The position numbers and the translations under genes are program-made. 64,000 bases of DNA, taken from NCBI GenBank assembly GCA_019359315.1, contig JAHHHO010000016.1, forward strand, positions 1 to 64,000. Direction: 5' to 3'. Below the pieces are notes generated by a model, which made no database searches, had not been told where the DNA came from, and saw only the letters and a list, made by a program, of their open reading frames with translations. The DNA is from Myxacorys californica WJT36-NPBG1 (GTDB lineage: Bacteria; Cyanobacteriota; Cyanobacteriia; Leptolyngbyales; Leptolyngbyaceae). Positions 1 to 64,000 of the stretch are shown here, in pieces; the stretch's first letter is position 1, and every line of letters begins with the position of its first letter.

Positions 1-69
1 TGGGCAGTAGGTTCATCTCCGGTGGAGCATCTCGTGAAAGGAGCATACAACATTCCTTATTTTGCCTGA
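1..69 (+). CDS. 3' end of an unidentified gene cut by the window edge
   Basis: Reading from base 1, 22 codons stay open to a TGA at 67-69; the last residues are VKGAYNIPYFA. The tail faintly recalls the end of a rhodanese-like strand (AxNIPY), but that is too little to name a family. It could also be a chance frame, since nothing upstream is visible. The 165 bases after it carry an 18-base inverted repeat at 95-112 and no other gene. Confidence 0.3.
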   Translation, partial: WAVGSSPVEHLVKGAYNIPYFA

Positions 70-94
70 TTGAAAGAGAAATAACTGTCTCAAC

Positions 95-112
95 TCATGA
101 CTTTAGTCATGA
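95..112. promoter_or_regulatory. 18-bp dyad TCATGACT-TT-AGTCATGA
   Basis: Two perfect 8-base arms flank a TT centre in the intergenic space between the left-edge gene and the convergent small secreted protein. There is no T-run behind it, so it is a poor terminator. Symmetry of this kind is typical of sites bound by NarL/LuxR-type response regulators such as DesR; that assignment is inference only. Confidence 0.3.
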
Positions 113-234
113 ATCGGAGTACTCTTAGCGAACCTGCTATTGCAGTCCTTGTGTAAGAGATGGCCCATCTGAGTGGTTTTCCCTGCCCATCCTTCTTACA
201 TTAAACGGGGTTCCTCCTTAGCTTGTAAGCTTGT

Positions 235-846
235 TTATTGCGGAAAGGGTTGAGTTACCGGAGAGGGACCCATTCGACCAGGCTCGGTTTGGATTAATAC
301 ATCCGTTACTTGGCCCAACTTACGAAGTGGCGGTTCTACAACCGTAGAGGCCGCAATTTGAATTAACTCCTCCTGAGAGGCATTCCGACGATCGCTACCC
401 AAGACATAACCCAATCCATCCTGCTGCCACAGCACATAATGATCAGTCTCCTCTCCTTTACCCAACGCCAAATAATGCCCTTGAATTCCGTTTGGTAAAC
501 GAACTGGAGTTCCTTTATTGAGCTGACGTGACCAGTAAGAAAAGCCCTCTTGTGTAAATGCACCAATTCCACCAATTGAACATTTGGGTTGATTACAGTT
601 GGATTTGGGAGAAAGATACACTTGTAACCCTTTAGAATTAGTTTTAATAAACGGGTGCATTGCTAGTGCCTGTTCAGGTAGGTAGGCTGGCAACCGCATT
701 TGTAGCCCATCTGGTAATTGCTGTTGAATGTCATCAATGACAGGTCCGAAAAGAGATGCAGGTTCGGCAGAAGCAGAGGCTGTATTCATTGAAATCCACA
801 GAATGGATAGAGAAGTTGCTCTAAAAATCCAGTTCAGATATTTCAT
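235..846 (-). CDS. secreted hypothetical protein
   Basis: A 203-residue protein. It has a clear N-terminal signal peptide: basic MKYLNWIFR, hydrophobic core to about residue 22, and an ASASAEPAS-like cleavage region. The mature part has two cysteines close together (SNCNQPKCS, about residues 83-89) and no membrane span, so it is probably periplasmic or exported. I do not recognise a family. It is followed 112 bases further on by a lipoprotein gene on the same strand; the pair could be co-transcribed but no functional link is visible. The start is supported by the signal peptide immediately after the methionine. Confidence 0.7.
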   Translation of the reverse strand: MKYLNWIFRATSLSILWISMNTASASAEPASLFGPVIDDIQQQLPDGLQMRLPAYLPEQALAMHPFIKTNSKGLQVYLSPKSNCNQPKCSIGGIGAFTQEGFSYWSRQLNKGTPVRLPNGIQGHYLALGKGEETDHYVLWQQDGLGYVLGSDRRNASQEELIQIAASTVVEPPLRKLGQVTDVLIQTEPGRMGPSPVTQPFPQ

Positions 847-958
847 TTATCAATCCTTAATGACTACAATCAATAGCAGTATAAGAATCAAGAAAGTAAC
901 GTAGTTCACACACAAGTCATTAATCCAAATGACGAAAGTTATTGGTTACTCGTCACTT

Positions 959-1519
959 TTAACAACCAGCATCACCTCGAACTGGGATTTTCAAGGTTTC
1001 CCCCTGTTGCTGCACTTGAAGTGTACCCGTAGTTGAAATTGATTCGATTTCGCCGGGTTTTCCAAGCTTCACATCCACTTGCAGTTGAGTTGCTTCATCT
1101 TGACTAACAAACGTTTGGTAGGTTCGCTGACCATAGAATTCTTGACCTGTTGCAGCAGTGCGGCGAAAGCGAACAAATCTGCCGTTAATCTTCATCATTG
1201 CAAATTCATCTCCCGCCTTTTGAGCCATTCGGTTATAAAACAAATATCCAGGTGGACGAGGACCATCGGTTTGCTTCCAAAGCGTCATCCCACAGCCTCC
1301 ACCACCCTGCTTGCTCAGTTCATCTAAGGTGAATAGCTCGATGTTAAAGGCGCTTGATTCTGGACTTGCGCTGGCGATCGCTGGAGGTGGATTCCCCGGT
1401 GTAGATGGGGTTGAAGATGGACTGGGTGAGTTCGGTATTGATCGATTTGTTTCTGAATTACAAGCTGATAATGCACAAACGCACAGCAGTGCCAACATGA
1501 ACGATGACAGTATTTTCAT
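959..1519 (-). CDS. putative lipoprotein, unknown function
   Basis: A 186-residue protein beginning with a lipoprotein signal: hydrophobic MLALLCVCALSAC, with a lipobox LSAC and lipid-acceptor Cys at about residue 20. A Ser/Pro/Thr-rich linker (about residues 25-52) typical of surface-tethered proteins follows, then a small globular domain with a GGGGCGM motif and a C-terminal Cys that could form a disulfide. No family is recognised. It lies on the same strand as its neighbours, between the secreted protein at 235-846 and the S41 peptidase. A membrane-anchored periplasmic role is inferred from the signal only. Confidence 0.7.
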   Translation of the reverse strand: MKILSSFMLALLCVCALSACNSETNRSIPNSPSPSSTPSTPGNPPPAIASASPESSAFNIELFTLDELSKQGGGGCGMTLWKQTDGPRPPGYLFYNRMAQKAGDEFAMMKINGRFVRFRRTAATGQEFYGQRTYQTFVSQDEATQLQVDVKLGKPGEIESISTTGTLQVQQQGETLKIPVRGDAGC

Positions 1520-1557
1520 GATGTTTGGGTCAAGGATGTTTGATTGAAAAAGGTGTA

Positions 1558-1658
1558 AATGAACATTACAGCGATCGCTAACAGGTCTGCTTACAAATGA
1601 CTCATTTAGCGATCAATGGGTGCGTAGAAGCAGAGTGAGCATCGCTGTAATGTTCATT
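1558..1658. repeat. 101-bp inverted-repeat element (MITE-like) overlapping the peptidase stop codon
   Basis: An 18-bp arm, AATGAACATTACAGCGAT (1558-1575), is repeated exactly in inverse at 1641-1658. Inside is a second short pair (CTGCTT 1588-1593, AAGCAG 1627-1632), so the whole unit can fold as a long hairpin. The right arm contains the last codon and TGA stop of the S41 peptidase. It may be a non-autonomous mobile element or a transcription terminator/RNA structure; there is no T-run. Confidence 0.6.
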
Positions 1659-2763
1659 CTTTTACTGTTGAGATTGCCTGCTTCAATTCATCCATCAATT
1701 CAGGGTCTGTTGCTTTAGCCAATACTTCCTTTAAAGCCGCTAAGTGAGCTGTTTTAAGAGCCTGCTCTGCCGAAACTTTGACATCTGGTTTCACACCGGT
1801 TCCTTCCCAATTGGTTTGAGTCATTGGATTGACAGCCCGCCCTGTTGGAACAAAGAGGCCAAAGTGATTGTTGAGGGGTTGAAACCGACCAGGATTCGCT
1901 CCTCCACCTGTGGTTTCACCAATAATGGTGGCACGTTTGAGATACTTCAAATTGTTGGTAAACTCTTCCGCTGCGGAGAAGGTAAAGGAACTGGTCAACA
2001 CATAGACAGGTTTGTTGAGATACCGTTTCCCCGGAACGTAGGGCAGTGTCCAGTGTTGTTCAACTCGTTCCTGGAAGGTTCCAGCCGCAGTGGGTTCTCG
2101 CCAGTGCAAATTATTTAGATGCACCGGCTTATCGTCGAACAGGTAGGTTGAAATCAAGGCGACCATATCGGGTGAGCCGCCGCCGTTTTGCCGTAAGTCA
2201 ATGATTAAGGCATCGGTGTGACTCAAAAAGTTCATTGCCGCGATCGCGGTTTCTCCAGCCGCTTCAGGGGACAGAAAACCCCTCAAATCAAGATAACCAA
2301 TATTACCCGCTAGTCGTTCAACTTTGTGGAATCCAAAATTCTGTTTAGCAACACTCTGGCGAAATTTCTCTTGCTCTTCAGGTGTTAGTTTCTGTTCTCG
2401 CCCCCCGACTTGAGGAAAAGGAGTATAGCTGTAAAACACGCGGAGATGTTTATCACGGCTAATTTCCTGAATATGATTCGTCAACGTCTCCGCAAATTTT
2501 TTTGAACTTGTGATGCCGTTATAGGTTCCGCCCTGTAATCGACTGCGAATGTCTGCTTGTACCTTCTGAGCAATTTCTGGAAAGATGTACTCATCTAATG
2601 CTTGAATCACCGCTTCAATCACTTGCGCTCTAGTTTTGGAGTCAAGAGTCTGGTCTGGTTGCTCTCTATTCAGCGGAATTTGAGCAAAGGTCGCAGTTGG
2701 CTGACTGACCATAGGTATGCACGCGAGTGTTACAGAAACGACACAGAATAGGAATGTCTTCAT
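1654..2763 (-). CDS. S41 family (C-terminal processing/IRBP-like) serine peptidase
   Basis: A protein of 369 residues starting at the ATG at 2763. Residues 1-27 (MKTFLFCVVSVTLACIPM...) form a signal peptide, which argues against the longer frame starting at 2847. The mature protein shows an IRBP-type S41 architecture without an obvious PDZ: a helical N-terminal part, then IIDLRQNGGGSPDMV, the nucleophile region SSFTFSAAEEF and the downstream IIGETTGGGANPG motif. Members cleave proteins at or near their C-termini in the periplasm or outside the cell; the substrate is unknown. The gene lies 34 bases downstream of the AraC regulator on the same strand, so the pair may be an operon. Confidence 0.85.
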   Translation of the reverse strand: MKTFLFCVVSVTLACIPMVSQPTATFAQIPLNREQPDQTLDSKTRAQVIEAVIQALDEYIFPEIAQKVQADIRSRLQGGTYNGITSSKKFAETLTNHIQEISRDKHLRVFYSYTPFPQVGGREQKLTPEEQEKFRQSVAKQNFGFHKVERLAGNIGYLDLRGFLSPEAAGETAIAAMNFLSHTDALIIDLRQNGGGSPDMVALISTYLFDDKPVHLNNLHWREPTAAGTFQERVEQHWTLPYVPGKRYLNKPVYVLTSSFTFSAAEEFTNNLKYLKRATIIGETTGGGANPGRFQPLNNHFGLFVPTGRAVNPMTQTNWEGTGVKPDVKVSAEQALKTAHLAALKEVLAKATDPELMDELKQAISTVKE

Positions 2764-2797
2764 CACAATTTCACCAGTCCAACACCAGCTTCTCAGC

Positions 2798-3652
2798 TTA
2801 AGGGGACAGACAGGAATTGTCTTGAACGTTTTTGCACCCGAGTGCATATTGCTTGGGCGTTGCGCCGACTAAGCGTTTGAAGTGCCTGCTGAAATGGCTT
2901 TGATCTGCAAAACCAGTCGCGATCGCAACCTGAGAAATTGGTATTCCTCTCGCTAAATCACGCTTGGCATGTTTAATTCGAAGCTGGGTTAAGTATTTGT
3001 GGGGTGGTAGGCCCAACTCCTTGCGAAAAGACCTGAGCAGACGCAAAGGCTGCAAACCTGAAATCTGAGCAAGTTGTTCTAATGAAACGTTCTCGCTGTA
3101 GTGTGCCTCTAAATAATCTCTCGCCTGTGCGACTCCTTGCGGCTCTGAGCTAACGATCGATAACTCTGGACATTCTTTTGTGTAACAGGTCAACAGACGG
3201 GTTAGTGTGGAGAGGAAGCAACTTTCCTGTATCAGGTTGGCATTTGATGCAGTTGAGAGGGTATGTAACTGCCAAATCTGTCGGGCTAGATCGCGATCTT
3301 GAACAGCCGCAAATGGGAAAAAGGGAATTTGTTGGCGATTCGTAATTTCTGCCATCAGTTGCTCAAGCAGAATGTGGCTAGGATAGAGCATCCGATAAGT
3401 CCACCCGATTTCGTCGGCTGCTTCACAGGCATGAACTTCATCTGGATTGAACAGGACAATGCTACCCACAGGAATCGTATAGGTTGCTCCACCTTGCACA
3501 GTCCTGACACTACCTCGCTCCACAACACCAACACCAAACGTTTCATGGGAGTGGCGTGGAAAAAAATGATCCACGTAGGTTGCGCGCATGAATTCTAAAT
3601 TTTTCAAACTCTGAACCCGCCAAAACTGAACTTGCTCAGTCGCTTTTTTCAT
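2798..3652 (-). CDS. AraC family transcriptional regulator
   Basis: A protein of 284 residues. The N-terminal half is a cupin-like AraC sensing domain (HFFPRHSHETFGVGVVERG, then the GSIVLFNPDEVHACE metal/ligand-type loop). The last 100 residues are the double HTH: VSLEQLAQISGLQPLRLLRSF as first helix-turn-helix, and the signature PISQVAIATGFADQSHFSRHFK as second. I chose the ATG at 3652 because GGGA lies nine bases upstream; an ATG at 3670 is possible but has no ribosome site. It is probably the local activator of the downstream S41 peptidase gene, inferred from the 34-base gap. The effector is unknown. Confidence 0.85.
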   Translation of the reverse strand: MKKATEQVQFWRVQSLKNLEFMRATYVDHFFPRHSHETFGVGVVERGSVRTVQGGATYTIPVGSIVLFNPDEVHACEAADEIGWTYRMLYPSHILLEQLMAEITNRQQIPFFPFAAVQDRDLARQIWQLHTLSTASNANLIQESCFLSTLTRLLTCYTKECPELSIVSSEPQGVAQARDYLEAHYSENVSLEQLAQISGLQPLRLLRSFRKELGLPPHKYLTQLRIKHAKRDLARGIPISQVAIATGFADQSHFSRHFKRLVGATPKQYALGCKNVQDNSCLSP

Positions 3653-3668
3653 GGATATTAATCCCATC

Positions 3669-3903
3669 ATCGCGATCGTGGTGGAGGCAGAAGCTTATTT
3701 TGGCAGATTACTAGGTTTAGCACCTCGCTCAGAAGGGTGGCTTGTATACTACTGAAGATAGAGGCTAGATTTCAAAACTGGATACCCGCTCGGATCGGTT
3801 AGGCGCACTGGAAGAAAGCCCTTTGGGAATGCAGAAATTTTATTTGGTTGACCCGGCAGGCAATTTGATGGGAATTAGCCAGATAATAGAGGGAATGGGA
3901 TGA
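3669..3903 (+). pseudogene. remnant of a VOC (glyoxalase/bleomycin-resistance) family gene
   Basis: Two disconnected pieces remain. At about 3671-3756 the frame reads AIVVEAEAYFGRLLGLAP before stops, resembling the first VOC strand and helix. At about 3781-3903 an open frame reads GALEESPLGMQKFYLVDPAG, continuing NLMGISQ to a TGA; FYLVDPAGNLMG is the typical last VOC strand. The middle of the roughly 115-residue domain is missing or frameshifted, so the gene is dead. Its position next to an insertion sequence fits local decay. Confidence 0.5.
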
Positions 3904-3982
3904 TGAAGCGATTTGAGTGGGTTCTCAATGAAGGTGCGATCGTGGCCTTTGCTTTAGGTTTGGTTTGCTGCGCTTTACCCAA
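3903..3982 (+). pseudogene. small ORF interrupted by an insertion sequence (5' part)
   Basis: ATG at 3903 opens a frame MKRFEWVLNEGAIVAFALGL, continuing VCCALPN with a hydrophobic core, that runs straight into the insertion sequence boundary at 3983. Joining base 3982 to 5041 keeps the frame open for another 16 codons (SFPTLTMNQL...) to a TAA at 5090-5092. This would give a 43-residue membrane peptide that would overlap the end of the kinase gene. Whether it was ever a real gene is uncertain. Confidence 0.25.
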
Positions 3983-5040
3983 CAGGACTTACGCAGAACT
4001 AATTACACAAAAGTCATGCGGATATCAGGCTGCTTGAGTTGCTCAATCAAATAGTTCCTCAATAGCCCTGATTTCACTTGATAAATGGTTTGACTTACAC
4101 ACTAGGCAACCGCCTTTAACCGAGTCCAAACCAAGAGTGCACAGGCAATCTGGTTGCACCCAACCCTTGCTTTGCGACACTGGCAGGCTTACAATGCCGG
4201 TCAACTGTTTTGCCTCTCAGTGAAACTCCTCAACTCTCCATCGCTCGGCACACGCTTTTTGAGTGTCATGCGTGGAGTCTTGAGAAACATCATGGGTGGT
4301 GATGGAGTCCGTTCTGCTGGTTGAAACAGTAACCCGGAACAATTTCACCTTCTTATCGACTGGAAAGTGGCGGATTTTAACGAGCTTTCCGTGTTCTAAT
4401 TCGGTTGTCCATTCTAAGGCATCGACTCGCTCGTCAGCGTGTTTGCCCCCACTGTCATCCACGTTGCGATTCGTCTTTAATGGACAGTAATAGATCTCTC
4501 CCAAGCGGTCAATCTTTGCCATGACCGCTTGGGTTGCGTACCATCTGTCCATTAACACTGTCTGAAATGGTAATCACTTCTACGTTGTGAGACTGTCCAC
4601 CATATCCATAACATGATCTACCTTGCTTTTCCCGTCTCCTTGCGGAGCATAGATGCGATCATCAATCACCCAAACCTTAGAGCGCTCGACATTCACGTAG
4701 AGGCAACTCACGACCCCATTCCCGTACACTACTCCATGCTCATTCCCGCTGTACTGAAATTGCGCCATCTCGATCGCGCTTGCATACCGATGAGCCAGCA
4801 CCGTATCGTCAAAGCTGATGTTCCCGCTCGCGGTTCCCACAGCAATCGTGGCGTTAACTTCTCGCCGCGCAAATAGCGATTGATTTCGTCATGGCTCACG
4901 CCTTCCAAATGCTCCGCTCAGGTCGTGAGCGTGTAATTCACTGGACTGCTGAGCCAATATTGGCACTCATCCAGTTTTGTGATGCTCATGACGCCACTCC
5001 TCATTCACTGCCTTACCGCCTCCCGCTTGCGTAAGTCCTG
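3983..5040 (-). mobile_element. degenerate insertion sequence with 13-bp terminal inverted repeats
   Basis: The ends CAGGACTTACGCA (3983-3995) and TGCGTAAGTCCTG (5028-5040) are exact inverse copies and bound a 1,058-bp unit filled by a decayed DDE transposase gene on the minus strand. No convincing target duplication is seen (flanks ...CCAA / TAGC...). Elements with these ends are very common in filamentous cyanobacteria. I would place it in the IS4/IS701 superfamily, with the exact family open. Confidence 0.85.
4003..4989 (-). pseudogene. frameshifted DDE transposase of the 3983-5040 insertion sequence
   Basis: From the ATG at 4989 the frame reads MSITKLDECQYWLSSPVNY, then hits an in-frame stop after NYTLTT. 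Downstream pieces in other frames match the same transposase type: VSHDEINRYLRGEKLTPRLL, then FDDTVLAHRYASAIEM with SGNEHGVVYG, then MDRWYATQAVMAKID, YYCPLKTNRNVDD and CAERWRVEEFH, and a tail RNYLIEQLKQPDIRM. FDDTV and MDRWYAT carry the first two catalytic aspartates. At least one nonsense change and several frameshifts make the element non-autonomous. Confidence 0.85.
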
Positions 5041-5081
5041 TAGCTTTCCTACGCTGACAATGAACCAGCTCTGCCGGTTTC

Positions 5082-7943
5082 CTATGCAATAAGTTGAACG
5101 TGACGATTTTTGAGTGTTTGCGTGACTGGAATCCGAATCCAAAATTCAGCACCTTGTCCAGGTGCCGAACAACAATTGATCGTGCCACTATGTTTGTCCA
5201 CCACAATTTGGTAGCTAATTGATAATCCTAGCCCCGTCCCTTGGCCCACTGGCTTCGTCGTAAAGAATGGGTCAAACAGTTTTCTCTGGATCGACTCAGG
5301 AATGCCAGGACCATTATCCTTAATACAAATGGCAACTTCCTCATCACCCAATCTCTGAGTTGAGATTGTGATGATACTCGAGTGTTCTTTCAGCGTCTGC
5401 GATCGTTGCTCGTCGCGTTGGCGCAAGACATCGATAGCGTTGCTAATCAAATTCATAAACACTTGATTGAGTTGCCCTGCATAGCATTCTACCTGAGGGA
5501 GATTATCGTACTGCTTAACGATTTGAATTGCAGACTGGTTGGACATTGCTTTCAGCCGATTTTGTAGAATCAGCAGGGTGCTATCAATACCCTCGTGAAT
5601 GTTAGCAGGTTTCATTCCAGCTTCATCCAAACGCGAGAAATTGCGGAGGGTGAGCACAATTTCGCGGATACGATCGGCTCCTCCTTTCATCGAAGCTAAC
5701 GTTTTAGACAAATCTTCAGCGATAAAATCAAGGTCAATCTCATCGATCAACCGTTGAATTGAGGGCGTGAGCGTGGGGTAGGAGGTTTGAAACAGGGTAA
5801 TTAACTTGAGAAGATTTTGGCTATACTCACTCACATAAGTGAGGTTGCCATGAATAAAGTTAACTGGGTTATTGATTTCATGAGCAACACCAGCAACTAA
5901 TTGCCCCAAGCTAGACATCTTCTCAGTCTGAATCAACTGGGATTGGGTTTGTTGCAGTTCAGATAGGGCTTGCTCTAAATCCTGTGTTTTCTGGCGGAGT
6001 AGCGCTTCAGACTGGCGCAAAGCAGTGTCGGCTTGTTTTTGCTCGGTGACATCGCGCAGAATCACGATGTAATTCTCGAAATTGCGTTTACAGCGTTGTG
6101 AAAGAGTCAGTTCAATAATGCGATCGCCTTGATTGCTATATATCAGGGTTTGCTCACTTCGACCCGCCCAACTCTCTAGTGAACAATCAAGTGAGGGAAA
6201 AAAGTCGCTGAGGGATTGTCCAGCTAAATGCTGTGGAGACGTTTGCAAAAGGGGCGTGGCGGCGGAATTTGCTTGAACAATTGTACCGGCTTCATTCAGC
6301 ACCAAAATGGTATCTGGAACCGTATCCAGAGCCGTGATGAATAAATTTTCGGCACGTTCACGCGCTTGAGCAATCGCTGCCACTTGAGGCAAACTCGTCC
6401 AGCAGGCAATGGCGATCGCTACAAATGCGATCATCATTAACACTGTTACCAACAAGTTATTACTCAGTCCAGCAGAACCCCTACCTAATTTGCTCAACAT
6501 CCAACCGATCGTCGTAGCGCTGCAAACTAGCACAATCAGAACAATGACTTGCACGGTCACAAAATCCTTGAACTTTCCATCGATCGCTCTAGTCAAACGA
6601 GGATGCATCCACCATTCGGGCTGAAAGAGCGCACATTGAGTGCGCCGAATTGCAGCATCAACCCCTAAGATCGCAACAGCAGCGAACAGCCCAATTAATA
6701 CATCTTCCCAACTCCAAGCAAGCCCGCCCACCAGCAGAACTACGGCTTCGACGCACAGGAAACCGAGCGACCAGCGCGACCAGAAGCGCGCTTCTGGGCT
6801 ATTCCGATGTAACCACAGTCCCCAGTGAAGTGCCATCATTGGCACCATGTAGGCAGTACTGCCAACCACCACGATCCGAGAAACATCTCCCCATTCAAGA
6901 AACAGAATACTAATTGCAAGGGTAAAGATTAAATTCGGCGCTAGCACTCCGTCACGCGAAACCGTGGAAAATACAGGAGAAAGCTGTTGATCAACGGCAA
7001 GCTGGTACAGAACTCGGGGTGCACTGGCGACAGCAGTAGCGCTAATGAGTAAGCAACTAGAGGTTAGCAAAAGCGTGACGAACAAGGATGCACCAGCACC
7101 CCAAAATGGCTGAGAGGCGCTCAGTAGATGTGAAAATATTGTATCCGTCGATGTGTCGCCTACCTGCATGAGAACCCACGACCCGCCCAGATAGATGATG
7201 GGAATTAACCAAGCAGAGAAGGCGATAAATCGCAGTGTTTCAGTCGGTTTTTTGCTATCTGCTACAAAGGAGGAGCCTGTTTCGCAAGCATAAGTGCCAT
7301 AAACAGCAAAGAAAAACCACTTTGCCCATTCCACAAAACTAAAGTGAGACCAGCTTGTAGGAACTACACCAGGACTTGTCGGCGCGATCGCTAACCATCC
7401 CATCCCTTGCATACAAAACAGCAGCAGCAGCCCAATGGCTGGCAGGACAAAGAATGCGTGTAGAATGCCGAGCGTTCGTGTACCGCTAAACGCCACAATA
7501 AATGGAACAATCGTGAACCCAATTTTGAGGGCTAACTCAGGACAAGGAATTCCTAGTGGCAACAAATTTGCTTTGATTAAATCAGTCAGATTGATCGCGT
7601 TTAGGGCAGGAACGATCGCCCAACTGAAGTAATACGCGATCGCGGCATACCGCCCAAAGTTTGGATGTTGCTGCAATAGCCGCGTTGTGTAATTAGGCGT
7701 TCCACCAGAAACATCTGACCACAGCGTTCCCAACTGTTTAACCTGAAAATTCAGCATCATGCCAATGATCACAGCAGGTAGCCAAACAAAAATGGCTTGT
7801 GGTCCCAGTGCCATGTGCATGACAGGAGCGGTATTAATCCAAGACAAATGCCCTGAGAGTCCAAAGCCAAAGGTCTCCAGCGATGTCAAGTTTCTGGGCA
7901 AATGCCCATGAGAATTAGGTTCGCTTAAATGCTGCATAAACAA
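5082..7943 (-). CDS. amino-acid permease-like membrane domain fused to PAS and histidine kinase
   Basis: A protein of 953 residues. About residues 20-525 are a polytopic membrane domain with a dozen or more spans. It resembles the APC amino-acid/polyamine permease superfamily (for example FVADSKKPTETLRFI after a GTYACETGSSF loop). A PAS domain follows (about 535-640, TVPDTILVLNEAGTIVQAN), then a coiled coil, then a HisKA domain with H-box GVAHEINNPVNFIHG (phospho-acceptor about His688). The HATPase domain has N, G1, F and G2 boxes (NLISNAID, DNGPGIP, FDPFFTTK, GTGLGLS). It is probably a membrane sensor reading transport or substrate binding and passing phosphate to an unidentified regulator; no response regulator is adjacent. 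The SSS-type kinase CbrA has a comparable layout with a different transporter family. Confidence 0.85.
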   Translation of the reverse strand: MFMQHLSEPNSHGHLPRNLTSLETFGFGLSGHLSWINTAPVMHMALGPQAIFVWLPAVIIGMMLNFQVKQLGTLWSDVSGGTPNYTTRLLQQHPNFGRYAAIAYYFSWAIVPALNAINLTDLIKANLLPLGIPCPELALKIGFTIVPFIVAFSGTRTLGILHAFFVLPAIGLLLLFCMQGMGWLAIAPTSPGVVPTSWSHFSFVEWAKWFFFAVYGTYACETGSSFVADSKKPTETLRFIAFSAWLIPIIYLGGSWVLMQVGDTSTDTIFSHLLSASQPFWGAGASLFVTLLLTSSCLLISATAVASAPRVLYQLAVDQQLSPVFSTVSRDGVLAPNLIFTLAISILFLEWGDVSRIVVVGSTAYMVPMMALHWGLWLHRNSPEARFWSRWSLGFLCVEAVVLLVGGLAWSWEDVLIGLFAAVAILGVDAAIRRTQCALFQPEWWMHPRLTRAIDGKFKDFVTVQVIVLIVLVCSATTIGWMLSKLGRGSAGLSNNLLVTVLMMIAFVAIAIACWTSLPQVAAIAQARERAENLFITALDTVPDTILVLNEAGTIVQANSAATPLLQTSPQHLAGQSLSDFFPSLDCSLESWAGRSEQTLIYSNQGDRIIELTLSQRCKRNFENYIVILRDVTEQKQADTALRQSEALLRQKTQDLEQALSELQQTQSQLIQTEKMSSLGQLVAGVAHEINNPVNFIHGNLTYVSEYSQNLLKLITLFQTSYPTLTPSIQRLIDEIDLDFIAEDLSKTLASMKGGADRIREIVLTLRNFSRLDEAGMKPANIHEGIDSTLLILQNRLKAMSNQSAIQIVKQYDNLPQVECYAGQLNQVFMNLISNAIDVLRQRDEQRSQTLKEHSSIITISTQRLGDEEVAICIKDNGPGIPESIQRKLFDPFFTTKPVGQGTGLGLSISYQIVVDKHSGTINCCSAPGQGAEFWIRIPVTQTLKNRHVQLIA

Positions 7944-8495
7944 TTGGGAACAAATGAGAAGTACGAATCAAATGCTGGGTTGAACAGTTGCCAGGTTGAA
8001 TAGTGGTATTAGCACCTCTCCCACAGTATTTTGTTCTTTTTCATCTTTCCCTGACGTTCATGAAGCTGAACATTTGCTTAGTGCAAAACTGCTCGGTGCA
8101 AATCTGCTTTTGATCATATGTATAGAGCACGACTCTTTTCCCTGTTTCCAATGTGCTATGGAATCGTGCTATCGAAACTTCCAACGAGATGTTCGTTGTG
8201 TGCCCCGCAAAGTCTGAGCAAATGTTAAGAAATTATAAATAAAAAAGCAAAATACGCGTTTTTATCATTCCTATGTCTTAATGACTATACGGTAAATACC
8301 GAGGTGCTTATTAGGTAGCTTAAAGCTGAGTTGATCAGTTAGTAGTTCCAACATTCGAGGCACGAAGGACTATATTTCTGTAGCACCCGTTTACCCCTGC
8401 AAGTCTTGTTTTGGTTAACGCTCCATTCATCAACGGGCAGTAATTGCTCGATGTATCCGCATGTTGACATTTAGAGGATATGAGGAGAGAAACGA
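7944..8495. other. intergenic region between divergent genes
   Basis: This region separates the kinase (leftward) from the haem-oxygenase-like gene (rightward), so both promoters should lie here. I see AT-rich sequence around 8220-8270, a short dyad CGGTAAATACCG (8290-8301), and the ribosome site GAGGAGAG ahead of the gene at 8496. The open frame at 7996-8217 has no recognisable features and I do not call it a gene. Confidence 0.4.
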
Positions 8496-9416
8496 ATGAT
8501 CGTGTCCAATGCTACAGCCGAATTGCCCCACTTCGAGAATCCCTATCAGGTTGCACAAGCTGCGATACAACAGTCTGTTCCACCGACACTGTGGGCAGAA
8601 AATGAGCAATTTGTGTCTGGATTAAGGGAGCGCTTAAAGACTCATCCATTGTTAACCCATCCGTTGCTAAGCGCACTCAAACAGGGACGGTTCAACGGCG
8701 AGCAACTCAAAGTTGTTCATTTAGAATATCGCCATGCCATTGTTGAGATTTTTACAGATACGTTACTCGCCGCTCAACTGCAAGCCCACCAATTGGAACC
8801 CCGGCTCATGCGAGGAAGTAAACTGTATGCTCGGTTTATTCTGGGTCTGAACCTATTCGATGAGTATGGATTCCAGCCTGGTTCTCAAGGAGGAAGTTAT
8901 CAAGGCAATCCCAATCATGCCCACTATCTGTTGTTTGAACAGGTGCTGGACGAACTTCAGATTAGTTCAACCGAGCGAGAGAACTATGCTCCCAGCCAAG
9001 CGGCACAAGTATTGCGACAGGCGCTAGAAAGTGTTTATCATGACTTGACCTCGATCGTGGCACTTTTGGCGATCGCAGAGGCTGCCGTCGCTTTTACCAT
9101 GAGTTTGCGGGACAATGCACGTCTTGTTGGATTAACGGTTGACACTGGCTTCTACAAATGTCATGGGTTCACCTATGAGCAAGAAACAGTAGGCTGTGAT
9201 GATTTCCATGAACTGGGGCTTTGGTATGTGCTAATGCAGGCCCTCACTCCTGATCGATATGCTGAAATTACGAATTTGGGGGATCAATACTGTAATTTAT
9301 GGGCTGCGTTCTATGATACTCAGCTACAACGATTAGAAGAAACTGAGGGGCATCACTTTGAAGGTGACCGAGACATTCCACTTTCTATGTTCACACCATC
9401 CATTGAAAAGGTATAG
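8496..9416 (+). CDS. haem-oxygenase-like (TenA/PqqC/HDO-fold) protein
   Basis: A 306-residue all-helical protein of the type often annotated as iron-containing redox enzyme (Haem_oxygenas_2). Candidate metal ligands are spread as in that fold: VVHLEYRHAIVEIF (Glu and His), AIAEAAVAFTMSLRDNA, and DTGFYKCHGFTYEQETVGCDDFHELGLWYV with Asp and His near the C-terminus. Relatives of known function are diiron oxygenases or oxidases, or TenA-like thiaminases; the substrate here cannot be told. The start has a good ribosome site (GAGGAGAG, 7 bases upstream). The gene is monocistronic and convergent with ilvD, with a strong hairpin between them. Its last codons and stop lie in an 18-bp imperfect tandem duplication (about 9405-9441). 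Confidence 0.6.
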   Translation: MIVSNATAELPHFENPYQVAQAAIQQSVPPTLWAENEQFVSGLRERLKTHPLLTHPLLSALKQGRFNGEQLKVVHLEYRHAIVEIFTDTLLAAQLQAHQLEPRLMRGSKLYARFILGLNLFDEYGFQPGSQGGSYQGNPNHAHYLLFEQVLDELQISSTERENYAPSQAAQVLRQALESVYHDLTSIVALLAIAEAAVAFTMSLRDNARLVGLTVDTGFYKCHGFTYEQETVGCDDFHELGLWYVLMQALTPDRYAEITNLGDQYCNLWAAFYDTQLQRLEETEGHHFEGDRDIPLSMFTPSIEKV

Positions 9417-9778
9417 AAATCTGAAAAGGTGTAGAAATCTGGGTGGTCCTTGCAAAACGCTGGAGTTGTGAATGAGTGTTGATAGAAGACACAACAAGAT
9501 CTCTTTGACAATCAATCGTTTCAACTGGTTTGAAGCTAGGTTCTGTGGATAGTGCCAAATTAACTGACATCGAGGCACATTCGCATCGCTCAACAAACTC
9601 TCTCTGCCGCACTAATTGCAGGGAAAGTTTGCTGAGCAGCCTAGCATCAGGTCATCAAGATTGCCTAGCTGCCTCCAGGCAAAGAAGCAAAGCTAGGTCT
9701 AGCTTTGCTTCTTTAACGACACTCATGTGTCTCCAGGAAAAATAATAAAGTCACTGTACAGTGAGGGAGCGGTTTTCT
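9417..9778. other. intergenic region with bidirectional terminator
   Basis: This lies between two convergent genes. Apart from the hairpin at 9681-9714 and a second copy of an 18-bp repeat just after the upstream stop codon, I see nothing. The short frames here are not supported as genes. Confidence 0.5.
9681..9714. terminator. bidirectional terminator hairpin
   Basis: A perfect 15-base stem, AAAGAAGCAAAGCTA (9681-9695), pairs with its inverse at 9700-9714 across a GGTC loop. The A-run on one side and T-run on the other allow termination in both directions, which suits the convergent haem-oxygenase-like gene and ilvD. Confidence 0.8.
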
Positions 9779-11623
9779 CTACTCAAGCACTTCCAAGTTA
9801 CGTACCGCGCCTTGATCTGCACTAGTCGCTAGCAGGGCATACGCCTTGAGCGCCGCTGTTACCCGACGTTGCCGAGGCTGCTCAGGCTTCCAGGCATCCT
9901 TGCCCTTCGCTTCCATCGCCGCACGGCGGTTGGCTAATTCCTCCATCGATAGATCCACATTGATACTGCGATCGGGAATGTTGATCCGGATGCGATCGCC
10001 GTCGCAAACCAGAGCAATATTGCCGCCCGCTGCCGCTTCCGGAGAAGCATGACCAATCGAGAGTCCCGAAGTTCCGCCTGAGAAGCGACCGTCGGTTAAC
10101 AAGGCACAAACCTTACCCAGACCCTTGGATTTCAAGTAACTGGTCGGATAGAGCATTTCCTGCATTCCAGGTCCACCGCGCGGGCCTTCATAGCGAATGA
10201 TCACGACATCGCCCGGTTTCACTTCATCCCTCAGAATGCCGTTGACAGCGGCATCCTGACTTTCATAAATGCGCGCCCGACCTTCAAACACATGAATGCT
10301 TTCGTCTACGCCTGCCGTCTTCACAATACAACCGCGCTCCGCCAAGTTGCCGTAGAGCACAGCCAGTCCGCCCTCCGTGCTGTAGGCGTGTTCAATGCTG
10401 CGGATACAGCCATTCTCACGATCCAGGTCGAGGGAAGGCCAGCGGGTCGATTGGCTAAACGCTTGCTGCGTTGGAATGCCCGCAGGGCCAGCCTTGAAGA
10501 AGGTGTGGACGGCTTCGTCATCGGTACGCACGACATCCCAGCGATCGAGGGCTTCTTTCATCGTCTTACTGTGAACCGTCGGTATGTCCGTGTGGAGCAG
10601 TCCAGCCCGATCCAGCTCGCCAAGAATGCTGGGGATACCACCGGCACGGTGAACATCCTCGACGTGATAGTGAGGTGTGTTCGGTGCTACCTTGCAGAGT
10701 TGGGGAACCTGGCGTGAGAGGCGATCAATGTCGCTTAAGGTGAAATCGACCCCGGCCTCGTGGACGGCGGCTAGCAGGTGCAGAATGGTGTTGGTCGATC
10801 CGCCCATCGCAATGTCCAGAGCCATCGCATTTTCAAACGCTTTGAAACTGGCGATAGAGCGCGGCAGCACCGATTCATCGTCCTGCTCGTAATAGCGGCG
10901 GGTAATCCTGACAATGGTTCGGGCCGCGTTGAGGAACAGATCCTTCCGATCGAAATGGGTTGCCAGTACGGTGCCGTTACCAGGTAAGGAAAGACCGATC
11001 GCCTCGGTGAGACAGTTCATGGAGTTGGCGGTGAACATGCCAGAGCAAGAGCCGCAGGTCGGGCAGGCGGAACGCTCATACTCTTCGACCACCTCGTCGC
11101 TAACACTATCGTTTACGGCAACCACCATAGCGTCCACCAAGTCCAGTTTGTGGTCTGCAAGCTTGGTCTTGCCTGCTTCCATGGGTCCGCCAGAGACAAA
11201 TACTGCCGGAATGTTGAGACGTAGTGCTGCCATCAACATGCCGGGAGTAATCTTGTCACAATTGGAAATGCAGACTAGGGCATCGGCACAATGGGCATTG
11301 ACCATGTATTCAACTGAATCAGCGATGATCTCGCGCGAGGGAAGACTGTAGAGCATCCCGTCATGACCCATCGCAATGCCATCGTCCACCGCGATCGTGT
11401 TGAATTCTTTGGCAACTCCACCAGCGGCTTCAATCTCACGACACACCAATTGCCCCAGATCCTTTAGGTGAACGTGACCGGGCACAAATTGTGTAAAGGA
11501 GTTAGCGACCGCAATGATGGGCTTCTCAAAATCCTCGGTGTGCATTCCGGTGGCGCGCCAGAGGGCACGCGCACCCGCCATATTGCGTCCCTGGGTGGAG
11601 GTTTTCGATCGATAGGTCGGCAT
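9779..11623 (-). CDS. ilvD: dihydroxy-acid dehydratase IlvD (long, enterobacterial-type)
   Basis: A protein of 614 residues that removes water from 2,3-dihydroxy-isovalerate and 2,3-dihydroxy-3-methylvalerate in valine/isoleucine/leucine synthesis, using an Fe-S cluster. The start [20 protein letters not shown], the cluster cysteines ([30 protein letters not shown]) and the C-terminal [21 protein letters not shown] are all present. Length and wording follow the approximately 616-residue E. coli IlvD closely. Cyanobacteria usually carry a shorter form (about 560 residues), so this may be an acquired or second copy. The coding sequence also looks more GC-rich than its neighbours, judged by eye. 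Confidence 0.95.
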
Positions 11624-11689
11624 GGTGCATCCTACTCGTCTAAGGGCTTTTAATAGTCTAGACGGTTGTGTTGCAAAAACAAGTCAGCC

Positions 11690-11985
11690 GAATTTGACTA
11701 GCTAGGGTAGTGCTATTTAGGAAAGGACGTAGAAAGCTGACCACCATGTTGTAAGCGAGTCCACTAATACGGCTAATCCCTCGCAAACTCGTACCCTCAC
11801 TATGAGCCTGTAGCACTTGGCCGATCTATTCTGGGCTGAGGTGTCGATAGTAGTGAGGGTATCGAAGCTTTCATAGAAGGTTTGTTTGCAGTTGAGGCAG
11901 AAGTAGCGTTGATGTCCGTTCGGCATCTTGCCATGTTTATGCGTTTTGCAGTGACCACAGAGCCGACATTCCATCAGTCGAATTC
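11690..11985 (-). pseudogene. IS1-type transposase remnant (InsA-like N-terminus)
   Basis: The frame from 11974 reads MECRLCGHCKTHKHGKMPNG, then HQRYFCLNCKQTF. This is a four-cysteine zinc-ribbon typical of the N-terminus of cyanobacterial IS1-family transposases. After FDTL the frame shifts: another frame continues VLQAHSEGTSLRGISRISGL, matching the next stretch of the same family. It then ends, with no catalytic domain. It is a truncated, frameshifted remnant; I could not define its ends. Confidence 0.65.
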
Positions 11986-12032
11986 ACTAATTGGACTTGC
12001 CTCGAACCCGAACCGAAGGGATAAATCTGGCA

Positions 12033-13526
12033 TCAAATGGCCGTTGCGGCTTGATAAAAGGCAGTCATTTCAGTAAACCATTGCTGTCGCGATCGCGCCC
12101 ACGTGTAAAACATATGCCCACCTTGATAGTGTTTCAGCGTCAGATTTGGGCGAATCTCAGGATTGAGTTTCATTAGATCGGCGAGATAGTTTGAGGCGAA
12201 ATAGGGCGTGACTAAATCAAACACTCCATGCGAGATATACACCTGCATGTAAGGGTTTAACGTCATTCCCACCCGCAGATCATCGATAGAACCAAGATCC
12301 AATGCGCCTTTGAGGTCAAAGTTCCAGGCTTTGAAGGTTTCCAAGTTGAGCAAATGGTAAGACAAGTCCGTCTCAACGCCCAACGTATCGCGCAAGTGAC
12401 TGTTGATGGCCCCAGTGAACAGTCGATCGAGTCCGTCAAGCGTGGGATCAATGCCTTCGTAACTAACGCGATCGGGAAAGGGATCGATCGCGGTAATTGA
12501 AGCATCATACAGTCCCACAATTCGCTGTTGATCTCGCAACAGTTCTCTCGAAAAGACTTCGATGCTGACACGGCCCGCCTGTCGCTCAATCAGTGTCATT
12601 GGCAAACCCAGCAACTCTGATAGCTGCTGATAAGCGGTCTGTCGCTCATCCGGCGAGAAGGTATCTCCCATTGCCAGCAACGGAATCAGCGTCTTGCGGG
12701 CAAACTGCTCTGCGGCACTTGTGTGGGCCTGCAAGTCTCCCGGTTCTCCTGCCCATTGAGCGCGATCGTGATGAGCGGCGGCAGCCGCCAAAGATGGCAG
12801 CAGCGTTGCCCAAGCCGCAAGGTTATAGTCAGTTCCACCCAAGAGACTAAACTCCAACGCCGGGGAAATCAGGATTGCTCCCGAAAGACCGACGCCAAAT
12901 TCCTGCTGAAGCTTGCGAGCGAGCCGTGCCACTCGAAACCCCCCATAACTTTCACCGGCAATGAAAATGGGGGATAGCCATCGCTTATGGCGCGACAGAA
13001 AACGCTGAATGAACTCCCCTAATGATTTCAAGTCTCGATCAACTTCCCAAAATTCTTTTTCTTTGGGTTTCTCTGCCTCGTTTGGCTTTGTTTCATCAGT
13101 CTTTTCTGACGTGTCTTTGGGTCGCGGCAAGCTACGACTAAAGCCCGTGCCAATCGGATCAATAAACACCAAGTCTGTGAAGCTCAACCAGCTTTCAGCA
13201 TTCTCTTCTAGGCGAACGGGGGGTTTGGGTAAACTTCCGTTGGCACCAAACTGGATGCGCTTAGGACCCAAGGCTCCCATGTGCAGATAAGCCGAAGCAG
13301 CACCGGGTCCGCCGTTAAAGACGAAGGTCAGCGATCGCGGCGAGCCATCGTCGGTCTGAGCGAGATAAGCAACATGAAACATCTCAGCGATCGGCTTTTC
13401 TTGTTGATCAAACAGCGTTTGCCACTCGGCTAGGGCAACGTAGGACAGTGATCTATCAGGAAGCAATAGCGTATGCTCAGTTTGGCTAGACTTGCGAGGC
13501 ACAGAAGGGTTAGAAGTGTCGGACAT
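12033..13526 (-). CDS. peptidase S10 (serine carboxypeptidase-like) protein
   Basis: A protein of 497 residues from the ATG at 13526. The S10 signatures are visible: NGGPGAAS oxyanion region (about residues 71-78), FIDPIGTGFSRS, the nucleophile elbow GESYGG (Ser about 193), the acid in SHGVFDLVTPY and the base in QGGHMFY at the end. A charged insert (KDTSEKTDETKPNEAEKPKEKE, about 137-158) precedes the nucleophile. No signal peptide is seen, so it is probably cytoplasmic, unlike eukaryotic vacuolar members. An upstream ATG at 13571 would add 15 residues without a better ribosome site. The substrate is unknown. Confidence 0.8.
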   Translation of the reverse strand: MSDTSNPSVPRKSSQTEHTLLLPDRSLSYVALAEWQTLFDQQEKPIAEMFHVAYLAQTDDGSPRSLTFVFNGGPGAASAYLHMGALGPKRIQFGANGSLPKPPVRLEENAESWLSFTDLVFIDPIGTGFSRSLPRPKDTSEKTDETKPNEAEKPKEKEFWEVDRDLKSLGEFIQRFLSRHKRWLSPIFIAGESYGGFRVARLARKLQQEFGVGLSGAILISPALEFSLLGGTDYNLAAWATLLPSLAAAAAHHDRAQWAGEPGDLQAHTSAAEQFARKTLIPLLAMGDTFSPDERQTAYQQLSELLGLPMTLIERQAGRVSIEVFSRELLRDQQRIVGLYDASITAIDPFPDRVSYEGIDPTLDGLDRLFTGAINSHLRDTLGVETDLSYHLLNLETFKAWNFDLKGALDLGSIDDLRVGMTLNPYMQVYISHGVFDLVTPYFASNYLADLMKLNPEIRPNLTLKHYQGGHMFYTWARSRQQWFTEMTAFYQAATAI

Positions 13527-13928
13527 ATCCACGGTTGCTCTTCGGCCTCCAAGACAAAGCTTCGCTCTCATCTTAGAGGATTAGACCGTTTTAGAGGAGC
13601 AATCCGTTTAGCCAACTACACGGATGTCCACTAGGCTGATCTGCCAGATTGATGTGTAGAAGGCTCAAGGCTAAGGCTTCGACAACCGCCCATTCCTCGG
13701 TCTTCATAGCACTTGGATGGAGCTTCTAAACCCGTGCCTCTCGATAAAATGCATCGCACTCTAGGATCTAATCGACTTCTGTTGCAGATTGTCTAAGATT
13801 TGACCCAAAGCGCGAGTCCACCTCCGCGTCCACGAGCAGCAATAAAGTTCTCAATTATCAGAAAAAATGCAAAGAAGGGCAGCTTTGCGATCGACGTTTT
13901 CTGTTGCACTATAAATAAAATGGTAGAA
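13527..13928. other. intergenic region, no gene seen
   Basis: Roughly 400 bases between two minus-strand genes. It must hold the promoter of the S10 peptidase. At 13921-13934 a small dyad TGGTAG-AA-CTACCA overlaps the PLD stop codon. On the minus strand it is followed by ATTTTATTTATAG, so it may be a weak terminator of the PLD gene. Confidence 0.4.
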
Positions 13929-15611
13929 CTACCAAGTCACGCGATCGCGTAATTTTGTCAAAAGTTTTGCACCGACACCCGGAATCCTCTCTAGATCCTC
14001 TAAGGAGGAAAAAGGTTGCTGCCCACGCGCCGCAATAATTTGCTTTGCCCTACCTGCTCCGACACTGGGCAGGGCTTCTAGTTCCTCTTGCGTAGCAGTG
14101 TTGAGATTCACCTTCTGTTGAATGGGATCGGATGCTTTAATCTTCTCAAATTTTCTGGGTACTACCACTTCAGGACAGGCTTTCTGCTGAGCACTCACTT
14201 TTCGCGCAATGGCAGGAGGAAGTCCTAACGTAGCCGTCTTATAGAGCCGCTCAAATTCTCGTTGAAAATGGGCAGCGACGGTCGGATTATAAATTACCAG
14301 TAAGGTTTCATCATTGCCTCGGTTCGCAGCATCTGTCCAATTATGAGAGCCAGTAACGACCGTCTGCCCATCTACAATGCCGAACTTGTGATGCAATAAA
14401 TCTCCTGGTGGCAATTTGGGTATACCCACCGTTTTGATCGGAGGTTGCCAAGGATGATTGTTTGCCTCGGCTGTGCAGCGCTCGGAAAGGACAACCCCCA
14501 ACATGTCGAGTCCTTCGCTGTAAGAGCGGTACATAAAACTTGGGTCGATCAAGGCTCGGATTTGAACACCTTGAGTGTGAAGTGGCTCTAGAGAATCGAC
14601 CAACGCTTGATCGGAGAACACGAATAATGCCAATTCGACCGAGCGTTTTGCTTGACCTAAGGTTTGGCTGATTAGTCCGTTTGTGGTCTGCTGCCAAGGA
14701 ATTTTAGAGGAAGACGGCGAGAACCGAACCTCGATCGCCGTGTTTCCGACGTTGACCGTTTGCGGGGCACGGTGAGGCTTTTTTACTCCAAAAAGGCTGT
14801 TTTTCTGACCGCCAGCGCCGTCACCCCACATGTAGGCGAACTCTTGTAAAAACAGCTTTGCAAGATCTGGGCTGTCAATTTTGAGAAAGTTGTTTGCATT
14901 GCCTCGGCTAACAGCACGCCCAAAGTCTCCATGGACACCAAAGTCTCCATGGACATCTGATGTTGTCCAATTTGCAGACGTGACGATTAAGGTGCGCCCG
15001 TCGATCACCATAAATTTGTGGTGCATCAGGTTGCTACCCCGCCTTCCACCTTCCGTATCGTCAATGCGCGGAATCTTGGCATTATCCAGGACGACGAGCG
15101 CATCATTGTTATTGATTTCGTCGGAACTGAGTTGTCCATCGCCGTTGCGATCGATGAGCTTTTGCGATTCGGTGTAGCGACTTTTTTCTCGCTCTGGCAA
15201 TTTTGCAACTTCTTCAGCTGTGAACGTACTAAAGGGCCGCGAGTAGGTATTTTCAAGAATGACTTGAATTTGAACTCCATTTGCGGCGCGATCGCGCAGT
15301 GCCCTCGCTACTTTAGGTAAACGAAACTCCTGTACCGCTACATGGATGCTGGACTTAGCCGAATTGATAGCGTCTACTAGAATTTGCTCCAGGTCATCCC
15401 CCGATCGCGTCTGCTGGCGATAGGGTTCTTGATACTTAGACGCAGGCTCGTGATTGGTATAAACCTGAATGAAGGGATCTTGCGGTAGCGCTGTTGCCAT
15501 CACCGTTTGCGGCAGCATCGTCTGTGGTTGGACAGACTGACAGGCAGATAGTCCCAACACAATCAAGGCGCTGCAAAGCTTAAACTGAAGAGAGCGATTT
15601 AAGTTGACCAC
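13929..15611 (-). CDS. lipoprotein phospholipase D/nuclease with EF-hand loop and ComEA-like HhH domain
   Basis: A protein of 560 residues starting at GTG 15611. A lipoprotein signal (IVLGLSAC, lipobox LSAC, Cys about 24) is followed by two PLD half-sites: HHKFMVIDGRTLIVTSANWT near residue 195 and HHKFGIVDGQTVVTGSHNWT near 405. Both HxK(x)4D motifs are intact. Inside the first half is an EF-hand-like loop DRNGDGQLSSDE (about 153-164). The last 60 residues are a helix-hairpin-helix pair of ComEA type: VNLNTATQEELEALPSVGAG, then EDLERIPGVGAKLL. This suggests a membrane-tethered, DNA-binding, perhaps Ca2+-responsive nuclease outside the cytoplasm. Phospholipase activity is the alternative. Confidence 0.85.
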   Translation of the reverse strand: MVNLNRSLQFKLCSALIVLGLSACQSVQPQTMLPQTVMATALPQDPFIQVYTNHEPASKYQEPYRQQTRSGDDLEQILVDAINSAKSSIHVAVQEFRLPKVARALRDRAANGVQIQVILENTYSRPFSTFTAEEVAKLPEREKSRYTESQKLIDRNGDGQLSSDEINNNDALVVLDNAKIPRIDDTEGGRRGSNLMHHKFMVIDGRTLIVTSANWTTSDVHGDFGVHGDFGRAVSRGNANNFLKIDSPDLAKLFLQEFAYMWGDGAGGQKNSLFGVKKPHRAPQTVNVGNTAIEVRFSPSSSKIPWQQTTNGLISQTLGQAKRSVELALFVFSDQALVDSLEPLHTQGVQIRALIDPSFMYRSYSEGLDMLGVVLSERCTAEANNHPWQPPIKTVGIPKLPPGDLLHHKFGIVDGQTVVTGSHNWTDAANRGNDETLLVIYNPTVAAHFQREFERLYKTATLGLPPAIARKVSAQQKACPEVVVPRKFEKIKASDPIQQKVNLNTATQEELEALPSVGAGRAKQIIAARGQQPFSSLEDLERIPGVGAKLLTKLRDRVTW

Positions 15612-15727
15612 AAGCTAGATTCCAAGAATTAGGTTGACCGCTACGCTGGAGAGAATTTGTGCGGCATGAATATCCGTAGGATACCCCGGTCGTTGTTTAA
15701 ACCCCTCCGTTATTTCCCTCAACGCTC

Positions 15728-16924
15728 ATGCAGATCTACTTAGACTACAGTGCCACCACGCCAACGCGGCCCGAAGCGATCGCGCTGATGCAAGACGTAC
15801 TCACGCAACAGTGGGGCAACCCGTCGAGCATTCACATCTGGGGACAACGGGCGGCTACTTTAGTTGAGCGATCGCGAGTTCAAGTGGCACGGTTGGTGAA
15901 TGCTCCGCCCGAAGCGATCGTGTTCACGTCGGGCGGAACAGAATCTGATAATTTGGCGATTATGGGCGTTGCTCAGCAGTACAGCAGCCCGCAGCACATC
16001 ATTACTTCAAGCGTCGAGCATTCCGCGATCGAGCAACCGTTGCGGATGTTAGAGCAATGGGGTTGGGCGGTTACACGGCTTCCGGTTGATTCGGTGGGAC
16101 GAGTCAACCCCTTAGATCTTAAAGCCGCATTGAGACCAAACACAGTGTTGGTGTCGATCGTGTATGGGCAGAGCGAAGTCGGAACGGTTCAACCGATCGT
16201 GGAACTTTGTCAAATTACACAATCCTTTAAAGCATCACAGACGTTTGGAGCGTCGCAGAGCATTTTATTTCACACCGATGCCGTTCAGGTCGCTGGGCGA
16301 TTGCCGCTAGACGTGCAGCAGCTTCCTGTTGATTTGCTTTCGCTGTCGAGTCATAAAATCTATGGACCTCAGGGTGCAGGAGCGTTATACATTCGTCCAG
16401 GGGTGAAGTTGGTGCCGTTGCTGGGTGGAGGCGGACAAGAAGGCAAAGTGAGATCAGGGACTCAAGCCGTGCCAGTGATCGCTGGATTTGGCATCGCCGC
16501 AGAGTTGATTGCGGCAGAAATGGCCACAGAGATACCGCGATTAACGCGACTGCGCGATCGCCTATTCAACCATTTCTCTGATTTACCAGAATTGATGCCC
16601 ACCGGCGATCGCATTCATCGGCTGCCCCACCATGTCAGCTTCTGCTTACCCAACGCCGACGGAGAGCAACTCAACGGGAAGGTCTTGGTGCGGCAGATGA
16701 ATTTAGCGGGAATTGGCATCAGTGCTGGGGCCGCTTGCAGTAGCGGAACCCTGCTACCAAGCCCGATTTTGCGAGCGATGGGCTATCGAGATCGCGCCGC
16801 TAAAGCCGGAATTCGTTTAACCCTAGGACGAGACACCACCGAAGCAGACATCGACTGGACGGCACTCGTGCTCAAGCAAATTTTGGAGCGAGTGACGCCG
16901 CAACCGCAACTGAGTCAAGTTTGA
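15728..16924 (+). CDS. cysteine desulfurase, NifS/IscS family
   Basis: A 398-residue PLP enzyme that takes sulfur from cysteine for Fe-S clusters or thio-cofactors. Visible motifs are the N-terminal YLDYSATTPTRPEA, TSGGTESDN (PLP phosphate), the EHSAI histidine, DAVQ, the Schiff-base lysine in SSHKIYGPQG, and the catalytic cysteine in GAACSSGTLLPS close to the C-terminus. The loop around the cysteine is of the group I (NifS/IscS) type. No scaffold or regulator gene is adjacent, so its specific pathway is not shown. It stands alone on the plus strand; its stop is 8 bases before the end of the convergent gene. Confidence 0.93.
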   Translation: MQIYLDYSATTPTRPEAIALMQDVLTQQWGNPSSIHIWGQRAATLVERSRVQVARLVNAPPEAIVFTSGGTESDNLAIMGVAQQYSSPQHIITSSVEHSAIEQPLRMLEQWGWAVTRLPVDSVGRVNPLDLKAALRPNTVLVSIVYGQSEVGTVQPIVELCQITQSFKASQTFGASQSILFHTDAVQVAGRLPLDVQQLPVDLLSLSSHKIYGPQGAGALYIRPGVKLVPLLGGGGQEGKVRSGTQAVPVIAGFGIAAELIAAEMATEIPRLTRLRDRLFNHFSDLPELMPTGDRIHRLPHHVSFCLPNADGEQLNGKVLVRQMNLAGIGISAGAACSSGTLLPSPILRAMGYRDRAAKAGIRLTLGRDTTEADIDWTALVLKQILERVTPQPQLSQV

Positions 16925-16932
16925 TGCTGAAG

Positions 16933-18024
16933 CTAGGGCAAGGCTCCAGCTCGCTCGAAACCGAGCGACCCAAGAAAGCGATCGCTGTCAAAATAATCCT
17001 CAATCATCTGACAGATGCACTGAAACTTAATCGGCTCGTGCAGTCGGACTTGACCGAAGGCGCGATCAACAATCTCTACTGTGCTCAGCGTGTCTAAATC
17101 CACCGATAGAATCGGAATTTCAAGATCCTCGGCGCGGCTGAGAATTTCTTTAGTAGGAGGAATATGTCCGGTTAAAATTAGACACTGAGTTGAGGTTTCC
17201 AGGGCCGCGAGTTGGAGATCGGTGCGATCGCCACCTGTGACAACTGCCATATTGCGCCGTGCCCGGAAATACTTGAGGGCAGAATTGACGTTCATCGCGC
17301 CAATGGTTAGGCTCTCGACCATCAAATCTAAGCGATCGGGGCGACAGAGAACCTCTGCTTTGAGTTGGTGAACTAACTCTGCAACGCTCACACTCCGCAG
17401 CAAATCACTGCTTGGCAGCACCCCAAACACCGATATGCCTCTTTTTTCTAGGAATGGAACCATTGAGGTGTTTACAGTTTCGAGTTGATTGTTAGGAACA
17501 TCATTGATTAACACTCCTAACAGCCGATCCCCCAACTTCTCTCTGGCACTTAGCAATCCATCAAGGAGCAGCATCGACTGAAATCGCGCTACTAGAAGGA
17601 CAGAAGCTTGAATCGTGTCAGCGACCTCTAGCAGAGATAGATTAAATAATTTTCCTTCGTCGAGCGTTCCAGGTCCCTCTAAAAGAACTAAATCTCCGCT
17701 CTGACGTTGCGCTTGCTCCGCAAGTTGCTGGCGATAATCGGTCTGATCCTGCAAGTTCAGGCGATTCTCAACAGCTTCAGAATCTAGCATTAAGATAGAC
17801 GGCTGTAAGCGATTCTCAGGAAGATTGAGCGTCTGAGCCACAAATTGAAGGTCACCATCGCTGTCTGCCATCTGAGTTTGGCCCCAACCACCGCTTAACG
17901 GCTTTCCATAGGCAATGTCTAGCCCTTTTGCCTTGAGTTGATGGGCAATTCCCAAGGTGATCGCCGACTTGCCACTGTAGGCTTCGAGAGATCCGATGAG
18001 CAGATACTTTGCGGATTTTGGCAC
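16933..18024 (-). CDS. phosphotransacetylase-family P-loop/DRTGG protein
   Basis: A 363-residue protein with a GTG start at 18024 behind a strong ribosome site (GGAGAGGGG). The N-terminal half is a BioD/CobB-like P-loop ATPase: YLLIGSLEAYSGKSAITLGI with GKS loop, VLLEGPGTLDEG as switch. A DRTGG domain follows (about 215-325, VVTGGDRTDLQLAALE). This matches the N-terminal regulatory part of bacterial phosphotransacetylases and a stand-alone cyanobacterial family. The catalytic PTA domain is absent, so it is probably a nucleotide-binding regulator rather than the enzyme. Confidence 0.8.
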   Translation of the reverse strand: MPKSAKYLLIGSLEAYSGKSAITLGIAHQLKAKGLDIAYGKPLSGGWGQTQMADSDGDLQFVAQTLNLPENRLQPSILMLDSEAVENRLNLQDQTDYRQQLAEQAQRQSGDLVLLEGPGTLDEGKLFNLSLLEVADTIQASVLLVARFQSMLLLDGLLSAREKLGDRLLGVLINDVPNNQLETVNTSMVPFLEKRGISVFGVLPSSDLLRSVSVAELVHQLKAEVLCRPDRLDLMVESLTIGAMNVNSALKYFRARRNMAVVTGGDRTDLQLAALETSTQCLILTGHIPPTKEILSRAEDLEIPILSVDLDTLSTVEIVDRAFGQVRLHEPIKFQCICQMIEDYFDSDRFLGSLGFERAGALP

Positions 18025-18186
18025 GCCCCTCTCCCCGGTTAACGCTTGTTTAAGACACTGTTACGAGACTTAGAGAAACCCTTACATTACTCCTGTCAGG
18101 ACTTTGTTTGCAAGTTGTGCTTCTAAGTTCAGAAGAATCAGATTTTAACCTTCCTAATTGTAAGGGGAGAAGAATTTTATTGCTGT

Positions 18187-18214
18187 AAAAAAGAGGGACG
18201 GTCAACGCCCCTCT
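18187..18214 (-). terminator. rho-independent terminator of ebsA
   Basis: On the minus strand a stem AGAGGG/CCCTCT with extra pairs inside is followed by a run of six T (18192 down to 18187). It lies 37 bases past the ebsA stop codon. Confidence 0.85.
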
Positions 18215-18250
18215 GTCATGAACCACACGATGAAACTGCTCTAATGCGGC

Positions 18251-18628
18251 TTAATCTTCTAGGCGAAGCAACTTACGATAGAAAGCCTGCGAGAAATCTG
18301 CTAAGCGATTGCGTTTGAAGTTGGTGATCACCTCGATTAAGAAATCAACAAATTCAAAATTTGCCATCATGACCTCGTAGCTAAGTTCCGCGTTGCCATC
18401 AAACTGAATGCGGCAACGGCACAGGTCAGCAGGCAGCATCGAAATATTCCAGGTGGCAATGAACGGAATGCTTTCGGCTCCTTCAATCTTGCGCTGCCCT
18501 TCCAACGCTCCTTTCTGATATAGGCTGATGGCGAACGGTAAGAGTTGCTTTTTGCCAGCTTGGGGGTAGTAAGGTACGTAAACCCCGACTTGCTGAGTGG
18601 GAGCGGGCTGAAGTTTCTCGATGGACAT
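18251..18628 (-). CDS. ebsA: EbsA-like type IV pilus biogenesis protein
   Basis: A 125-residue cytoplasmic protein without signal peptide or membrane span. Its wording (MSIEKLQPAPTQQVGVYVPY, FAISLYQKGALEGQRKIEG, CRIQFDGNAELSYEVMMANF) is that of the cyanobacterial EbsA family. In Synechococcus elongatus EbsA is needed for type IV pilus assembly and biofilm self-suppression. A good terminator follows. The only pilus-related context is distant: the Hmp chemotaxis genes 20 kb away. Confidence 0.75.
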   Translation of the reverse strand: MSIEKLQPAPTQQVGVYVPYYPQAGKKQLLPFAISLYQKGALEGQRKIEGAESIPFIATWNISMLPADLCRCRIQFDGNAELSYEVMMANFEFVDFLIEVITNFKRNRLADFSQAFYRKLLRLED

Positions 18629-18833
18629 GCTGAACTTCCTACTGGGTCAATCAAAGGATGTAAAGGTTGACGGCTTCCATCACGCTACAAGTTCATCATG
18701 AACTCGATCAATGGAATGCAATTGAGACACTTAAACTATCAATGTCTGGCTCAGTGTGCCCATCGCCACTGGTTAAAGTTCACTTTCCCAATTGATTTTT
18801 AGATTTTCTCTAAACAGGTGACACTGCTGAACT

Positions 18834-20732
18834 TTAGGACTGTTGAAGATACCGATTGAAGCGGGTTTGAAGTTGCTCGATCGAGAGGTTCTGGCTCCAG
18901 TACTCAGTCAGCGCATGACCAAACGCCCACGCTTGTCGATCGGGCGGGGCAGAATTTTCAACGAGCAAGCTCCAAAGGGCTAGCAGGTCGAAACTAGGAG
19001 GTGTCGGTCGATCGGCGGTCAGAAGATTGTATAGGTCGTATGCCATTTGCAATTTGCCAATCACAATCGGCAACTGCTCAACCGGAATGTTTCTCTCTAG
19101 CAGCAGTGCCAAGGCTGGAGAGCCAGTGGTTAGGGTTGAAAGAAACCGCAGAATTGGACTTTTGAGAAAGGCGGTGAGTCCTTGAGTGGTTGCCATCTGA
19201 AAAGTGTAGCGATCGATAATTCTGGCAGCCGCCATTGTTCTAGCGTCTATGTTTTTGAGAAAGCGGGCGAGGCGGAGTTGTTTGGCAGGCGCGATCGCGT
19301 CTAGGATGGCGATCGACAAGTCCTCTAGTCCCCAAGCCGTTCGGGTGTCCGATCCAGTCACGATTGGCAGGACCAAGGCGCAAGACTGTCCCAAAACATC
19401 AGCACGATACATTACCGCCTCGCGAATCGAAACTTCTTTGGGACGTTCGCCCGTCTGCCAGTTGTAGGGAGGAGTCCATTCACGAATCGGGCGCAACCGA
19501 TCGACTTGAGTCACCACACCCAGCATCGGCAAGTCTGGCCTATCAGATTTTAGATCTTTGAGAAAGTCTAGATCCATCTGCAAAGCTGGATCGAGCGCCG
19601 GAGTTGCCAGCAGAACAAGATCAGTTTGAGCGGCGTGATCGAGAACCTGATCTCGGAGCTCCGTACGATCGACCTGTTCATACCCAGGCGTGTCCCAAAG
19701 CGTTAGCGTCTCTCCAGTTTGGGTATCCCACCGATACGCCTGAATTTGATCGGTCGAGGGCAGGGCATCCACTTGAGCATTTGCCTTGACAAATAATGTA
19801 TTGATCAAGCTGCTTTTCCCGGCCCCGGTGCGACCGACCAGCATTAAATTGACGGGCTGTTGCTCAACGGCTTCGGGCGGCGTTGCCTGATTAATGATAT
19901 TTCGTAGCGTCTGAGTTTCGGCCTTTGGTACGGCGGGTTGGGCAACAAGGAGATCAGTTTTTGGTGCGTTGCTACCGCTATAGAGCGCGATCGCTTGTCT
20001 GGCTAAATTTCGCAGTGCCGCTTCTCGTAAGAGTTGATTTAAATTTCCGAGTAATTCTTGAGTGGCACGATTGTTGGTCTTTTGAGTGGCAGTTCGAGCG
20101 ATCGCCACGGCTGGATTCAGAACCCATTGCGCCCAACTCCACGCCTTGAGGAGCCGGCGCGCGGACGGTTCTAGCTTCTGATAAACCTCGTAGGCTTGGT
20201 AGGCTTGCCCAATTGTGACTTGATTGAGAACGGGTGACAGTCGCCCCATCCATTGGTCTAAATCGTCTACCGTGCCTCGCAGCAGCGCATAGGCTTGCGG
20301 AATGTAGATGTTGAGCAACGGCTTTTGGGTTTGCGGATAGTAGACTCGTGCGATCGCTTGAATCACACTCTGACATCGTTGCCAAAAGATGTTCCAGTCC
20401 TCCCATAAGGGCGGATCGGTGCGCGACGCTTCTAGAATCGCTTGAACTTCGGCTTCTGCTTTTTCACCTAATCCACCCGCTGATGCAGGCGTTAGGGATT
20501 CGACAGATTCTTCAGAAAGCTCAGCGACGACGGCTTCGACTTGCTGCAGGGCAGGCTGTGTCCATTTCACAAGCAGCCATCTCCACCCTACAAACAGCAG
20601 TCCGACGATTGCCCAGATCCAGTTAATGCCCCATTCGTGAATCTGCAATCCAGCCGCGATCAGGAGAAAACCGACGACGAGTGCGATCGGAAGTCCTAAA
20701 ACCGCCCACTGCCAACGCTGCAATCGCACCAT
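18834..20732 (-). CDS. membrane-associated GTPase (Era/YeeP-like)
   Basis: A protein of 632 residues from the ATG at 20732, which has a ribosome site (AAGGAAAG) 7 bases upstream. The longer frame to 20858 has none and includes a 15-bp minisatellite. Two N-terminal membrane spans (about 10-55) are followed by a helical region. The GTPase domain is at about 295-460: G1 GRTGAGKSS, G3 DTPG, G4 TQVD (TxxD variant). A helical C-terminal region ends the protein. Relatives are cyanobacterial GTPases of unknown function, possibly acting at the membrane. The gene is divergent from the small membrane protein at 20949. Confidence 0.8.
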   Translation of the reverse strand: MVRLQRWQWAVLGLPIALVVGFLLIAAGLQIHEWGINWIWAIVGLLFVGWRWLLVKWTQPALQQVEAVVAELSEESVESLTPASAGGLGEKAEAEVQAILEASRTDPPLWEDWNIFWQRCQSVIQAIARVYYPQTQKPLLNIYIPQAYALLRGTVDDLDQWMGRLSPVLNQVTIGQAYQAYEVYQKLEPSARRLLKAWSWAQWVLNPAVAIARTATQKTNNRATQELLGNLNQLLREAALRNLARQAIALYSGSNAPKTDLLVAQPAVPKAETQTLRNIINQATPPEAVEQQPVNLMLVGRTGAGKSSLINTLFVKANAQVDALPSTDQIQAYRWDTQTGETLTLWDTPGYEQVDRTELRDQVLDHAAQTDLVLLATPALDPALQMDLDFLKDLKSDRPDLPMLGVVTQVDRLRPIREWTPPYNWQTGERPKEVSIREAVMYRADVLGQSCALVLPIVTGSDTRTAWGLEDLSIAILDAIAPAKQLRLARFLKNIDARTMAAARIIDRYTFQMATTQGLTAFLKSPILRFLSTLTTGSPALALLLERNIPVEQLPIVIGKLQMAYDLYNLLTADRPTPPSFDLLALWSLLVENSAPPDRQAWAFGHALTEYWSQNLSIEQLQTRFNRYLQQS

Positions 20733-20861
20733 AATGCTTTCCTTGGTTTCGACCTCTTTATGGTAGAAAATTCGTCCGCGTCTTTTGCCCTTCGTAATGA
20801 AACGAAGAGTGATGGGCAAATTGGGACTAGGGCGGGAATTCTGAAAGGCAGCATCCACTCT

Positions 20862-20912
20862 AGAGGTTCAGGAGCCAGAGGTTCAAGAGTCAGAGGTTCG
20901 AGAATCAGAGGC
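20862..20912. repeat. 15-bp tandem repeat
   Basis: Three full units starting AGAGGTTC (20862, 20877, 20892) and a partial fourth lie between the divergent GTPase and membrane-protein genes. This small minisatellite makes the N-terminally extended reading frames here look artificially ordered. Confidence 0.8.
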
Positions 20913-20948
20913 AAGAAGATCGTGGATGGTTTTTGATGAGGTTTGGAC

Positions 20949-21284
20949 ATGCGATCGTTCTTAAAGCTATTTGGGTTTGGGCTACTGTTACTCGGATTTT
21001 ATTTCCTGGGTCAGAACGTCATGGTTGCTACTGGAGGCTCTGTTTACTGGTGGCGAGAAATCCCAGCCGCAGGGTCGGTTCTCGCGATTATGGGCGGAGT
21101 ATTTACGCTACTATTTGCTCGCTCGAGCGCTAAACAATTGGGTTGGCTTCTGATTGGGTTAGGAATGATTTTGGCGTTTTTGAGCGGTGGTATCGTGCTA
21201 AAACCCATGAGCTTGTGGACGTTTTCGCTGGCGTTTGCCTCATTTGCAAGCGGCTATAAACTGATGACGACAGGACGACTTTGA
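20949..21284 (+). CDS. small four-span membrane protein, unknown function
   Basis: A protein of 111 residues from ATG 20949 (GAGG seven bases before). Four hydrophobic stretches are separated by very short loops: FLKLFGFGLLLLGFYFLG, AAGSVLAIMGGVFTLLFA, LGWLLIGLGMILAFL and LWTFSLAFASFASG. No family is recognised. The gene stands alone between the divergent GTPase and the convergent DUF928 gene. Confidence 0.65.
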   Translation: MRSFLKLFGFGLLLLGFYFLGQNVMVATGGSVYWWREIPAAGSVLAIMGGVFTLLFARSSAKQLGWLLIGLGMILAFLSGGIVLKPMSLWTFSLAFASFASGYKLMTTGRL

Positions 21285-21366
21285 ATCCTAATTTGTCCGG
21301 CCTTTGGCAAGCCGATCTGCCTCAAAGCTGTCACAAGAAACAAGAAAAAGGACTGTTACAAGAATA

Positions 21367-21392
21367 AAGGGTGAGTCGCGCGACTCACCCTT
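21367..21392. terminator. bidirectional terminator palindrome
   Basis: A 26-bp perfect palindrome (13-base arms meeting at CGC|GCG, stem starting AAGGGTGAGTC) sits between the convergent membrane-protein and DUF928 genes. Confidence 0.7.
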
Positions 21393-21428
21393 CAACAGGC
21401 AAAGCTTCAGTTACACAAGCCAAATGAA

Positions 21429-22244
21429 TTACAATGGCCCAGCAACTTGAACCCGTCGTTGGGCAATATTGACGGGATCACTTCCTGCTTGAGCTAGTAA
21501 AGACTTTAGCTCAGCTTTCAGGGCAGCGTTACCAGGATTTTCTTGATTGGCACGAATCAGAGAATTGAAGGCATCATACCAAATGCCTTCATGAGCGAAA
21601 CTGACTGCTTGATCAAAATCAGATTGACCTGCCACTTGTTGAAGTAACATTGGCTCATCAATCCGCTCAATGAAACTCCTGGCATAGACTTCACTAGATG
21701 ATCCCTCTTTGCAAGCCAGCAGCACTGTCCAACGGTAAGTTTTGTTTGCTTGCAACACAACTGAGGTGGGCAGCTCGATTTGAGAAATACCAGATTGGTT
21801 GATCTGGAGGGTTTTGCTGAAAATTGGTTCTGCTCTACTCGGATCAGCCAAGATGAACTGAGCCGACATCGCCTGCTTAGTGTTGGTGTGCCAGAAAAAG
21901 GTTGGGTTTGCTGTCGTTGTATACAACCCTTCGTTCGCGTTTGGCACCAGCAGAGTCATCGTCGTTGGCGAGGAGCCTTTGCTAGAGTTACAGGCGGTAC
22001 TCACCTGAGTTGTACTAGCTTGTCCACGCCTACCGCCCGATAGTGTACTGCGGATTGTACCCAGCTTCTTCTTGGGCGTCCAGCGCACGCGCTGAGAAGG
22101 CGCGGCAGTGGCAGAAGATCCAACCTGAAGGGGCTGAGAGAGTGTGAACTCGATTGAAGCAGCCGCGATCGCAATCAAACTTGTCACCGTCAGTGGGGTG
22201 AGAAACCGAAGCAATCTAAGTGTAGTCATAAGTTTGAATGTCAT
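21429..22244 (-). CDS. DUF928 family exported protein
   Basis: A protein of 271 residues (ATG 22244; ATG 22229 is an alternative). A signal/anchor segment (LLRFLTPLTVTSLIAIAAAS) is followed by a DUF928-like domain: LLVPNANEGLYTTTANPTFFWH, IELPTSVVLQANKTYRWTVLLAC, and a helical tail (FAHEGIWYDAFNSLI). DUF928 genes in cyanobacteria commonly sit beside CHAT/FHA and CHASE2 genes, exactly as here. It lies downstream of the CHAT gene on the same strand. Its role is unknown; the context suggests an envelope partner of the CHAT protein. Confidence 0.75.
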   Translation of the reverse strand: MTFKLMTTLRLLRFLTPLTVTSLIAIAAASIEFTLSQPLQVGSSATAAPSQRVRWTPKKKLGTIRSTLSGGRRGQASTTQVSTACNSSKGSSPTTMTLLVPNANEGLYTTTANPTFFWHTNTKQAMSAQFILADPSRAEPIFSKTLQINQSGISQIELPTSVVLQANKTYRWTVLLACKEGSSSEVYARSFIERIDEPMLLQQVAGQSDFDQAVSFAHEGIWYDAFNSLIRANQENPGNAALKAELKSLLAQAGSDPVNIAQRRVQVAGPL

Positions 22245-22557
22245 TGAGATGTGGACATTGCACGATCTACGAAGTGCCAATCTTGCAAAAACAAAACAAA
22301 CCTTTATTGCGCTTTTCGGTTTAAGAAAGCAACAAAACAGGGGCTGTCGTAGAGGTTTTTGATCATGACTGACCTGATGCGCCGAGATGGTCGAGAAGTA
22401 AGTATAGACTTCTCGGCCGAAAAGCTCAATTGGGTAAAGTCTCTGACCGAAGTATCCGTTTAGCTCGCCGCCCGAGGTAGCTTAGCTTCCAGAACTCTCT
22501 TGCAAACCGAAACTTCCATCTGGTTTGTGATAACTGCTCATAGTCCTCACCACGCGT
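22245..22557. other. spacer between the CHAT gene and the DUF928 gene
   Basis: 313 bases, both neighbours on the minus strand. A hairpin CGAGAAGT/ACTTCTCG (22392-22399 and 22408-22415) has no T-run. Nothing else is recognisable. Confidence 0.4.
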
Positions 22558-25500
22558 TTACCACGGATTTCCAACCAGCGTGAAGGCTGACCAGTAGAAC
22601 GGATGAGTGAACAGAATTGTTCCGGTTCGGGGAACGATTTTTGTCGGCAGTAATACAGACTTTTGGCTTGTGATCAGCCTGCCGTTCTCGATCCGAACCG
22701 CGCCATTTTTGAGCGCAAGTTGGGCGCGTCTGAGCGCTTCTGAGCGAGTCGGGGCGGTTTGCAGTTGAATGTAAAATTCGCTCATGAGAGCGAGGGTTCC
22801 AATATCTGAAACCGTCCAGAGGCTACCCATGACTGAATGAACCCCAGCTGCGGCAGCAAGTCCGGCAAACCCTAACTCGGCAGAGGTACTGCCGATCGCA
22901 GTGTCGCAGGCGCTTAGGACAAGTAGTTCTAATGGCGGATTTGCCCAGCCCAGAGATTTCATTTGAGCAAGATTGATTCGAGTATTCCAAAGTTGAATGT
23001 AGGACTGACTCGGCGCTCCAATATTAAACTGAGCGTGGGTGGCAAGGTGAATAATGCCTGGATTTTCAATCCGTTTCTGACGTAAGAGTTCCTCAACTGT
23101 AAATTCTTGGTTGAGAAACTGTTTTCCTTTCCAAAACTCTTCGCTGACAAGTTGTAATTCGGTTGGAACGGCGGGCAAGGGCGCGAGCGATGAGAATTGA
23201 TCTGCGCCCATCGCTAAGAGGGTGCGATCGCGCAAATCGGTAATTTCTCGATTCACCAAAGAAACGCTAGGAATCACGGAGACCGTGTAGCGCTGAATGG
23301 CATAATCTTGCTGGTCTGCAATGGCTGCTATGGGGATCGTCCTCAACCCTTCGTCCAAACAATAAATGAGGCTAGTAATTTGCTGTCGTTTTAGCTGTGC
23401 TTCCAAGGGTTGCAGGAGCCAGCCATAAAGTTGTCGGGCAAGCGCAGTGTACCCTTGGTCATCATCTACATCGGAGACAGCTAAGCGAAAGAGCTTAGCT
23501 TGCTGAAGAACTTGAGCGCGAGTAGCCGTGGTGGAATAGCGAATGGCTTCTCCTGTCGGAGCTACTAGCACCAAATCTAGTCGATCGTCGTTGCGTTTGA
23601 GCTTTGATCGTAAGAACGGAGTAACGGGTTCTACAGAATCTTGGTAGCGCTCTCCGTTTTTGGGCGCAGGAGCGATCGTTTGAGGTGTGAAGATGGCATA
23701 GACAACGACTGATCGCACGTTCTTTTGTTTTTGAACCTGACTCAGGGTAGCTTCAATTTCTTGCAGTCCTAACTTTGGGGCGTTATCAAGTCCGTAGTAT
23801 TGCTCGTAGTCATTACTGAGAGACTGATCTAGATTTCCCACGATCGAGAGCGGTTGCGGCGCTTCAATAGGAGGTTTTGTCTCTAGATTCGGCTGATTTT
23901 GACCCGTTAGGTCTGTTGGTTTAACTGCTCCTGGTGGGGGAACTGAAGGAGTTGGGGAAGGAGTTGGAGTTGGGGAAGGAATTGGGGAAGTTGGAGGTGA
24001 TGAATTTGACTCGAATGCACCAATGTCGATCACCGTTTGTTGAATTCGAGGAGCGCCTCTTTGGTCAGTTGGCGTTGCGATCGCGTTATTGCCTGCGTTA
24101 ACCGCAGGGCTTCTAGGCAACAGCGCATGCGTTTGAGAGAACCCCCCGTTATTTGCTAATGCCTCAAGCAGTGGATCGATTGGATTTGTCGCTGTTCCAA
24201 CTAGCGTACTCTTGGTAAATCCTGTACTGCCATCCCGAATCCCGATTAAGTTGTTCCCTTGGTCGGTAAAGAGCCCTGCAACGTCAGGACTACTTGCACT
24301 TCGATTTCCTGCGATGATCGTATTTTGAAGCTGAGCACTTCCTGAGCGATTAAAAATTCCTCCACCCGCATTGTTAGCTTGATTATTGGTCAAGGTATTG
24401 TTTCTAATCAGAGTCGTTCCGCTACTATAAATTCCGCCGCCTTCCGTGGCAGAATTGCCCGAAATCGTGACATTGGTTAGGTTAAGGGGAGCCGTGCTGA
24501 AGATTCCGCCGCCATCTCCCGTAGCTTTGTTTCCTTCAATCAGCGATCGCAGAATTGTTGTTGGTCCATTCGTGTAAATTCCTCCAGCGTTGCCCCCGCC
24601 AGGACTAGGGTTGCCTTGGGCTATGTTCTGTAAAACCGTACTGTCTAGGAGTTGAAGCTGACCCGTATTCGTATTATTAATGCCACCGCCTTGAATAAGA
24701 GCGCGGTTATTAAACAGGGTGCTATTTCTAAGCGTTACGTTAGCACCACTGTTTTGAATACCCCCGCCGTTTCGCCCAGCTTGGTTGTTAGTAATATTGC
24801 TATCGATGATCGTTGTTGTGTTGCCTAAATGTAGTCCGCCACCATCCGTTTTAGCTTGATTCTGCGAAATAGTTGTAGTGTCGATCGCGGTTGTTCCGAA
24901 GGCAGCTAACCCACCACCGCTCGTGGCAGCTTGATTATTAAAAATGGTGCTGCCTGAGATGTATAGGTTGTTTCCGATACTGAAGATTCCTCCCCCTTGC
25001 TCGGTCGCACTATTACCCGAAATCGAGCTGTCTCTGATGTTCACGAAGCGATCGCCGAAGATGACGATCGCCCCTCCTGTGCGGGCACGATTATCTGTAA
25101 AATCGGTTCTTAAAATGCTCAATTCAGAGGCGGAGCCGTTGTTGGTAAGCCCGCCGCCATACCCTGATCCGCTGATGGCAGCGTTATTCGACAGTTTACT
25201 GTCCGAAAGAATTAACGTCGCTTGGTTATAAATTCCACCTCCATCTTGACCTGCGTTGTTATTAGTGATGAAACTATTTGAGATTATCATCACTGATTCA
25301 TTTTCTATTCCACCTCCATTGATCTTAGCGATGTTATTGCTGATTGTCGTACCGCGAATATCTGCAACTCCTAAATTATAAAATCCTCCTCCATTAGCAC
25401 CTGCCCTATTTCTCAGAATGCTGCCTCCTATAACAGTTAAATTCGTTTGATCATTTTGAATTCCTGCTCCAGAGAAAACGGCTGTATTGTCAGAAATAGT

Positions 25501-27684
25501 ACTATTCGTAATTGTTGCATCCCGACTTTGGAAGAGGGAAATTCCACCTGCATACTGAGCCGTGTTGTTAGAAATGACGCTGTCTGCAATGTTCAGTTTT
25601 GCACCAAAGGTGTTTTCAAGTCCACCTCCTCCGTTCGTCGCTGTGTTATTAGAAATCGTGCTGTTGAAAATATTGACGATGCTGGCGATCGGGGTTGAAA
25701 TGCCTCCCCCATAGGTCGCGCGATTCCCACTAATTTGACTATCGCGAATTGTGAGGTTGGAGTTTGCACCCGAAACATAAATGCCACCCCCGACACTGGT
25801 CGTTTGTCCACCTGTGATAGTCAAGTTTTGTAGAGTAGCGTTGACGTTGCCTTTTACTTCTAGAACGCGAGCAGTGCCGCTTCCAGTCAAGGTTGCTGTG
25901 GGTGCACCTTGTAGGTTGACCGAACGATCCAAAATTAGAGGAGCGCCGCTGTATGTTCCCGCGCCTAAATTAATGGTTCGATTGCCGTTAGTGTTTCCGA
26001 TAGAGTTAATTGCATTTTGAATCGAATTATTGGGTGCATTCGCTTCGGCTGCAACTTGATTGAGATTAAACGTCAAGTCACCTAGACTACTAAGATTGAT
26101 GATTGCGTTGCTAAAATGATTAAATCTGCGTCCCGTTAGCGTTAAGGAAGCTGTTCCACCACCTGTTTGATTAATCGAATCTGTAAGCGTGATGTCTCCC
26201 TGTCCAACGCCTCCTCCGGCTGTTGTAAGAGTGACATTCGTTCCGTTGTTCATTGCTGCTGCGATCGTGGTTGGATCGATCGTTCCCATTGCTGCAAGGG
26301 GATCAAAAATTCCCGAAATCGGTGTCCCTGATCCGCCGTTCGCAATATTGATGTCAGATGGATCAAGTAGCCACGAACCCGCGCTAACTCTTGCGCCCGT
26401 TACATCTAGACTGGCTTTCCCAGACGTTTCAACCTGTCCGCCCTTAGCCGTGATTCCTCCCTGAAATCGAGTTGCCTGATCTGACCATAGAACAACGGTT
26501 CCACCCCTGCCAGTTTGGAGGGCATTAGCATTAATCTGAGTTTCAGCATCGCCAAAAACGAATTGAGCGTGAGGCAAACTGCCTTTTCCCTGATAGTCTC
26601 CTCCGATTAAAACCGTCCCGCCGCTTGTGGGTGTCGAAGCGTCAAGTTGAGCGTTGAGCAGCGCAATCTTTTCTCCAAAAACTTGAATCGAGGGAGTATG
26701 AATGGTGGGTAGCTGGGAGGATGTCACCGAGAGCCTGCCGCTTGCGCTTCCTTCATTTCGCGAAGCGATAATCGCCATACCGCGCTCGATGGGAACTGGA
26801 GGCGATGATGGCGTTAGCTTGATCACACCATTTTCAATCGTAGAACCGGTCGCATTGCTTAACACTCCGCCTGTCAGTAGCTCTGGCAACACTGTTTCAG
26901 CTAATGTTCCGGTTGCAAGACTTTGATTACTTTTGCTAATAGGCAGATCCAAACTCAGCAAGCTCCCTTGCGGGGTCACTCGCACAATTCCTTCACTGGG
27001 AATTGCCGCGATCGCAATCCTGCCCCCCGGCGCACTCAGCGTTCCTGTGTTAACAACGGTTCCTCCCAAAAGGGCGAGCGACTGTCCTTGACCGACCGAT
27101 AAGTTTCCAGCATTAAATACAATATTTGGATTACGGCTTGAAAACGAGAAGCGGCTAGGCGCACCCATTAGTGACGTATAATCAGTTGAACCCGTTGCGT
27201 TGAACCAGGTTTGATTGTCAAACCCGATTGCAGTTGCAGTCGTGGCGCTAAACGAAGCAGGAACATTGAGTTGAGCCGTTGCCGCAAAAATGATGCCTGA
27301 CGGATTCATTAAAAATAAGTTCGAGTTGGCACCCGTAACCTGAATCAGTCCTTGAATAACAGAGGCATCTCCCCCCACCACGCGACCTAAAATGTTTTGA
27401 ATCGTTGGGTTGGAGATAAAATTGGCAGTTTGCTCTGGTGAAAGATTAAATTGTTCAAAGCTGTGAAAAAGATTGTCCCCTGCCTGCGTTCCTCCCCCAA
27501 TCTCAAGCTGATTCCCGTGAGGTGTTACTTTAGTCCCCGTTCCATCCGAGGCTGGGGTAATGGGCTCTGCTTGTGCCACTAGCTCCGCAGGAACCGCTGC
27601 ACTAGGCTCTGACCCGCAAAGCTCTAGAGGAACAAACAGAAATACCCACAGCAGCACAACATCTGCTCGATGTAGGTTGATCAT
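22558..27684 (-). CDS. TPS/haemagglutinin N-terminus, beta-helix repeats and C-terminal CHAT protease domain
   Basis: A protein of 1,708 residues from ATG 27684. The order is: signal sequence (about 1-35); filamentous-haemagglutinin TPS domain (FHSFEQFNLSPEQTANFIS, IQGLIQVTGANSNLFLMNPS, GIIFA); FHA-like strands; and from about 600 to 1180 some twenty right-handed beta-helix rungs of the ISGNSATEGGGIYSSG type. A proline-rich linker (PTPTPSPTPS, about 1230) precedes the CHAT caspase-like domain (about 1280-1705), with His in GIIHLATHAQF (about 1549) and Cys in LVLSACDTAIG (about 1591). TPS domains direct two-partner secretion; CHAT domains are cysteine proteases. A secreted or surface protease is inferred. 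No TpsB transporter gene lies in the window. Confidence 0.9.
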   Translation of the reverse strand: MINLHRADVVLLWVFLFVPLELCGSEPSAAVPAELVAQAEPITPASDGTGTKVTPHGNQLEIGGGTQAGDNLFHSFEQFNLSPEQTANFISNPTIQNILGRVVGGDASVIQGLIQVTGANSNLFLMNPSGIIFAATAQLNVPASFSATTATAIGFDNQTWFNATGSTDYTSLMGAPSRFSFSSRNPNIVFNAGNLSVGQGQSLALLGGTVVNTGTLSAPGGRIAIAAIPSEGIVRVTPQGSLLSLDLPISKSNQSLATGTLAETVLPELLTGGVLSNATGSTIENGVIKLTPSSPPVPIERGMAIIASRNEGSASGRLSVTSSQLPTIHTPSIQVFGEKIALLNAQLDASTPTSGGTVLIGGDYQGKGSLPHAQFVFGDAETQINANALQTGRGGTVVLWSDQATRFQGGITAKGGQVETSGKASLDVTGARVSAGSWLLDPSDINIANGGSGTPISGIFDPLAAMGTIDPTTIAAAMNNGTNVTLTTAGGGVGQGDITLTDSINQTGGGTASLTLTGRRFNHFSNAIINLSSLGDLTFNLNQVAAEANAPNNSIQNAINSIGNTNGNRTINLGAGTYSGAPLILDRSVNLQGAPTATLTGSGTARVLEVKGNVNATLQNLTITGGQTTSVGGGIYVSGANSNLTIRDSQISGNRATYGGGISTPIASIVNIFNSTISNNTATNGGGGLENTFGAKLNIADSVISNNTAQYAGGISLFQSRDATITNSTISDNTAVFSGAGIQNDQTNLTVIGGSILRNRAGANGGGFYNLGVADIRGTTISNNIAKINGGGIENESVMIISNSFITNNNAGQDGGGIYNQATLILSDSKLSNNAAISGSGYGGGLTNNGSASELSILRTDFTDNRARTGGAIVIFGDRFVNIRDSSISGNSATEQGGGIFSIGNNLYISGSTIFNNQAATSGGGLAAFGTTAIDTTTISQNQAKTDGGGLHLGNTTTIIDSNITNNQAGRNGGGIQNSGANVTLRNSTLFNNRALIQGGGINNTNTGQLQLLDSTVLQNIAQGNPSPGGGNAGGIYTNGPTTILRSLIEGNKATGDGGGIFSTAPLNLTNVTISGNSATEGGGIYSSGTTLIRNNTLTNNQANNAGGGIFNRSGSAQLQNTIIAGNRSASSPDVAGLFTDQGNNLIGIRDGSTGFTKSTLVGTATNPIDPLLEALANNGGFSQTHALLPRSPAVNAGNNAIATPTDQRGAPRIQQTVIDIGAFESNSSPPTSPIPSPTPTPSPTPSVPPPGAVKPTDLTGQNQPNLETKPPIEAPQPLSIVGNLDQSLSNDYEQYYGLDNAPKLGLQEIEATLSQVQKQKNVRSVVVYAIFTPQTIAPAPKNGERYQDSVEPVTPFLRSKLKRNDDRLDLVLVAPTGEAIRYSTTATRAQVLQQAKLFRLAVSDVDDDQGYTALARQLYGWLLQPLEAQLKRQQITSLIYCLDEGLRTIPIAAIADQQDYAIQRYTVSVIPSVSLVNREITDLRDRTLLAMGADQFSSLAPLPAVPTELQLVSEEFWKGKQFLNQEFTVEELLRQKRIENPGIIHLATHAQFNIGAPSQSYIQLWNTRINLAQMKSLGWANPPLELLVLSACDTAIGSTSAELGFAGLAAAAGVHSVMGSLWTVSDIGTLALMSEFYIQLQTAPTRSEALRRAQLALKNGAVRIENGRLITSQKSVLLPTKIVPRTGTILFTHPFYWSAFTLVGNPW

Positions 27685-28189
27685 AGGCAGCAATCGTAAC
27701 CCCTCAAAACGGTGAACTCTAAAACAGATACTTCTAATTCGCGGCAATCCAGCATTTTTTTGGGTTGAACCTTAACCTATGTTCAAGCTGTGAGGCACAT
27801 TTTCTCCTGTAATGCTGTCACTCACCGATGCTGCCGATCTTTCTGTACTCGCTCAATCTGTACTCGCTCAATGTGGACTGAAATATCTGAACCTTTTGAT
27901 TCTTAACTGTTTGATAAAGTACTTGATGCAAAACTTTTCTGACGATAAGACCTTAACATGAGTTTTTCATCTACTTTAAAGTTTCCCTTTGAAATGTAAC
28001 TCTATGCAATATCTCAGGCAAATATAGCGGCTTGACTGTCGCTATGTTTAATGAAATGATTGCAGAGAATTTACATCGCTTATACTGAGTAGCAAATTTT
28101 AGCTGCCCTGACAATTCAATAAAATGAATAGTGCTTTTGTAATTGATTTTGCTCTAGCTCCATTCGTCCCAGTGGACACTTAAGCATCG
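27685..28189. other. divergent promoter region with a 15-bp tandem repeat
   Basis: This separates the leftward CHAT gene from the rightward CHASE2-GGDEF gene. CTGTACTCGCTCAAT occurs twice in direct tandem (27843-27857 and 27858-27872). The rest is AT-rich and holds no gene that I can support. Confidence 0.5.
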
Positions 28190-29941
28190 ATGTCACCACA
28201 TACTATGGAACCAAATTCTGTTTACCGGGTTCGCCCACGGGGACAGAAGTTTTTATGGAGGCACCGAGTTCTTGGCCTGTCTGGGCTTGCGGCGGCAGGG
28301 TGTGTCTTGTTGGTTCGAGCATTGGGAGGATTACAGCTTTCAGAGTTGGCGGCGTTTGATCACTTGCTTCAACTCCGCCCTTCAGAACCTGCCGACGATC
28401 GCATTGTGCTTGTGGGGTTCAGTGAGAAAGATTTTCAGACCCTGAGAAGCGCTCAGATTTCGGATCAGATCTTGGCGGATGTGCTAACCCAGATCAAAGC
28501 GCAAAAGCCTCGTGTGATTGGGCTAGATCTGTATCGGAATTTGCCGACACAACCTGGTAATGCAGCATTATTAAATGTATTCCGAACGACTCCCAATCTC
28601 ATTGGAATTGCCAAAATCGTTGGCAGTGACGATGGCAAGGATGTAGCAGGGCATCCGATCTTACTTGAGACCGATCGGATTGCAGCGAGTGATGTCATTC
28701 CAGATGTGGACGGGCGAGTCCGGCGTGGACTGTTGTTCACGAACAACGGCCCTTCCCCGATTGAAGGACTAGGGCTGAGAGTAGCATTAGAGTACCTAGC
28801 AAAGTTAGGAATTACTCCGGAAGAGAGTTCTGACAATTTGTTACGAATTCGAAGCGCTAGATTTGTGCAATTTAGCAAGAATGATGGTGGGTATGTAAAT
28901 GCGGATGATGGTGGCTATCAAGTATTAGTCAATCCGCGTGGACGACGAGACCCATTTAGAACCGTTTCGGTAGAAGAGGTTTTGAACAGAACATTGCCGT
29001 TAACCACATTTCGCGATCGCATTGTGTTTGTGGGTAACATTTCTGCTGGCGATTCGGACATGTTTTTTATGTCGTATAGCAGCGAGACGGGTTCTACACC
29101 CGTTCCCGTTTCGGGCATGGAGCTGCACGCTACACTGACAAGTCAAATCTTGAGTGCGGTACTGAATCGGCGTCCTCTCCTTCAAGTTGCGCCAAAGTGG
29201 GTGGAGTGGAGTTTAATTATTCTCCTAGCCTATGTAAGTGCTTGGATTGGAACACGGCGGCTATCTCATTTGTACAAAATCACGCTGACGCTGGCGTTGA
29301 TGGGTGGGGTTGTCTTGATCTGTTCCCTCGCGCTCAATCTTGGTTGGTGGTTGCCGGTTGTGCCGATGTCGCTAGCTATTGTCATCGCAGGCGCGACGAT
29401 GATGACCTTTGAGGCACAACAGCTTACCATTTTGTCGAATCAAGATCCGCTCACGCTGCTGGCAAATCGCCGGATGTTTGATGAAACGCTGTATCGCGAA
29501 TGGTACCGATCGCTGCGATCGCAGACGCCGCTCGGATTGATCTTATGTGATGTTGACTACTTCAAAAGCTACAACGACACCTACGGGCATTCTAAAGGCG
29601 ATCACTGCCTGCGTGCGGTCGCGAGCGTGTTAAAGAGATCGGTAAAGCGCCCAACTGATTTGGCAGCGCGTTATGGAGGCGAAGAGTTTGTGATTCTCTT
29701 GCCTAATACAGATTCCCACGGTGCGCTTCGAGTCGCTAAACTAATTCAGTTAGAAATGCAAGCGCTACAAATCGATCACAGTGGATCGCGGGTTTCTCCG
29801 TTTGTGACGTTGAGCTTGGGAATCGCAAGCATAGTGCCATCCACAGATGTGATGACTGAGTTATTGATTGATGTTGCCGACGCGGGACTCTATGAAGCGA
29901 AACGCAAAGGGCGAAATCAGGTGGTGCTGAAGCTGCCATAA
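28190..29941 (+). CDS. CHASE2-GGDEF diguanylate cyclase
   Basis: A 583-residue membrane receptor. One N-terminal span (about 24-42) is followed by a periplasmic CHASE2 domain (FDHLLQLRPSEPADDRIVLV to FVGNISAGDSD). Three spans follow (about 338-410), then a cytosolic GGDEF domain: QDPLTLLANRRMFDE, signature RYGGEEF, and inhibitory I-site RPTD nine residues before the signature. The active site and feedback site are both intact, so it should make cyclic di-GMP under control of an extracytoplasmic signal. CHASE2 genes often accompany CHAT and DUF928 genes in cyanobacteria. Another nearby c-di-GMP protein is at 53.1-54.9 kb. Confidence 0.92.
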   Translation: MSPHTMEPNSVYRVRPRGQKFLWRHRVLGLSGLAAAGCVLLVRALGGLQLSELAAFDHLLQLRPSEPADDRIVLVGFSEKDFQTLRSAQISDQILADVLTQIKAQKPRVIGLDLYRNLPTQPGNAALLNVFRTTPNLIGIAKIVGSDDGKDVAGHPILLETDRIAASDVIPDVDGRVRRGLLFTNNGPSPIEGLGLRVALEYLAKLGITPEESSDNLLRIRSARFVQFSKNDGGYVNADDGGYQVLVNPRGRRDPFRTVSVEEVLNRTLPLTTFRDRIVFVGNISAGDSDMFFMSYSSETGSTPVPVSGMELHATLTSQILSAVLNRRPLLQVAPKWVEWSLIILLAYVSAWIGTRRLSHLYKITLTLALMGGVVLICSLALNLGWWLPVVPMSLAIVIAGATMMTFEAQQLTILSNQDPLTLLANRRMFDETLYREWYRSLRSQTPLGLILCDVDYFKSYNDTYGHSKGDHCLRAVASVLKRSVKRPTDLAARYGGEEFVILLPNTDSHGALRVAKLIQLEMQALQIDHSGSRVSPFVTLSLGIASIVPSTDVMTELLIDVADAGLYEAKRKGRNQVVLKLP

Positions 29942-30280
29942 GAAGTGCTTGACCTAAAAAGAATCTATTAATGTTCTTTAAAGACTTCTTACGCTATGGC
30001 ATTGGTTATGGTGTCGTCAACGTTTGCATGAATGTGATGCGTTCTGCCGAATCTAAACTTTGTAATTGCCTAACTAACGATTAGTTCAGCTTTTTTGAGA
30101 TTGGGTATGGCGTAGTAGCAACGCTCAAATTTGCTTCGAGTCAGACAATTACCATTTTCTAAGGGCATCAACTCAATTTTGCAGGGTTAGATGAAGGAAT
30201 TATGGCAGTCCTAGCGAGAGCGCTTCTATTACGAATTAGCGCTCTATGGCATTCATAGCTGAGAATAAAATAAATAAGTT
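29942..30280. other. intergenic region with a possible 37-residue ORF
   Basis: ATG 29971 to TAG 30084 reads MFFKDFLRYGIGYGVVNVCM..., which I do not recognise. Further on, 30190-30258 reads ELWQS, a stop, then ERFYYELALYGIHS and a TAG. Both might be small proteins or decayed fragments. No promoter or RNA signal is clear. Confidence 0.3.
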
Positions 30281-31249
30281 GTGTCGCAGGCTAGTAAAAT
30301 TTTGTCTTTGCAGATTGAGTTGTATGTTGAAGAGTCTGATGAGCGAATCGATCGCTTTCTTGCCGATCAGCTTCCGGATCTATCGCGATCGCGCCTTCAA
30401 AAATTAATTGAACAAGGTCATGTTCAGGTTAATGGCCAACCCTGCACGTCTAAGAAAGCAGACGTGAAAGCGGGTGATTTCATTAAGCTCGACCTTCCAG
30501 ACGCTCAGCCTTTGCAACTTCGACCCGAAAATATTCCGCTTGATGTTCTTTACGAAGATGATTCGCTGATCATTGTAAACAAATCTGCTGGATTAGTTGT
30601 GCATCCATCAGCAGGACACGAATCAGGCACTCTCGTGAATGCATTGCTAGCTCATTGTGAAACGCTGCCTGGAATTAACGGAATACAACGACCAGGGATT
30701 GTCCACCGATTAGATAAAGACACCACAGGCGCGATCGCAATTGCTAAAACGGAACTTGCGCTTCATCACTTACAAGAGCAATTTAGAACGAAAACTGCCC
30801 GGCGGGATTATCTTGGTATCGTCTATGGTTCACCGAAACACGATGTGGGAACGATTGATCAGCCAATTGGACGGCATTTAGTAGACCGACAAAAACAAGC
30901 CGTTGTTCCAGAAGCAAAAGGCGGACGACGAGCGGTAACTCACTGGCAGGTTAAAGAACGGTTGGGCAACTATACAGTGATGAAATTTGAATTAGAAACG
31001 GGGCGCACCCATCAAATTCGAGTACACAGTGCGTTTATGGGTCATCCAATTGTGGGGGATCCGACTTATAGTGCTGGTCGATCGCTCAAGGTCAATCTAC
31101 CGGGGCAGATGCTTCATGCTTGGCGGTTGAGATTGATTCATCCTGTGACCGGAGTGTTGGTGGAAGCGATCGCGCCGTTACCCGCATCTTTTACAAAAGT
31201 GCTGAATCTACTGCGATCGCGGTTCCTGCACAATTATGCTCCGTACTAA
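30281..31249 (+). CDS. RluA/RluD-family pseudouridine synthase
   Basis: A 322-residue enzyme converting specific uridines of rRNA (23S for RluD-like members) or other RNA to pseudouridine. The N-terminal S4 RNA-binding domain (ERIDRFLADQLPDLSRSRLQ, about 19-80) is followed by the catalytic domain with GIVHRLDKDTTGAIAIAKT (catalytic Asp in RLDKDT), LETGRTHQIRVH and HPIVGDPTY. The start is GTG; no strong ribosome site is visible and there is no better in-frame start. It lies upstream of the cpc operon but is separated by nearly 700 bases, so it is not part of it. Confidence 0.93.
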   Translation: MSQASKILSLQIELYVEESDERIDRFLADQLPDLSRSRLQKLIEQGHVQVNGQPCTSKKADVKAGDFIKLDLPDAQPLQLRPENIPLDVLYEDDSLIIVNKSAGLVVHPSAGHESGTLVNALLAHCETLPGINGIQRPGIVHRLDKDTTGAIAIAKTELALHHLQEQFRTKTARRDYLGIVYGSPKHDVGTIDQPIGRHLVDRQKQAVVPEAKGGRRAVTHWQVKERLGNYTVMKFELETGRTHQIRVHSAFMGHPIVGDPTYSAGRSLKVNLPGQMLHAWRLRLIHPVTGVLVEAIAPLPASFTKVLNLLRSRFLHNYAPY

Positions 31250-31935
31250 CTGCTCCAAGATTGAAGGGAGAATCGCGATTCGTAAAACCTTAAATAGGCA
31301 TATTAACTTATTGACTTTTGTTGCACGTGCAACAAAATCTGTTTTTCCAGATTAGCTTAATAAACTGAAACACTTTTATCGAAAAAGACCGTTACATAAG
31401 TTAAATGAGTTTTATAGAACTTAAAATTCTAAAAACGCCTAGAACCCGCCTCACACGAAAGTTTTGCGAATTTAAAAGATATTATTAAATTAAAGAAAGT
31501 TAACTATTGCTGTACGTTTTCTTCAGAAAGTTTGCGAAAAAGAGAACTGATCTTCTTCGAAATTCTATAAACTCTAGGCGTTTTGAGCTTTGTTTCTCCT
31601 AGCTTTATATAAGTCAATAACTTGTAACAAATAACGGCTCTGCCGCATTGTATAAAGTAAACCTGAGGGGGAAAACAACAGAGGAAACCTATATAAAACA
31701 AGCGCTGAGTTAGGATTCTGCTTTCTTATAAGAAATGTGACAATTTCTCAGATTTCTTAGAAACATCAGTTTGTTACCTAGTAATGTGAAACTGAACTTA
31801 GGAGAAAGTTACCTAACTAGCCTGTAAAAGGTTTCAGATCCTTCCCGCTAGTTCTGTAACCCAAATGGCTTCAGATCCACCTTCCAGTTCTGAACCAAAC
31901 TCGAACTCAAACCAAAAAATTAGGAGAAGTCATCC
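31250..31935 (+). promoter_or_regulatory. cpc operon upstream region and leader
   Basis: 686 bases before cpcB. From left: a 22-bp perfect palindrome at 31316-31337; AT-rich DNA; a distant 12-bp inverted pair AAAACGCCTAGA (31432-31443) / TCTAGGCGTTTT (31573-31584); and a leader with an imperfect 37-bp direct repeat (TTCAGATCC at 31833 and 31870, each followed by AGTTCTG). A strong ribosome site AGGAGA lies ten bases before the cpcB ATG. The high-expression promoter must be here, but I cannot place -35/-10 boxes with confidence. The minus-strand frame 31504-31701 is not supported. Confidence 0.5.
31316..31337. promoter_or_regulatory. 22-bp perfect palindrome centred on CACGTG
   Basis: Arms TTTTGTTGCAC and GTGCAACAAAA meet without a loop, 67 bases after the rluD-type stop codon. 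It could be a dimeric-regulator operator for the cpc region or a terminator hairpin with U-rich flank. Confidence 0.5.
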
Positions 31936-31942
31936 ATGCTAG
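31865..31942 (+). CDS. possible 25-residue upstream ORF overlapping the cpcB start
   Basis: ATG 31865 opens a frame of 25 codons rich in Ser, Pro and Asn ([20 protein letters not shown]...) that ends at TAG 31940-31942, seven bases inside cpcB in another frame. It has no ribosome site, so translation is doubtful. The overlap geometry would allow translational coupling. It may be chance. Confidence 0.25.
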
Positions 31943-32460
31943 ATGCATTCGCTAAGGTTGTCTCCCAGGCTGACGCCAAAGGTGATTTTCTGAGCAGCGG
32001 TCAATTCGATGCGCTGAACAACATGATCAAAGAAGGCAACAAGCGCATTGATGCCGTTAACCGCATCAGCACCAACGCTTCGTCGATCGTCACCGATGCT
32101 GCTCGCGCTCTATTTGAAGATCAGCCTCAACTCATCCAGCCCGGTGGAAACGCTTACACCAACCGTCGCATGGCAGCTTGCTTGCGCGACATGGAAATCA
32201 TCTTGCGCTATGTAACCTATGCGTTGATGGCAGGTGATGCAAGCGTTCTCGACGATCGTTGCCTCAACGGTCTGCGCGAAACCTACCAAGCTCTTGGCGT
32301 TCCCGGTGGTTCGACAGCGGCTGGTGTGCAGAAAATGAAGGACATCGCGATCTCCATTGCTAACGATCCCGAAGCTTCTGGTATTGTTCGTGGCGACTGT
32401 AGCTCCATCATGTCTGAGCTATCGAGCTACTTCGATCGCGCTGCTTCTGCGGTTGCTTAA
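31936..32460 (+). CDS. cpcB: C-phycocyanin beta subunit CpcB
   Basis: A 174-residue globin-fold antenna protein of phycobilisome rods. The PCB-binding Cys82 in [20 protein letters not shown] and the methylatable Asn72 (GGNAYTN) are in their canonical places. The second bilin cysteine (canonical 153) is Cys155 in VRGDCSS, because the loop [12 protein letters not shown] is two residues longer than usual. The [14 protein letters not shown] wording identifies phycocyanin rather than phycoerythrocyanin. It is the first gene of the operon, with ribosome site AGGAGA, and cpcA follows after 96 bases with its own site. Confidence 0.97.
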
Positions 32461-32556
32461 GCGATCGCTGTTGATCGAGCATTCCGCCTCGATCGGATAA
32501 GCATTGTTTTCACCACACCTTTGCAGAACACACTTTTTTAGGGAGATAACCAAACA

Positions 32557-33045
32557 ATGAAGACCCCAATTACTGAAGCGATCGCAGCAGCAGATACTCA
32601 AGGTCGGTTCTTGGGTAACACCGAATTACAAGCGGCTAACGGTCGTTTTGAGCAAGCAACTGCTGGTTTAGAAGCAGCTCGTGCGTTGACTCAAAATGCT
32701 CAGCGCTTGATTGATGGCGCAGCTAACGCTGTGTACCAGAAGTTCCCATACACCACCCAAATGCAGGGTCCTCAGTACGCCTCTGACTCTCGTGGTAAGT
32801 CCAAGTGCGCTCGTGATATCGGTCACTACGTCCGCATGGTTACCTACTGCCTAATCGCTGGTGGTACAGGTCCGATGGATGAGTACTTGATTGCTGGTCT
32901 AGACGAAATCAACCGCAGCTTCGAGCTTTCTCCTAGCTGGTACGTTGAAGCCCTCAACCACGTTAAGGCAAACCATGGTCTGAGTGGTCAAGCTGCTAAC
33001 CAAGCAAACACCTACATCGACTACGCGATTAACGCCCTGAGCTAA
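32557..33045 (+). CDS. cpcA: C-phycocyanin alpha subunit CpcA
   Basis: A 162-residue partner of CpcB; the pair forms the (alpha-beta)6 discs of phycobilisome rods. The N-terminus [19 protein letters not shown], the bilin-binding Cys84 in [12 protein letters not shown], the segment [20 protein letters not shown] and the C-terminus [11 protein letters not shown] are typical. Ribosome site AGGGAGA is in place. Attachment of PCB to Cys84 is normally done by the CpcE/CpcF lyase, whose cpcE gene is broken further down this operon. A strong hairpin follows the stop codon. Confidence 0.97.
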
Positions 33046-33058
33046 TCTTCAGGTGCTG

Positions 33059-33129
33059 TGCCCGGAGAAATTAGCGAGTGTTGGCAGAGTGGCTAACAGT
33101 TGCTCGTTTTTCCGGGCATTGTTTTTCTT
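33059..33129 (+). terminator. cpcBA/cpcC intercistronic hairpin (partial terminator)
   Basis: TGCCCGGA (33059-33066) pairs with TCCGGGCA (33111-33118), with an inner GCGAG/CTCG pairing, and is followed by TTGTTTTTCTT. It looks like a leaky terminator or RNA-stabilising hairpin. Such a hairpin would make cpcBA mRNA more abundant than the linker message, as in other cpc operons. Confidence 0.75.
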
Positions 33130-33170
33130 AATTTTGGTTAAGAAGTTTATTGTTGTGTTGGGGGACAAGC

Positions 33171-34058
33171 ATGGGCGGCTTATTAGTGAATAACTTGGCA
33201 GCAGCCGGACCGTTGGGACTGTCTGCATTTGATAGCTCTTCTAGAGTTGAGCTACGGCCCGATTGGACAGAGACTGAGCTGCAATCCGTATTTCGAGCAG
33301 TGTACCGTCAGGTTTTGGGCAACGACTATGTGATGAAGTCAGAACGGTTGACCTCTGCTGAATCGTTACTGCGGCAAGGCACAATGACCGTGCGCGAATT
33401 TGTCCGGGCGGTGGCTAAATCTGAACTGTATAAAAACAAATTTTTCTACCGCAATTCAAACCAGCGGTTTGTTGAACTGAACTTTAAGCATTTGCTCGGT
33501 CGCGCTCCTTATGAAGAAGCGGAGTGGGCATATCACACGGGTCTGTGTGAAGAGCAGGGCTACGATGTTGAGATTGACTCTTACATCGACAGTATGGAGT
33601 ACGAGAATAAGTTTGGCAACAATGTCGTTCCGTACTACACCGGCTTTCAGGTCGAACCTGGCGTTAGAACCACCGGCTTTACCCGGATGTTCCGGTTGTA
33701 TCGGGGTTATGCCAGCAGCGATCGCGGCAGCGTTGGCGGCAAATCTCCTCGCCTGACTCGAGAGTTGGGTCAAAATTTTGCCTCACGGATTGACCGACCT
33801 TCAAGCGGCGGCAGCGGTGGATCGGGCTGGAAACATGCAGCAATTCCTGAGGACGCTGCGCCCAGAAGAGCGCTGGGTGGAACTCAGCAGGAAAGCGGAC
33901 GGGTGTATCGCATTGAAGTGACTGGAATTTTACAGCCTGGGTATCCGAAGGTGCGTCGCAGCAGTAACGCGATCTTGGTGCCCTACGAACAACTCTCCCA
34001 AAAACTTCAAGAGATTACAAAGAAGGGCGGCAAAGTTGTGAATGTGTCGCGTGCCTAG
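33171..34058 (+). CDS. cpcC: phycobilisome rod linker CpcC
   Basis: A protein of 295 residues. I start at ATG 33171, ten bases after GGGGGA; the frame extends to a TTG at 33150 without support. An N-terminal PBS-linker (pfam00427) domain occupies about residues 25-175 ([60 protein letters not shown]). A Gly/Ser-rich spacer follows. The C-terminal CpcD-like domain (about 240-295) reads [20 protein letters not shown] and [21 protein letters not shown]. It joins phycocyanin hexamers within rods. Only one rod linker of this kind is in the operon. Confidence 0.95.
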
Positions 34059-34128
34059 AGCAAGACTGGGAGGCGGACAGCTGTCTCCCTAACTGCTCAA
34101 TGGATTTTATACAGGAGCAATAATAATT

Positions 34129-34488
34129 ATGTTTGGTCAAACTGCACTAGGCGGCAGCAGGCTGAGTGGAGCTGAAAATCGGATGTTTCGCTATGAAGTC
34201 GAGGGCATGCGCCAGACTTACGAAACCAATCAACTCAGTTACCCAATTCGCGCAAGCGGCAGCTTCTACATTACGGTTCCATACAATCGAATGAATGAGG
34301 AAATGCAGCGAATTCTCCGCATGGGCGGCAGGATTGTGAGCATTGAGCCGTTGACGCTCGATGGAAATGGCGGCGCGAAGATGCAAGCTGCAACCGCGCA
34401 TCAAAATTTAGAAGCAGAAGGCAAAAGCGAAGCAACAGAAGTTCAACAGACAACGGAAGCAAAGCGGGACGAGTCGCTCGATCGCTAG
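34129..34488 (+). CDS. cpcD: CpcD-like small rod linker with C-terminal extension
   Basis: A protein of 119 residues. Residues 1-80 are a CpcD domain (MFGQTALGGS, MFRYEVEGMRQTYETNQLSY, FYITVPYNRMNEEMQRILRM, GGRIVSIEP), the cap that ends rods at the distal hexamer. Ordinary CpcD ends here. This one adds about 38 charged, Gln/Glu/Ala-rich residues with no recognised motif. A second, standard-length CpcD gene follows after 165 bases, so the two probably arose by duplication. Confidence 0.88.
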   Translation: MFGQTALGGSRLSGAENRMFRYEVEGMRQTYETNQLSYPIRASGSFYITVPYNRMNEEMQRILRMGGRIVSIEPLTLDGNGGAKMQAATAHQNLEAEGKSEATEVQQTTEAKRDESLDR

Positions 34489-34653
34489 GCATCAAGCTAG
34501 AGGCGTGAGTTGTGTCAGCGGTTTTGCGCCGATGATCAAGTAGCCCATAACGCGGGGATGCTTTGCGTCGCGCTTTACCTGTTGTTCTAATAACCGTTGT
34601 TCTAACGTTTACTATCAATTCAGTTCGTTATCCACAAGTGAGGGATTCAACCT

Positions 34654-34884
34654 ATGTTTGGTCAAACAACCGTTAGTTCAGGTGGAATTTCGTCGTCAGC
34701 CAGTCGCATGTTTCGCTATGAAGTCGCTGGCTTGCGTCAAAACAGCGAAACGGATCAAAACAATTATGAGATTCGGAATAGCGGCAGCGTGTTTATCACG
34801 GTTCCCTATAATCGCATGAGTGACGAAATGCAGCGTATCACGCGGCTGGGCGGCAGAATCGTCAAAATTGAAGCACTAGGCTGA
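34654..34884 (+). CDS. cpcD: phycobilisome rod-capping linker CpcD
   Basis: A protein of 76 residues, the usual size. MFGQTTVSSGGISSSASRMF, YEVAGLRQNSETDQ and FITVPYNRMSDEMQRITRLG make a complete CpcD domain. It is very similar to the preceding gene in its core. It caps phycocyanin rods at the end far from the core. It is directly followed by the broken cpcE. Confidence 0.92.
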   Translation: MFGQTTVSSGGISSSASRMFRYEVAGLRQNSETDQNNYEIRNSGSVFITVPYNRMSDEMQRITRLGGRIVKIEALG

Positions 34885-34899
34885 TCTTGCCCGTTATAA

Positions 34900-35585
34900 A
34901 AGGTTCGAGCGAACAGCTCAATTCACCCGATGCTCAGTCTTTGGACGTAGAGCAAGTCTTCCAAATCTCCGTCTCGAAGATTTAAGCTTGCGTTACGATA
35001 CGGTGTGCTACCTGGCCAGCTTGAAGTGCGCGATGCGGCGGCAGTAGCGGCATTGATTGTGGTAGCAGATGACGATGAAAATTGCACCGTTGTGGGTAGC
35101 ATCCATCGCGACGTAATGTTTCACCGGCGCTTGGTAAGCTTGGCGATAAGCGGGCAGTAGCGGCGCTAACTTCGGTGTCTCGACTGCTCTATTTTTACGT
35201 TCGAGAAGCGGCAGCACAAGATCAGGATGACTACAATTACGGCGCTGACGCGCTTAGCATGTAGGTACTCGCCGTGATCGCAGATCTGCTCACCTTATAG
35301 AAGTGCTACTCGACACGGCAAATTCACGCTCAACCCTTACAGACATTATTCCTAGTGTTACAAGACTCCGATTGAGCGATTTGTGATGTGGCGATTCGCT
35401 TTGCGAAGCTCCGAAGGATCGCGGCAATGCAGTCTTGGATGTCAGCCGTTCAGGATACTCCTGAAACTAAAGATTTGATTCACCTAGCCCTCAATCGGTT
35501 AAAGCAACTGCGCCGAACCGTTTTGGGTGCCGTGGTCAAAGCACGAGTCTTGATGGCTCAACCCCAGCTTACGATTGTCCCCTAA
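34900..35585 (+). pseudogene. cpcE: cpcE pseudogene (phycocyanin alpha-84 phycocyanobilin lyase subunit)
   Basis: No frame is open through this 0.7 kb, but pieces of CpcE appear in order in different frames. They are DAQSLDVEQV (about 34929), LEDLSLRY (about 34972), QLEVRDAAAVAALIVVADDD (from 35017), ALGKLGDKRAVAALTS (35127-35174), FYVREAAAQ (35193-35219), and a C-terminal helical tail ending PETKDLIHLALNRLKQL. Intact CpcE reads SPDLSLRYYAAWWLGKF...ALGKLGD.RAV...DFYVREAAAQ with HEAT-like repeats. Several frameshifts and stops separate the pieces, so no active lyase can be made. The position after cpcD is the usual place for cpcE. Confidence 0.85.
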
Positions 35586-35598
35586 CGCACAATAATCT

Positions 35599-36435
35599 AT
35601 GCTGCCTTTACTAGAAGTTAATCCTAAAACTCAGAACCAGCGCGTCAATGGCTATGACGTGATGGATGAGGACGATCCGATTAAATATCGGCTAGCGGAC
35701 GCAAGAGGTCCAGAAGATGTCGAGCTCATCATCTGGGCAGCCTACCGCCAGATTTTCGGGGAGCATCTAATCCTAGAAAGTTACCGTCAAAAAAATCTGG
35801 AATCGCAACTGACAAATCGCGCCATTACGGTTGCTGATTTCATTCGCGGACTCGGAAAATCGGATGTGTATCGTCGATTGGTCGCTGACACTAATTCTAA
35901 TTATCGACTGGTTGATATCACGCTCAAGCGCTTCTTAGGTCGGTCGTCTTATGGAAAAGACGAGCAGATTTCGCAATCGATCATCATTGCGACTAAAGGC
36001 TTGCATGGGTTTATCGATACGATCGTCGATAGTGACGAATACCGCGAAAACTTTGGTACAGATATCGTTCCGTTTCAACGGCGTCGGCTCGAGGGGCGTC
36101 CATTTAACTTGGTCAATCCGCGCTATGGCGACTACTGGCGCAATCGCTTGATGTCGCTAGATTTTGCGACGCGTTCTTACTACCAAGTGCGGACTTACAG
36201 CGCGGGCGATCTCGATAAGAAAGTGATTCGCCAAGCGATTCCAGCCAACTTCTTAACGATGGCGCAAAGCTTATCGACGCCTCAATTGGATTCGCAACGT
36301 CACGTAGCACGGGCGACTTCCAGCGCGATCGCGGTTCCTGACATGAGCCGTAAGACCGTAACGACCGGATCCACAGTTCGCCGTCCTTCCGTCGCGTTGC
36401 CCTACCGCTACCTTCCTTCAACGAAGAAAGTGTAA
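35599..36435 (+). CDS. cpcG: phycobilisome rod-core linker CpcG (first copy)
   Basis: A protein of 278 residues. MLPLLEVNPKTQNQRVNGYD is the CpcG N-terminus. A PBS-linker domain (about 25-185) includes ITVADFIRGLGKSDVYRRLV, RLVDITLKRFLGRSSYGKDE and [20 protein letters not shown]. The C-terminal part, which should contact the core, ends with a basic tail (YRYLPSTKKV). There is no C-terminal membrane helix, so it is a CpcG1-type core-attaching linker, not the CpcL type. It has only partial similarity to the next two copies beyond the linker domain, which suggests old duplications. Confidence 0.94.
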   Translation: MLPLLEVNPKTQNQRVNGYDVMDEDDPIKYRLADARGPEDVELIIWAAYRQIFGEHLILESYRQKNLESQLTNRAITVADFIRGLGKSDVYRRLVADTNSNYRLVDITLKRFLGRSSYGKDEQISQSIIIATKGLHGFIDTIVDSDEYRENFGTDIVPFQRRRLEGRPFNLVNPRYGDYWRNRLMSLDFATRSYYQVRTYSAGDLDKKVIRQAIPANFLTMAQSLSTPQLDSQRHVARATSSAIAVPDMSRKTVTTGSTVRRPSVALPYRYLPSTKKV

Positions 36436-36567
36436 TTTTAGGAATGAGGAATGAAGGATAAGGGATGAATTGTACTCCTACAGCATCACATCTCTTCTTT
36501 CATCCCTCATGACTCCTTGCGTTAGTGTTGCCGAGAGGCATCCTTCATCCCTTACCTTTTACGCCTT

Positions 36568-37311
36568 ATGCCTATTCCTCTCCTTGAGTACAAACCGTCT
36601 TCGCAAAATCAGCGCGTCGAAGGTTACGAAGTTCCGAGTGAAGATACGCCCTATATCTATCGTCTAGAAGACTGCGCGGATCAGAGCGATATTACGGCTC
36701 TGATCTGGTCAGCCTATCGTCAGGTCTTTAGTGAGCACGTGATTCTCAAGAGCAATCGTCAGACCAATTTAGAGTCCCAGCTTAAGAATCGGACGATTAC
36801 TGTTCGCGATTTTGTTCGTGGCTTGGCGAAGTCTGAAACGTTTCGCCGATTGGTGATCGAAAAGAATTCTAATTACCGTTTGGTTGATCTAGCGTTGAAG
36901 CGATTGCTTGGTCGTGCGGCATACAACCAAGCAGAAGAAATCTCTTGGTCGATCAAGATCGCCACCTTGGGATGGGATAACTTTGTTGATGCGATCGTCG
37001 ATAGTGACGAATACTCACAGTCGTTTGGCGATAACACGGTTCCCTATCAGCGCCGTCGGTATAACAATCGCCCGTTTAATCTCGTGACTCCAAGCTATGG
37101 TGACTACTGGCGCGATAAAGAAACCGAAGGTCGCTACAAGTGGGGTGACATCTCTAACTTCCGCGATATGGCGCGATCAGTGACCGTGAATCCAGTGCAG
37201 TATCAGCCTGTATCCACGGCCAACATTGCCATTCCTGATATGACTCGCGATCGCGTTGCCCCTGGAACAGCAGCCTCAATCAGTACTGGCTCTAATTTTC
37301 CGTTGCGCTAA
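36568..37311 (+). CDS. cpcG: phycobilisome rod-core linker CpcG (second copy)
   Basis: A protein of 247 residues. PIPLLEYKPSSQNQRVEGYE opens a full CpcG linker domain ([60 protein letters not shown]). A short C-terminal region ends with SNFPLR, and no membrane helix is present. It attaches rods to the allophycocyanin core. The spacer before it (36436-36567) has GGAATGAGGAATGAAGG-like direct and inverse repeats and no gene. Confidence 0.94.
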   Translation: MPIPLLEYKPSSQNQRVEGYEVPSEDTPYIYRLEDCADQSDITALIWSAYRQVFSEHVILKSNRQTNLESQLKNRTITVRDFVRGLAKSETFRRLVIEKNSNYRLVDLALKRLLGRAAYNQAEEISWSIKIATLGWDNFVDAIVDSDEYSQSFGDNTVPYQRRRYNNRPFNLVTPSYGDYWRDKETEGRYKWGDISNFRDMARSVTVNPVQYQPVSTANIAIPDMTRDRVAPGTAASISTGSNFPLR

Positions 37312-37413
37312 GCGTAACGGTTGCGTCCTCGACGCGAGATAATAGTGTGACGTGGATGATACATCCATTCTTCAAAACAGACTTACCTTATTTATTACGG
37401 GGGAGATTCTGGC

Positions 37414-38169
37414 ATGGCATTGCCCTTACTCGACTATAAGCCCACGACTCAAAATCACCGAGTCAAGAACTTCGGCAAGGTGGATCAAAACGAAGATACG
37501 CCCTATATCTACCGGCTGGAAGACATCGGTTCTTCAACCGAAATGGAAGCGCTCATCTGGGCGTGTTATCGGCAAGTGTTCAGTGAACATGAAACGCTAA
37601 AGTTTAACCGTCAGATCACATCTGAAACTCGCTTGAGAAACGGTTCGATTACGGTGCGTGGATTCATTGCTGAATTAGCAAAGTCTAGCCGGTTCTACAG
37701 CACTGTTGTCGAAGTCAACAACAATTATCGCTTGGTGCAGATTTGCCTCAAGCGTTTCTTGGGTCGTGACTCTTATAACAAAGACGAAGAGATCGCTTGG
37801 TCAATCAAAATTGCCACCAAGGGTTTTAAGGGTTTTGTGGATGAGTTGCTCAATAGCGAAGAATATACGGCAGCGTTTGGGGAGTACACGGTTCCCTATC
37901 AGCGTCGTCGGATGGAAGGTCGCCCGTTTAATCTGGTGACGCCTCGCTATGGCGAAGACTTCCGCGAAACGGCTGGAACGGTGAAGACCGACTGGCAGTT
38001 TGTGGTGAAAAACTTCTCTGCTAAGAAGTTCCAAGAGCGTCAGTTGGCAGAAGGCGATCCTCGCAAGTATCGCGATATGGCAGCTTCAGTGTCGAACAAG
38101 GGCAACTACGCTCAAAGTGTCTCGGCATCTAGCATCGACTACCTGAACAAAGTGCCTCGTCGGAAATAA
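37414..38169 (+). CDS. cpcG: phycobilisome rod-core linker CpcG (third copy)
   Basis: A protein of 251 residues. [20 protein letters not shown] starts the linker domain, which continues [40 protein letters not shown] and [21 protein letters not shown]. The C-terminal 75 residues differ from the other two copies. No membrane helix is present. A GGGGGAG ribosome site lies just upstream. It is the last gene of the operon, with a hairpin and T-run following. Three rod-core linkers could give each core position its own adaptor. Confidence 0.94.
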
Positions 38170-38193
38170 CGAGACATTCTTATCGGTTCAAAC

Positions 38194-38274
38194 TTGGGTT
38201 TGATTTCTATTTATATTGCGTCGCGGAGTCATTCTGCGATCGCGATGTAAGCAGAGATCAAACCCAAATTTTTT
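38194..38274 (+). terminator. terminator after the cpc operon
   Basis: TTGGGTTTGAT (38194-38204) pairs with ATCAAACCCAA (38257-38267), followed by ATTTTTTG. The loop is long (52 bases, itself GC-rich and partly self-complementary). Confidence 0.75.
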
Positions 38275-38292
38275 GCTTAGAGCACTAATCTG

Positions 38293-38464
38293 CTCCCATC
38301 TTCTATTTTACTCTTAAGAAAGAGTTGAATGAGGTAATTCTGTCTTTATGGTTAGATTAACTTTCATAAATTTGATCTCTCCCATCTTCTATTTCACTCT
38401 TAAGAAAGCGTTGAATAAGGTAATTCTGTCTTTATGGTTGAATTAACTTTCATAAATTTGATAT
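38293..38464. repeat. two tandem copies of an 86-bp unit
   Basis: Both copies begin CTCCCATCTTCTATTT (38293 and 38379) and end ...CATAAATTTGAT. They differ at only a few bases. They lie between the cpc terminator and the MITE-like element, in non-coding DNA. Function unknown. Confidence 0.85.
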
Positions 38465-38471
38465 ATGTCTA

Positions 38472-38575
38472 TCGCCATAGGAGTTAAGATGCAGCCTCAA
38501 TTGCTTGCATCACCTTCTGACGCAAGTCGTAACTGTAAGCTTTTGCGATCACGGGGGACCAAACTCCTATGGCGA
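38472..38575 (-). mobile_element. IS630-derived MITE-like element
   Basis: Inverted ends TCGCCATAGGAGTT (38472-38485) and AACTCCTATGGCGA (38562-38575) enclose about 76 bases. Read on the minus strand, the inside gives AKAYSYDLRQKVMQAIE and then a stop. That is the start of a cyanobacterial IS630-type transposase. An internally deleted IS630 relative is the simplest explanation. Confidence 0.7.
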
Positions 38576-38602
38576 CAGCTATAAAGTGCAGCTTTGCCAC
38601 CC

Positions 38603-38632
38603 AAAAAAGGAGATAGTTATTAAACTATCCCC
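38603..38632 (-). terminator. rho-independent terminator of the chemotaxis operon
   Basis: On the minus strand GGGGATAGTT/AACTATCTCC forms a ten-base stem with a TAAT loop, followed by TTTTTT, 50 bases past the CheA stop codon. Confidence 0.85.
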
Positions 38633-38681
38633 TACCAAATTCCACCCAAATTCCACTGAGATTAATTAATCTTGAGGGAAA

Positions 38682-41600
38682 TTAGCCATTGCTAGCAAGC
38701 AAGACTTCACCTTTCAGCATTCGTTGAGCAGCATCCAACAGAGCCTCTTCTAAGTAGGGCTTAGTAAAATATCCACTAGCTCCCAATGATGCCGCCATTT
38801 GCCGGTGACGATCCGCCCCGCGTGAGGTCAACATCGCGATCGGTAAGTTGCTCAAGTTGGGGTCTTTCTGAATTCTCGAAAGGAATTCTAATCCATCCAT
38901 TCTTGGCATTTCGATGTCGCAGAACACAATATCACACGGCAATCCTGACCGTAGCTTCTCCCAAGCTTCCTGACCATCGCGAGCTTGCTCTACTCGATAT
39001 CCAACCTTGTTAAACGTCATTGAAAGCAATTCGCGCACCGTAATCGAGTCATCCACAATCAGAACCATTGGCTCCGTCTTAGTGGTAATCGTTTCAGTCA
39101 CACCTTGGGCTGCACCTTGATCCCACATGCTGCCGACATCTCGACGGATACGACCGAGAGAGAGATCAATCAGTTCCAACACATCTGCGATCGGCATAAT
39201 CCGACCGTCTCCCAGAACGGTTGCACCTGCTACTCCCACTGGCTTTGGCACAGGGCCTTCGAGTTGCTTAATCACAATTTCCTGTTCGCCCAGCACCTGA
39301 TCCACTTGGAGGGCCAAGTAGTTGCCTGCACTTCGTAAAATCACGATCGATACCATGTCATCGTCTTGACTCCCGCCATAAACCGTGCCTCGGCTGAGAT
39401 GACGGCTGTAAGCGAGAAGCTCGTTGAGTGGACGAACAGGCAGCATGACATCCCGCCATGAAATAGAATGTTGTCCTTCAGCATTAGTTTGAAGACGCTC
39501 CTTGGGCACATCCAGCATGTCTTCAACACCGTCCATGGGGAAGGCAATCCGCGCGCGATCGCTGATGCAGCAAAGTGCCTTAGAGATACTAAGCGTCAAC
39601 GGCAACCGGATCGTGAATGTCGTTCCCTTACCCTGCACAGAATCTGTATTAATTGCGCCGCGAATCTCGCTTAGGCTCGTTCGCACAACATCCATACCGA
39701 CTCCACGCCCTGAGAAGTCATCCGCCTGATCTTTCGTGCTAAAGCCAGGATGGAAAAGCAAATCGTAGATGTCTAATCGAGACAGAGTTTGAGCTTCTGC
39801 CGAGGTGATTAAGCCCTTCTCGATCGCTTTTATTTTCACCCGCTCAATATCAATTCCAGCCCCATCGTCAGAGACCGAAAGTACCGTTTGGTTACCTTGG
39901 TGAAAAGCACGAATCGTAATTTGTCCCGTTGGAGCTTTTCCTGCCCGTTGTCGCACTTCCGGGGATTCGATTCCATGAGTAATGGCGTTGTTTACCAGAT
40001 GGGTCAGAGGATCGTAGAGATGCTCCAAAATCATCTTGTCAATTAGCGTATCTCGACCGTCAATAACCAATTCGGCTTGTCTACCGCACTTCATCGCGAT
40101 ATCACGCACAGCACGAGGCAACCGATCCGCCGCTTGCGCAAAGGGAACCATTCGAGAGCGGGTCAATCCTTCCTGAAGCTGGGTTGTGACTTGCCGGAAC
40201 ATACGAGTCACTTGATCGGTTTCATCGACGATGAACTCAATGTCAGACGCCGATTCCCGGACTCTCACAATTAGTTCAATCATCTCTTGAGACAGAGAGT
40301 GAAAGCCCGTAAAGCGATCCATTTCTAGAGGATCGTACTCTACCCCAGTAGGACTTGTGTCATTACTATGACGCTCAGGCGAACCAAACGGCGCGCGATG
40401 ATGTTGACGACTGGCTAACAAAGAGCTTTCGAGCAGCGATCGCTCATACAAATCTTGCATCCGTTGACCAACATCACTTAGCTGCTGCACCTGATACAGC
40501 AGGTTATCCAGCGATTGCCTCAGGCGTTCTTGGTCTTGCTCTAAGCTATTGCGATTGACAACGAGTTCCCCGACAAGGTTGCTCAGATTGTCGAGGTGTT
40601 TCACCGGAACTCGCATAGTCTGTTCGCTTAGTCCCTTAGTAGGACGAGGCGCACGACGTCCTGATGAAGCGACAGTTCGACCTTTGACGGCTGGAGAGCC
40701 TCCCATCGCGTTGTTGGTGTCCTCCAACATCTTCTCTAAATCATCAAACTCTGTATCTACCTCAGAAGACTCGATGAAGGAGGTTTGTGAAGTTACTGAC
40801 GCATCAGGTGCATCAGACAGAAGCAACTCTAGATCCGCAAAGTTGTCAAAGTCGTCCTCGGCTGCCAGGTTAGATGCTGCAAGGTCGTCGTTCAGGAATA
40901 CATCAAGGTTATCGAAGGAGCTGGTCGCCTCTAGTAACTGATCGAGATTATCTAAATCGTCCGTTGTTGGCGAACCAGAGTTCTCGAACAAGCCTTCATC
41001 TAACAAACTATCTTCATCCAGCAGACTATCTATATTTAGAGCATTTAGAGCATCAAGTTCTACCTCATCTGAGGCTGACGCTGATAGCTCCTGCTGTGGG
41101 ATTAGGTTATCTAAAGAAGTAGTTGCTGCCTCTGCAATTTCAGCCTCTACAAGTGGATCAAACTCCTGCTCAACAGCATCACTAGGAGCATCATTGAGCA
41201 AGCTCTCTAGGTCTTCGAGACGATCAGGGGCTTCTGTAGATAACTCCAGATCGTCTAAGCTCAGCTCCAAAAGTTCAGAGTCTACATCATCAATCTTTAA
41301 ATCTGTACTTAGATCCGGACCCTCAAAGTCTAAATCACCACTTGCTAAACCTAAAGATGGCTCTTCCAGATCTAGACCCTCAAACTCTAAGTTCATACTA
41401 GAGTTGTCTATTGAATAGGCCACCTCATCTGTACTCAGATCCAGACCCTCAAAGTCTAAATCATCACTTGCTAAACCTAAAGATGGCTCTTCCAGATCTA
41501 AACCCTCAAACTCTAAGCTGGTACTAGAATTGTCTATTGAATAGGCCACCTCATCCAAACTGTTCAGGTCAGATTTATGCAACAGTTCATTTTGAGTATC

Positions 41601-44600
41601 TGAAGGGAACGCCACTTCTTCAGGCGTTTCGCTCAGAGAGAAGTCTAGGTCTTCTAGATTGGGAAAAGAAGCATCCCCAAAAATCTTTTCAGAACTTTCG
41701 GGAACATCAGCCATTAAGCTGCTTAAGAAGTCATCATTCAAAGAAAGCTCAGTGCTAGAAGTCTCCTCTGACGGAGGTATCTGTTCTAAAAGCAATGACT
41801 CATCTAGACTGAATAGCTCATCAATTTCGGTTGATTCTAAACTTAATAAACCGTCAGGGTTAGCAGATAGCTCTTCTACATCTATTTCCAGAGATTCTAT
41901 TTCTACAGCATCGAATAAATCAGACGGAGCTTCTATGTCTAGCTCAACTGTCTCTAGCTCAACTGTTTCGGCAACCAGCGAATGTGAATTGTTAGCTTCT
42001 GGCTCTACTGTCTCAAAATCATCATCGAGTAGTCCGCCTAGTTGCTCCGCCAAGCTAGAAGTGCTACCAAACTCATCATTAACCAGACTTTCAGTTTCAA
42101 ATAACCCATTTAGCTCTGTTGGAGAAAACTCTATTTCTAGTGAATCTGGCCCTAGGGCAGAATTCAGCGTAACGGTTTCATCTATCAAGTCATCTAAATT
42201 ATCTAAACTAACTGTTTCTGAAAAATCATCGTTTAGCCCTTCTACTTCTAAATCGAGTTCCACTAGCAAAGAAGCTTCTGTGTTGGTTTGATTCAGTAAC
42301 TCGTCTACACTATTTGGATCGAGTGTTTCTGAATCTAGAAGATGATTATCCAAACTCTCCAAGTCTAGTGTGAAATTTGTCTCAGCATCAGGATGAACAC
42401 CCAAAGATCGTTCGTTGGACAACTCCACTAATTCATCAAGCTGTAAATTAGAAAGCTGTAAATTAGATTCTGCACTCAGTAAGTTATCTATTGAGCTGAG
42501 CTCGTCTAAGCTTAGTGAGAATTCTGATAAATTTTCTGACTCACGCTCTACTTGTTCTTCTGTGAATGCAGACTCGATTAGCAGAGCATTATCTTCTAAG
42601 ACAAAATTCAAAAGATCTAGCGGATCAAATTGTCCTGTCTCTGTTTCAACTGATGTCTCAACTGAATGAGTCACTTCTAGGCCAGCATTTAGGTCATCTA
42701 AAATTAGTTCATCTAAATCATTCGCATTTTGAGCATCTGCGTTTTCAAAAGGAACGTTTAACTCCAAATTTTCTAAATCGAAAAGAGAACTTAATTGAGT
42801 ATCGTTCCATGGATCGCTCAAGTTCGAGATATCTATAGAACTGCCCTCAGAGATAGAGTCTGAGATCGCAGACCCCATCAATTCATCGATTGAATCACTC
42901 TTCTCAAAAACGGAGTCAACCTCTGAGTTCTCAAAAGGAGTGAGATTTTCTTCCAAACTGTTGAATGCATCAAGTGAAGCTTCAACATCAACATTGACGG
43001 GCAATGCTTCAAATAACCCACTCAGGTCAAGCTCATTAAGAAGAGAGTCGCTTGAGAAAGAATTATTCTGCAAACTATTAACGGCATCGAACGTTAAATC
43101 ACTCTCGTCTAACCCTGCAAATAATTCACCGAGATTGGTGAGCGAATCAGACGTCTCCTCTGTCTCAAGTTGAGCAAATTCCACATCTAAGCTATTAGGA
43201 TCAAGCTCTACTGCATCAGACGCTGCTGAATCTGCTGAAATACTGTCACTTAAGGCGCTGATATCTACTGATAAATCTTCACCTGTGGCCAGCATTTCAG
43301 ACGACGGCACAGACAGTTCAAAACTATCGCTTGTTGCGTTAGAAGCATCAAAAGCTTCTAGTAAAGCGTCTCCAAACAAACTACTTAAATCGTCATCTGA
43401 GCCGGCCAATGTAGCTTCGTTAGTGACAGGTGTATTAAATAATAGGTCTGAAAAGTCGTTTGTGTTCCCATCAAATCCATTAGAGCCATCAGGCTCAGAG
43501 CTGGCAGGAGCAGCGCTAATCACTTCTTCCTTCTGCCAAGTTGAGCCTAGATCTGGAACTTCTCCTTCAAAAAGGTCAGCCAAACTGTTCAACTCTGCCA
43601 TACCCATTTCTGGTCCATTGCGATTGGCTTCACCAAGCGCTGAGGGATCGCGCAGTGTTTCACTGACTTCATCAGTACTAACAGAGGCAAAATCGGATAG
43701 GTCAAACAGACTATCAAAATTCAAATCAGCCGATTCTGCATCAGCAGGCGTTGTTGCGGCCACATCGAACTCGCTAAGGTCCAGCGTAAAGGAGTCAGCC
43801 TCCGCCAAATCGAAGTCGCTGAAATCGAGTTCGTTTGTCGCTTCTAGACCATCTGCTATGGCGAAGAAGCTCGCCAGATCCGAATCTACTGAGGATTCGG
43901 TTTGAGCTGGAACTAACGCTTGTAATTCACTGCTAGGAGCAATTTCCTGTGCTCGTCCCAGAAGTACTAAATCCTGCGCCTGCTTAATGTCCTTCAGAAC
44001 AATAGGTGCTAGGGATCGATAAGAATTTTCAGAGTGCGCGATCGCTAGTCGGGTCACTTCTAGCAAATTGATCCACTGCGTTAAGCCAAACGCTTCGCCT
44101 AGATCCCTCAAACCCTGGCAGAAATCTTGTAAGCGATCGCGACCATCCGACAGCATTTCTGCCTGCCGAAATAATTGCAACATCTCCCGTAATTGCATTG
44201 GAACATCAGTTTGAAAAATCAACACCAACGCATGAGCGTCCAACTGTGTTTCAGCCTGGATGATAGTTTCTCGGTCAGCACTGGGTCGTGACGGCTCTAA
44301 TGTTGCCGCCTGACGTTCTAGCAACGTAAAGTATTGGCTAAGTTCTTCAAAGACGGGCTGAGCCGCTGTCATTGCCTCATCTGCGGCTTCATCTGTCAAT
44401 CCGGCTGGCGTTGGCAGTTGCTCTAACAACGCTTGCAACGTGTCAAAAACCTGTAATAAAAGAGTTTCTAGCTTTTGATCAGGCTTGATTCTAGGTGTTT
44501 CCTTTAAGATTTTGAAATAGTCTTCGAGGCGATGGGCAGTCTTTTGGATGCTGCTTAACCCCAACATAGCCGCTCCCCCTTTCACAGAGTGGGCTGCTCG

Positions 44601-44735
44601 AAACACCTCATTCACCATTTCTGGATCGTCAATGGTGCTTTGCAGATTCAACAAACCCTGCTCAAGGGTATTGAGGTGGTCTTTTGCCTCCTCAATAAAG
44701 TAGCCCATGATTCGCTGCTGTTGTTCCGGCTGCAT
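38682..44735 (-). CDS. hmpE: CheA-CheY hybrid kinase of the Hmp/Pil chemotaxis system
   Basis: A protein of 2,017 residues. The N-terminal Hpt domain has its phospho-acceptor His49 (FRAAHSVKGG). From about 270 to 1350 runs a very acidic, low-complexity segment of Ser/Leu/Asp/Glu repeats (NSLDELL, DFEGLDL types), including a 42-residue tandem duplication. Then come the CheA dimerisation part (about 1365), HATPase (NNAITHGIE, DDGAGIDIERV, FSGRGVGMDVV), CheW-like domain (about 1710-1860) and REC domain (CDIEMPRMDGLE). It is equivalent to HmpE/PilL/TaxAY1, which control type IV pili for gliding and phototaxis. It is the last gene of its operon. The insert makes it far longer than usual CheA hybrids. 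Confidence 0.93.
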   Translation of the reverse strand: MQPEQQQRIMGYFIEEAKDHLNTLEQGLLNLQSTIDDPEMVNEVFRAAHSVKGGAAMLGLSSIQKTAHRLEDYFKILKETPRIKPDQKLETLLLQVFDTLQALLEQLPTPAGLTDEAADEAMTAAQPVFEELSQYFTLLERQAATLEPSRPSADRETIIQAETQLDAHALVLIFQTDVPMQLREMLQLFRQAEMLSDGRDRLQDFCQGLRDLGEAFGLTQWINLLEVTRLAIAHSENSYRSLAPIVLKDIKQAQDLVLLGRAQEIAPSSELQALVPAQTESSVDSDLASFFAIADGLEATNELDFSDFDLAEADSFTLDLSEFDVAATTPADAESADLNFDSLFDLSDFASVSTDEVSETLRDPSALGEANRNGPEMGMAELNSLADLFEGEVPDLGSTWQKEEVISAAPASSEPDGSNGFDGNTNDFSDLLFNTPVTNEATLAGSDDDLSSLFGDALLEAFDASNATSDSFELSVPSSEMLATGEDLSVDISALSDSISADSAASDAVELDPNSLDVEFAQLETEETSDSLTNLGELFAGLDESDLTFDAVNSLQNNSFSSDSLLNELDLSGLFEALPVNVDVEASLDAFNSLEENLTPFENSEVDSVFEKSDSIDELMGSAISDSISEGSSIDISNLSDPWNDTQLSSLFDLENLELNVPFENADAQNANDLDELILDDLNAGLEVTHSVETSVETETGQFDPLDLLNFVLEDNALLIESAFTEEQVERESENLSEFSLSLDELSSIDNLLSAESNLQLSNLQLDELVELSNERSLGVHPDAETNFTLDLESLDNHLLDSETLDPNSVDELLNQTNTEASLLVELDLEVEGLNDDFSETVSLDNLDDLIDETVTLNSALGPDSLEIEFSPTELNGLFETESLVNDEFGSTSSLAEQLGGLLDDDFETVEPEANNSHSLVAETVELETVELDIEAPSDLFDAVEIESLEIDVEELSANPDGLLSLESTEIDELFSLDESLLLEQIPPSEETSSTELSLNDDFLSSLMADVPESSEKIFGDASFPNLEDLDFSLSETPEEVAFPSDTQNELLHKSDLNSLDEVAYSIDNSSTSLEFEGLDLEEPSLGLASDDLDFEGLDLSTDEVAYSIDNSSMNLEFEGLDLEEPSLGLASGDLDFEGPDLSTDLKIDDVDSELLELSLDDLELSTEAPDRLEDLESLLNDAPSDAVEQEFDPLVEAEIAEAATTSLDNLIPQQELSASASDEVELDALNALNIDSLLDEDSLLDEGLFENSGSPTTDDLDNLDQLLEATSSFDNLDVFLNDDLAASNLAAEDDFDNFADLELLLSDAPDASVTSQTSFIESSEVDTEFDDLEKMLEDTNNAMGGSPAVKGRTVASSGRRAPRPTKGLSEQTMRVPVKHLDNLSNLVGELVVNRNSLEQDQERLRQSLDNLLYQVQQLSDVGQRMQDLYERSLLESSLLASRQHHRAPFGSPERHSNDTSPTGVEYDPLEMDRFTGFHSLSQEMIELIVRVRESASDIEFIVDETDQVTRMFRQVTTQLQEGLTRSRMVPFAQAADRLPRAVRDIAMKCGRQAELVIDGRDTLIDKMILEHLYDPLTHLVNNAITHGIESPEVRQRAGKAPTGQITIRAFHQGNQTVLSVSDDGAGIDIERVKIKAIEKGLITSAEAQTLSRLDIYDLLFHPGFSTKDQADDFSGRGVGMDVVRTSLSEIRGAINTDSVQGKGTTFTIRLPLTLSISKALCCISDRARIAFPMDGVEDMLDVPKERLQTNAEGQHSISWRDVMLPVRPLNELLAYSRHLSRGTVYGGSQDDDMVSIVILRSAGNYLALQVDQVLGEQEIVIKQLEGPVPKPVGVAGATVLGDGRIMPIADVLELIDLSLGRIRRDVGSMWDQGAAQGVTETITTKTEPMVLIVDDSITVRELLSMTFNKVGYRVEQARDGQEAWEKLRSGLPCDIVFCDIEMPRMDGLEFLSRIQKDPNLSNLPIAMLTSRGADRHRQMAASLGASGYFTKPYLEEALLDAAQRMLKGEVLLASNG
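41305..41556 (-). repeat. 126-bp tandem duplication inside the CheA gene
   Basis: Two units of 126 bases (starting at 41305 and 41431) encode near-identical 42-residue blocks of the DEVAYSIDNSS...LEFEGLDLEEPSLGLAS type. The reading frame is kept. It shows how the acidic linker grows by in-frame duplication. Confidence 0.85.
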
Positions 44736-44955
44736 TGCAATGTCCCTTTCGTTAGATTGAGTGATCTCCGTCGGACCGTCTCCGTACGCGATGGAGCAAA
44801 GGTTTCAGAAGATGGATGACCTTTCCTAGAGGTGCGATCGCTGGGATAGATCATCCTATTGCTTAGACTCGATGCTCTGCGAAGCAATCAAATTCTAAGT
44901 TGTTGGCTTTACTGTAGCCGACGAATCCTAGATGAATGCACAAATTCTTCTGAAT

Positions 44956-47670
44956 CTAGGATTGTTTTCGCTCGATCGTCTCAACGCGGAACCGCTCGAC
45001 GGAGGTCAGCAGGTCGCGGGCCACCCCAACAAGACCCTGTAGCGACCCCGACACCCGCTGTGCTTCCTGAGATGTTTCTTGAGCAGTCAGTTCTACCGAT
45101 TGCATCACCTGAGACACGGCTCGTGACGTTTCCGTCTGCTCTACCGTATCAGCAGTAATAGAACGGACAAGGGTGTCAATCACGCTAGAGACCTGAATAA
45201 TGTCTTCTAGCGATCGCTTGGCTTGTTCTGCTAGTCGAGTTCCCTCAATCACCTGTTGGGTTCCTTCTTCCATCGCCGTCATCACCGACCCGGTTTCTCC
45301 CTGAATCTGCAACACAATCTGTTCGATTTCTTTGGAGGCCTTAGCGGCGCGGTCAGCCAGTTGACGCACTTCATCGGCGACGATTGCAAAGCCTCGTCCC
45401 GCTTCTCCAGCTCGTGCCGCTTCGATACTGGCATTGAGTGCCAAGAGATTGGTTCGGGAGGCAATTTGCGAGATCAATGCCACGATTTTAGAGATCTCTT
45501 GAGAGGACTCCGCTAGACGCTTCACCTTTCGAGTCGTTTCAGCCACCGTTTCACGGATTTCTAAAATACCCGCTACAGTGCGTTCTACGGCTTCACCCCC
45601 CTTAAGAGCAGTTGAGGAAGCGGTTCGAGCGACTTCTTCTGCCTCACGAGCGCTTTCCGCCACCCGTTGAATAGAGTCTGTCATCACTTGAACAGAATTC
45701 AAAGTCACCGCCAGTTCTTCCGCTTGTCTCAACGCATCAGAAGACAAACTCCGAGCAAATGTTTCATTCTCCGTCGAACTCTTGCTGACTTGACGGGCAG
45801 CTTGCTTCACCTGTTGCACAATTTCACGAAGGTTCTGAATGGTTAAATTAAACGAATCTGCTACTGCACCTAAAACATCGGCAGTAACTTCCGCCTGAAC
45901 CGTCAGATCACCTCGTGCAGCGCCTTCTACATCATCTAGCAAGCGAATGACTTGACGCTGCAAGTCTTCTTTAGCTTGCTCTTGTTCCTCTGCCTTGCGC
46001 TGGGCTTCACTGGTCGTGGTTAAAATGACCCGCGCCATCTGGTTAAACTCAGTTGCCAGCCCGCCCAATTCATCTTCTGAATAAACTGTCGCCCGAGCAT
46101 TAAAGTTTCCTTGGCAGACCGATTCAAACTGACTCTTAAGATCATGCGTCGATCGCTTCATTTGCCTAGCCGTCACCTGTCCAACCGCTAAGGCAGTGCC
46201 GCCTGCACACACTCCCCCTGCCAGTGCCATCAAAATTCCAGTGGTTCGGAGCTGTGAAACCACCGCCGTATTATTTTGCTGAGTAGCAGAATTTGCCGAA
46301 ACAAAACTAACGGCTGCAACAGCAACGGCTGAAACTATTCCCGATGCCAGAGCAGTAATAATTTGCTTAGAGGCAAACGAAGCATTTTCTAACGGAGCTA
46401 ACCAACCTTGTTCAACTGTAGGAGTGGGTTCACTCGTCTGATGTTCCAATTGAGTAAAGCTTGGAATCTGTTCGCTAGTACTCGCAATATTAAAAAGTTC
46501 ATCTTCTCGAATTGTGGAAGAACGCTCATCCTCTCCAAAATCAATATTTGCTCCCTCGGGAGAGGTAGCAATGCTGCTAGAAAACCCAAATCCACTGCTG
46601 ACAGAGGGACTCGTAAAGCCAGCAGAATCTTCAGACAAGTCAAAGTCAGACAGGTTGCGTATGTCATCAAAATCGTCAAAATCATCAAGGAAGCCTGTGT
46701 TGCCTTGATTTTGATCTAGATGCGGCGCAGAGCTGCCACCATTCCTACTACCCGAATTGCTGTAAAACGCGCCGAGGTGATTCTGCCCAACAGATGCGTC
46801 AGATTCAGAGCTATTAGGTTCATCATAGAAGTCAGGACCTCCCATAAACAAAGTGTCTTCACCCATCGTTCGCGGGTTGAAATTCATGCCGTTGGAGGAA
46901 GGAGCTTCAGGCGGTTGAGAATGGTTAAATGCGTCGGCTTGCGGTGTAAAAGATTGAAAGTCGGCGCGATCGTCTTCCTCTTCAACTGCAAAAATACTAT
47001 CAAACTCTTCTAAGACCGTTGCAGCGCCGTTGCTATTATGAGCGGCGTGAATCGAATCCCCATCAAACGAGAACTGGTCCGCCTTCCCATAAGTTACGTT
47101 CGCCTCAGAGATCTGAGCAGAGGAATTTAGGGCGAACGGATCATCTATTGCTTCAGATTCTGTTGGCGTCTTTTCATTGTGATGGGAAAATGGATCGGCA
47201 AAAGGAGATTCGCTAAATAGAGCAGACTCCTCCGACTCAAACGGGAGGTCGTCCAATACAAAATTCTCGTTTAGAAAACTAGACTTTGAGAAAGCGTTGT
47301 CCGACGCTGTTGCAAGGTGATCGAATGCATCATGATCTGTTTCCAGATCACTATTGGAGTTATCGGACAGATCAAAGTCATCGGATAGATCATCGGTGAA
47401 TTGACCCGCATAGGCTAAACCACTGTTGGCATAGTCTACAAATTCCGGATCGGACGTCAGAGCTAACACAGACTGGTACTGCTCTTGTGCCACCTTATAT
47501 TGCTGAAGACCATAGCAGTAGATATGCCCGCACAATAGCCGCGCGCTTGGTTCTTGTGGATAGTCGTTGACCAAGCGATCGACGAGTTGAGCAGCCTCTT
47601 GATACTTGCCCTGCATATAGGCGCGTTCTGCCTGTTGATACTCTTGGGCAAATTCAGTCTCTCGTGCCAT
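44956..47670 (-). CDS. hmpD: methyl-accepting chemotaxis protein with TPR-like N-terminus
   Basis: A protein of 904 residues. Start ATG 47670 follows a perfect GGAGGAGG site; the frame to 47703 is not needed. Residues 1-75 look like tetratricopeptide helices ([20 protein letters not shown]). An acidic Asp/Ser/Phe-rich linker (about 85-410) follows, then two hydrophobic spans (about 435-510), HAMP regions ([20 protein letters not shown]), and the MCP signalling hairpin. The hairpin tip reads [20 protein letters not shown], then [20 protein letters not shown]. It corresponds to HmpD/PilJ/TaxD1, feeding CheA through CheW. With almost no periplasmic loop it probably senses something inside the cell or membrane. 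Confidence 0.92.
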
Positions 47671-47979
47671 GTGCCTCCTCCTGCATGTACGCCGTTGTGC
47701 CAAAAGCTTGGCTACAAAGATTTAATAAATTACAGAGCAATTTTGAAAAAATGAGCAGTGAGTGTAAAGTGAGAATGATACATCTGAATAAGAATCAGTG
47801 AGCGCTGCGTCTGTCGAAAAAACAATTCTCCAGAGAGCTGGAAATAAGAGTTTGACCTCAAGTGGAATAGAAATCCACCGACTTGAACGCAATTATCCTT
47901 AAGACAGCATTCCCAGGTTTCTGGAGAAAGCGATGATTAAGCTTGATTCTACGAAGAGTTTTTGATTTTAGAGCAATTC

Positions 47980-48510
47980 TCATGCTGCCCACCGCGCCGA
48001 GCGCAAAATAGCAACTTGATCTAGCAACCGCAAAAATTGTTTGTTCGCCTCATTCATCACCCATTCCCCTCGAAGAAAGGGTGAGACACTATCCGGTACT
48101 GCGGTTGGTAGTTGTACATTCTCAACATCAAGCCATTCCATTCCAACAATGCGATCGACGGCTAAACCGAGCATAATATCTTGATCTTCGATCGCGATGA
48201 CAGAAATCTCAGGCTTGTCCGTGTTCAACGGAACGGCATCGCCTAGAAATTGACCTAAATCTGCCACCCATACGACCCGTCCACGAACATTTAAGGTTCC
48301 GAGTAGGAGAGGCGAAACGTTGGGAACAGGGGTAATGCGATCGGGAGATGGAGAAAGCACCTCTCGAATTCCGGTAGCAGGCAACGCAAATTCAGTTCCT
48401 GAAGAGGTATAAAATCGTAAATGTAATTCTCCCTCTGGACTTTCAAGTTCCTGAAATTCGGGTGCTTGATCTTGCCCTCTACCCGTTAAGAAATCTGGAT
48501 TTCCGACCAT
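47980..48510 (-). CDS. hmpC: CheW-like adaptor
   Basis: A protein of 176 residues from ATG 48510; the longer frame to 48615 would run into the CheY gene. A single CheW/PilI domain is visible (LHLRFYTSSGTEFALPATGI, NVSPLLLGTLNVRGRVVWVA, DLGQFLGDAVPLN, AVDRIVGMEWLDVENVQLP). It links the MCP array to the CheA hybrid. It lies 11 bases after the CheY gene, so the two are translated from one message. The gap to the MCP gene (47671-47979) shows no gene. Confidence 0.92.
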   Translation of the reverse strand: MVGNPDFLTGRGQDQAPEFQELESPEGELHLRFYTSSGTEFALPATGIREVLSPSPDRITPVPNVSPLLLGTLNVRGRVVWVADLGQFLGDAVPLNTDKPEISVIAIEDQDIMLGLAVDRIVGMEWLDVENVQLPTAVPDSVSPFLRGEWVMNEANKQFLRLLDQVAILRSARWAA

Positions 48511-48521
48511 CACACCTGTCT

Positions 48522-48887
48522 TTAACCTCGCAACAACTGCTTGACTGTGCCGACTAGCTCGGTCGGCTGAAAGGGTTTTGCAATATAGGCGTCTGCGCCT
48601 TGCTTCATGCCCCAATAGCGATCGAACTCTTCACCTTTTGAGGAACACATCACGACAGGGACTCCCTGAGTTTTGGGGTCTGCCTTGAGTCGTCGACACA
48701 CCTCATACCCGTTCATGCGGGGCATCACGATGTCCAGTACCACTAAATCAGGGCACTTTCCTTGAATGTGTTCCAACGCTTCAACTCCATCAGCGGCGAC
48801 GGTCACTGTTAATCCACTGCCTTTCAGCAGATCCGTAATCATTTCCCGTTGCGTGACGCTGTCTTCCACGACCAGAACTGTACTCAT
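48522..48887 (-). CDS. hmpB: CheY-like response regulator
   Basis: A 121-residue single REC domain. The acidic pair is EDS, the phospho-acceptor is Asp52 (LVVLDIVMPRMNGYE), the switch is CSSKGEEFD and the conserved lysine is in AYIAKPF. There is no output domain, so it acts by binding, as PilH/HmpB does in type IV pilus chemotaxis systems. It is second in the operon, between the PatA-type regulator and CheW. Confidence 0.92.
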   Translation of the reverse strand: MSTVLVVEDSVTQREMITDLLKGSGLTVTVAADGVEALEHIQGKCPDLVVLDIVMPRMNGYEVCRRLKADPKTQGVPVVMCSSKGEEFDRYWGMKQGADAYIAKPFQPTELVGTVKQLLRG

Positions 48888-49024
48888 AACCCCTTACCTG
48901 CTTGCTGGCTGAACCGATGCCGGGAGAAATTGACTCTAGTAAACCGAAACGTCGTAACCTTAACGTACCCTCGAACACCCACTTAATCTGACATCTGTAA
49001 AAAAGAACTTTGTGCAGTCTTGCT

Positions 49025-50278
49025 TTAGGTGATATTTAATTTAAGTTCTTCTAGATCGTGAGTGGCTGGATGATGTGGATCAGGGGGTTCCGGTTGCCCT
49101 TGTCCGACATATTTCTCTACTAGCATCAAAAGTTCGCTCTTCCCAAACGGTTTTGTTAAATAGTCGATTGCGCCTACCATGCGGGCTTTAACCCGATCGA
49201 TAAAGCCATCTTTGCCCGTTAGCATGACAATTGGTGTTTGTCGAAATGCGGTGGACTGATGCAACATAGCACAGAGTTCATATCCATCTAATTCAGGCAT
49301 TGATATATCACACAAAATAAGATCGGGCTTGAGTTGAAATACGAGACTTAGCGCTTTTAGAGGATCATCAATGGTACTGACTTCATATCCGTGCTGATCG
49401 AGAATATACTCGACTGCTTTGCGAACGGTGGCTCCATCGTCAATACACACAACTCGTGGAACTCGAGCCGCCCGCCGCCCACCTAGAGAAGGGCGATTTG
49501 CTCCAGATTCTTCAGATGAAGGGTGCGTTAGCTGCAACCATCCCCGTTGCACATAGGGATAGATTGCCCTTGCGACTGTTAAAATATCGCGGTTTAGGTA
49601 ACGTGCAATTTTGCGAAGAGAGGTTTGCCCGTTGGCATAGCGATCGAGAGTCTGAAAAGTGGTTTCTGGCAGCGCTTCTCGCAGCAGAACAGCATTAGCA
49701 ACTACTGGGCATTGATCTGGCGACTGCAGATGGGGCTGTAGCTGCTTCCATTCCTGCACTTGCTTGATGATGTTTGTGAGTAATGGCGCAATTTCTAAAG
49801 TAGTTAGTTGAGGGGTTAACGGCGTGCCTAATTCAAACGTGAATGATCCTTGGGGCAAGCTCAACAAGTCAAACAGAGTTTCATGAACCATGTTTTGAAG
49901 AATGCTGCGTCCCTGGGCAGGAGTGAGGAGATGGGCTTCTAACAGGGACCACAGGTAACCATATTCAGGAGTGTTGAACGGCGCGATCGCAGAAGCAACC
50001 GCCCGATTGAGCGTCGTTTCTGCCTTATAACGGCGTAAATAGTCTCTGAGGCGCGACAGATCACTTTCTGTCTCACCAGCATAAATTATTTGTCCATTGA
50101 GAAAAAATATGAACCAGGAAGGAGTGGACTGAGGCAGCCGAATGTCTGGAGATACCAGCCCGCCGAAACTAGAACTGCAAGTTGGATATCCCTGCACAAA
50201 TAGTTCACCTGTACGCTGACCGAGTTCGATCAGTTGGAGGATACTACGAATATCAATCTCACTCAACTGTCCCTGCAT
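49025..50278 (-). CDS. hmpA: PatA-type response regulator (DUF4388 plus REC)
   Basis: A protein of 417 residues. The N-terminal PatA/DUF4388 domain (MQGQLSEIDIRSILQLIELG, then QRTGELFVQG) and a helical middle part are followed by a C-terminal REC domain (about 270-390) with phospho-acceptor in LILCDISMPELDGYE and MLTGKDGFIDR. PatA governs heterocyst pattern in Anabaena. Paralogues head the cyanobacterial pil/hmp/tax chemotaxis operons (PilG/TaxP1/HmpA type), which is the context here. It is the first gene of the operon, divergent from hmpF. Confidence 0.88.
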   Translation of the reverse strand: MQGQLSEIDIRSILQLIELGQRTGELFVQGYPTCSSSFGGLVSPDIRLPQSTPSWFIFFLNGQIIYAGETESDLSRLRDYLRRYKAETTLNRAVASAIAPFNTPEYGYLWSLLEAHLLTPAQGRSILQNMVHETLFDLLSLPQGSFTFELGTPLTPQLTTLEIAPLLTNIIKQVQEWKQLQPHLQSPDQCPVVANAVLLREALPETTFQTLDRYANGQTSLRKIARYLNRDILTVARAIYPYVQRGWLQLTHPSSEESGANRPSLGGRRAARVPRVVCIDDGATVRKAVEYILDQHGYEVSTIDDPLKALSLVFQLKPDLILCDISMPELDGYELCAMLHQSTAFRQTPIVMLTGKDGFIDRVKARMVGAIDYLTKPFGKSELLMLVEKYVGQGQPEPPDPHHPATHDLEELKLNIT

Positions 50279-50943
50279 TTAGTTCAACCATTTTCTAGAA
50301 CGTAGATTTGCACTCAACACGATGTTGCTCTTGAAGGAATTACGTTTTTCAAACTGACTCGACTAGTTTTTTGTAGCATTGGCCTTAGCCGTTCATCATG
50401 CCAACCTAGAAACGGTGCAACGCTAAAGTCGCATCATCGATTTTCCCTAAAAATAGAAATTAGGAATGGACGCTCAGCAGGAACCTAATTGCCCAAACAT
50501 TGTATCCACTAAATTGATTAAAATGACAAACTTTACTTAGGTTTGCTGAATACCTCAGAAATTATTACTAAAGAACAAGTGAAGAATTAGGGCTAAAGAT
50601 CAAATCCCATTTAATAGTTTGGTGGGAACAGCGATCGTAACAATCCAAAACTCGCCACCTCGACTCAGCAATCGGTCAATGTATCTATCTAAACTCAGTA
50701 AAGCGATTGGAATGGGACAAGCCTGGGCATACTTTGAGGAGAAGGACTTTGCCCAACCCATCGATTGCACTTTACAAGCCGTTGAATTGCAAGCCGTTGA
50801 ATTAAGTTACAACGTGCAGCTTCTTAATCGACAGTAAGAATGATGTCGTCAGCAGAAGCTTTAAAGCGTCTGAGCGGATTGAACAGAATTTGGGCAAACT
50901 ACATCTCTAGGATTGAGCGTAGACACGGAAGAGGACTATCAGC
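50279..50943. other. divergent promoter region between the chemotaxis operon and hmpF
   Basis: 665 bases with no supported gene. Two direct copies of CAAGCCGTTGAATT lie at about 50776 and 50791 inside an unconvincing 72-codon frame. Both motility promoters should be here; in Nostoc these genes are under hormogonium sigma factors, but I cannot name a motif. Confidence 0.45.
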
Positions 50944-52698
50944 GTGCTGTATCTAGCAGAAGTCATCCAGAAGAAAGGCGGGATCATGGGTGGTGGCAAG
51001 TGCGAGTTGAAGCTACTTGCTTGCCAACGAACGGAACAAAATTGGTCTGCGGTTTCTGGCGATGAGTCAGTCCAAACGGAGGAGGCAAATCGCTATGGCT
51101 CTGGAACATTGCTGCTAGTTGATTTAACTGGAAGTAAGCAAGTGCAGCGCATCCAGGAAGCGAGTCGTCCCTTAGTGAGCATTCTTCAGAACTTCTCGCG
51201 CTTGCAAGAGAAGTTTAAGACACAGGAAGAAGAGATTGAGCAGTGGAAGCAGTCATTGACATATCAAAGTCAAGAATTAAACCGTCGGGAAGTGGAAATG
51301 GAATCCCGGCAGGAACAACTTCAGCAGATGGAGTCGGACTTTGAGCACTTGGAGCAACAGCGTCAAGAGTTTGAGACAACGCGCCAAGAAATAATGGCGC
51401 AGCAAGAAGAGATGGAGCGCCAACGTCAAGAGATGCAAGGCGCGTGGGATCAGCTGCAAGGGCAAAAGCAGCAGCTTGAAGACCAACGAGCAGAGTTGTT
51501 GGGAGCATCAGTGTTAGACACCGAAAAAGCGCAGGTCATTCATCAACTTTTGGAGCAAATTTGTGATGGAAGTGCTTCTTCAGAGCAGATAAACATTCAC
51601 CTTCAGCAGCTTTATGAGATTCTGGGTCAGCAGCAAACTATTCTGACGCACCACTGGCACATGTTGGAGCAACACCAGCAAGCCTTGCACCAAAAGCAGG
51701 AAGAAACTGAGCAGCAGTCGCAAAGATTAGAGCAGCAGTGGCATGTTTGGCATCAAGCTCAGGAAGCAGTAGAGCAGGCGCGAACTGAGGCGAAGTCACA
51801 AGAATGGGTGCTGAACACTAAACAGGAGCACGCGCAATTTGTGAGTTCGCAAATTCAGCGCTCCAACGAGTTATACCAGCAACTAAGCCAAATAACCGCA
51901 GGAGGTACAGTCAATGAGACAGCCCAAGTGGATCTAAATGCTCTAGAAACTATGCCTTTGCAGAACCTGCAAGCGATCGCTAAAACGCTACAGAAAGAGT
52001 TTGATCAGTCTTCTCAATTTGTTCACGGGCAGGAAGAGGAACTTGATCTCAAAGAAAAGGAACTTGAAGCCCTCAGAGCAAAAATTCAGCAGGTGAGTGA
52101 GTTCGATCGCATGAGCTTAGAGGCTGAATTGGCCGATGAGCAAGATGCCTATCAGTTTCTCAATCAAACGCTGGTTGGGCAGCGCCGTAGTCTTATCGAG
52201 AAAGAGACGATTTTACGTCAGCATAAAGCAGTCATCGCTAGAAGAACAGGTAAACCCGATCCAACGCTGGTCAATAGCGGCATTGATCTAAGTCCGATTT
52301 TGACGCAGATCGAGGCTCAGCGCCAACAGCAAGCAGATGAGCTAGAAACCGTCGAGGCTCAAATTGAGCAGATTCGCAGTGCTGTTCAGCAAGCGCAAGA
52401 GTATATGAATGCGCAAGCCGAGGAGCAAGATGCGAAACGTCATGAGTTGAGGCAACTTGAGGAGACACTTCAGGCTCAAAGAGCGTCCACCGCAGAGGTC
52501 GTTGGCAAAGTCTCGCTTTACCACGAGATGCTTCAACCGATTCAAGATGTGGTGGCAGGACTTCATCAATCCCTTGATGAGATCGCGGTGTTGCTTTCTC
52601 AACAGCAAGAAGTCGGTCACCATCATCAGCAAGGGATTGAGCAAATGAGACAGATGATTACAGATCTGACACAAAAGCCTGAGTTCGCGGCCGTTTAA
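50944..52698 (+). CDS. hmpF: HmpF-like coiled-coil motility protein
   Basis: A protein of 584 residues, GTG start (AGAGGA about ten bases before). The N-terminal MLYLAEVIQKKGGIMGGGKC, then ELKLLACQR, is the conserved HmpF head (about 1-90). The rest is almost pure coiled coil rich in Gln and Glu (about 90-560). In Nostoc punctiforme HmpF localises to cell poles/junctions with the pilus motors and is required for hormogonium motility and phototaxis. The divergent Hmp operon supports this. The last 23 codons and the following spacer are exactly duplicated in tandem downstream. Confidence 0.88.
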   Translation: MLYLAEVIQKKGGIMGGGKCELKLLACQRTEQNWSAVSGDESVQTEEANRYGSGTLLLVDLTGSKQVQRIQEASRPLVSILQNFSRLQEKFKTQEEEIEQWKQSLTYQSQELNRREVEMESRQEQLQQMESDFEHLEQQRQEFETTRQEIMAQQEEMERQRQEMQGAWDQLQGQKQQLEDQRAELLGASVLDTEKAQVIHQLLEQICDGSASSEQINIHLQQLYEILGQQQTILTHHWHMLEQHQQALHQKQEETEQQSQRLEQQWHVWHQAQEAVEQARTEAKSQEWVLNTKQEHAQFVSSQIQRSNELYQQLSQITAGGTVNETAQVDLNALETMPLQNLQAIAKTLQKEFDQSSQFVHGQEEELDLKEKELEALRAKIQQVSEFDRMSLEAELADEQDAYQFLNQTLVGQRRSLIEKETILRQHKAVIARRTGKPDPTLVNSGIDLSPILTQIEAQRQQQADELETVEAQIEQIRSAVQQAQEYMNAQAEEQDAKRHELRQLEETLQAQRASTAEVVGKVSLYHEMLQPIQDVVAGLHQSLDEIAVLLSQQQEVGHHHQQGIEQMRQMITDLTQKPEFAAV

Positions 52699-52854
52699 GA
52701 GATAGAGGCAATCAGTCCTGAATTTAATGCGATCGCTTCAATAAGGGATTGAGCAAATGAGACAGATGATTACAGATCTGACACAAAAGCCTGAGTTCGC
52801 GGCCGTTTAAGAGATAGAGGCAATCAGTCCTGAATTTAATGCGATCGCTTCAAT
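52631..52854. repeat. perfect 112-bp tandem duplication of the hmpF 3' end
   Basis: Units 52631-52742 and 52743-52854 appear identical base for base. Each starts AAGGGATTGAGCAAATGAGA and contains the stop codon of hmpF (first copy) or a pseudo-tail (second copy), plus a GCGATCGC site near its end. The lack of divergence argues for a recent event. Confidence 0.9.
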
Positions 52855-53121
52855 GGGGTAGCACTGATTTCAGCATTCATCGAACTTCTTGCAAAAGTGC
52901 TTATATTGGGATAGCCGCAGCCATTTGAGTTGGATCGTATACGATCCAACTCAAATGGCTGCGGCTTCAGTGTACAAAATACTTTGTTGATTTCGTGGTT
53001 AGCACTGAAACGATTGTGCAAACGACGCACTCAGAAACTGCTTTTTCATACAAGAACGATCGCGCGTCTCCTCAGAAGTGGGGCGGCGAATTGCAGGTAA
53101 CCCCTCTCCACTTACAAAATT
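52855..53121. other. intergenic region between convergent hmpF and GGDEF-EAL genes
   Basis: Apart from the 54-bp palindrome (52913-52966) I see nothing. The minus-strand frame 52836-53030 simply reads through the palindrome and is rejected. Confidence 0.5.
52913..52966. terminator. 54-bp perfect palindrome (cruciform/terminator)
   Basis: Two 27-base arms (left arm starts AGCCGCAGCCATTTGAGTTG) meet at GTA|TAC with no spacer. It lies where two convergent genes end. No T-run follows, so it would act by structure: transcript end, RNA stability, or cruciform. Confidence 0.6.
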
Positions 53122-54900
53122 TTAAGCGCTGACCAACTGAAAGCGACGATCGGCTTGTAGCAGTATTTTGACCTCAGCAATAGGAATAGCGGGGCTGTAG
53201 AGATAGCCTTGCATGACTTGGCAGCCCATCTCTTGAAGCACCAGCAGTTGCTTAACGGTTTCAACACCCTCAGCGACAACTTTCATCCTTAAACTTTTTG
53301 CCATGGCCACAATAGCGGTTGAGATCGCATTCGCTCCTTCACTTGTGGCTAAATGTTGAACAAAGGATCGATCAATCTTTAGCGTGTCAATCGGTAAAGA
53401 ATTTAGATAATTCAGCGATGAATATCCCGTGCCAAAGTCATCAATCGAAATCTCAATGCCTAGACTCTTCAGCTTCGACAAGATCGAGACAGTCGCTTTG
53501 ACGTCTTGCATCAGGCAAGTTTCCGTTAATTCCAGGACTAGAAGATGAGGATCAAGTCCTGTTTCGTCTAGAATGGCGGCGATGCGATCGACAAAGCCTT
53601 CCTGCTGAAACTGTCGCATTGAGAGATTAACTGACACTCTAAGGGGCACTGAGTTCCATTGCTGCCAAACCTTTGCATGCTGACACGCCGTTTTGAGTAC
53701 CCATTCTCCTAACGGAATAATTAATCCTAGTTCTTCGGCGATCGGAATGAACGTTGCAGGAGAAATCATACCCCGTCCAGGATGCTTCCAGCGCAGCAAC
53801 GATTCCATGCCAACAATTTCGCCCGTTTTGAGATTGACCTGGGGCTGATAATGCACCTGAAACTCGGCCCGCTCGATTGCTTTGGTCAAATCCATCTCAA
53901 TGAGGCGACGCTCCACTTCGAGTTCATCCATGCTGGATGTGTAGAAGCAATAGCTCTGCCCATGTTGTTTGCACCAATGACGGGCAGTTTCAGCTTGACT
54001 AATGAGATGTTCTGGATGTTGAGCCAGGTTTTGAGTCAGCGTGATCCCCAAGCTAATTTGAATGCAAACTTCTTGCCCGTTAATTTTGAAGGGGGACCCG
54101 ATCGAATTGATAATTTGCTGTGCTAACTCCGTGACTTCCGCTTCCTGAGGATTATGAGTCAGCACAATCCCGAATTCGTCACTGTTAAGACGAGCGAGCA
54201 GCCCATGAGAGTCGGCGAGTTTTGCTAAACGGTGCGCCACCATTTTTAGGAGAATGTCGCCAGTTGCATAACCAAAGCTGGCGTTAACCGAGCGAAATCG
54301 ATGAATGTTGAGACAGAAGATGGCGATCGCTCCATGGGCTTCTCTGAAAATTGCGCCGTTCTTGTTTTGAAACTTAGCAAGGCTAACCGGAGCTTGTTCT
54401 GAAGTCCAGCGCTGAATTTGCTGACAGAGCAAGCCACGACTCGGCAGACTCGTGAGTGGATCGAAAGTGGCTCCGCGTTGGAGGGCTTCGACGGCTTGGC
54501 GCTGTTCGTTCGCGTAAAGTTGAGCGATCGCAGTTCGTTTGGTCAGCCGAGATGCGATCGCGTCGAGCAACTCGGAGACCGAACACGGTTTTATCAAGTA
54601 GTCATCTGCACCTAAGTTCATTCCGTGCCTAATTTCTTGATGTTCGCATTTAGCGGTGAGAAAAATGACAGGAATTGCCGCTGTTGAGACGTGGCTACGA
54701 AGCTCCTCTAAAACGCCATACCCATCTAGTTCGGGCATGCGGATGTCACACAGAATCAAATCGGGCAAGTAAGCTTTTGCCTTACGAACTCCTGATGCAC
54801 CGTGCTCTGCACCCATCACCCGAAACCCTTCCAAATCTAATATTTCTAGAAGATTTGACCGGATTGTTTCATCGTCCTCGATCACCAAGATTGTTTTCAT
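53122..54900 (-). CDS. REC-GGDEF-EAL cyclic di-GMP response regulator
   Basis: A protein of 592 residues. The REC domain (phospho-acceptor Asp52 in LILCDIRMPELDGYG) is followed by a degenerate GGDEF domain (about 140-310) whose signature reads NSDEF, so it is probably not a cyclase. The EAL domain (about 325-585) keeps the phosphodiesterase residues: ESLLRWKHP (EAL variant ESL), NLSMRQF, ELTET, IDDFGTGYSSLNYL, KIDRSFV and VVAEGVET. It probably breaks down c-di-GMP when phosphorylated. Its position next to the Hmp locus fits control of pilus motility versus surface attachment, but no partner kinase is adjacent. Confidence 0.9.
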   Translation of the reverse strand: MKTILVIEDDETIRSNLLEILDLEGFRVMGAEHGASGVRKAKAYLPDLILCDIRMPELDGYGVLEELRSHVSTAAIPVIFLTAKCEHQEIRHGMNLGADDYLIKPCSVSELLDAIASRLTKRTAIAQLYANEQRQAVEALQRGATFDPLTSLPSRGLLCQQIQRWTSEQAPVSLAKFQNKNGAIFREAHGAIAIFCLNIHRFRSVNASFGYATGDILLKMVAHRLAKLADSHGLLARLNSDEFGIVLTHNPQEAEVTELAQQIINSIGSPFKINGQEVCIQISLGITLTQNLAQHPEHLISQAETARHWCKQHGQSYCFYTSSMDELEVERRLIEMDLTKAIERAEFQVHYQPQVNLKTGEIVGMESLLRWKHPGRGMISPATFIPIAEELGLIIPLGEWVLKTACQHAKVWQQWNSVPLRVSVNLSMRQFQQEGFVDRIAAILDETGLDPHLLVLELTETCLMQDVKATVSILSKLKSLGIEISIDDFGTGYSSLNYLNSLPIDTLKIDRSFVQHLATSEGANAISTAIVAMAKSLRMKVVAEGVETVKQLLVLQEMGCQVMQGYLYSPAIPIAEVKILLQADRRFQLVSA

Positions 54901-56026
54901 TGGAGCGTGTAAGGCAAGATTTACGAACCCTTAAATTAGATTGAAACATACGATAAATCAAAGAATTGAAATCAGCGTCCAAAGTGAAATGAAAAGTTAA
55001 TTGAGTACTGCCAGTAGTAACAGACTATTAACTACGTTTTTCAAAAGGTGCGCCGCTTTTATGTTCTGAGGATTTCTATTAAGCTGAAGATGCAATAACT
55101 TTTTGCTATTTATTTAGCATTACAAGAGTTATTTTGAAATTAAGCTTTTTGCCATCCAGACGCCGATCCTCTCTAGGTACAGAGCCTATGATGCGCTTGT
55201 TCCAGTTTATTGGTAACCTCGGTAAAGCTAAGTATTTCTTTAGTTTCATAGCTTGGTCTTCACGTACCCTAAGTGTTTTTACAATCAAGACGTTATCAGG
55301 AACTGGTTTAGGGAAGCTATCAGCAAGCTTTAGTAGTCCTCAATAGAACCGGCGGGCAGTGTAGAGAACAACAGAGGGATTACATTTACAGCTTACTGAA
55401 CTGAGGATTATGCGGACAGTAAATTCTACTACTTTATACTTTTCATACTTAAGTTTGCCCCTGAACTTATTCTTTGACTACTCAAGATCACCAATTAAGA
55501 CCACAATTTAAGTAAGGACCAGTAAAAACTTTGAGAAAACCACGGTTGTCAATTTACCTTTGAGTGTTTCAGCACCTCAGCTAGAAGCTGTTTGTTCGGC
55601 ACTTGGTTTAGGTCGAGCCTAAGTGCTTTGAAAAGCTGTCGTCTGTCAAGACATGCAATAGATACTTTGATATATCGAGTTTAGTTTAAACTTAGTTGAA
55701 GAAACTTAAAGAAATTCTTTAAGTAATATAGTTTTCTTGTCAGAATTGGGAGAAAATACAATTTATCTTCAGCACAAACCAGTGGTTACACTCAGAAAAC
55801 TTAGACGACCAAGCTTAAGTGATCAATGACTTGCAACTAAAACCAGTATTCACAGCGCCTATTTGGAGATGGCTGTATTGGGGATATTGCGGAAGAGGAT
55901 TTGAGGTGTAGGAGTGGGGATCGGTAGGTTTTAATATTTTTGTTATATAAAATTTTCTGTTGCTTTCGCCTTCTCAGTTGATTTCACTACCTTTAGTCGT
56001 CAAAATCCATTTTCAGGTCCTACTCT
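54901..56026. other. 1.1-kb region without a convincing gene
   Basis: This is AT-rich intergenic DNA between the leftward GGDEF-EAL gene and the rightward AAA gene. I see a 21-base dyad at 55704-55724 (ACTTAAAGAA-A-TTCTTTAAGT), an imperfect hairpin near 55595-55630, and no RNA gene. The frames at 55106-55288 (minus) and 55134-55346 (plus) overlap each other and look like shadows. Confidence 0.45.
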
Positions 56027-57364
56027 ATGCCTCACCGAAGTCAACCCATCAAGCGGAAGCGCGGAATTATGCTTAATGCAAGAGGATGGCAGCGCTTGCA
56101 AGCAGCTGAACAGCACGCCGCAGATCAGCACAATTCTGGTAAATCCTTCACATTACAGGAACTCAGCGATCGTACGGGTCTAAGTCCTAACACCCTCGCA
56201 AGAGTACGGGGGCGCAAAGTTTCAGTTGATCAGCAGACGCTAGAGAGCTACTTTCGTGCGTTCGGGTTGACACTGGGAACGGAGGACTACACCGATGCAG
56301 AATCGGCACCAGTGAGCAGCCGTCCACCAGTGATGTTGACGGGTCAACTTCCCAGCGATTCTCTGTTTTATATTTGTCGTCCACCGAGTGAAGCCTTGTG
56401 TTACGAGGGATTGCTGCAACCGGGTGCTTTAGTCCGCATCAAAGCGCCTCGGCAGATGGGGAAAACCTCCCTAGCCGCCAAAGTGCTGTCTCAAGCGAGA
56501 GAACAGCATATTCTAACTACAATGACCAGTCTGCGATTAGCAGATACAGTGGTTTTATCGGATTTGAAGCGATTTTTACAATGGCTGTGTGCGGTTATTA
56601 CGCAGACTCTTGAACTGCCAAATCAGCTTGAGCAACATTGGGATGACCTGTTTGGCAACAGCTACAACTGCACGAACTATTTTGAGAGCTATATTTTATC
56701 GAAGCTAGATCAGCCTCTAGTGCTTGCACTAGATGAAGTTGATGTCGTGTTTGACTATCCGCAGATTGCGGCGGATTTTTTCGGGATGCTGCGAGCTTGG
56801 TATGAGAAAGCACGGTATGGCGATGCCAAAAGCGAGTTGTGGCAAAAATTGCGGATTGTGCTAATTCACTCCACGGAGGTGTATGTGCCGTTGAATCTGC
56901 ACCAATCGCCGTTTAATGCTGGACTTGCGATCGATCTCCCCTCATTTAATTCAGAACAAGTAATGGAGCTGGCACAGCGCTATGGGCTTGAAAACCTCGA
57001 CGAGACGGTTGCAGAACTGATGAGCCTGACAGGCGGCAACCCGTACCTAGTGCAAGTCGGACTTCATCACTTAAGTGGGCAGTTGGTTTCGTTAGAGCAG
57101 TTAGTGCAGCATTCGAGTGCGATCGATGGGGTGTATGGCCCACATTTGCGACATTTGCTAGCGGATCTGCAAAAATACCCTGATTTGATCGCGGCGCTAA
57201 AGCGGGTGGTGTTATCCACTAGCCCCTTTGAGCTTGAGCCGATGCAAGCGTTTAAGCTGCAAAGTAAAGGACTCGTCTCGATGCAAGATCAGCAAGTGGT
57301 GCCAAGCTGCAATCTGTACCGCAGATACTTTTCTCAAGCGTTGTCCACAACAGAAGTGTTTTGA
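56027..57364 (+). CDS. HTH plus AAA_35 (STAND-like) NTPase
   Basis: A protein of 445 residues. An N-terminal basic segment (RKRG) and helix-turn-helix domain (about 40-85, FTLQELSDRTGLSPNTLARV) resemble the HTH found in cyanobacterial vWA/AAA effector proteins. The AAA_35-type NTPase follows: Walker A in APRQMGKTSLAA (about 140-150), Walker B in PLVLALDEVDVVF (about 229-240), and later SLTGGNPYLVQVGLHHL. The family links NTP-driven switching to sensing or conflict functions; the role here is unknown. No effector domain is attached. The gene lies 198 bases before a second AAA_35 gene, and the two share the RQMGK(S/T)S loop. Confidence 0.8.
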   Translation: MPHRSQPIKRKRGIMLNARGWQRLQAAEQHAADQHNSGKSFTLQELSDRTGLSPNTLARVRGRKVSVDQQTLESYFRAFGLTLGTEDYTDAESAPVSSRPPVMLTGQLPSDSLFYICRPPSEALCYEGLLQPGALVRIKAPRQMGKTSLAAKVLSQAREQHILTTMTSLRLADTVVLSDLKRFLQWLCAVITQTLELPNQLEQHWDDLFGNSYNCTNYFESYILSKLDQPLVLALDEVDVVFDYPQIAADFFGMLRAWYEKARYGDAKSELWQKLRIVLIHSTEVYVPLNLHQSPFNAGLAIDLPSFNSEQVMELAQRYGLENLDETVAELMSLTGGNPYLVQVGLHHLSGQLVSLEQLVQHSSAIDGVYGPHLRHLLADLQKYPDLIAALKRVVLSTSPFELEPMQAFKLQSKGLVSMQDQQVVPSCNLYRRYFSQALSTTEVF

Positions 57365-57562
57365 CTTATACATTTCTATTTGCAAGTCTCAACGCAATTC
57401 TTAATAGGGTCTTAAACAAGAGCAAAAGGATAGAAAGTTACAGACAATAGAACAAGCTGGTGCTAGTCAAAGGTTGCTTCCCCGTTGGTATCTGAACCAG
57501 AGCTTTGTCAGATCTAGAGTTAGTTACAAACGTTTCACCTAATGTAAAGTTGACGGCGAATC

Positions 57563-60500
57563 ATGAATTATCAGGTGGGTGGAAGTTTGCCGCCCAATGC
57601 ACCGTCTTATGTCAAGCGGCAGGCAGATGAGGTGTTGTATGACGCCTTGTTGAAGGGCGAGTTCTGCTATGTGTTCAACTCGCGGCAGATGGGGAAGTCA
57701 AGCCTGCGAGTACAAACAATGCAACGCCTGCGATCGCAAGGTGTGTGCTGCTGCGTGATCGACATTACTGCAATCGGCACTCAGCAAGTCAGCAGTGAAC
57801 AGTGGTACGCCTCAATTGCCGCCTCTGTGATGAGCAGCGCTGGGCTGTCGATTAAATTGGCAGCATGGTGGCGCGATCGCGCTCATATTACGGCTGTGAA
57901 CCGATTGGCAGAATTCTTTAGAACCGTTTTGCTAGAACAGATCCCAGGAAATATTGTCATTTTCATTGATGAAATTGACAGCGTTTTGAGCCTTGATTTC
58001 TCAGTGGATGATTTTTTTGCCCTGATTCGAGCGTGCTACGACCATCGCTTTGAGTATCCAGCATTTGAGCGACTGAACTTTGCGCTACTTGGCGTGGCTA
58101 CTCCAGCAGATCTGATCACTGATAAAACTCGAACACCATTTAATATCGGTCATGCGATCGAACTGGGTGGATTGCAGTTTGCAGATGCTCTGCCGCTCTT
58201 ACCGGGGTTAGCAAAGACCGTTCGCAATCCTAAAATGGTGCTGCGTCACATCTTAACCTGGACGGGCGGACAGCCGTTTCTGACCCAAAAACTGTGTCAA
58301 CTGGTGGTCGAAGCGATGAGGGAACGCGACCTTCTAGACGGCGCTGCGTGCTCCTGCCAACGGGCTCTGTCTCCAGCGGAACTCGAACAGCTTTTCCGCA
58401 TTCGCCTGATCGAAAATTGGGAGGCCCAAGATGAGCCGGAGCATTTACGAACGATTCGCGATCGCATTCTCACCAACGAACTCCGCGCTGGAGGTTTGCT
58501 GGGACTCTACCAGCAGATCTTGCTGAGTCAAACGGCGCTAGAGAGCGAGGCAGTTCTAGTGCACCACAGTGATGTGGCAAGTAGCACTGAGGGCAATGTC
58601 GGAACCAATGGTAGCCGCGAACAGATGGAGTTAATCTTGTCAGGACTCGTTGAAAAACACAACGGACATCTGCAAGTCAAAAATTTGGTCTATGCGGCGG
58701 TCTTTAATTTGGAGTGGGTCGAGCAGCAGTTGGCTCGATTGCGTCCCTATGCTGAATCCCTAACCAACTGGCTGCATTCGTCAGGCGACGATGACTCCCG
58801 TCTGCTGAGAGGAAAAGCTCTGATTGATGCTCAGGCTTGGTCAATTGGCAAAAGTTTGAGCGATCAAGATTATCGATTTTTAGCTGCAAGTCAAAGGTTT
58901 GATCAGCGCGAGATGCAGCGTGATTTAGAAGCCGCTCGCACTCAAGAAATTGAAGCTAGGCTCGACATAGAACGAAAAAGCACAAAACGTCAGCGCCTTT
59001 TGCTGGCAGGCATGACTTTGAAATTAGTTGTCGCGATCGTCATGGGATCTCTAGCCTATGGGCAGTATCGCCATGCCGCCCGCAATGAAATTCGGGCAAT
59101 CACCAGCACGTCTGAGGCCCTTTATAGCGTGGGTAAAGGACTTGATGCGCTAGTGATGGCGTTGCGTGCCCAACAACGACTCGTCCGTTTGGGCATTGCT
59201 GACCCTACGATTCACTTGCAAGTCGAACGGGCGCTGGGTCAAGCCGTCTATTCTGCGGCAGAAGCAAATCGGCTAACTGGGCATCAAAGCGACGTGCGCT
59301 GCGTTAGCATCAGCCCAAACAGTGAATTTATGCTCACCTGTAGCACTGATAGAACGGCGAAGTTGTGGCGGCATGACGGTTCGCGAGTTGCTACTTTGAG
59401 ACATCCGGCGAGCGTGTTCACGGCAGTTTTTAGTCCCGATGGCGCGATCGCAACGGCAGGGGCAGACAATACAATTCGGCTTTGGACGCACGATGGTTGG
59501 ATCATTCGTGCCATGACCGGACACACTGCGCCGATTAACGGACTCGCCTTTAGCCCAAACGGTCAACTGCTGGCGTCAGCGAGTCAAGACAACACCATCA
59601 AATTGTGGAGCCGTGACGGGCGGTTGCTCAAGACCTTAACCGGACATCAAACGGCCGTGCAGAGTGTTGGCTTCAGCCCGAACGGGCAGGAGTTAATTTC
59701 GGGCAGCCTAGACGGAACAATTAAACATTGGAACCGAGCCGGATTGATTCGCACTCTAGACGGACATCGCGATGGCGTCATGAGCGTTGCCTTTGATCCG
59801 GATGGTCAATCGTTTGTCTCTGGTGGGCTTGACGACAAGATTCGAGTGTGGAAACTAGATGGCACGCTGATCAAAAGTCTTGATGCCGATCAGCAGGGAG
59901 TGACTGCGATCGCGATTAGTTCAGGTGGAGGGACGGTTTCTGCGGCGTCTCGCAGTGGGTTAATCGCTTCGGTTGGCTTTAACAAAACTTTTAAACTGTG
60001 GCGGCGCGATGGGACATTGCTCACAACGCTCCACGGTCATGACAACATCATCTGGAGCGTGGCATTAAGTCCCGATTATCACTACGCGCTCACCGGAAGC
60101 TTGGATCAAACCGGGCGAGTGTGGCGATTAAATAATGGACTGCTAACGCGCATAGAAGGACACCAAGCTCCCGTCCATTCGGTCAGTTTTAGTGCCGATG
60201 GGCAACAGTTGCTCAGCGCCAGTCAAGATAAAACGGTCAAGGTTTGGACGCAGAGCGGAGTTTTATTAAAGACAATTCGAGACGAACAGCGTTGGGTGAC
60301 CGAGGCAAAGGCGAGCCCAGATGGACGAGAGCTTGTGTTGGTTGAATCTGATCAAGACATTCAGCTAAGAGGCCGAGACGGAGCGCTGATTAAAACGCTG
60401 TCTGAACCGGGAGAAGCGATTTATAGCTTGCAGTTCAGCCCGATGGGAGACTGGTTTGTGACGGGCGGAATCCAGAAGGTGCTGCGGCTACGAGGGCGCG

Positions 60501-61153
60501 ATGGCACCTTGGTCAAAACTTTAGCGGGACACACAGATTCAATCTGGAAAGTTGCCGTCAGCCCAGATGGGCAAATGGTAGCCTCTGCCAGTCTAGATGG
60601 CACAGCGAAGCTTTGGCGCGTCAAAGATGGGGCGCTGTTGGCAACCTTAGCTCAGCATCAAGCCGATGTGCGTGCCGTGGCGTTTAATCCGAGTGTTGCA
60701 GCCTTGCCCAACGGTCAGGGGGCTGTGGCGACGGGCGGTTCTGATCAGACGGTAAAGTTGTGGACGCTGGACGGCAAATTACTTAGAACGCTCCAGGGTC
60801 ATCAGGGGATGGTGTATGAAGTCAAATTTAGCCCAGATGGACAACTCATTGCATCTGCTAGTGCCGATAAGACAATCAAATTGTGGAAGTTAGATGGAAC
60901 GCTATTGAGAACACTAAGCGGGCACACAGATACGATTCGAGGAATCGACTTTAGTCCAGATGGTAAACTTTTAGCATCTGCCAGTGCAGATAAAACTATT
61001 ATTTTGTGGAACTTACAGCAAATCCTGTCTCTCGCTCCGATGACAGCCGCGTGTGATTGGGTACGAGATTATCTGAGGACTAATCCCAGCGTTGACGGTA
61101 GCGATTGGCTCAGCCAAGCTCCTGAGGATCGTACCTTGTGTGACAAACCGTAA
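57563..61153 (+). CDS. AAA_35 NTPase with membrane span and 14 WD40 repeats
   Basis: A protein of 1,196 residues. The N-terminal AAA_35 NTPase (about 5-330) has Walker [12 protein letters not shown] (about 40-50), Walker [14 protein letters not shown] (about 130-142) and [13 protein letters not shown] helical region follows, then one membrane span (about 478-498, [15 protein letters not shown]). From about 571 to 1160 there are 14 WD40 units (typical: [20 protein letters not shown]), which would make two seven-bladed propellers. Units 9 and 10 have lost the final W-R/K dipeptide. It belongs to the cyanobacterial STAND-like WD40 NTPases, thought to be signal or danger sensors. The partner could be the preceding HTH-AAA protein (inference). 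Confidence 0.85.
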
Positions 61154-61275
61154 TTATTAATCGCGCTGTTATATCAATCGTTTAACTGTAATGCTTAACC
61201 ATAGACCGATGTGTTTACCAACATTGACTAATGTGTTAGTGAACACACTACTAATGTAAGAATGAACACATTTTA

Positions 61276-61284
61276 AGCTATCTC
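61276..61284. repeat. left copy of the insertion target duplication
   Basis: AGCTATCTC here and at 62541-62549 flanks the IS4-type element directly. It is 8 or 9 bases depending on where the terminal C is assigned. Confidence 0.75.
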
Positions 61285-62540
61285 AGATCTTGCACCATTC
61301 CTAATAAGCCAGCATTGGTCGTGATTTGAGAACAATCTCAAACTGGTATCGTGCAGCAATATGAGTTGTTCTTCGGAGATGTCGAAGAAACTGGAACCAC
61401 AGCACAGAAGCAAACAAAATGGACAGAGTGAGATCGCTAGCAATCTTCCAATCGAGTTGAGGCAGTAAAGTGCTTTGATGAATCCAATGGACAAGGAGAT
61501 AAGCAATCAGAACCAGAATCAACCAGCGATAGACTCCTCGCTTTGTGGATTGTCCAAAGCGATGTAACCCAAAGCGATGCTTAATCGTTTTGAAGAAGGC
61601 TTCAATTGCCCAGCGCTTGCGACCTAAGCGCACGAGATAGACACCAGAGTAAGGATAGGTGGAGACAACAAAGCGCAGTTCTCGCTTGCCATCGGCTTGT
61701 TTGAGCCAGAACCAAGAGACAGTCAGTGCAAAGGCCATTCCTTCGAGTTTGATTTGCGCTCCCCGCTTGCCGTGGCGGTAAAGCTGTTTGAGGTTGCTGC
61801 CATCTTGCAATTTTCGATTCCAACGCATCCCGACTACCGCTCGCCAACCTCGGTTGTGAACGGCTTGGAGAAACTCAATTGTGCCAAACTCAGTGTCGGC
61901 AAGCACAATCACAGGCGCACCCGCCGCCAAGCGAGGGGACACACTCGCCAGAAGCTTACAGGCTAATTGCGCGGGACTCGCTTGCCCCTTGCCTCTCCAG
62001 ACCCGAAAGCTCCAAGGAATGCGCCAATTGCCATAGTTGAGATACAACACGACCAAATGCAGTCCGCGCTTGCCGTTGAGCATTCGCACCCATGGGTCAG
62101 GCGCATCTGGATTCTCGGTCGGGGTACTTAGATGCAAAAACTTGCCGCATTTCTCTAATGTTGTCAGGTCTATCAGCACTCGGATTGGCAGGTCTGGGCG
62201 TGGAGGATGCTGCCTCAGTTGGTCAAACGCAGCCTTGCGGGTGGCGCGAATCACGCTGCGCGTAGACCACGAGTAGTGGTTCAAAAATCGACTCAGCGAA
62301 CTAGCAGATTTTACTTGGGTGTGTTGGGGCATGGGATGTCCCAGGGCTTCGAGGAATAAGCCAAACAGCGCATTCAGACTGTCTTTCTGATAAGTGCTAG
62401 GTATCAAGCAAAGGAGGCTATACACTAGCGATTGGGCGGGTACAACGATGGTTTCCATAACCGTCCATTTATTTTTCTACGCCCTTTCTTTCAGATTTTG
62501 ATGCGTTTGGCAACCCCTATTGAGAATGGTGCAAGATCTC
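61285..62540 (-). mobile_element. IS4-family insertion sequence, apparently intact
   Basis: The ends AGATCTTGCACCATTC (61285-61300) and its inverse (62524-62539) bound a 1.26-kb unit with a single complete transposase gene. Short direct repeats AGCTATCTC lie on both sides. Intact ORF, matched ends and a preserved target duplication all suggest a recent insertion. Confidence 0.88.
61301..62458 (-). CDS. IS4-family transposase
   Basis: A protein of 385 residues, full length and without stops. The DDE centre is visible: first Asp in VLIDLTTLEKCG, second in VIVLADTEFGTIEF, and the Glu in the signature RWAIEAFFKTIKHRFGL (R...E...K as in the YREK motif of IS4). It catalyses cut-and-paste movement of the flanking element. 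The C-terminus is basic and hydrophobic. The gene fills the element and has no passenger gene. Confidence 0.9.
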   Translation of the reverse strand: METIVVPAQSLVYSLLCLIPSTYQKDSLNALFGLFLEALGHPMPQHTQVKSASSLSRFLNHYSWSTRSVIRATRKAAFDQLRQHPPRPDLPIRVLIDLTTLEKCGKFLHLSTPTENPDAPDPWVRMLNGKRGLHLVVLYLNYGNWRIPWSFRVWRGKGQASPAQLACKLLASVSPRLAAGAPVIVLADTEFGTIEFLQAVHNRGWRAVVGMRWNRKLQDGSNLKQLYRHGKRGAQIKLEGMAFALTVSWFWLKQADGKRELRFVVSTYPYSGVYLVRLGRKRWAIEAFFKTIKHRFGLHRFGQSTKRGVYRWLILVLIAYLLVHWIHQSTLLPQLDWKIASDLTLSILFASVLWFQFLRHLRRTTHIAARYQFEIVLKSRPMLAY

Positions 62541-62688
62541 AGCTATCTCTTTCTCAGTCTAAAATTTCTCAATCTGAAACGCAGTGATGATTGTTCTGGC
62601 ACACACTCGCCATTCCCCATACTCCTGACAGATTGCGATCGCGAGGTAATTGCTGATAATTACCGAATTCACTCGCGAGTTAACTTTT

Positions 62689-64000
62689 ATGACCGTTGCT
62701 AACTCAGTTAAACTCCAATCGCCGTTGACAGCGGAAGAACTGCAAAAACTGAATGCCTACTGGCGCGCCGCTAATTATTTGTCAGTTGGACAAATTTATT
62801 TGCGGGATAATCCGCTCCTCAAGCAACCGTTAACGCTAGAGCAGGTCAAACCTAGATTGCTCGGACACTGGGGCACAACGCCTGGCTTGAATTTCATTTA
62901 CGTGCATTTCAACCGATTGATCAAACGCTATGACCTCAACACGATTTATGTTTGTGGTCCTGGACATGGCGGACCGGGAATGGTCGCGAACACCTACCTA
63001 GAAGGAAGCTACAGCGAACGCTACAACCGCATTACGCAAGACGAGGAAGGGATGAAACAACTGTTTTTACAGTTCTCTTATCCCGGTGGAATTCCGAGCC
63101 ATGCAGCTCCCGAAACGCCCGGTTCGATTCATGAAGGCGGAGAACTCGGCTACTCGTTGGCTCATGCTTATGGTGCAGCGTTTGATAATCCTGACTTATT
63201 GGTTTGCTGTGTCATCGGCGACGGGGAAGCCGAAACTGGAGCGTTGGCAACAAGCTGGCACTCGAATAAATTTATCAATCCTGCACGAGATGGAGCGGTG
63301 CTGCCAATTCTGCATTTAAATGGATACAAAATTGCAAATCCAACGGTTCTTGCCCGCATGAGCGATCAGGAACTTGAAAGTTTATTTGTTGGCTATGGAT
63401 ATAAACCTTACTTTGTAGAAGGTGATGATCCAGAAACGATGCATCAACTCATGGCGGGAACGCTAGATCAAATCGTAGCTGAGATTGGAAGCATTCAGCG
63501 AGAAGCAAGAACGCATGGATTCAAAGAACGACCGCAGTATCCCATGATCGTTCTAAGAACGCCGAAAGGGTGGACAGGCCCGAAAGAAGTAGACGGCTTG
63601 CCGATTGAAAACACGTTCCGCGCTCACCAAGTTCCATTAGACAAATTGGGCAGCAAACCAGATCATCTGCGAATGCTAGAAGCGTGGATGAAGAGCTACA
63701 AGCCAGAAGAATTATTTGATGACACGGGGAGACTCAAACCAGAACTAGCGGAACTTGCCCCATCTGGCGATCGCAGGATGGGAGCTAATCCTCATGCGAA
63801 CGGAGGCGTGTTGCTGAAAGATTTGCACCTACCCGATTTTCGCAACTATGCGGTAGATGTGTCTGATTGGGGAACGGTGGAGGCAGAATCGACTCGCATT
63901 CTCGGTCAGTTTCTGCGCGATGTGATGAAACTGAACATGGACAACCGCAACTTCCGCGTCATGTCTCCTGACGAGAACAACTCTAACCGCCTTAATGCCA
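62689..64000 (+). CDS. xfp: phosphoketolase (5' part, runs off the window)
   Basis: The first 437 codons of a xylulose-5-phosphate/fructose-6-phosphate phosphoketolase (usual length about 800). This ThDP enzyme splits sugar phosphates to acetyl phosphate. Motifs are [85 protein letters not shown], and the ThDP-binding [15 protein letters not shown]. The frame is open to the last base. The start ATG 62689 is the first in frame and matches the family N-terminus. Upstream lies a hairpin GGTAATT/AATTACC (62644-62664) in the leader. Confidence 0.95.

Follow-up and report, generated by a model that had tools for sequence, protein, structure and literature searches.

A TPS exoprotein with a C-terminal CHAT protease domain beside DUF928 and CHASE2 genes: a possible extracytoplasmic sensing pathway in cyanobacteria

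CHAT proteases such as Csx29 (the TPR-CHAT of Craspase), SAVED-CHAT and HetF share a predicted fold and a His-Cys pair with a giant protein, here called TPS-CHAT, that is encoded in a 64,000-nucleotide stretch of DNA from Myxacorys californica (the window). Csx29 acts in complex with Cas7-11 (PMC10028731, in the sections available), and HetF is a divisome protein whose CHAT domain is joined to transmembrane and TPR parts (PMC8406250, also available in part); TPS-CHAT instead carries signals for export together with a TPS stalk, and its adjacent genes encode DUF928 and CHASE2-GGDEF proteins, not the Cas7-11 or Csx30 of Craspase. With the TpsA exoproteins (FHA, ShlA family) it shares the TPS domain PF05860, a repeat stalk and a single ShlB-type TpsB in the genome, and it differs from them in its C-terminal CHAT protease domain, its unlinked TpsB gene and its DUF928 and CHASE2 neighbours. 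Our search of the open-licence literature on cyanobacteria found nothing joining TPS or filamentous hemagglutinin proteins, or CHASE2, with CHAT, or hemagglutinins with caspase homologs, and exported CHAT proteins were absent from the available portions of open-licence papers on cyanobacterial CHAT and caspase proteins. Within that literature, the DUF928 and CHASE2 company of exported CHAT proteins appears to be undescribed.

The two neighbours have been seen together before. The ligands of CHASE2, an extracellular sensor domain of wide occurrence, are described as unknown (PMC10581220, available in part). A Nostoc punctiforme cluster, in one of seven species surveyed, contains two WD40 genes, CHASE2 and DUF928; like the window it places DUF928 beside CHASE2, and the available part of that paper mentions neither CHAT nor TPS (PMC5587647). 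In magnetotactic bacteria mtxA precedes a CHASE2/adenylate-cyclase gene (PMC4439547, available in part). MtxA is a secreted Ig-like protein, with TPR, that has a CHASE2 receptor as neighbour; the DUF928 protein shares this neighbour and is predicted to be secreted and Ig-like, and MtxA is the top fold match of our DUF928 model; its locus is unlike the window in that no CHAT or TPS protein is mentioned in the available text, and the two proteins have no sequence match. A described protein similar to the window's receptor is Dgc2 of Leptolyngbya boryana (CHASE2-PAS-GGDEF), a diguanylate cyclase that likewise joins CHASE2 to GGDEF but has PAS/PAC, whereas the window protein has just CHASE2 and GGDEF.

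The TPS-CHAT gene has the following layout.

22558..27684, minus strand: TPS, beta-helix and CHAT exoprotein, an uninterrupted ORF of 1708 aa from the ATG at 27684 or 1729 aa from the TTG at 27747
26932..27543, minus strand: TPS secretion domain PF05860, residues 69-272 (E 1.6e-43), with NSNL and NPSGI motifs
24178..25992, minus strand: putative right-handed beta-helix, residues about 586-1190, 25-27-residue rungs by period analysis
24007..24177, minus strand: choice-of-anchor Q domain (choice_anch_Q, NF041518), residues 1191-1247 (NCBIfam E 1.3e-22)
22567..23445, minus strand: CHAT protease domain PF12770, residues 1435-1727 (Pfam E 1.2e-61; model pLDDT 93.1)
23035..23037, minus strand: predicted catalytic His1571 (HLATH; 1729-aa numbering), invariant
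22906..22908, minus strand: predicted catalytic Cys1614 (LSACDT; 1729-aa numbering), which is Cys1593 in the 1708-aa numbering, invariant

The initial annotation had read this chain as a TPS head, about twenty beta-helix rungs and a CHAT domain with intact His and Cys, and Pfam and NCBIfam matches together with period analysis bear it out. Translation from the ATG at 27684 gives an N-terminus that, judged by eye, is Sec-like. The NSNL and NPSGI motifs resemble the NPNL and NPNGI motifs of TPS domains, and NCBIfam adds an adhes_NPXG match at residues 94-172. Along the protein, residue similarity is highest at a period of 25-26. Residues 653 to 1128 contain 17 glycine-rich anchors; their spacing, mostly 24-28 with two gaps of double length, suggests a stalk of about 20 rungs, for which a right-handed beta-helix is the probable fold. 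A Chlam_PMP repeat match (Pfam E 2.4e-5) was also found, and a Pro/Ser/Thr-rich linker follows the choice-of-anchor Q domain. Against genome G001, dN/dS is 0.11 over the full protein and 0.085 over the CHAT domain, rough values given a dS of 1.0-1.5; on the former we reject a decayed gene. The fusion had been singled out as notable, and it is real but, judged from domain matches, itself common in cyanobacteria: 73 ORFs among the loci examined, some of them near-copies, carry both TPS and CHAT domains. A single-protein scan of genome contigs for relatives returned 33 stretches that fit the pattern and no relative.

The predicted catalytic pair is conserved. The cysteine had been placed at about residue 1591, and Cys1593 agrees with this; homologues without the pair, which would have spoken against an active enzyme, were not seen, His and Cys being intact in 110/110 related CHAT ORFs, of which 89 came from named loci and were gathered with patterns, one of them containing the His motif, so that in this count the His is partly selected and the Cys is not. 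In a set gathered without a pattern, both residues are kept in 24 of 24 CHAT proteins. This set comprises the window and 23 of 30 loci, the omitted loci being L035 (the window's own copy) and L039, L041, L046, L048, L051 and L064 (cut, short frames, or frames not chosen). The 110 ORFs include one gene taken twice (L022/L023) and some near-copies; four named CHAT ORFs whose His motif is unlike the search string were bypassed (L069:999, L082, L091 and L095), and four more were dropped because of their length or of masked letters. From the remaining 81 CHAT references, 75 were used further together with the window (L077:9668, L090:12208, L090:9686, L111, L116 and L143 were omitted), and the CHAT tree holds 106 of the 110 ORFs. 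The host genome has 11 CHAT matches, from which we analysed that of the window and those of contig C107.

A model of residues 1291-1729 (md7254a2ddf6f, pLDDT 93.1) matches Csx29 (Z 27.9, 326 residues), separase (Z 24.9), gingipain R (Z 18.0) and also caspases, and the CHAT domain is accordingly predicted to have a caspase-like fold; with its pair intact, TPS-CHAT is probably proteolytic. A sequence search of solved structures with the CHAT profile gave no matches. The model also matches DdvA (8rot), an anti-sigma factor. The likeness to Csx29 and SAVED-CHAT invites the role of cell-death or anti-phage effector proposed for many cytoplasmic CHAT proteases, as does the CHAT part's PADLOC match to BovA, which at 31.5 bits is weak. 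We consider this very unlikely, and reject a cytoplasmic death effector, since the TPS head and signal-like N-terminus point outside the cytoplasm. Among the eight proteins around TPS-CHAT that were scanned, the other PADLOC matches are to broad families (cysteine-desulfurase-like, PLD-like and dynamin-like GTPase), and there was no match for DUF928 or CHASE2-GGDEF.

Export would require a pore. The initial annotation had seen no TpsB gene nearby and assumed a distant partner, and a search of the host genome agrees: it returned one TPS passenger, that of the window (contig C121), and one ShlB match, on a different contig (G000:C115:100577-101530; 610 aa, ShlB plus POTRA_2). By elimination, this ShlB is the probable partner of TPS-CHAT. 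The side-by-side arrangement of tpsA and tpsB is usual and not essential, so the unlinked genes leave the TpsA membership of TPS-CHAT standing; at other loci (L160, L084 and L120) the two do adjoin. Across 77 genomes, TPS and ShlB are both present in 65 and both absent from 10, with one discordant genome of each kind; G057, which is 88% complete, has five TPS matches and no ShlB match. Of the same 77 genomes, 65 have TPS along with CHAT of the TPS-CHAT subfamily (matches with E no higher than 1e-30), 11 have neither, one has TPS alone and none has CHAT alone. Taken with the Sec-like N-terminus and TPS domain, this pattern suggests that TPS-CHAT is exported; its CHAT domain may finally reside either in the periplasm or outside the cell.

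A TPS head, a long stalk and an enzymatic C-terminus are also what a contact-dependent toxin of the polymorphic CdiA type would have, its CHAT end being delivered into rival cells. We regard this as highly improbable and reject it: the CHAT end, with a mean column identity of 65% in 24 proteins, is conserved and neither swapped nor polymorphic, the gene immediately downstream encodes DUF928 with a Sec-like N-terminus where an immunity protein would be expected, and related CHAT domains exist that have no stalk. The first two of these observations also leave the self/non-self role first imagined for the protein, and cell-cell killing, unsupported, and its neighbours point instead to CHASE2 signalling. 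As had been noted, DUF928 and CHASE2-GGDEF genes flank TPS-CHAT, the former downstream on the same strand and the latter upstream and divergent.

21429..22280, minus strand: DUF928 protein PF06051 with a Sec-like N-terminus (Pfam E 3.3e-34), downstream of TPS-CHAT
22023..22040, minus strand: DUF928 linker motif S-G-G-R-R-G, second Arg invariant (37/37), a candidate CHAT recognition or cleavage site
21365..21394, minus strand: terminator-like hairpin of 13 bp after DUF928 (the region scan gave 11 sites against 8.1 expected from shuffles)
28190..29941, plus strand: CHASE2-GGDEF receptor, a predicted diguanylate cyclase (CHASE2 E 3.1e-53; GGDEF E 5.2e-50), upstream of TPS-CHAT and divergent from it

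The gap between TPS-CHAT and DUF928 is 314 nt, and the same scan found no minus-strand terminator-like site in it. An equivalent scan of G001 gave no minus-strand hairpin; since the hairpin after DUF928 is not repeated there, we make no operon claim for the two genes.

The CHAT-DUF928-CHASE2 neighbourhood recurs, as anticipated, but in a minority of CHAT loci. Both partners are present in 12 of 80 named CHAT loci, and in 8 of the 34 loci longer than 20 kb, none of which has just one of them; within 10 kb, 66 of the 80 have no DUF928 and 68 no CHASE2, some of these cases reflecting a contig end. The window's triple is also found in G001, G033 and G040, the contig of G041 stops at the expected position of DUF928, and in G065 (L160) CHASE2, DUF928, TPS-CHAT and ShlB lie inside about 10 kb. 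We measured proximity on the main contig of 11 of the 77 genomes, namely those that have a single main chromosome and were part of the CHASE2 search; sizes are rounded for seven of them, and G062 was omitted, having no DUF928 among the matches listed. Among the matches listed, DUF928 is no more than 5 kb from CHASE2 in 9 of 24 cases, when 0.24 would be expected and 20000 draws never gave more than 3. For CHAT, with a limit of 10 kb, the figures are 2 of 23 near DUF928 (a mean of 0.21 and a maximum of 4 at random) and 4 of 23 near CHASE2 (0.42 at random, with a maximum of 4).

These figures could mean that DUF928 and CHASE2 are the true adaptor-receptor pair, CHAT and TPS being one of several inputs that cluster with it and standing in no protease-substrate relation to DUF928. 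This is somewhat unlikely in our view, even though the DUF928-CHASE2 association is the strongest of those listed, the pair also occurs without CHAT (L169, L170 and L171), mtxA too adjoins a CHASE2-cyclase gene, and the available part of PMC5587647 describes the pair with two WD40 genes. Against it, CHAT is near CHASE2 about ten times as often as random among the matches listed, and the pair accompanies both fused and split exported CHAT proteins in several groups of the CHAT tree.

The split form came from seven stretches chosen for a TPS gene without CHAT near DUF928. In six of them (L161, which also has ShlB, L163-L166 and L168) a separate CHAT gene lies between or beside TPS and DUF928, and the seventh, L162, proved to be a fused TPS-CHAT. 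Loci L160-L179 were gathered because of their listed adjacency and serve as examples, not frequencies. Three of the separate CHAT proteins were scanned and are TPR-CHAT proteins with N-termini that are Sec-like by eye. A lone signal-bearing CHAT on contig C107 adjoins CHAT-CHASE2 and DUF928 genes, the ORF list there holding no TPS gene. Among the 12 tree rows labelled lone CHAT, L024 alone has the partners, which leaves a single locus to carry both the lone form and the periplasm argument; others (L099, L113 and L118) resemble terminal pieces of fused genes that are interrupted or masked, and the changes counted for this label are inflated accordingly.

FHA-type exoproteins undergo C-terminal processing, and CHAT may be a maturation domain that acts after export: by a cut in its own exoprotein, for instance within the Pro-rich linker, or in a sister TPS protein, it would detach the beta-helix from the cell surface. 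The neighbouring DUF928 and CHASE2 would then have a separate role in the cell envelope. The C-terminal position of CHAT, behind the Pro-rich linker and the choice-of-anchor domain, would suit such a role, and so would the split form, which puts the CHAT gene beside a CHAT-less TPS exoprotein. We nevertheless think it unlikely, because the C107 CHAT, at a single locus, has CHAT-CHASE2 and DUF928 beside it and no TPS gene, the one TPS of that genome being the window's.

From what can be read in the sequence (the domains, the intact pair of catalytic residues, one set of TPS and TpsB, partners that recur, fused and split forms, a predicted caspase fold and an invariant Arg in a low-confidence linker) we tentatively propose, at a little short of an even chance, that an exported CHAT, a DUF928 adaptor and a CHASE2 receptor work together in an extracytoplasmic sensing pathway, which at this locus would feed c-di-GMP. 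The exported CHAT would come as a TPS-stalk fusion, as a TPS exoprotein with a signal-bearing TPR-CHAT or, at one locus, as a lone signal-bearing CHAT; DUF928 would be a secreted Ig-plus-helical adaptor of the MtxA kind, and CHASE2 a transmembrane receptor with variable cytoplasmic output. TPS-CHAT would carry a Sec signal, and its TPS domain would thread through the ShlB-type pore, whose gene lies on another contig; behind it come the stalk with its roughly 20 rungs, the Pro-rich hinge and the caspase-like CHAT. With the stalk keeping it in the periplasm or at the outer membrane, CHAT would be the input element. It would act on DUF928, whose conserved G-G-x-R-G linker, predicted to be disordered, it would in the simplest case cut or bind. 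DUF928 would then engage the CHASE2 domain and alter its output, here the c-di-GMP made by GGDEF. The output domains found across loci are GGDEF, cyclase, histidine kinase and CHAT. A more specific version is quite unlikely to hold in full: that CHAT cuts the linker, the freed Ig-helical fragment is the CHASE2 ligand, swapping of output domains yields c-di-GMP, cAMP/cGMP, phosphorelay or intracellular CHAT outputs, and DUF928 and MtxA are branches of one CHASE2-ligand superfamily. The DUF928 (and MtxA) partnership offers a concrete candidate ligand or adaptor for CHASE2, and exported CHAT a candidate upstream enzyme of its signalling. If the pathway exists, caspase-fold proteases sense outside the cytoplasm in cyanobacteria, beyond death and defence.

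The DUF928 model (mb4259e9bbb5d, from a 15-row alignment, pLDDT 71.8) is an Ig-like sandwich with four helices. MtxA (4z29) came first in both fold searches (Foldseek E 5.2e-5; Z 10.0, 150 aligned, rmsd 4.0), a modest match with TM 0.42-0.57 and 9-10% identity in the fold alignments; the next match, a VIA row at Z 9.3, is within 1 Z and counts as tied. A sequence search of solved structures with the DUF928 profile gave no matches, MtxA included. Segment 32-52 of the model, the linker, has pLDDT below 50 and is predicted to be disordered; Csx29 cuts Csx30 in a flexible loop, between residues 427 and 429, and the available part of that paper gives no Arg preference for CHAT (PMC10028731). The invariant Arg was counted in the 37 of 39 DUF928 ORFs longer than 200 aa. 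To take it as proof of cleavage would be too strong: in G054 and G073, which have no TPS, ShlB or this CHAT, the single DUF928 keeps a nearby Arg and not the Gly pair, so the Arg may be structural, these CHAT-less controls being two genomes of one genus. In the DUF928 protein of L161, the motif is present in four tandem copies.

The TPS-CHAT gene of the window is intact:

22558-27684, minus strand (ATG start; upstream TTG at 27747): TPS domain, long repeat region, C-terminal CHAT domain

Domain and period analysis bore out the initial annotation's description of a TPS head, some twenty rungs and a CHAT domain. In the sequence, the repeat has a period of 25-27 residues with 17 glycine-rich anchors (residues 653-1128), which confirms the estimate of about twenty. 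Next along the chain are a choice-of-anchor Q domain, a Pro-rich linker and the CHAT domain, which contains His1571 and Cys1614, the Cys lying where it had been placed. Relative to G001, the sole other genome from the genus among those searched, dN/dS was 0.11 for the whole protein and 0.085 for CHAT (1687 codons aligned), rough values since synonymous sites are near saturation.

The catalytic pair had been called intact, and His and Cys are kept in 24/24 aligned CHAT regions and in all 110 CHAT ORFs from the loci analysed (111 alignment rows, the window's protein being present twice). Of these ORFs, 89 came from named loci picked by two patterns, one containing the His motif, and conservation of His, not that of Cys, is therefore partly selected. 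The predicted structure of residues 1291-1729 (mean pLDDT 93.1) found its best solved matches in Csx29/TPR-CHAT (Z 27.9, 326 aligned), separase (Z 24.9) and gingipain R (Z 18.0). Csx29 has a pseudo-caspase half and an active caspase half, according to an excerpt of PMC10028731, and the aligned range suggests that our model covers counterparts of both. Another match of the same model (md7254a2ddf6f, window 22561-23877) is DdvA (8rot, Z 18.1), a transmembrane anti-sigma factor, possibly another CHAT-like fold serving transmembrane signalling.

By itself, the giant fusion is ordinary in cyanobacteria: TPS and CHAT occur together in 73 ORFs of the loci analysed. Of these, 60 are spread over 55 of the 80 named loci (the best 80 of the matches listed), whose organism names we take to be all cyanobacterial. 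No TpsB gene lies near TPS-CHAT, as first stated, and a distant one was found: the genome holds one TPS and one ShlB match, on separate contigs, the ShlB match belonging to a 610-aa protein that also has a POTRA_2 domain. Elimination argues strongly, short of proof, that these two proteins are paired. Across 77 genomes, the presence or absence of TPS, ShlB and the CHAT subfamily (matches with E up to 1e-30) almost coincides. TPS and CHAT are both found in 65, neither in 11, TPS alone in one and CHAT alone in none; TPS and ShlB are both found in 65, neither in 10, with one discordant genome each way. This co-occurrence is inflated by phylogeny and genome size, since several genomes without the three are small; G004, G054 and G073 (4.7-5.6 Mb) lack all three.

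The neighbourhood of CHAT, DUF928 and CHASE2 does recur, but DUF928 and CHASE2 were not seen within 10 kb in the majority of CHAT loci. Among the 80 named loci, DUF928 is present in 14, CHASE2 in 12, both in 12 and ShlB in 6; among the 34 longer than 20 kb, eight have both DUF928 and CHASE2, none has one alone, and four have ShlB. For 11 genomes, each with a single main chromosome, and among the matches listed, DUF928 lay <5 kb from CHASE2 in 9/24 cases (20000 random draws gave a mean of 0.24 and at most 3), CHAT <10 kb from CHASE2 in 4/23 (mean 0.42, maximum 4) and CHAT <10 kb from DUF928 in 2/23 (mean 0.21, maximum 4). The window's order, CHASE2-GGDEF divergent from TPS-CHAT and then DUF928, is also found in G001, G033 and G040, and in G041 up to its contig end. 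In Leptolyngbya sp. Heron Island J (L132), which shares a well-supported group of eight with the window in the CHAT tree (short search, midpoint root), TPS-CHAT, DUF928 and CHASE2-GGDEF are consecutive. Loci L160-L179 were chosen for adjacency in the match lists, as examples and not as a sample; in L160 (genome G065), CHASE2, DUF928, TPS-CHAT, ShlB and a second DUF928 occupy about 10 kb. The CHASE2 output varies by locus (GGDEF, nucleotide cyclase, histidine kinase, CHAT, or none recognised), and a changing output on a constant sensor with constant extracytoplasmic partners is what we would expect of a receptor-ligand relation.

The association extends to split forms. Seven stretches were picked for a TPS gene without CHAT near DUF928, CHAT being disregarded; six (L161, L163, L164, L165, L166 and L168) have a separate CHAT gene, and the seventh, L162, proved to contain a fused TPS-CHAT. 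The six encode a TPS exoprotein of 826-1027 aa and a CHAT protein of 876-963 aa (frames measured stop to stop), plus DUF928 and CHASE2. Three of the separate CHAT proteins were scanned and are TPR-CHAT, with N-termini that look Sec-signal-like by eye. In the tree, TPR-CHAT proteins make up a single group of 8 (support 100), separate from the fused proteins; DUF928 or CHASE2 occurs in the stretch of 6/8 TPR-CHAT and 25/70 fused rows of this partly selected set. In the window's own genome, a lone signal-bearing CHAT adjoins CHAT-CHASE2 and DUF928 (contig C107, L024); among 12 lone-CHAT rows, it alone has such partners. This second CHAT cluster spans L024 2800-10469 and has divergent genes upstream for a sigma-70 region 4 protein and a DUF1822 protein.

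In the DUF928 model (15 sequences, pLDDT 71.8), four helices follow an Ig-like sandwich. Both fold searches put MtxA at the top (Foldseek E 5.2e-5; VIA Z 10.0), the VIA alignment extending to residue 232 with an rmsd of 4.0 over 150 residues; the following VIA rows, from Z 9.3, mostly cover the Ig part and are counted as tied with MtxA. As excerpted, PMC4439547 gives MtxA a signal peptide and an Ig-like plus TPR structure, and the following gene CHASE2 and adenylate-cyclase domains. MtxA thus resembles DUF928 in predicted fold and in CHASE2 neighbour, an agreement from outside the cyanobacteria. A DUF928 gene adjoins a CHASE2 gene in Nostoc punctiforme, and sll1891 (DUF928) is mentioned as acid-stress responsive, both in a passage of PMC5587647.

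We suggest that the exported CHAT would act on DUF928, or jointly with it, in the periplasm or at the surface, that DUF928 would pass information to the CHASE2 receptor, and that the window's version of this receptor would produce c-di-GMP. We regard this as the most likely working, at somewhat under even odds. In a bolder form, which we consider unlikely, CHAT would cut the DUF928 linker and the released fragment would be the CHASE2 ligand. The N-terminal linker has a G-G-x-x-R-G-like motif, hypothetically a CHAT cleavage site, whose Arg is kept in 37/37 proteins (one of five fully invariant columns) and sits in a model segment with pLDDT <50 (residues 32-52). The DUF928 of L161 (13900-14871) contains a 22-residue repeat in four tandem copies, with GGASRG or a close variant of it in each, a pattern that may be one of repeated linear recognition motifs. 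The sole DUF928 of G054 and that of G073 have lost the Gly pair and retain an Arg near the Cys; its retention in genomes without TPS, ShlB and the CHAT subfamily counts against the motif being a CHAT target. We gave both forms lower odds because a lone CHAT with these partners is known from one locus; since it shares them there, the periplasm would be favoured as the common compartment.

The self/non-self role proposed initially found no support. Among eight proteins around the locus submitted to PADLOC, the CHAT part weakly matches BovA and three neighbours match broad enzyme families. In the open-licence literature searched, no paper combined 'CHAT domain' with 'two-partner secretion' and cyanobacteria, with 'filamentous hemagglutinin' or with CHASE2; TpsA exoproteins, CHAT proteases and CHASE2 receptors are known kinds, and their combination seems to be undescribed.

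The next large ORF past DUF928 (18834-20858) encodes a 674-aa protein with a dynamin/Era-like GTPase domain and a LeoA-like PADLOC match. Elsewhere, the window carries phycobilisome rod genes (31936-38169; two phycobiliproteins, four PBS-linker polypeptides and a CpcD-type linker) and a chemotaxis-type cluster (38682-50278; a hybrid CheA of 2017 aa, an MCP with HAMP and a DUF4388 plus receiver protein), followed by a REC-GGDEF-EAL protein (53122-54900), an AAA_35 protein adjoining an AAA_35-WD40 protein of 1196 aa (56027-61153) and a transposase (61301-62458).
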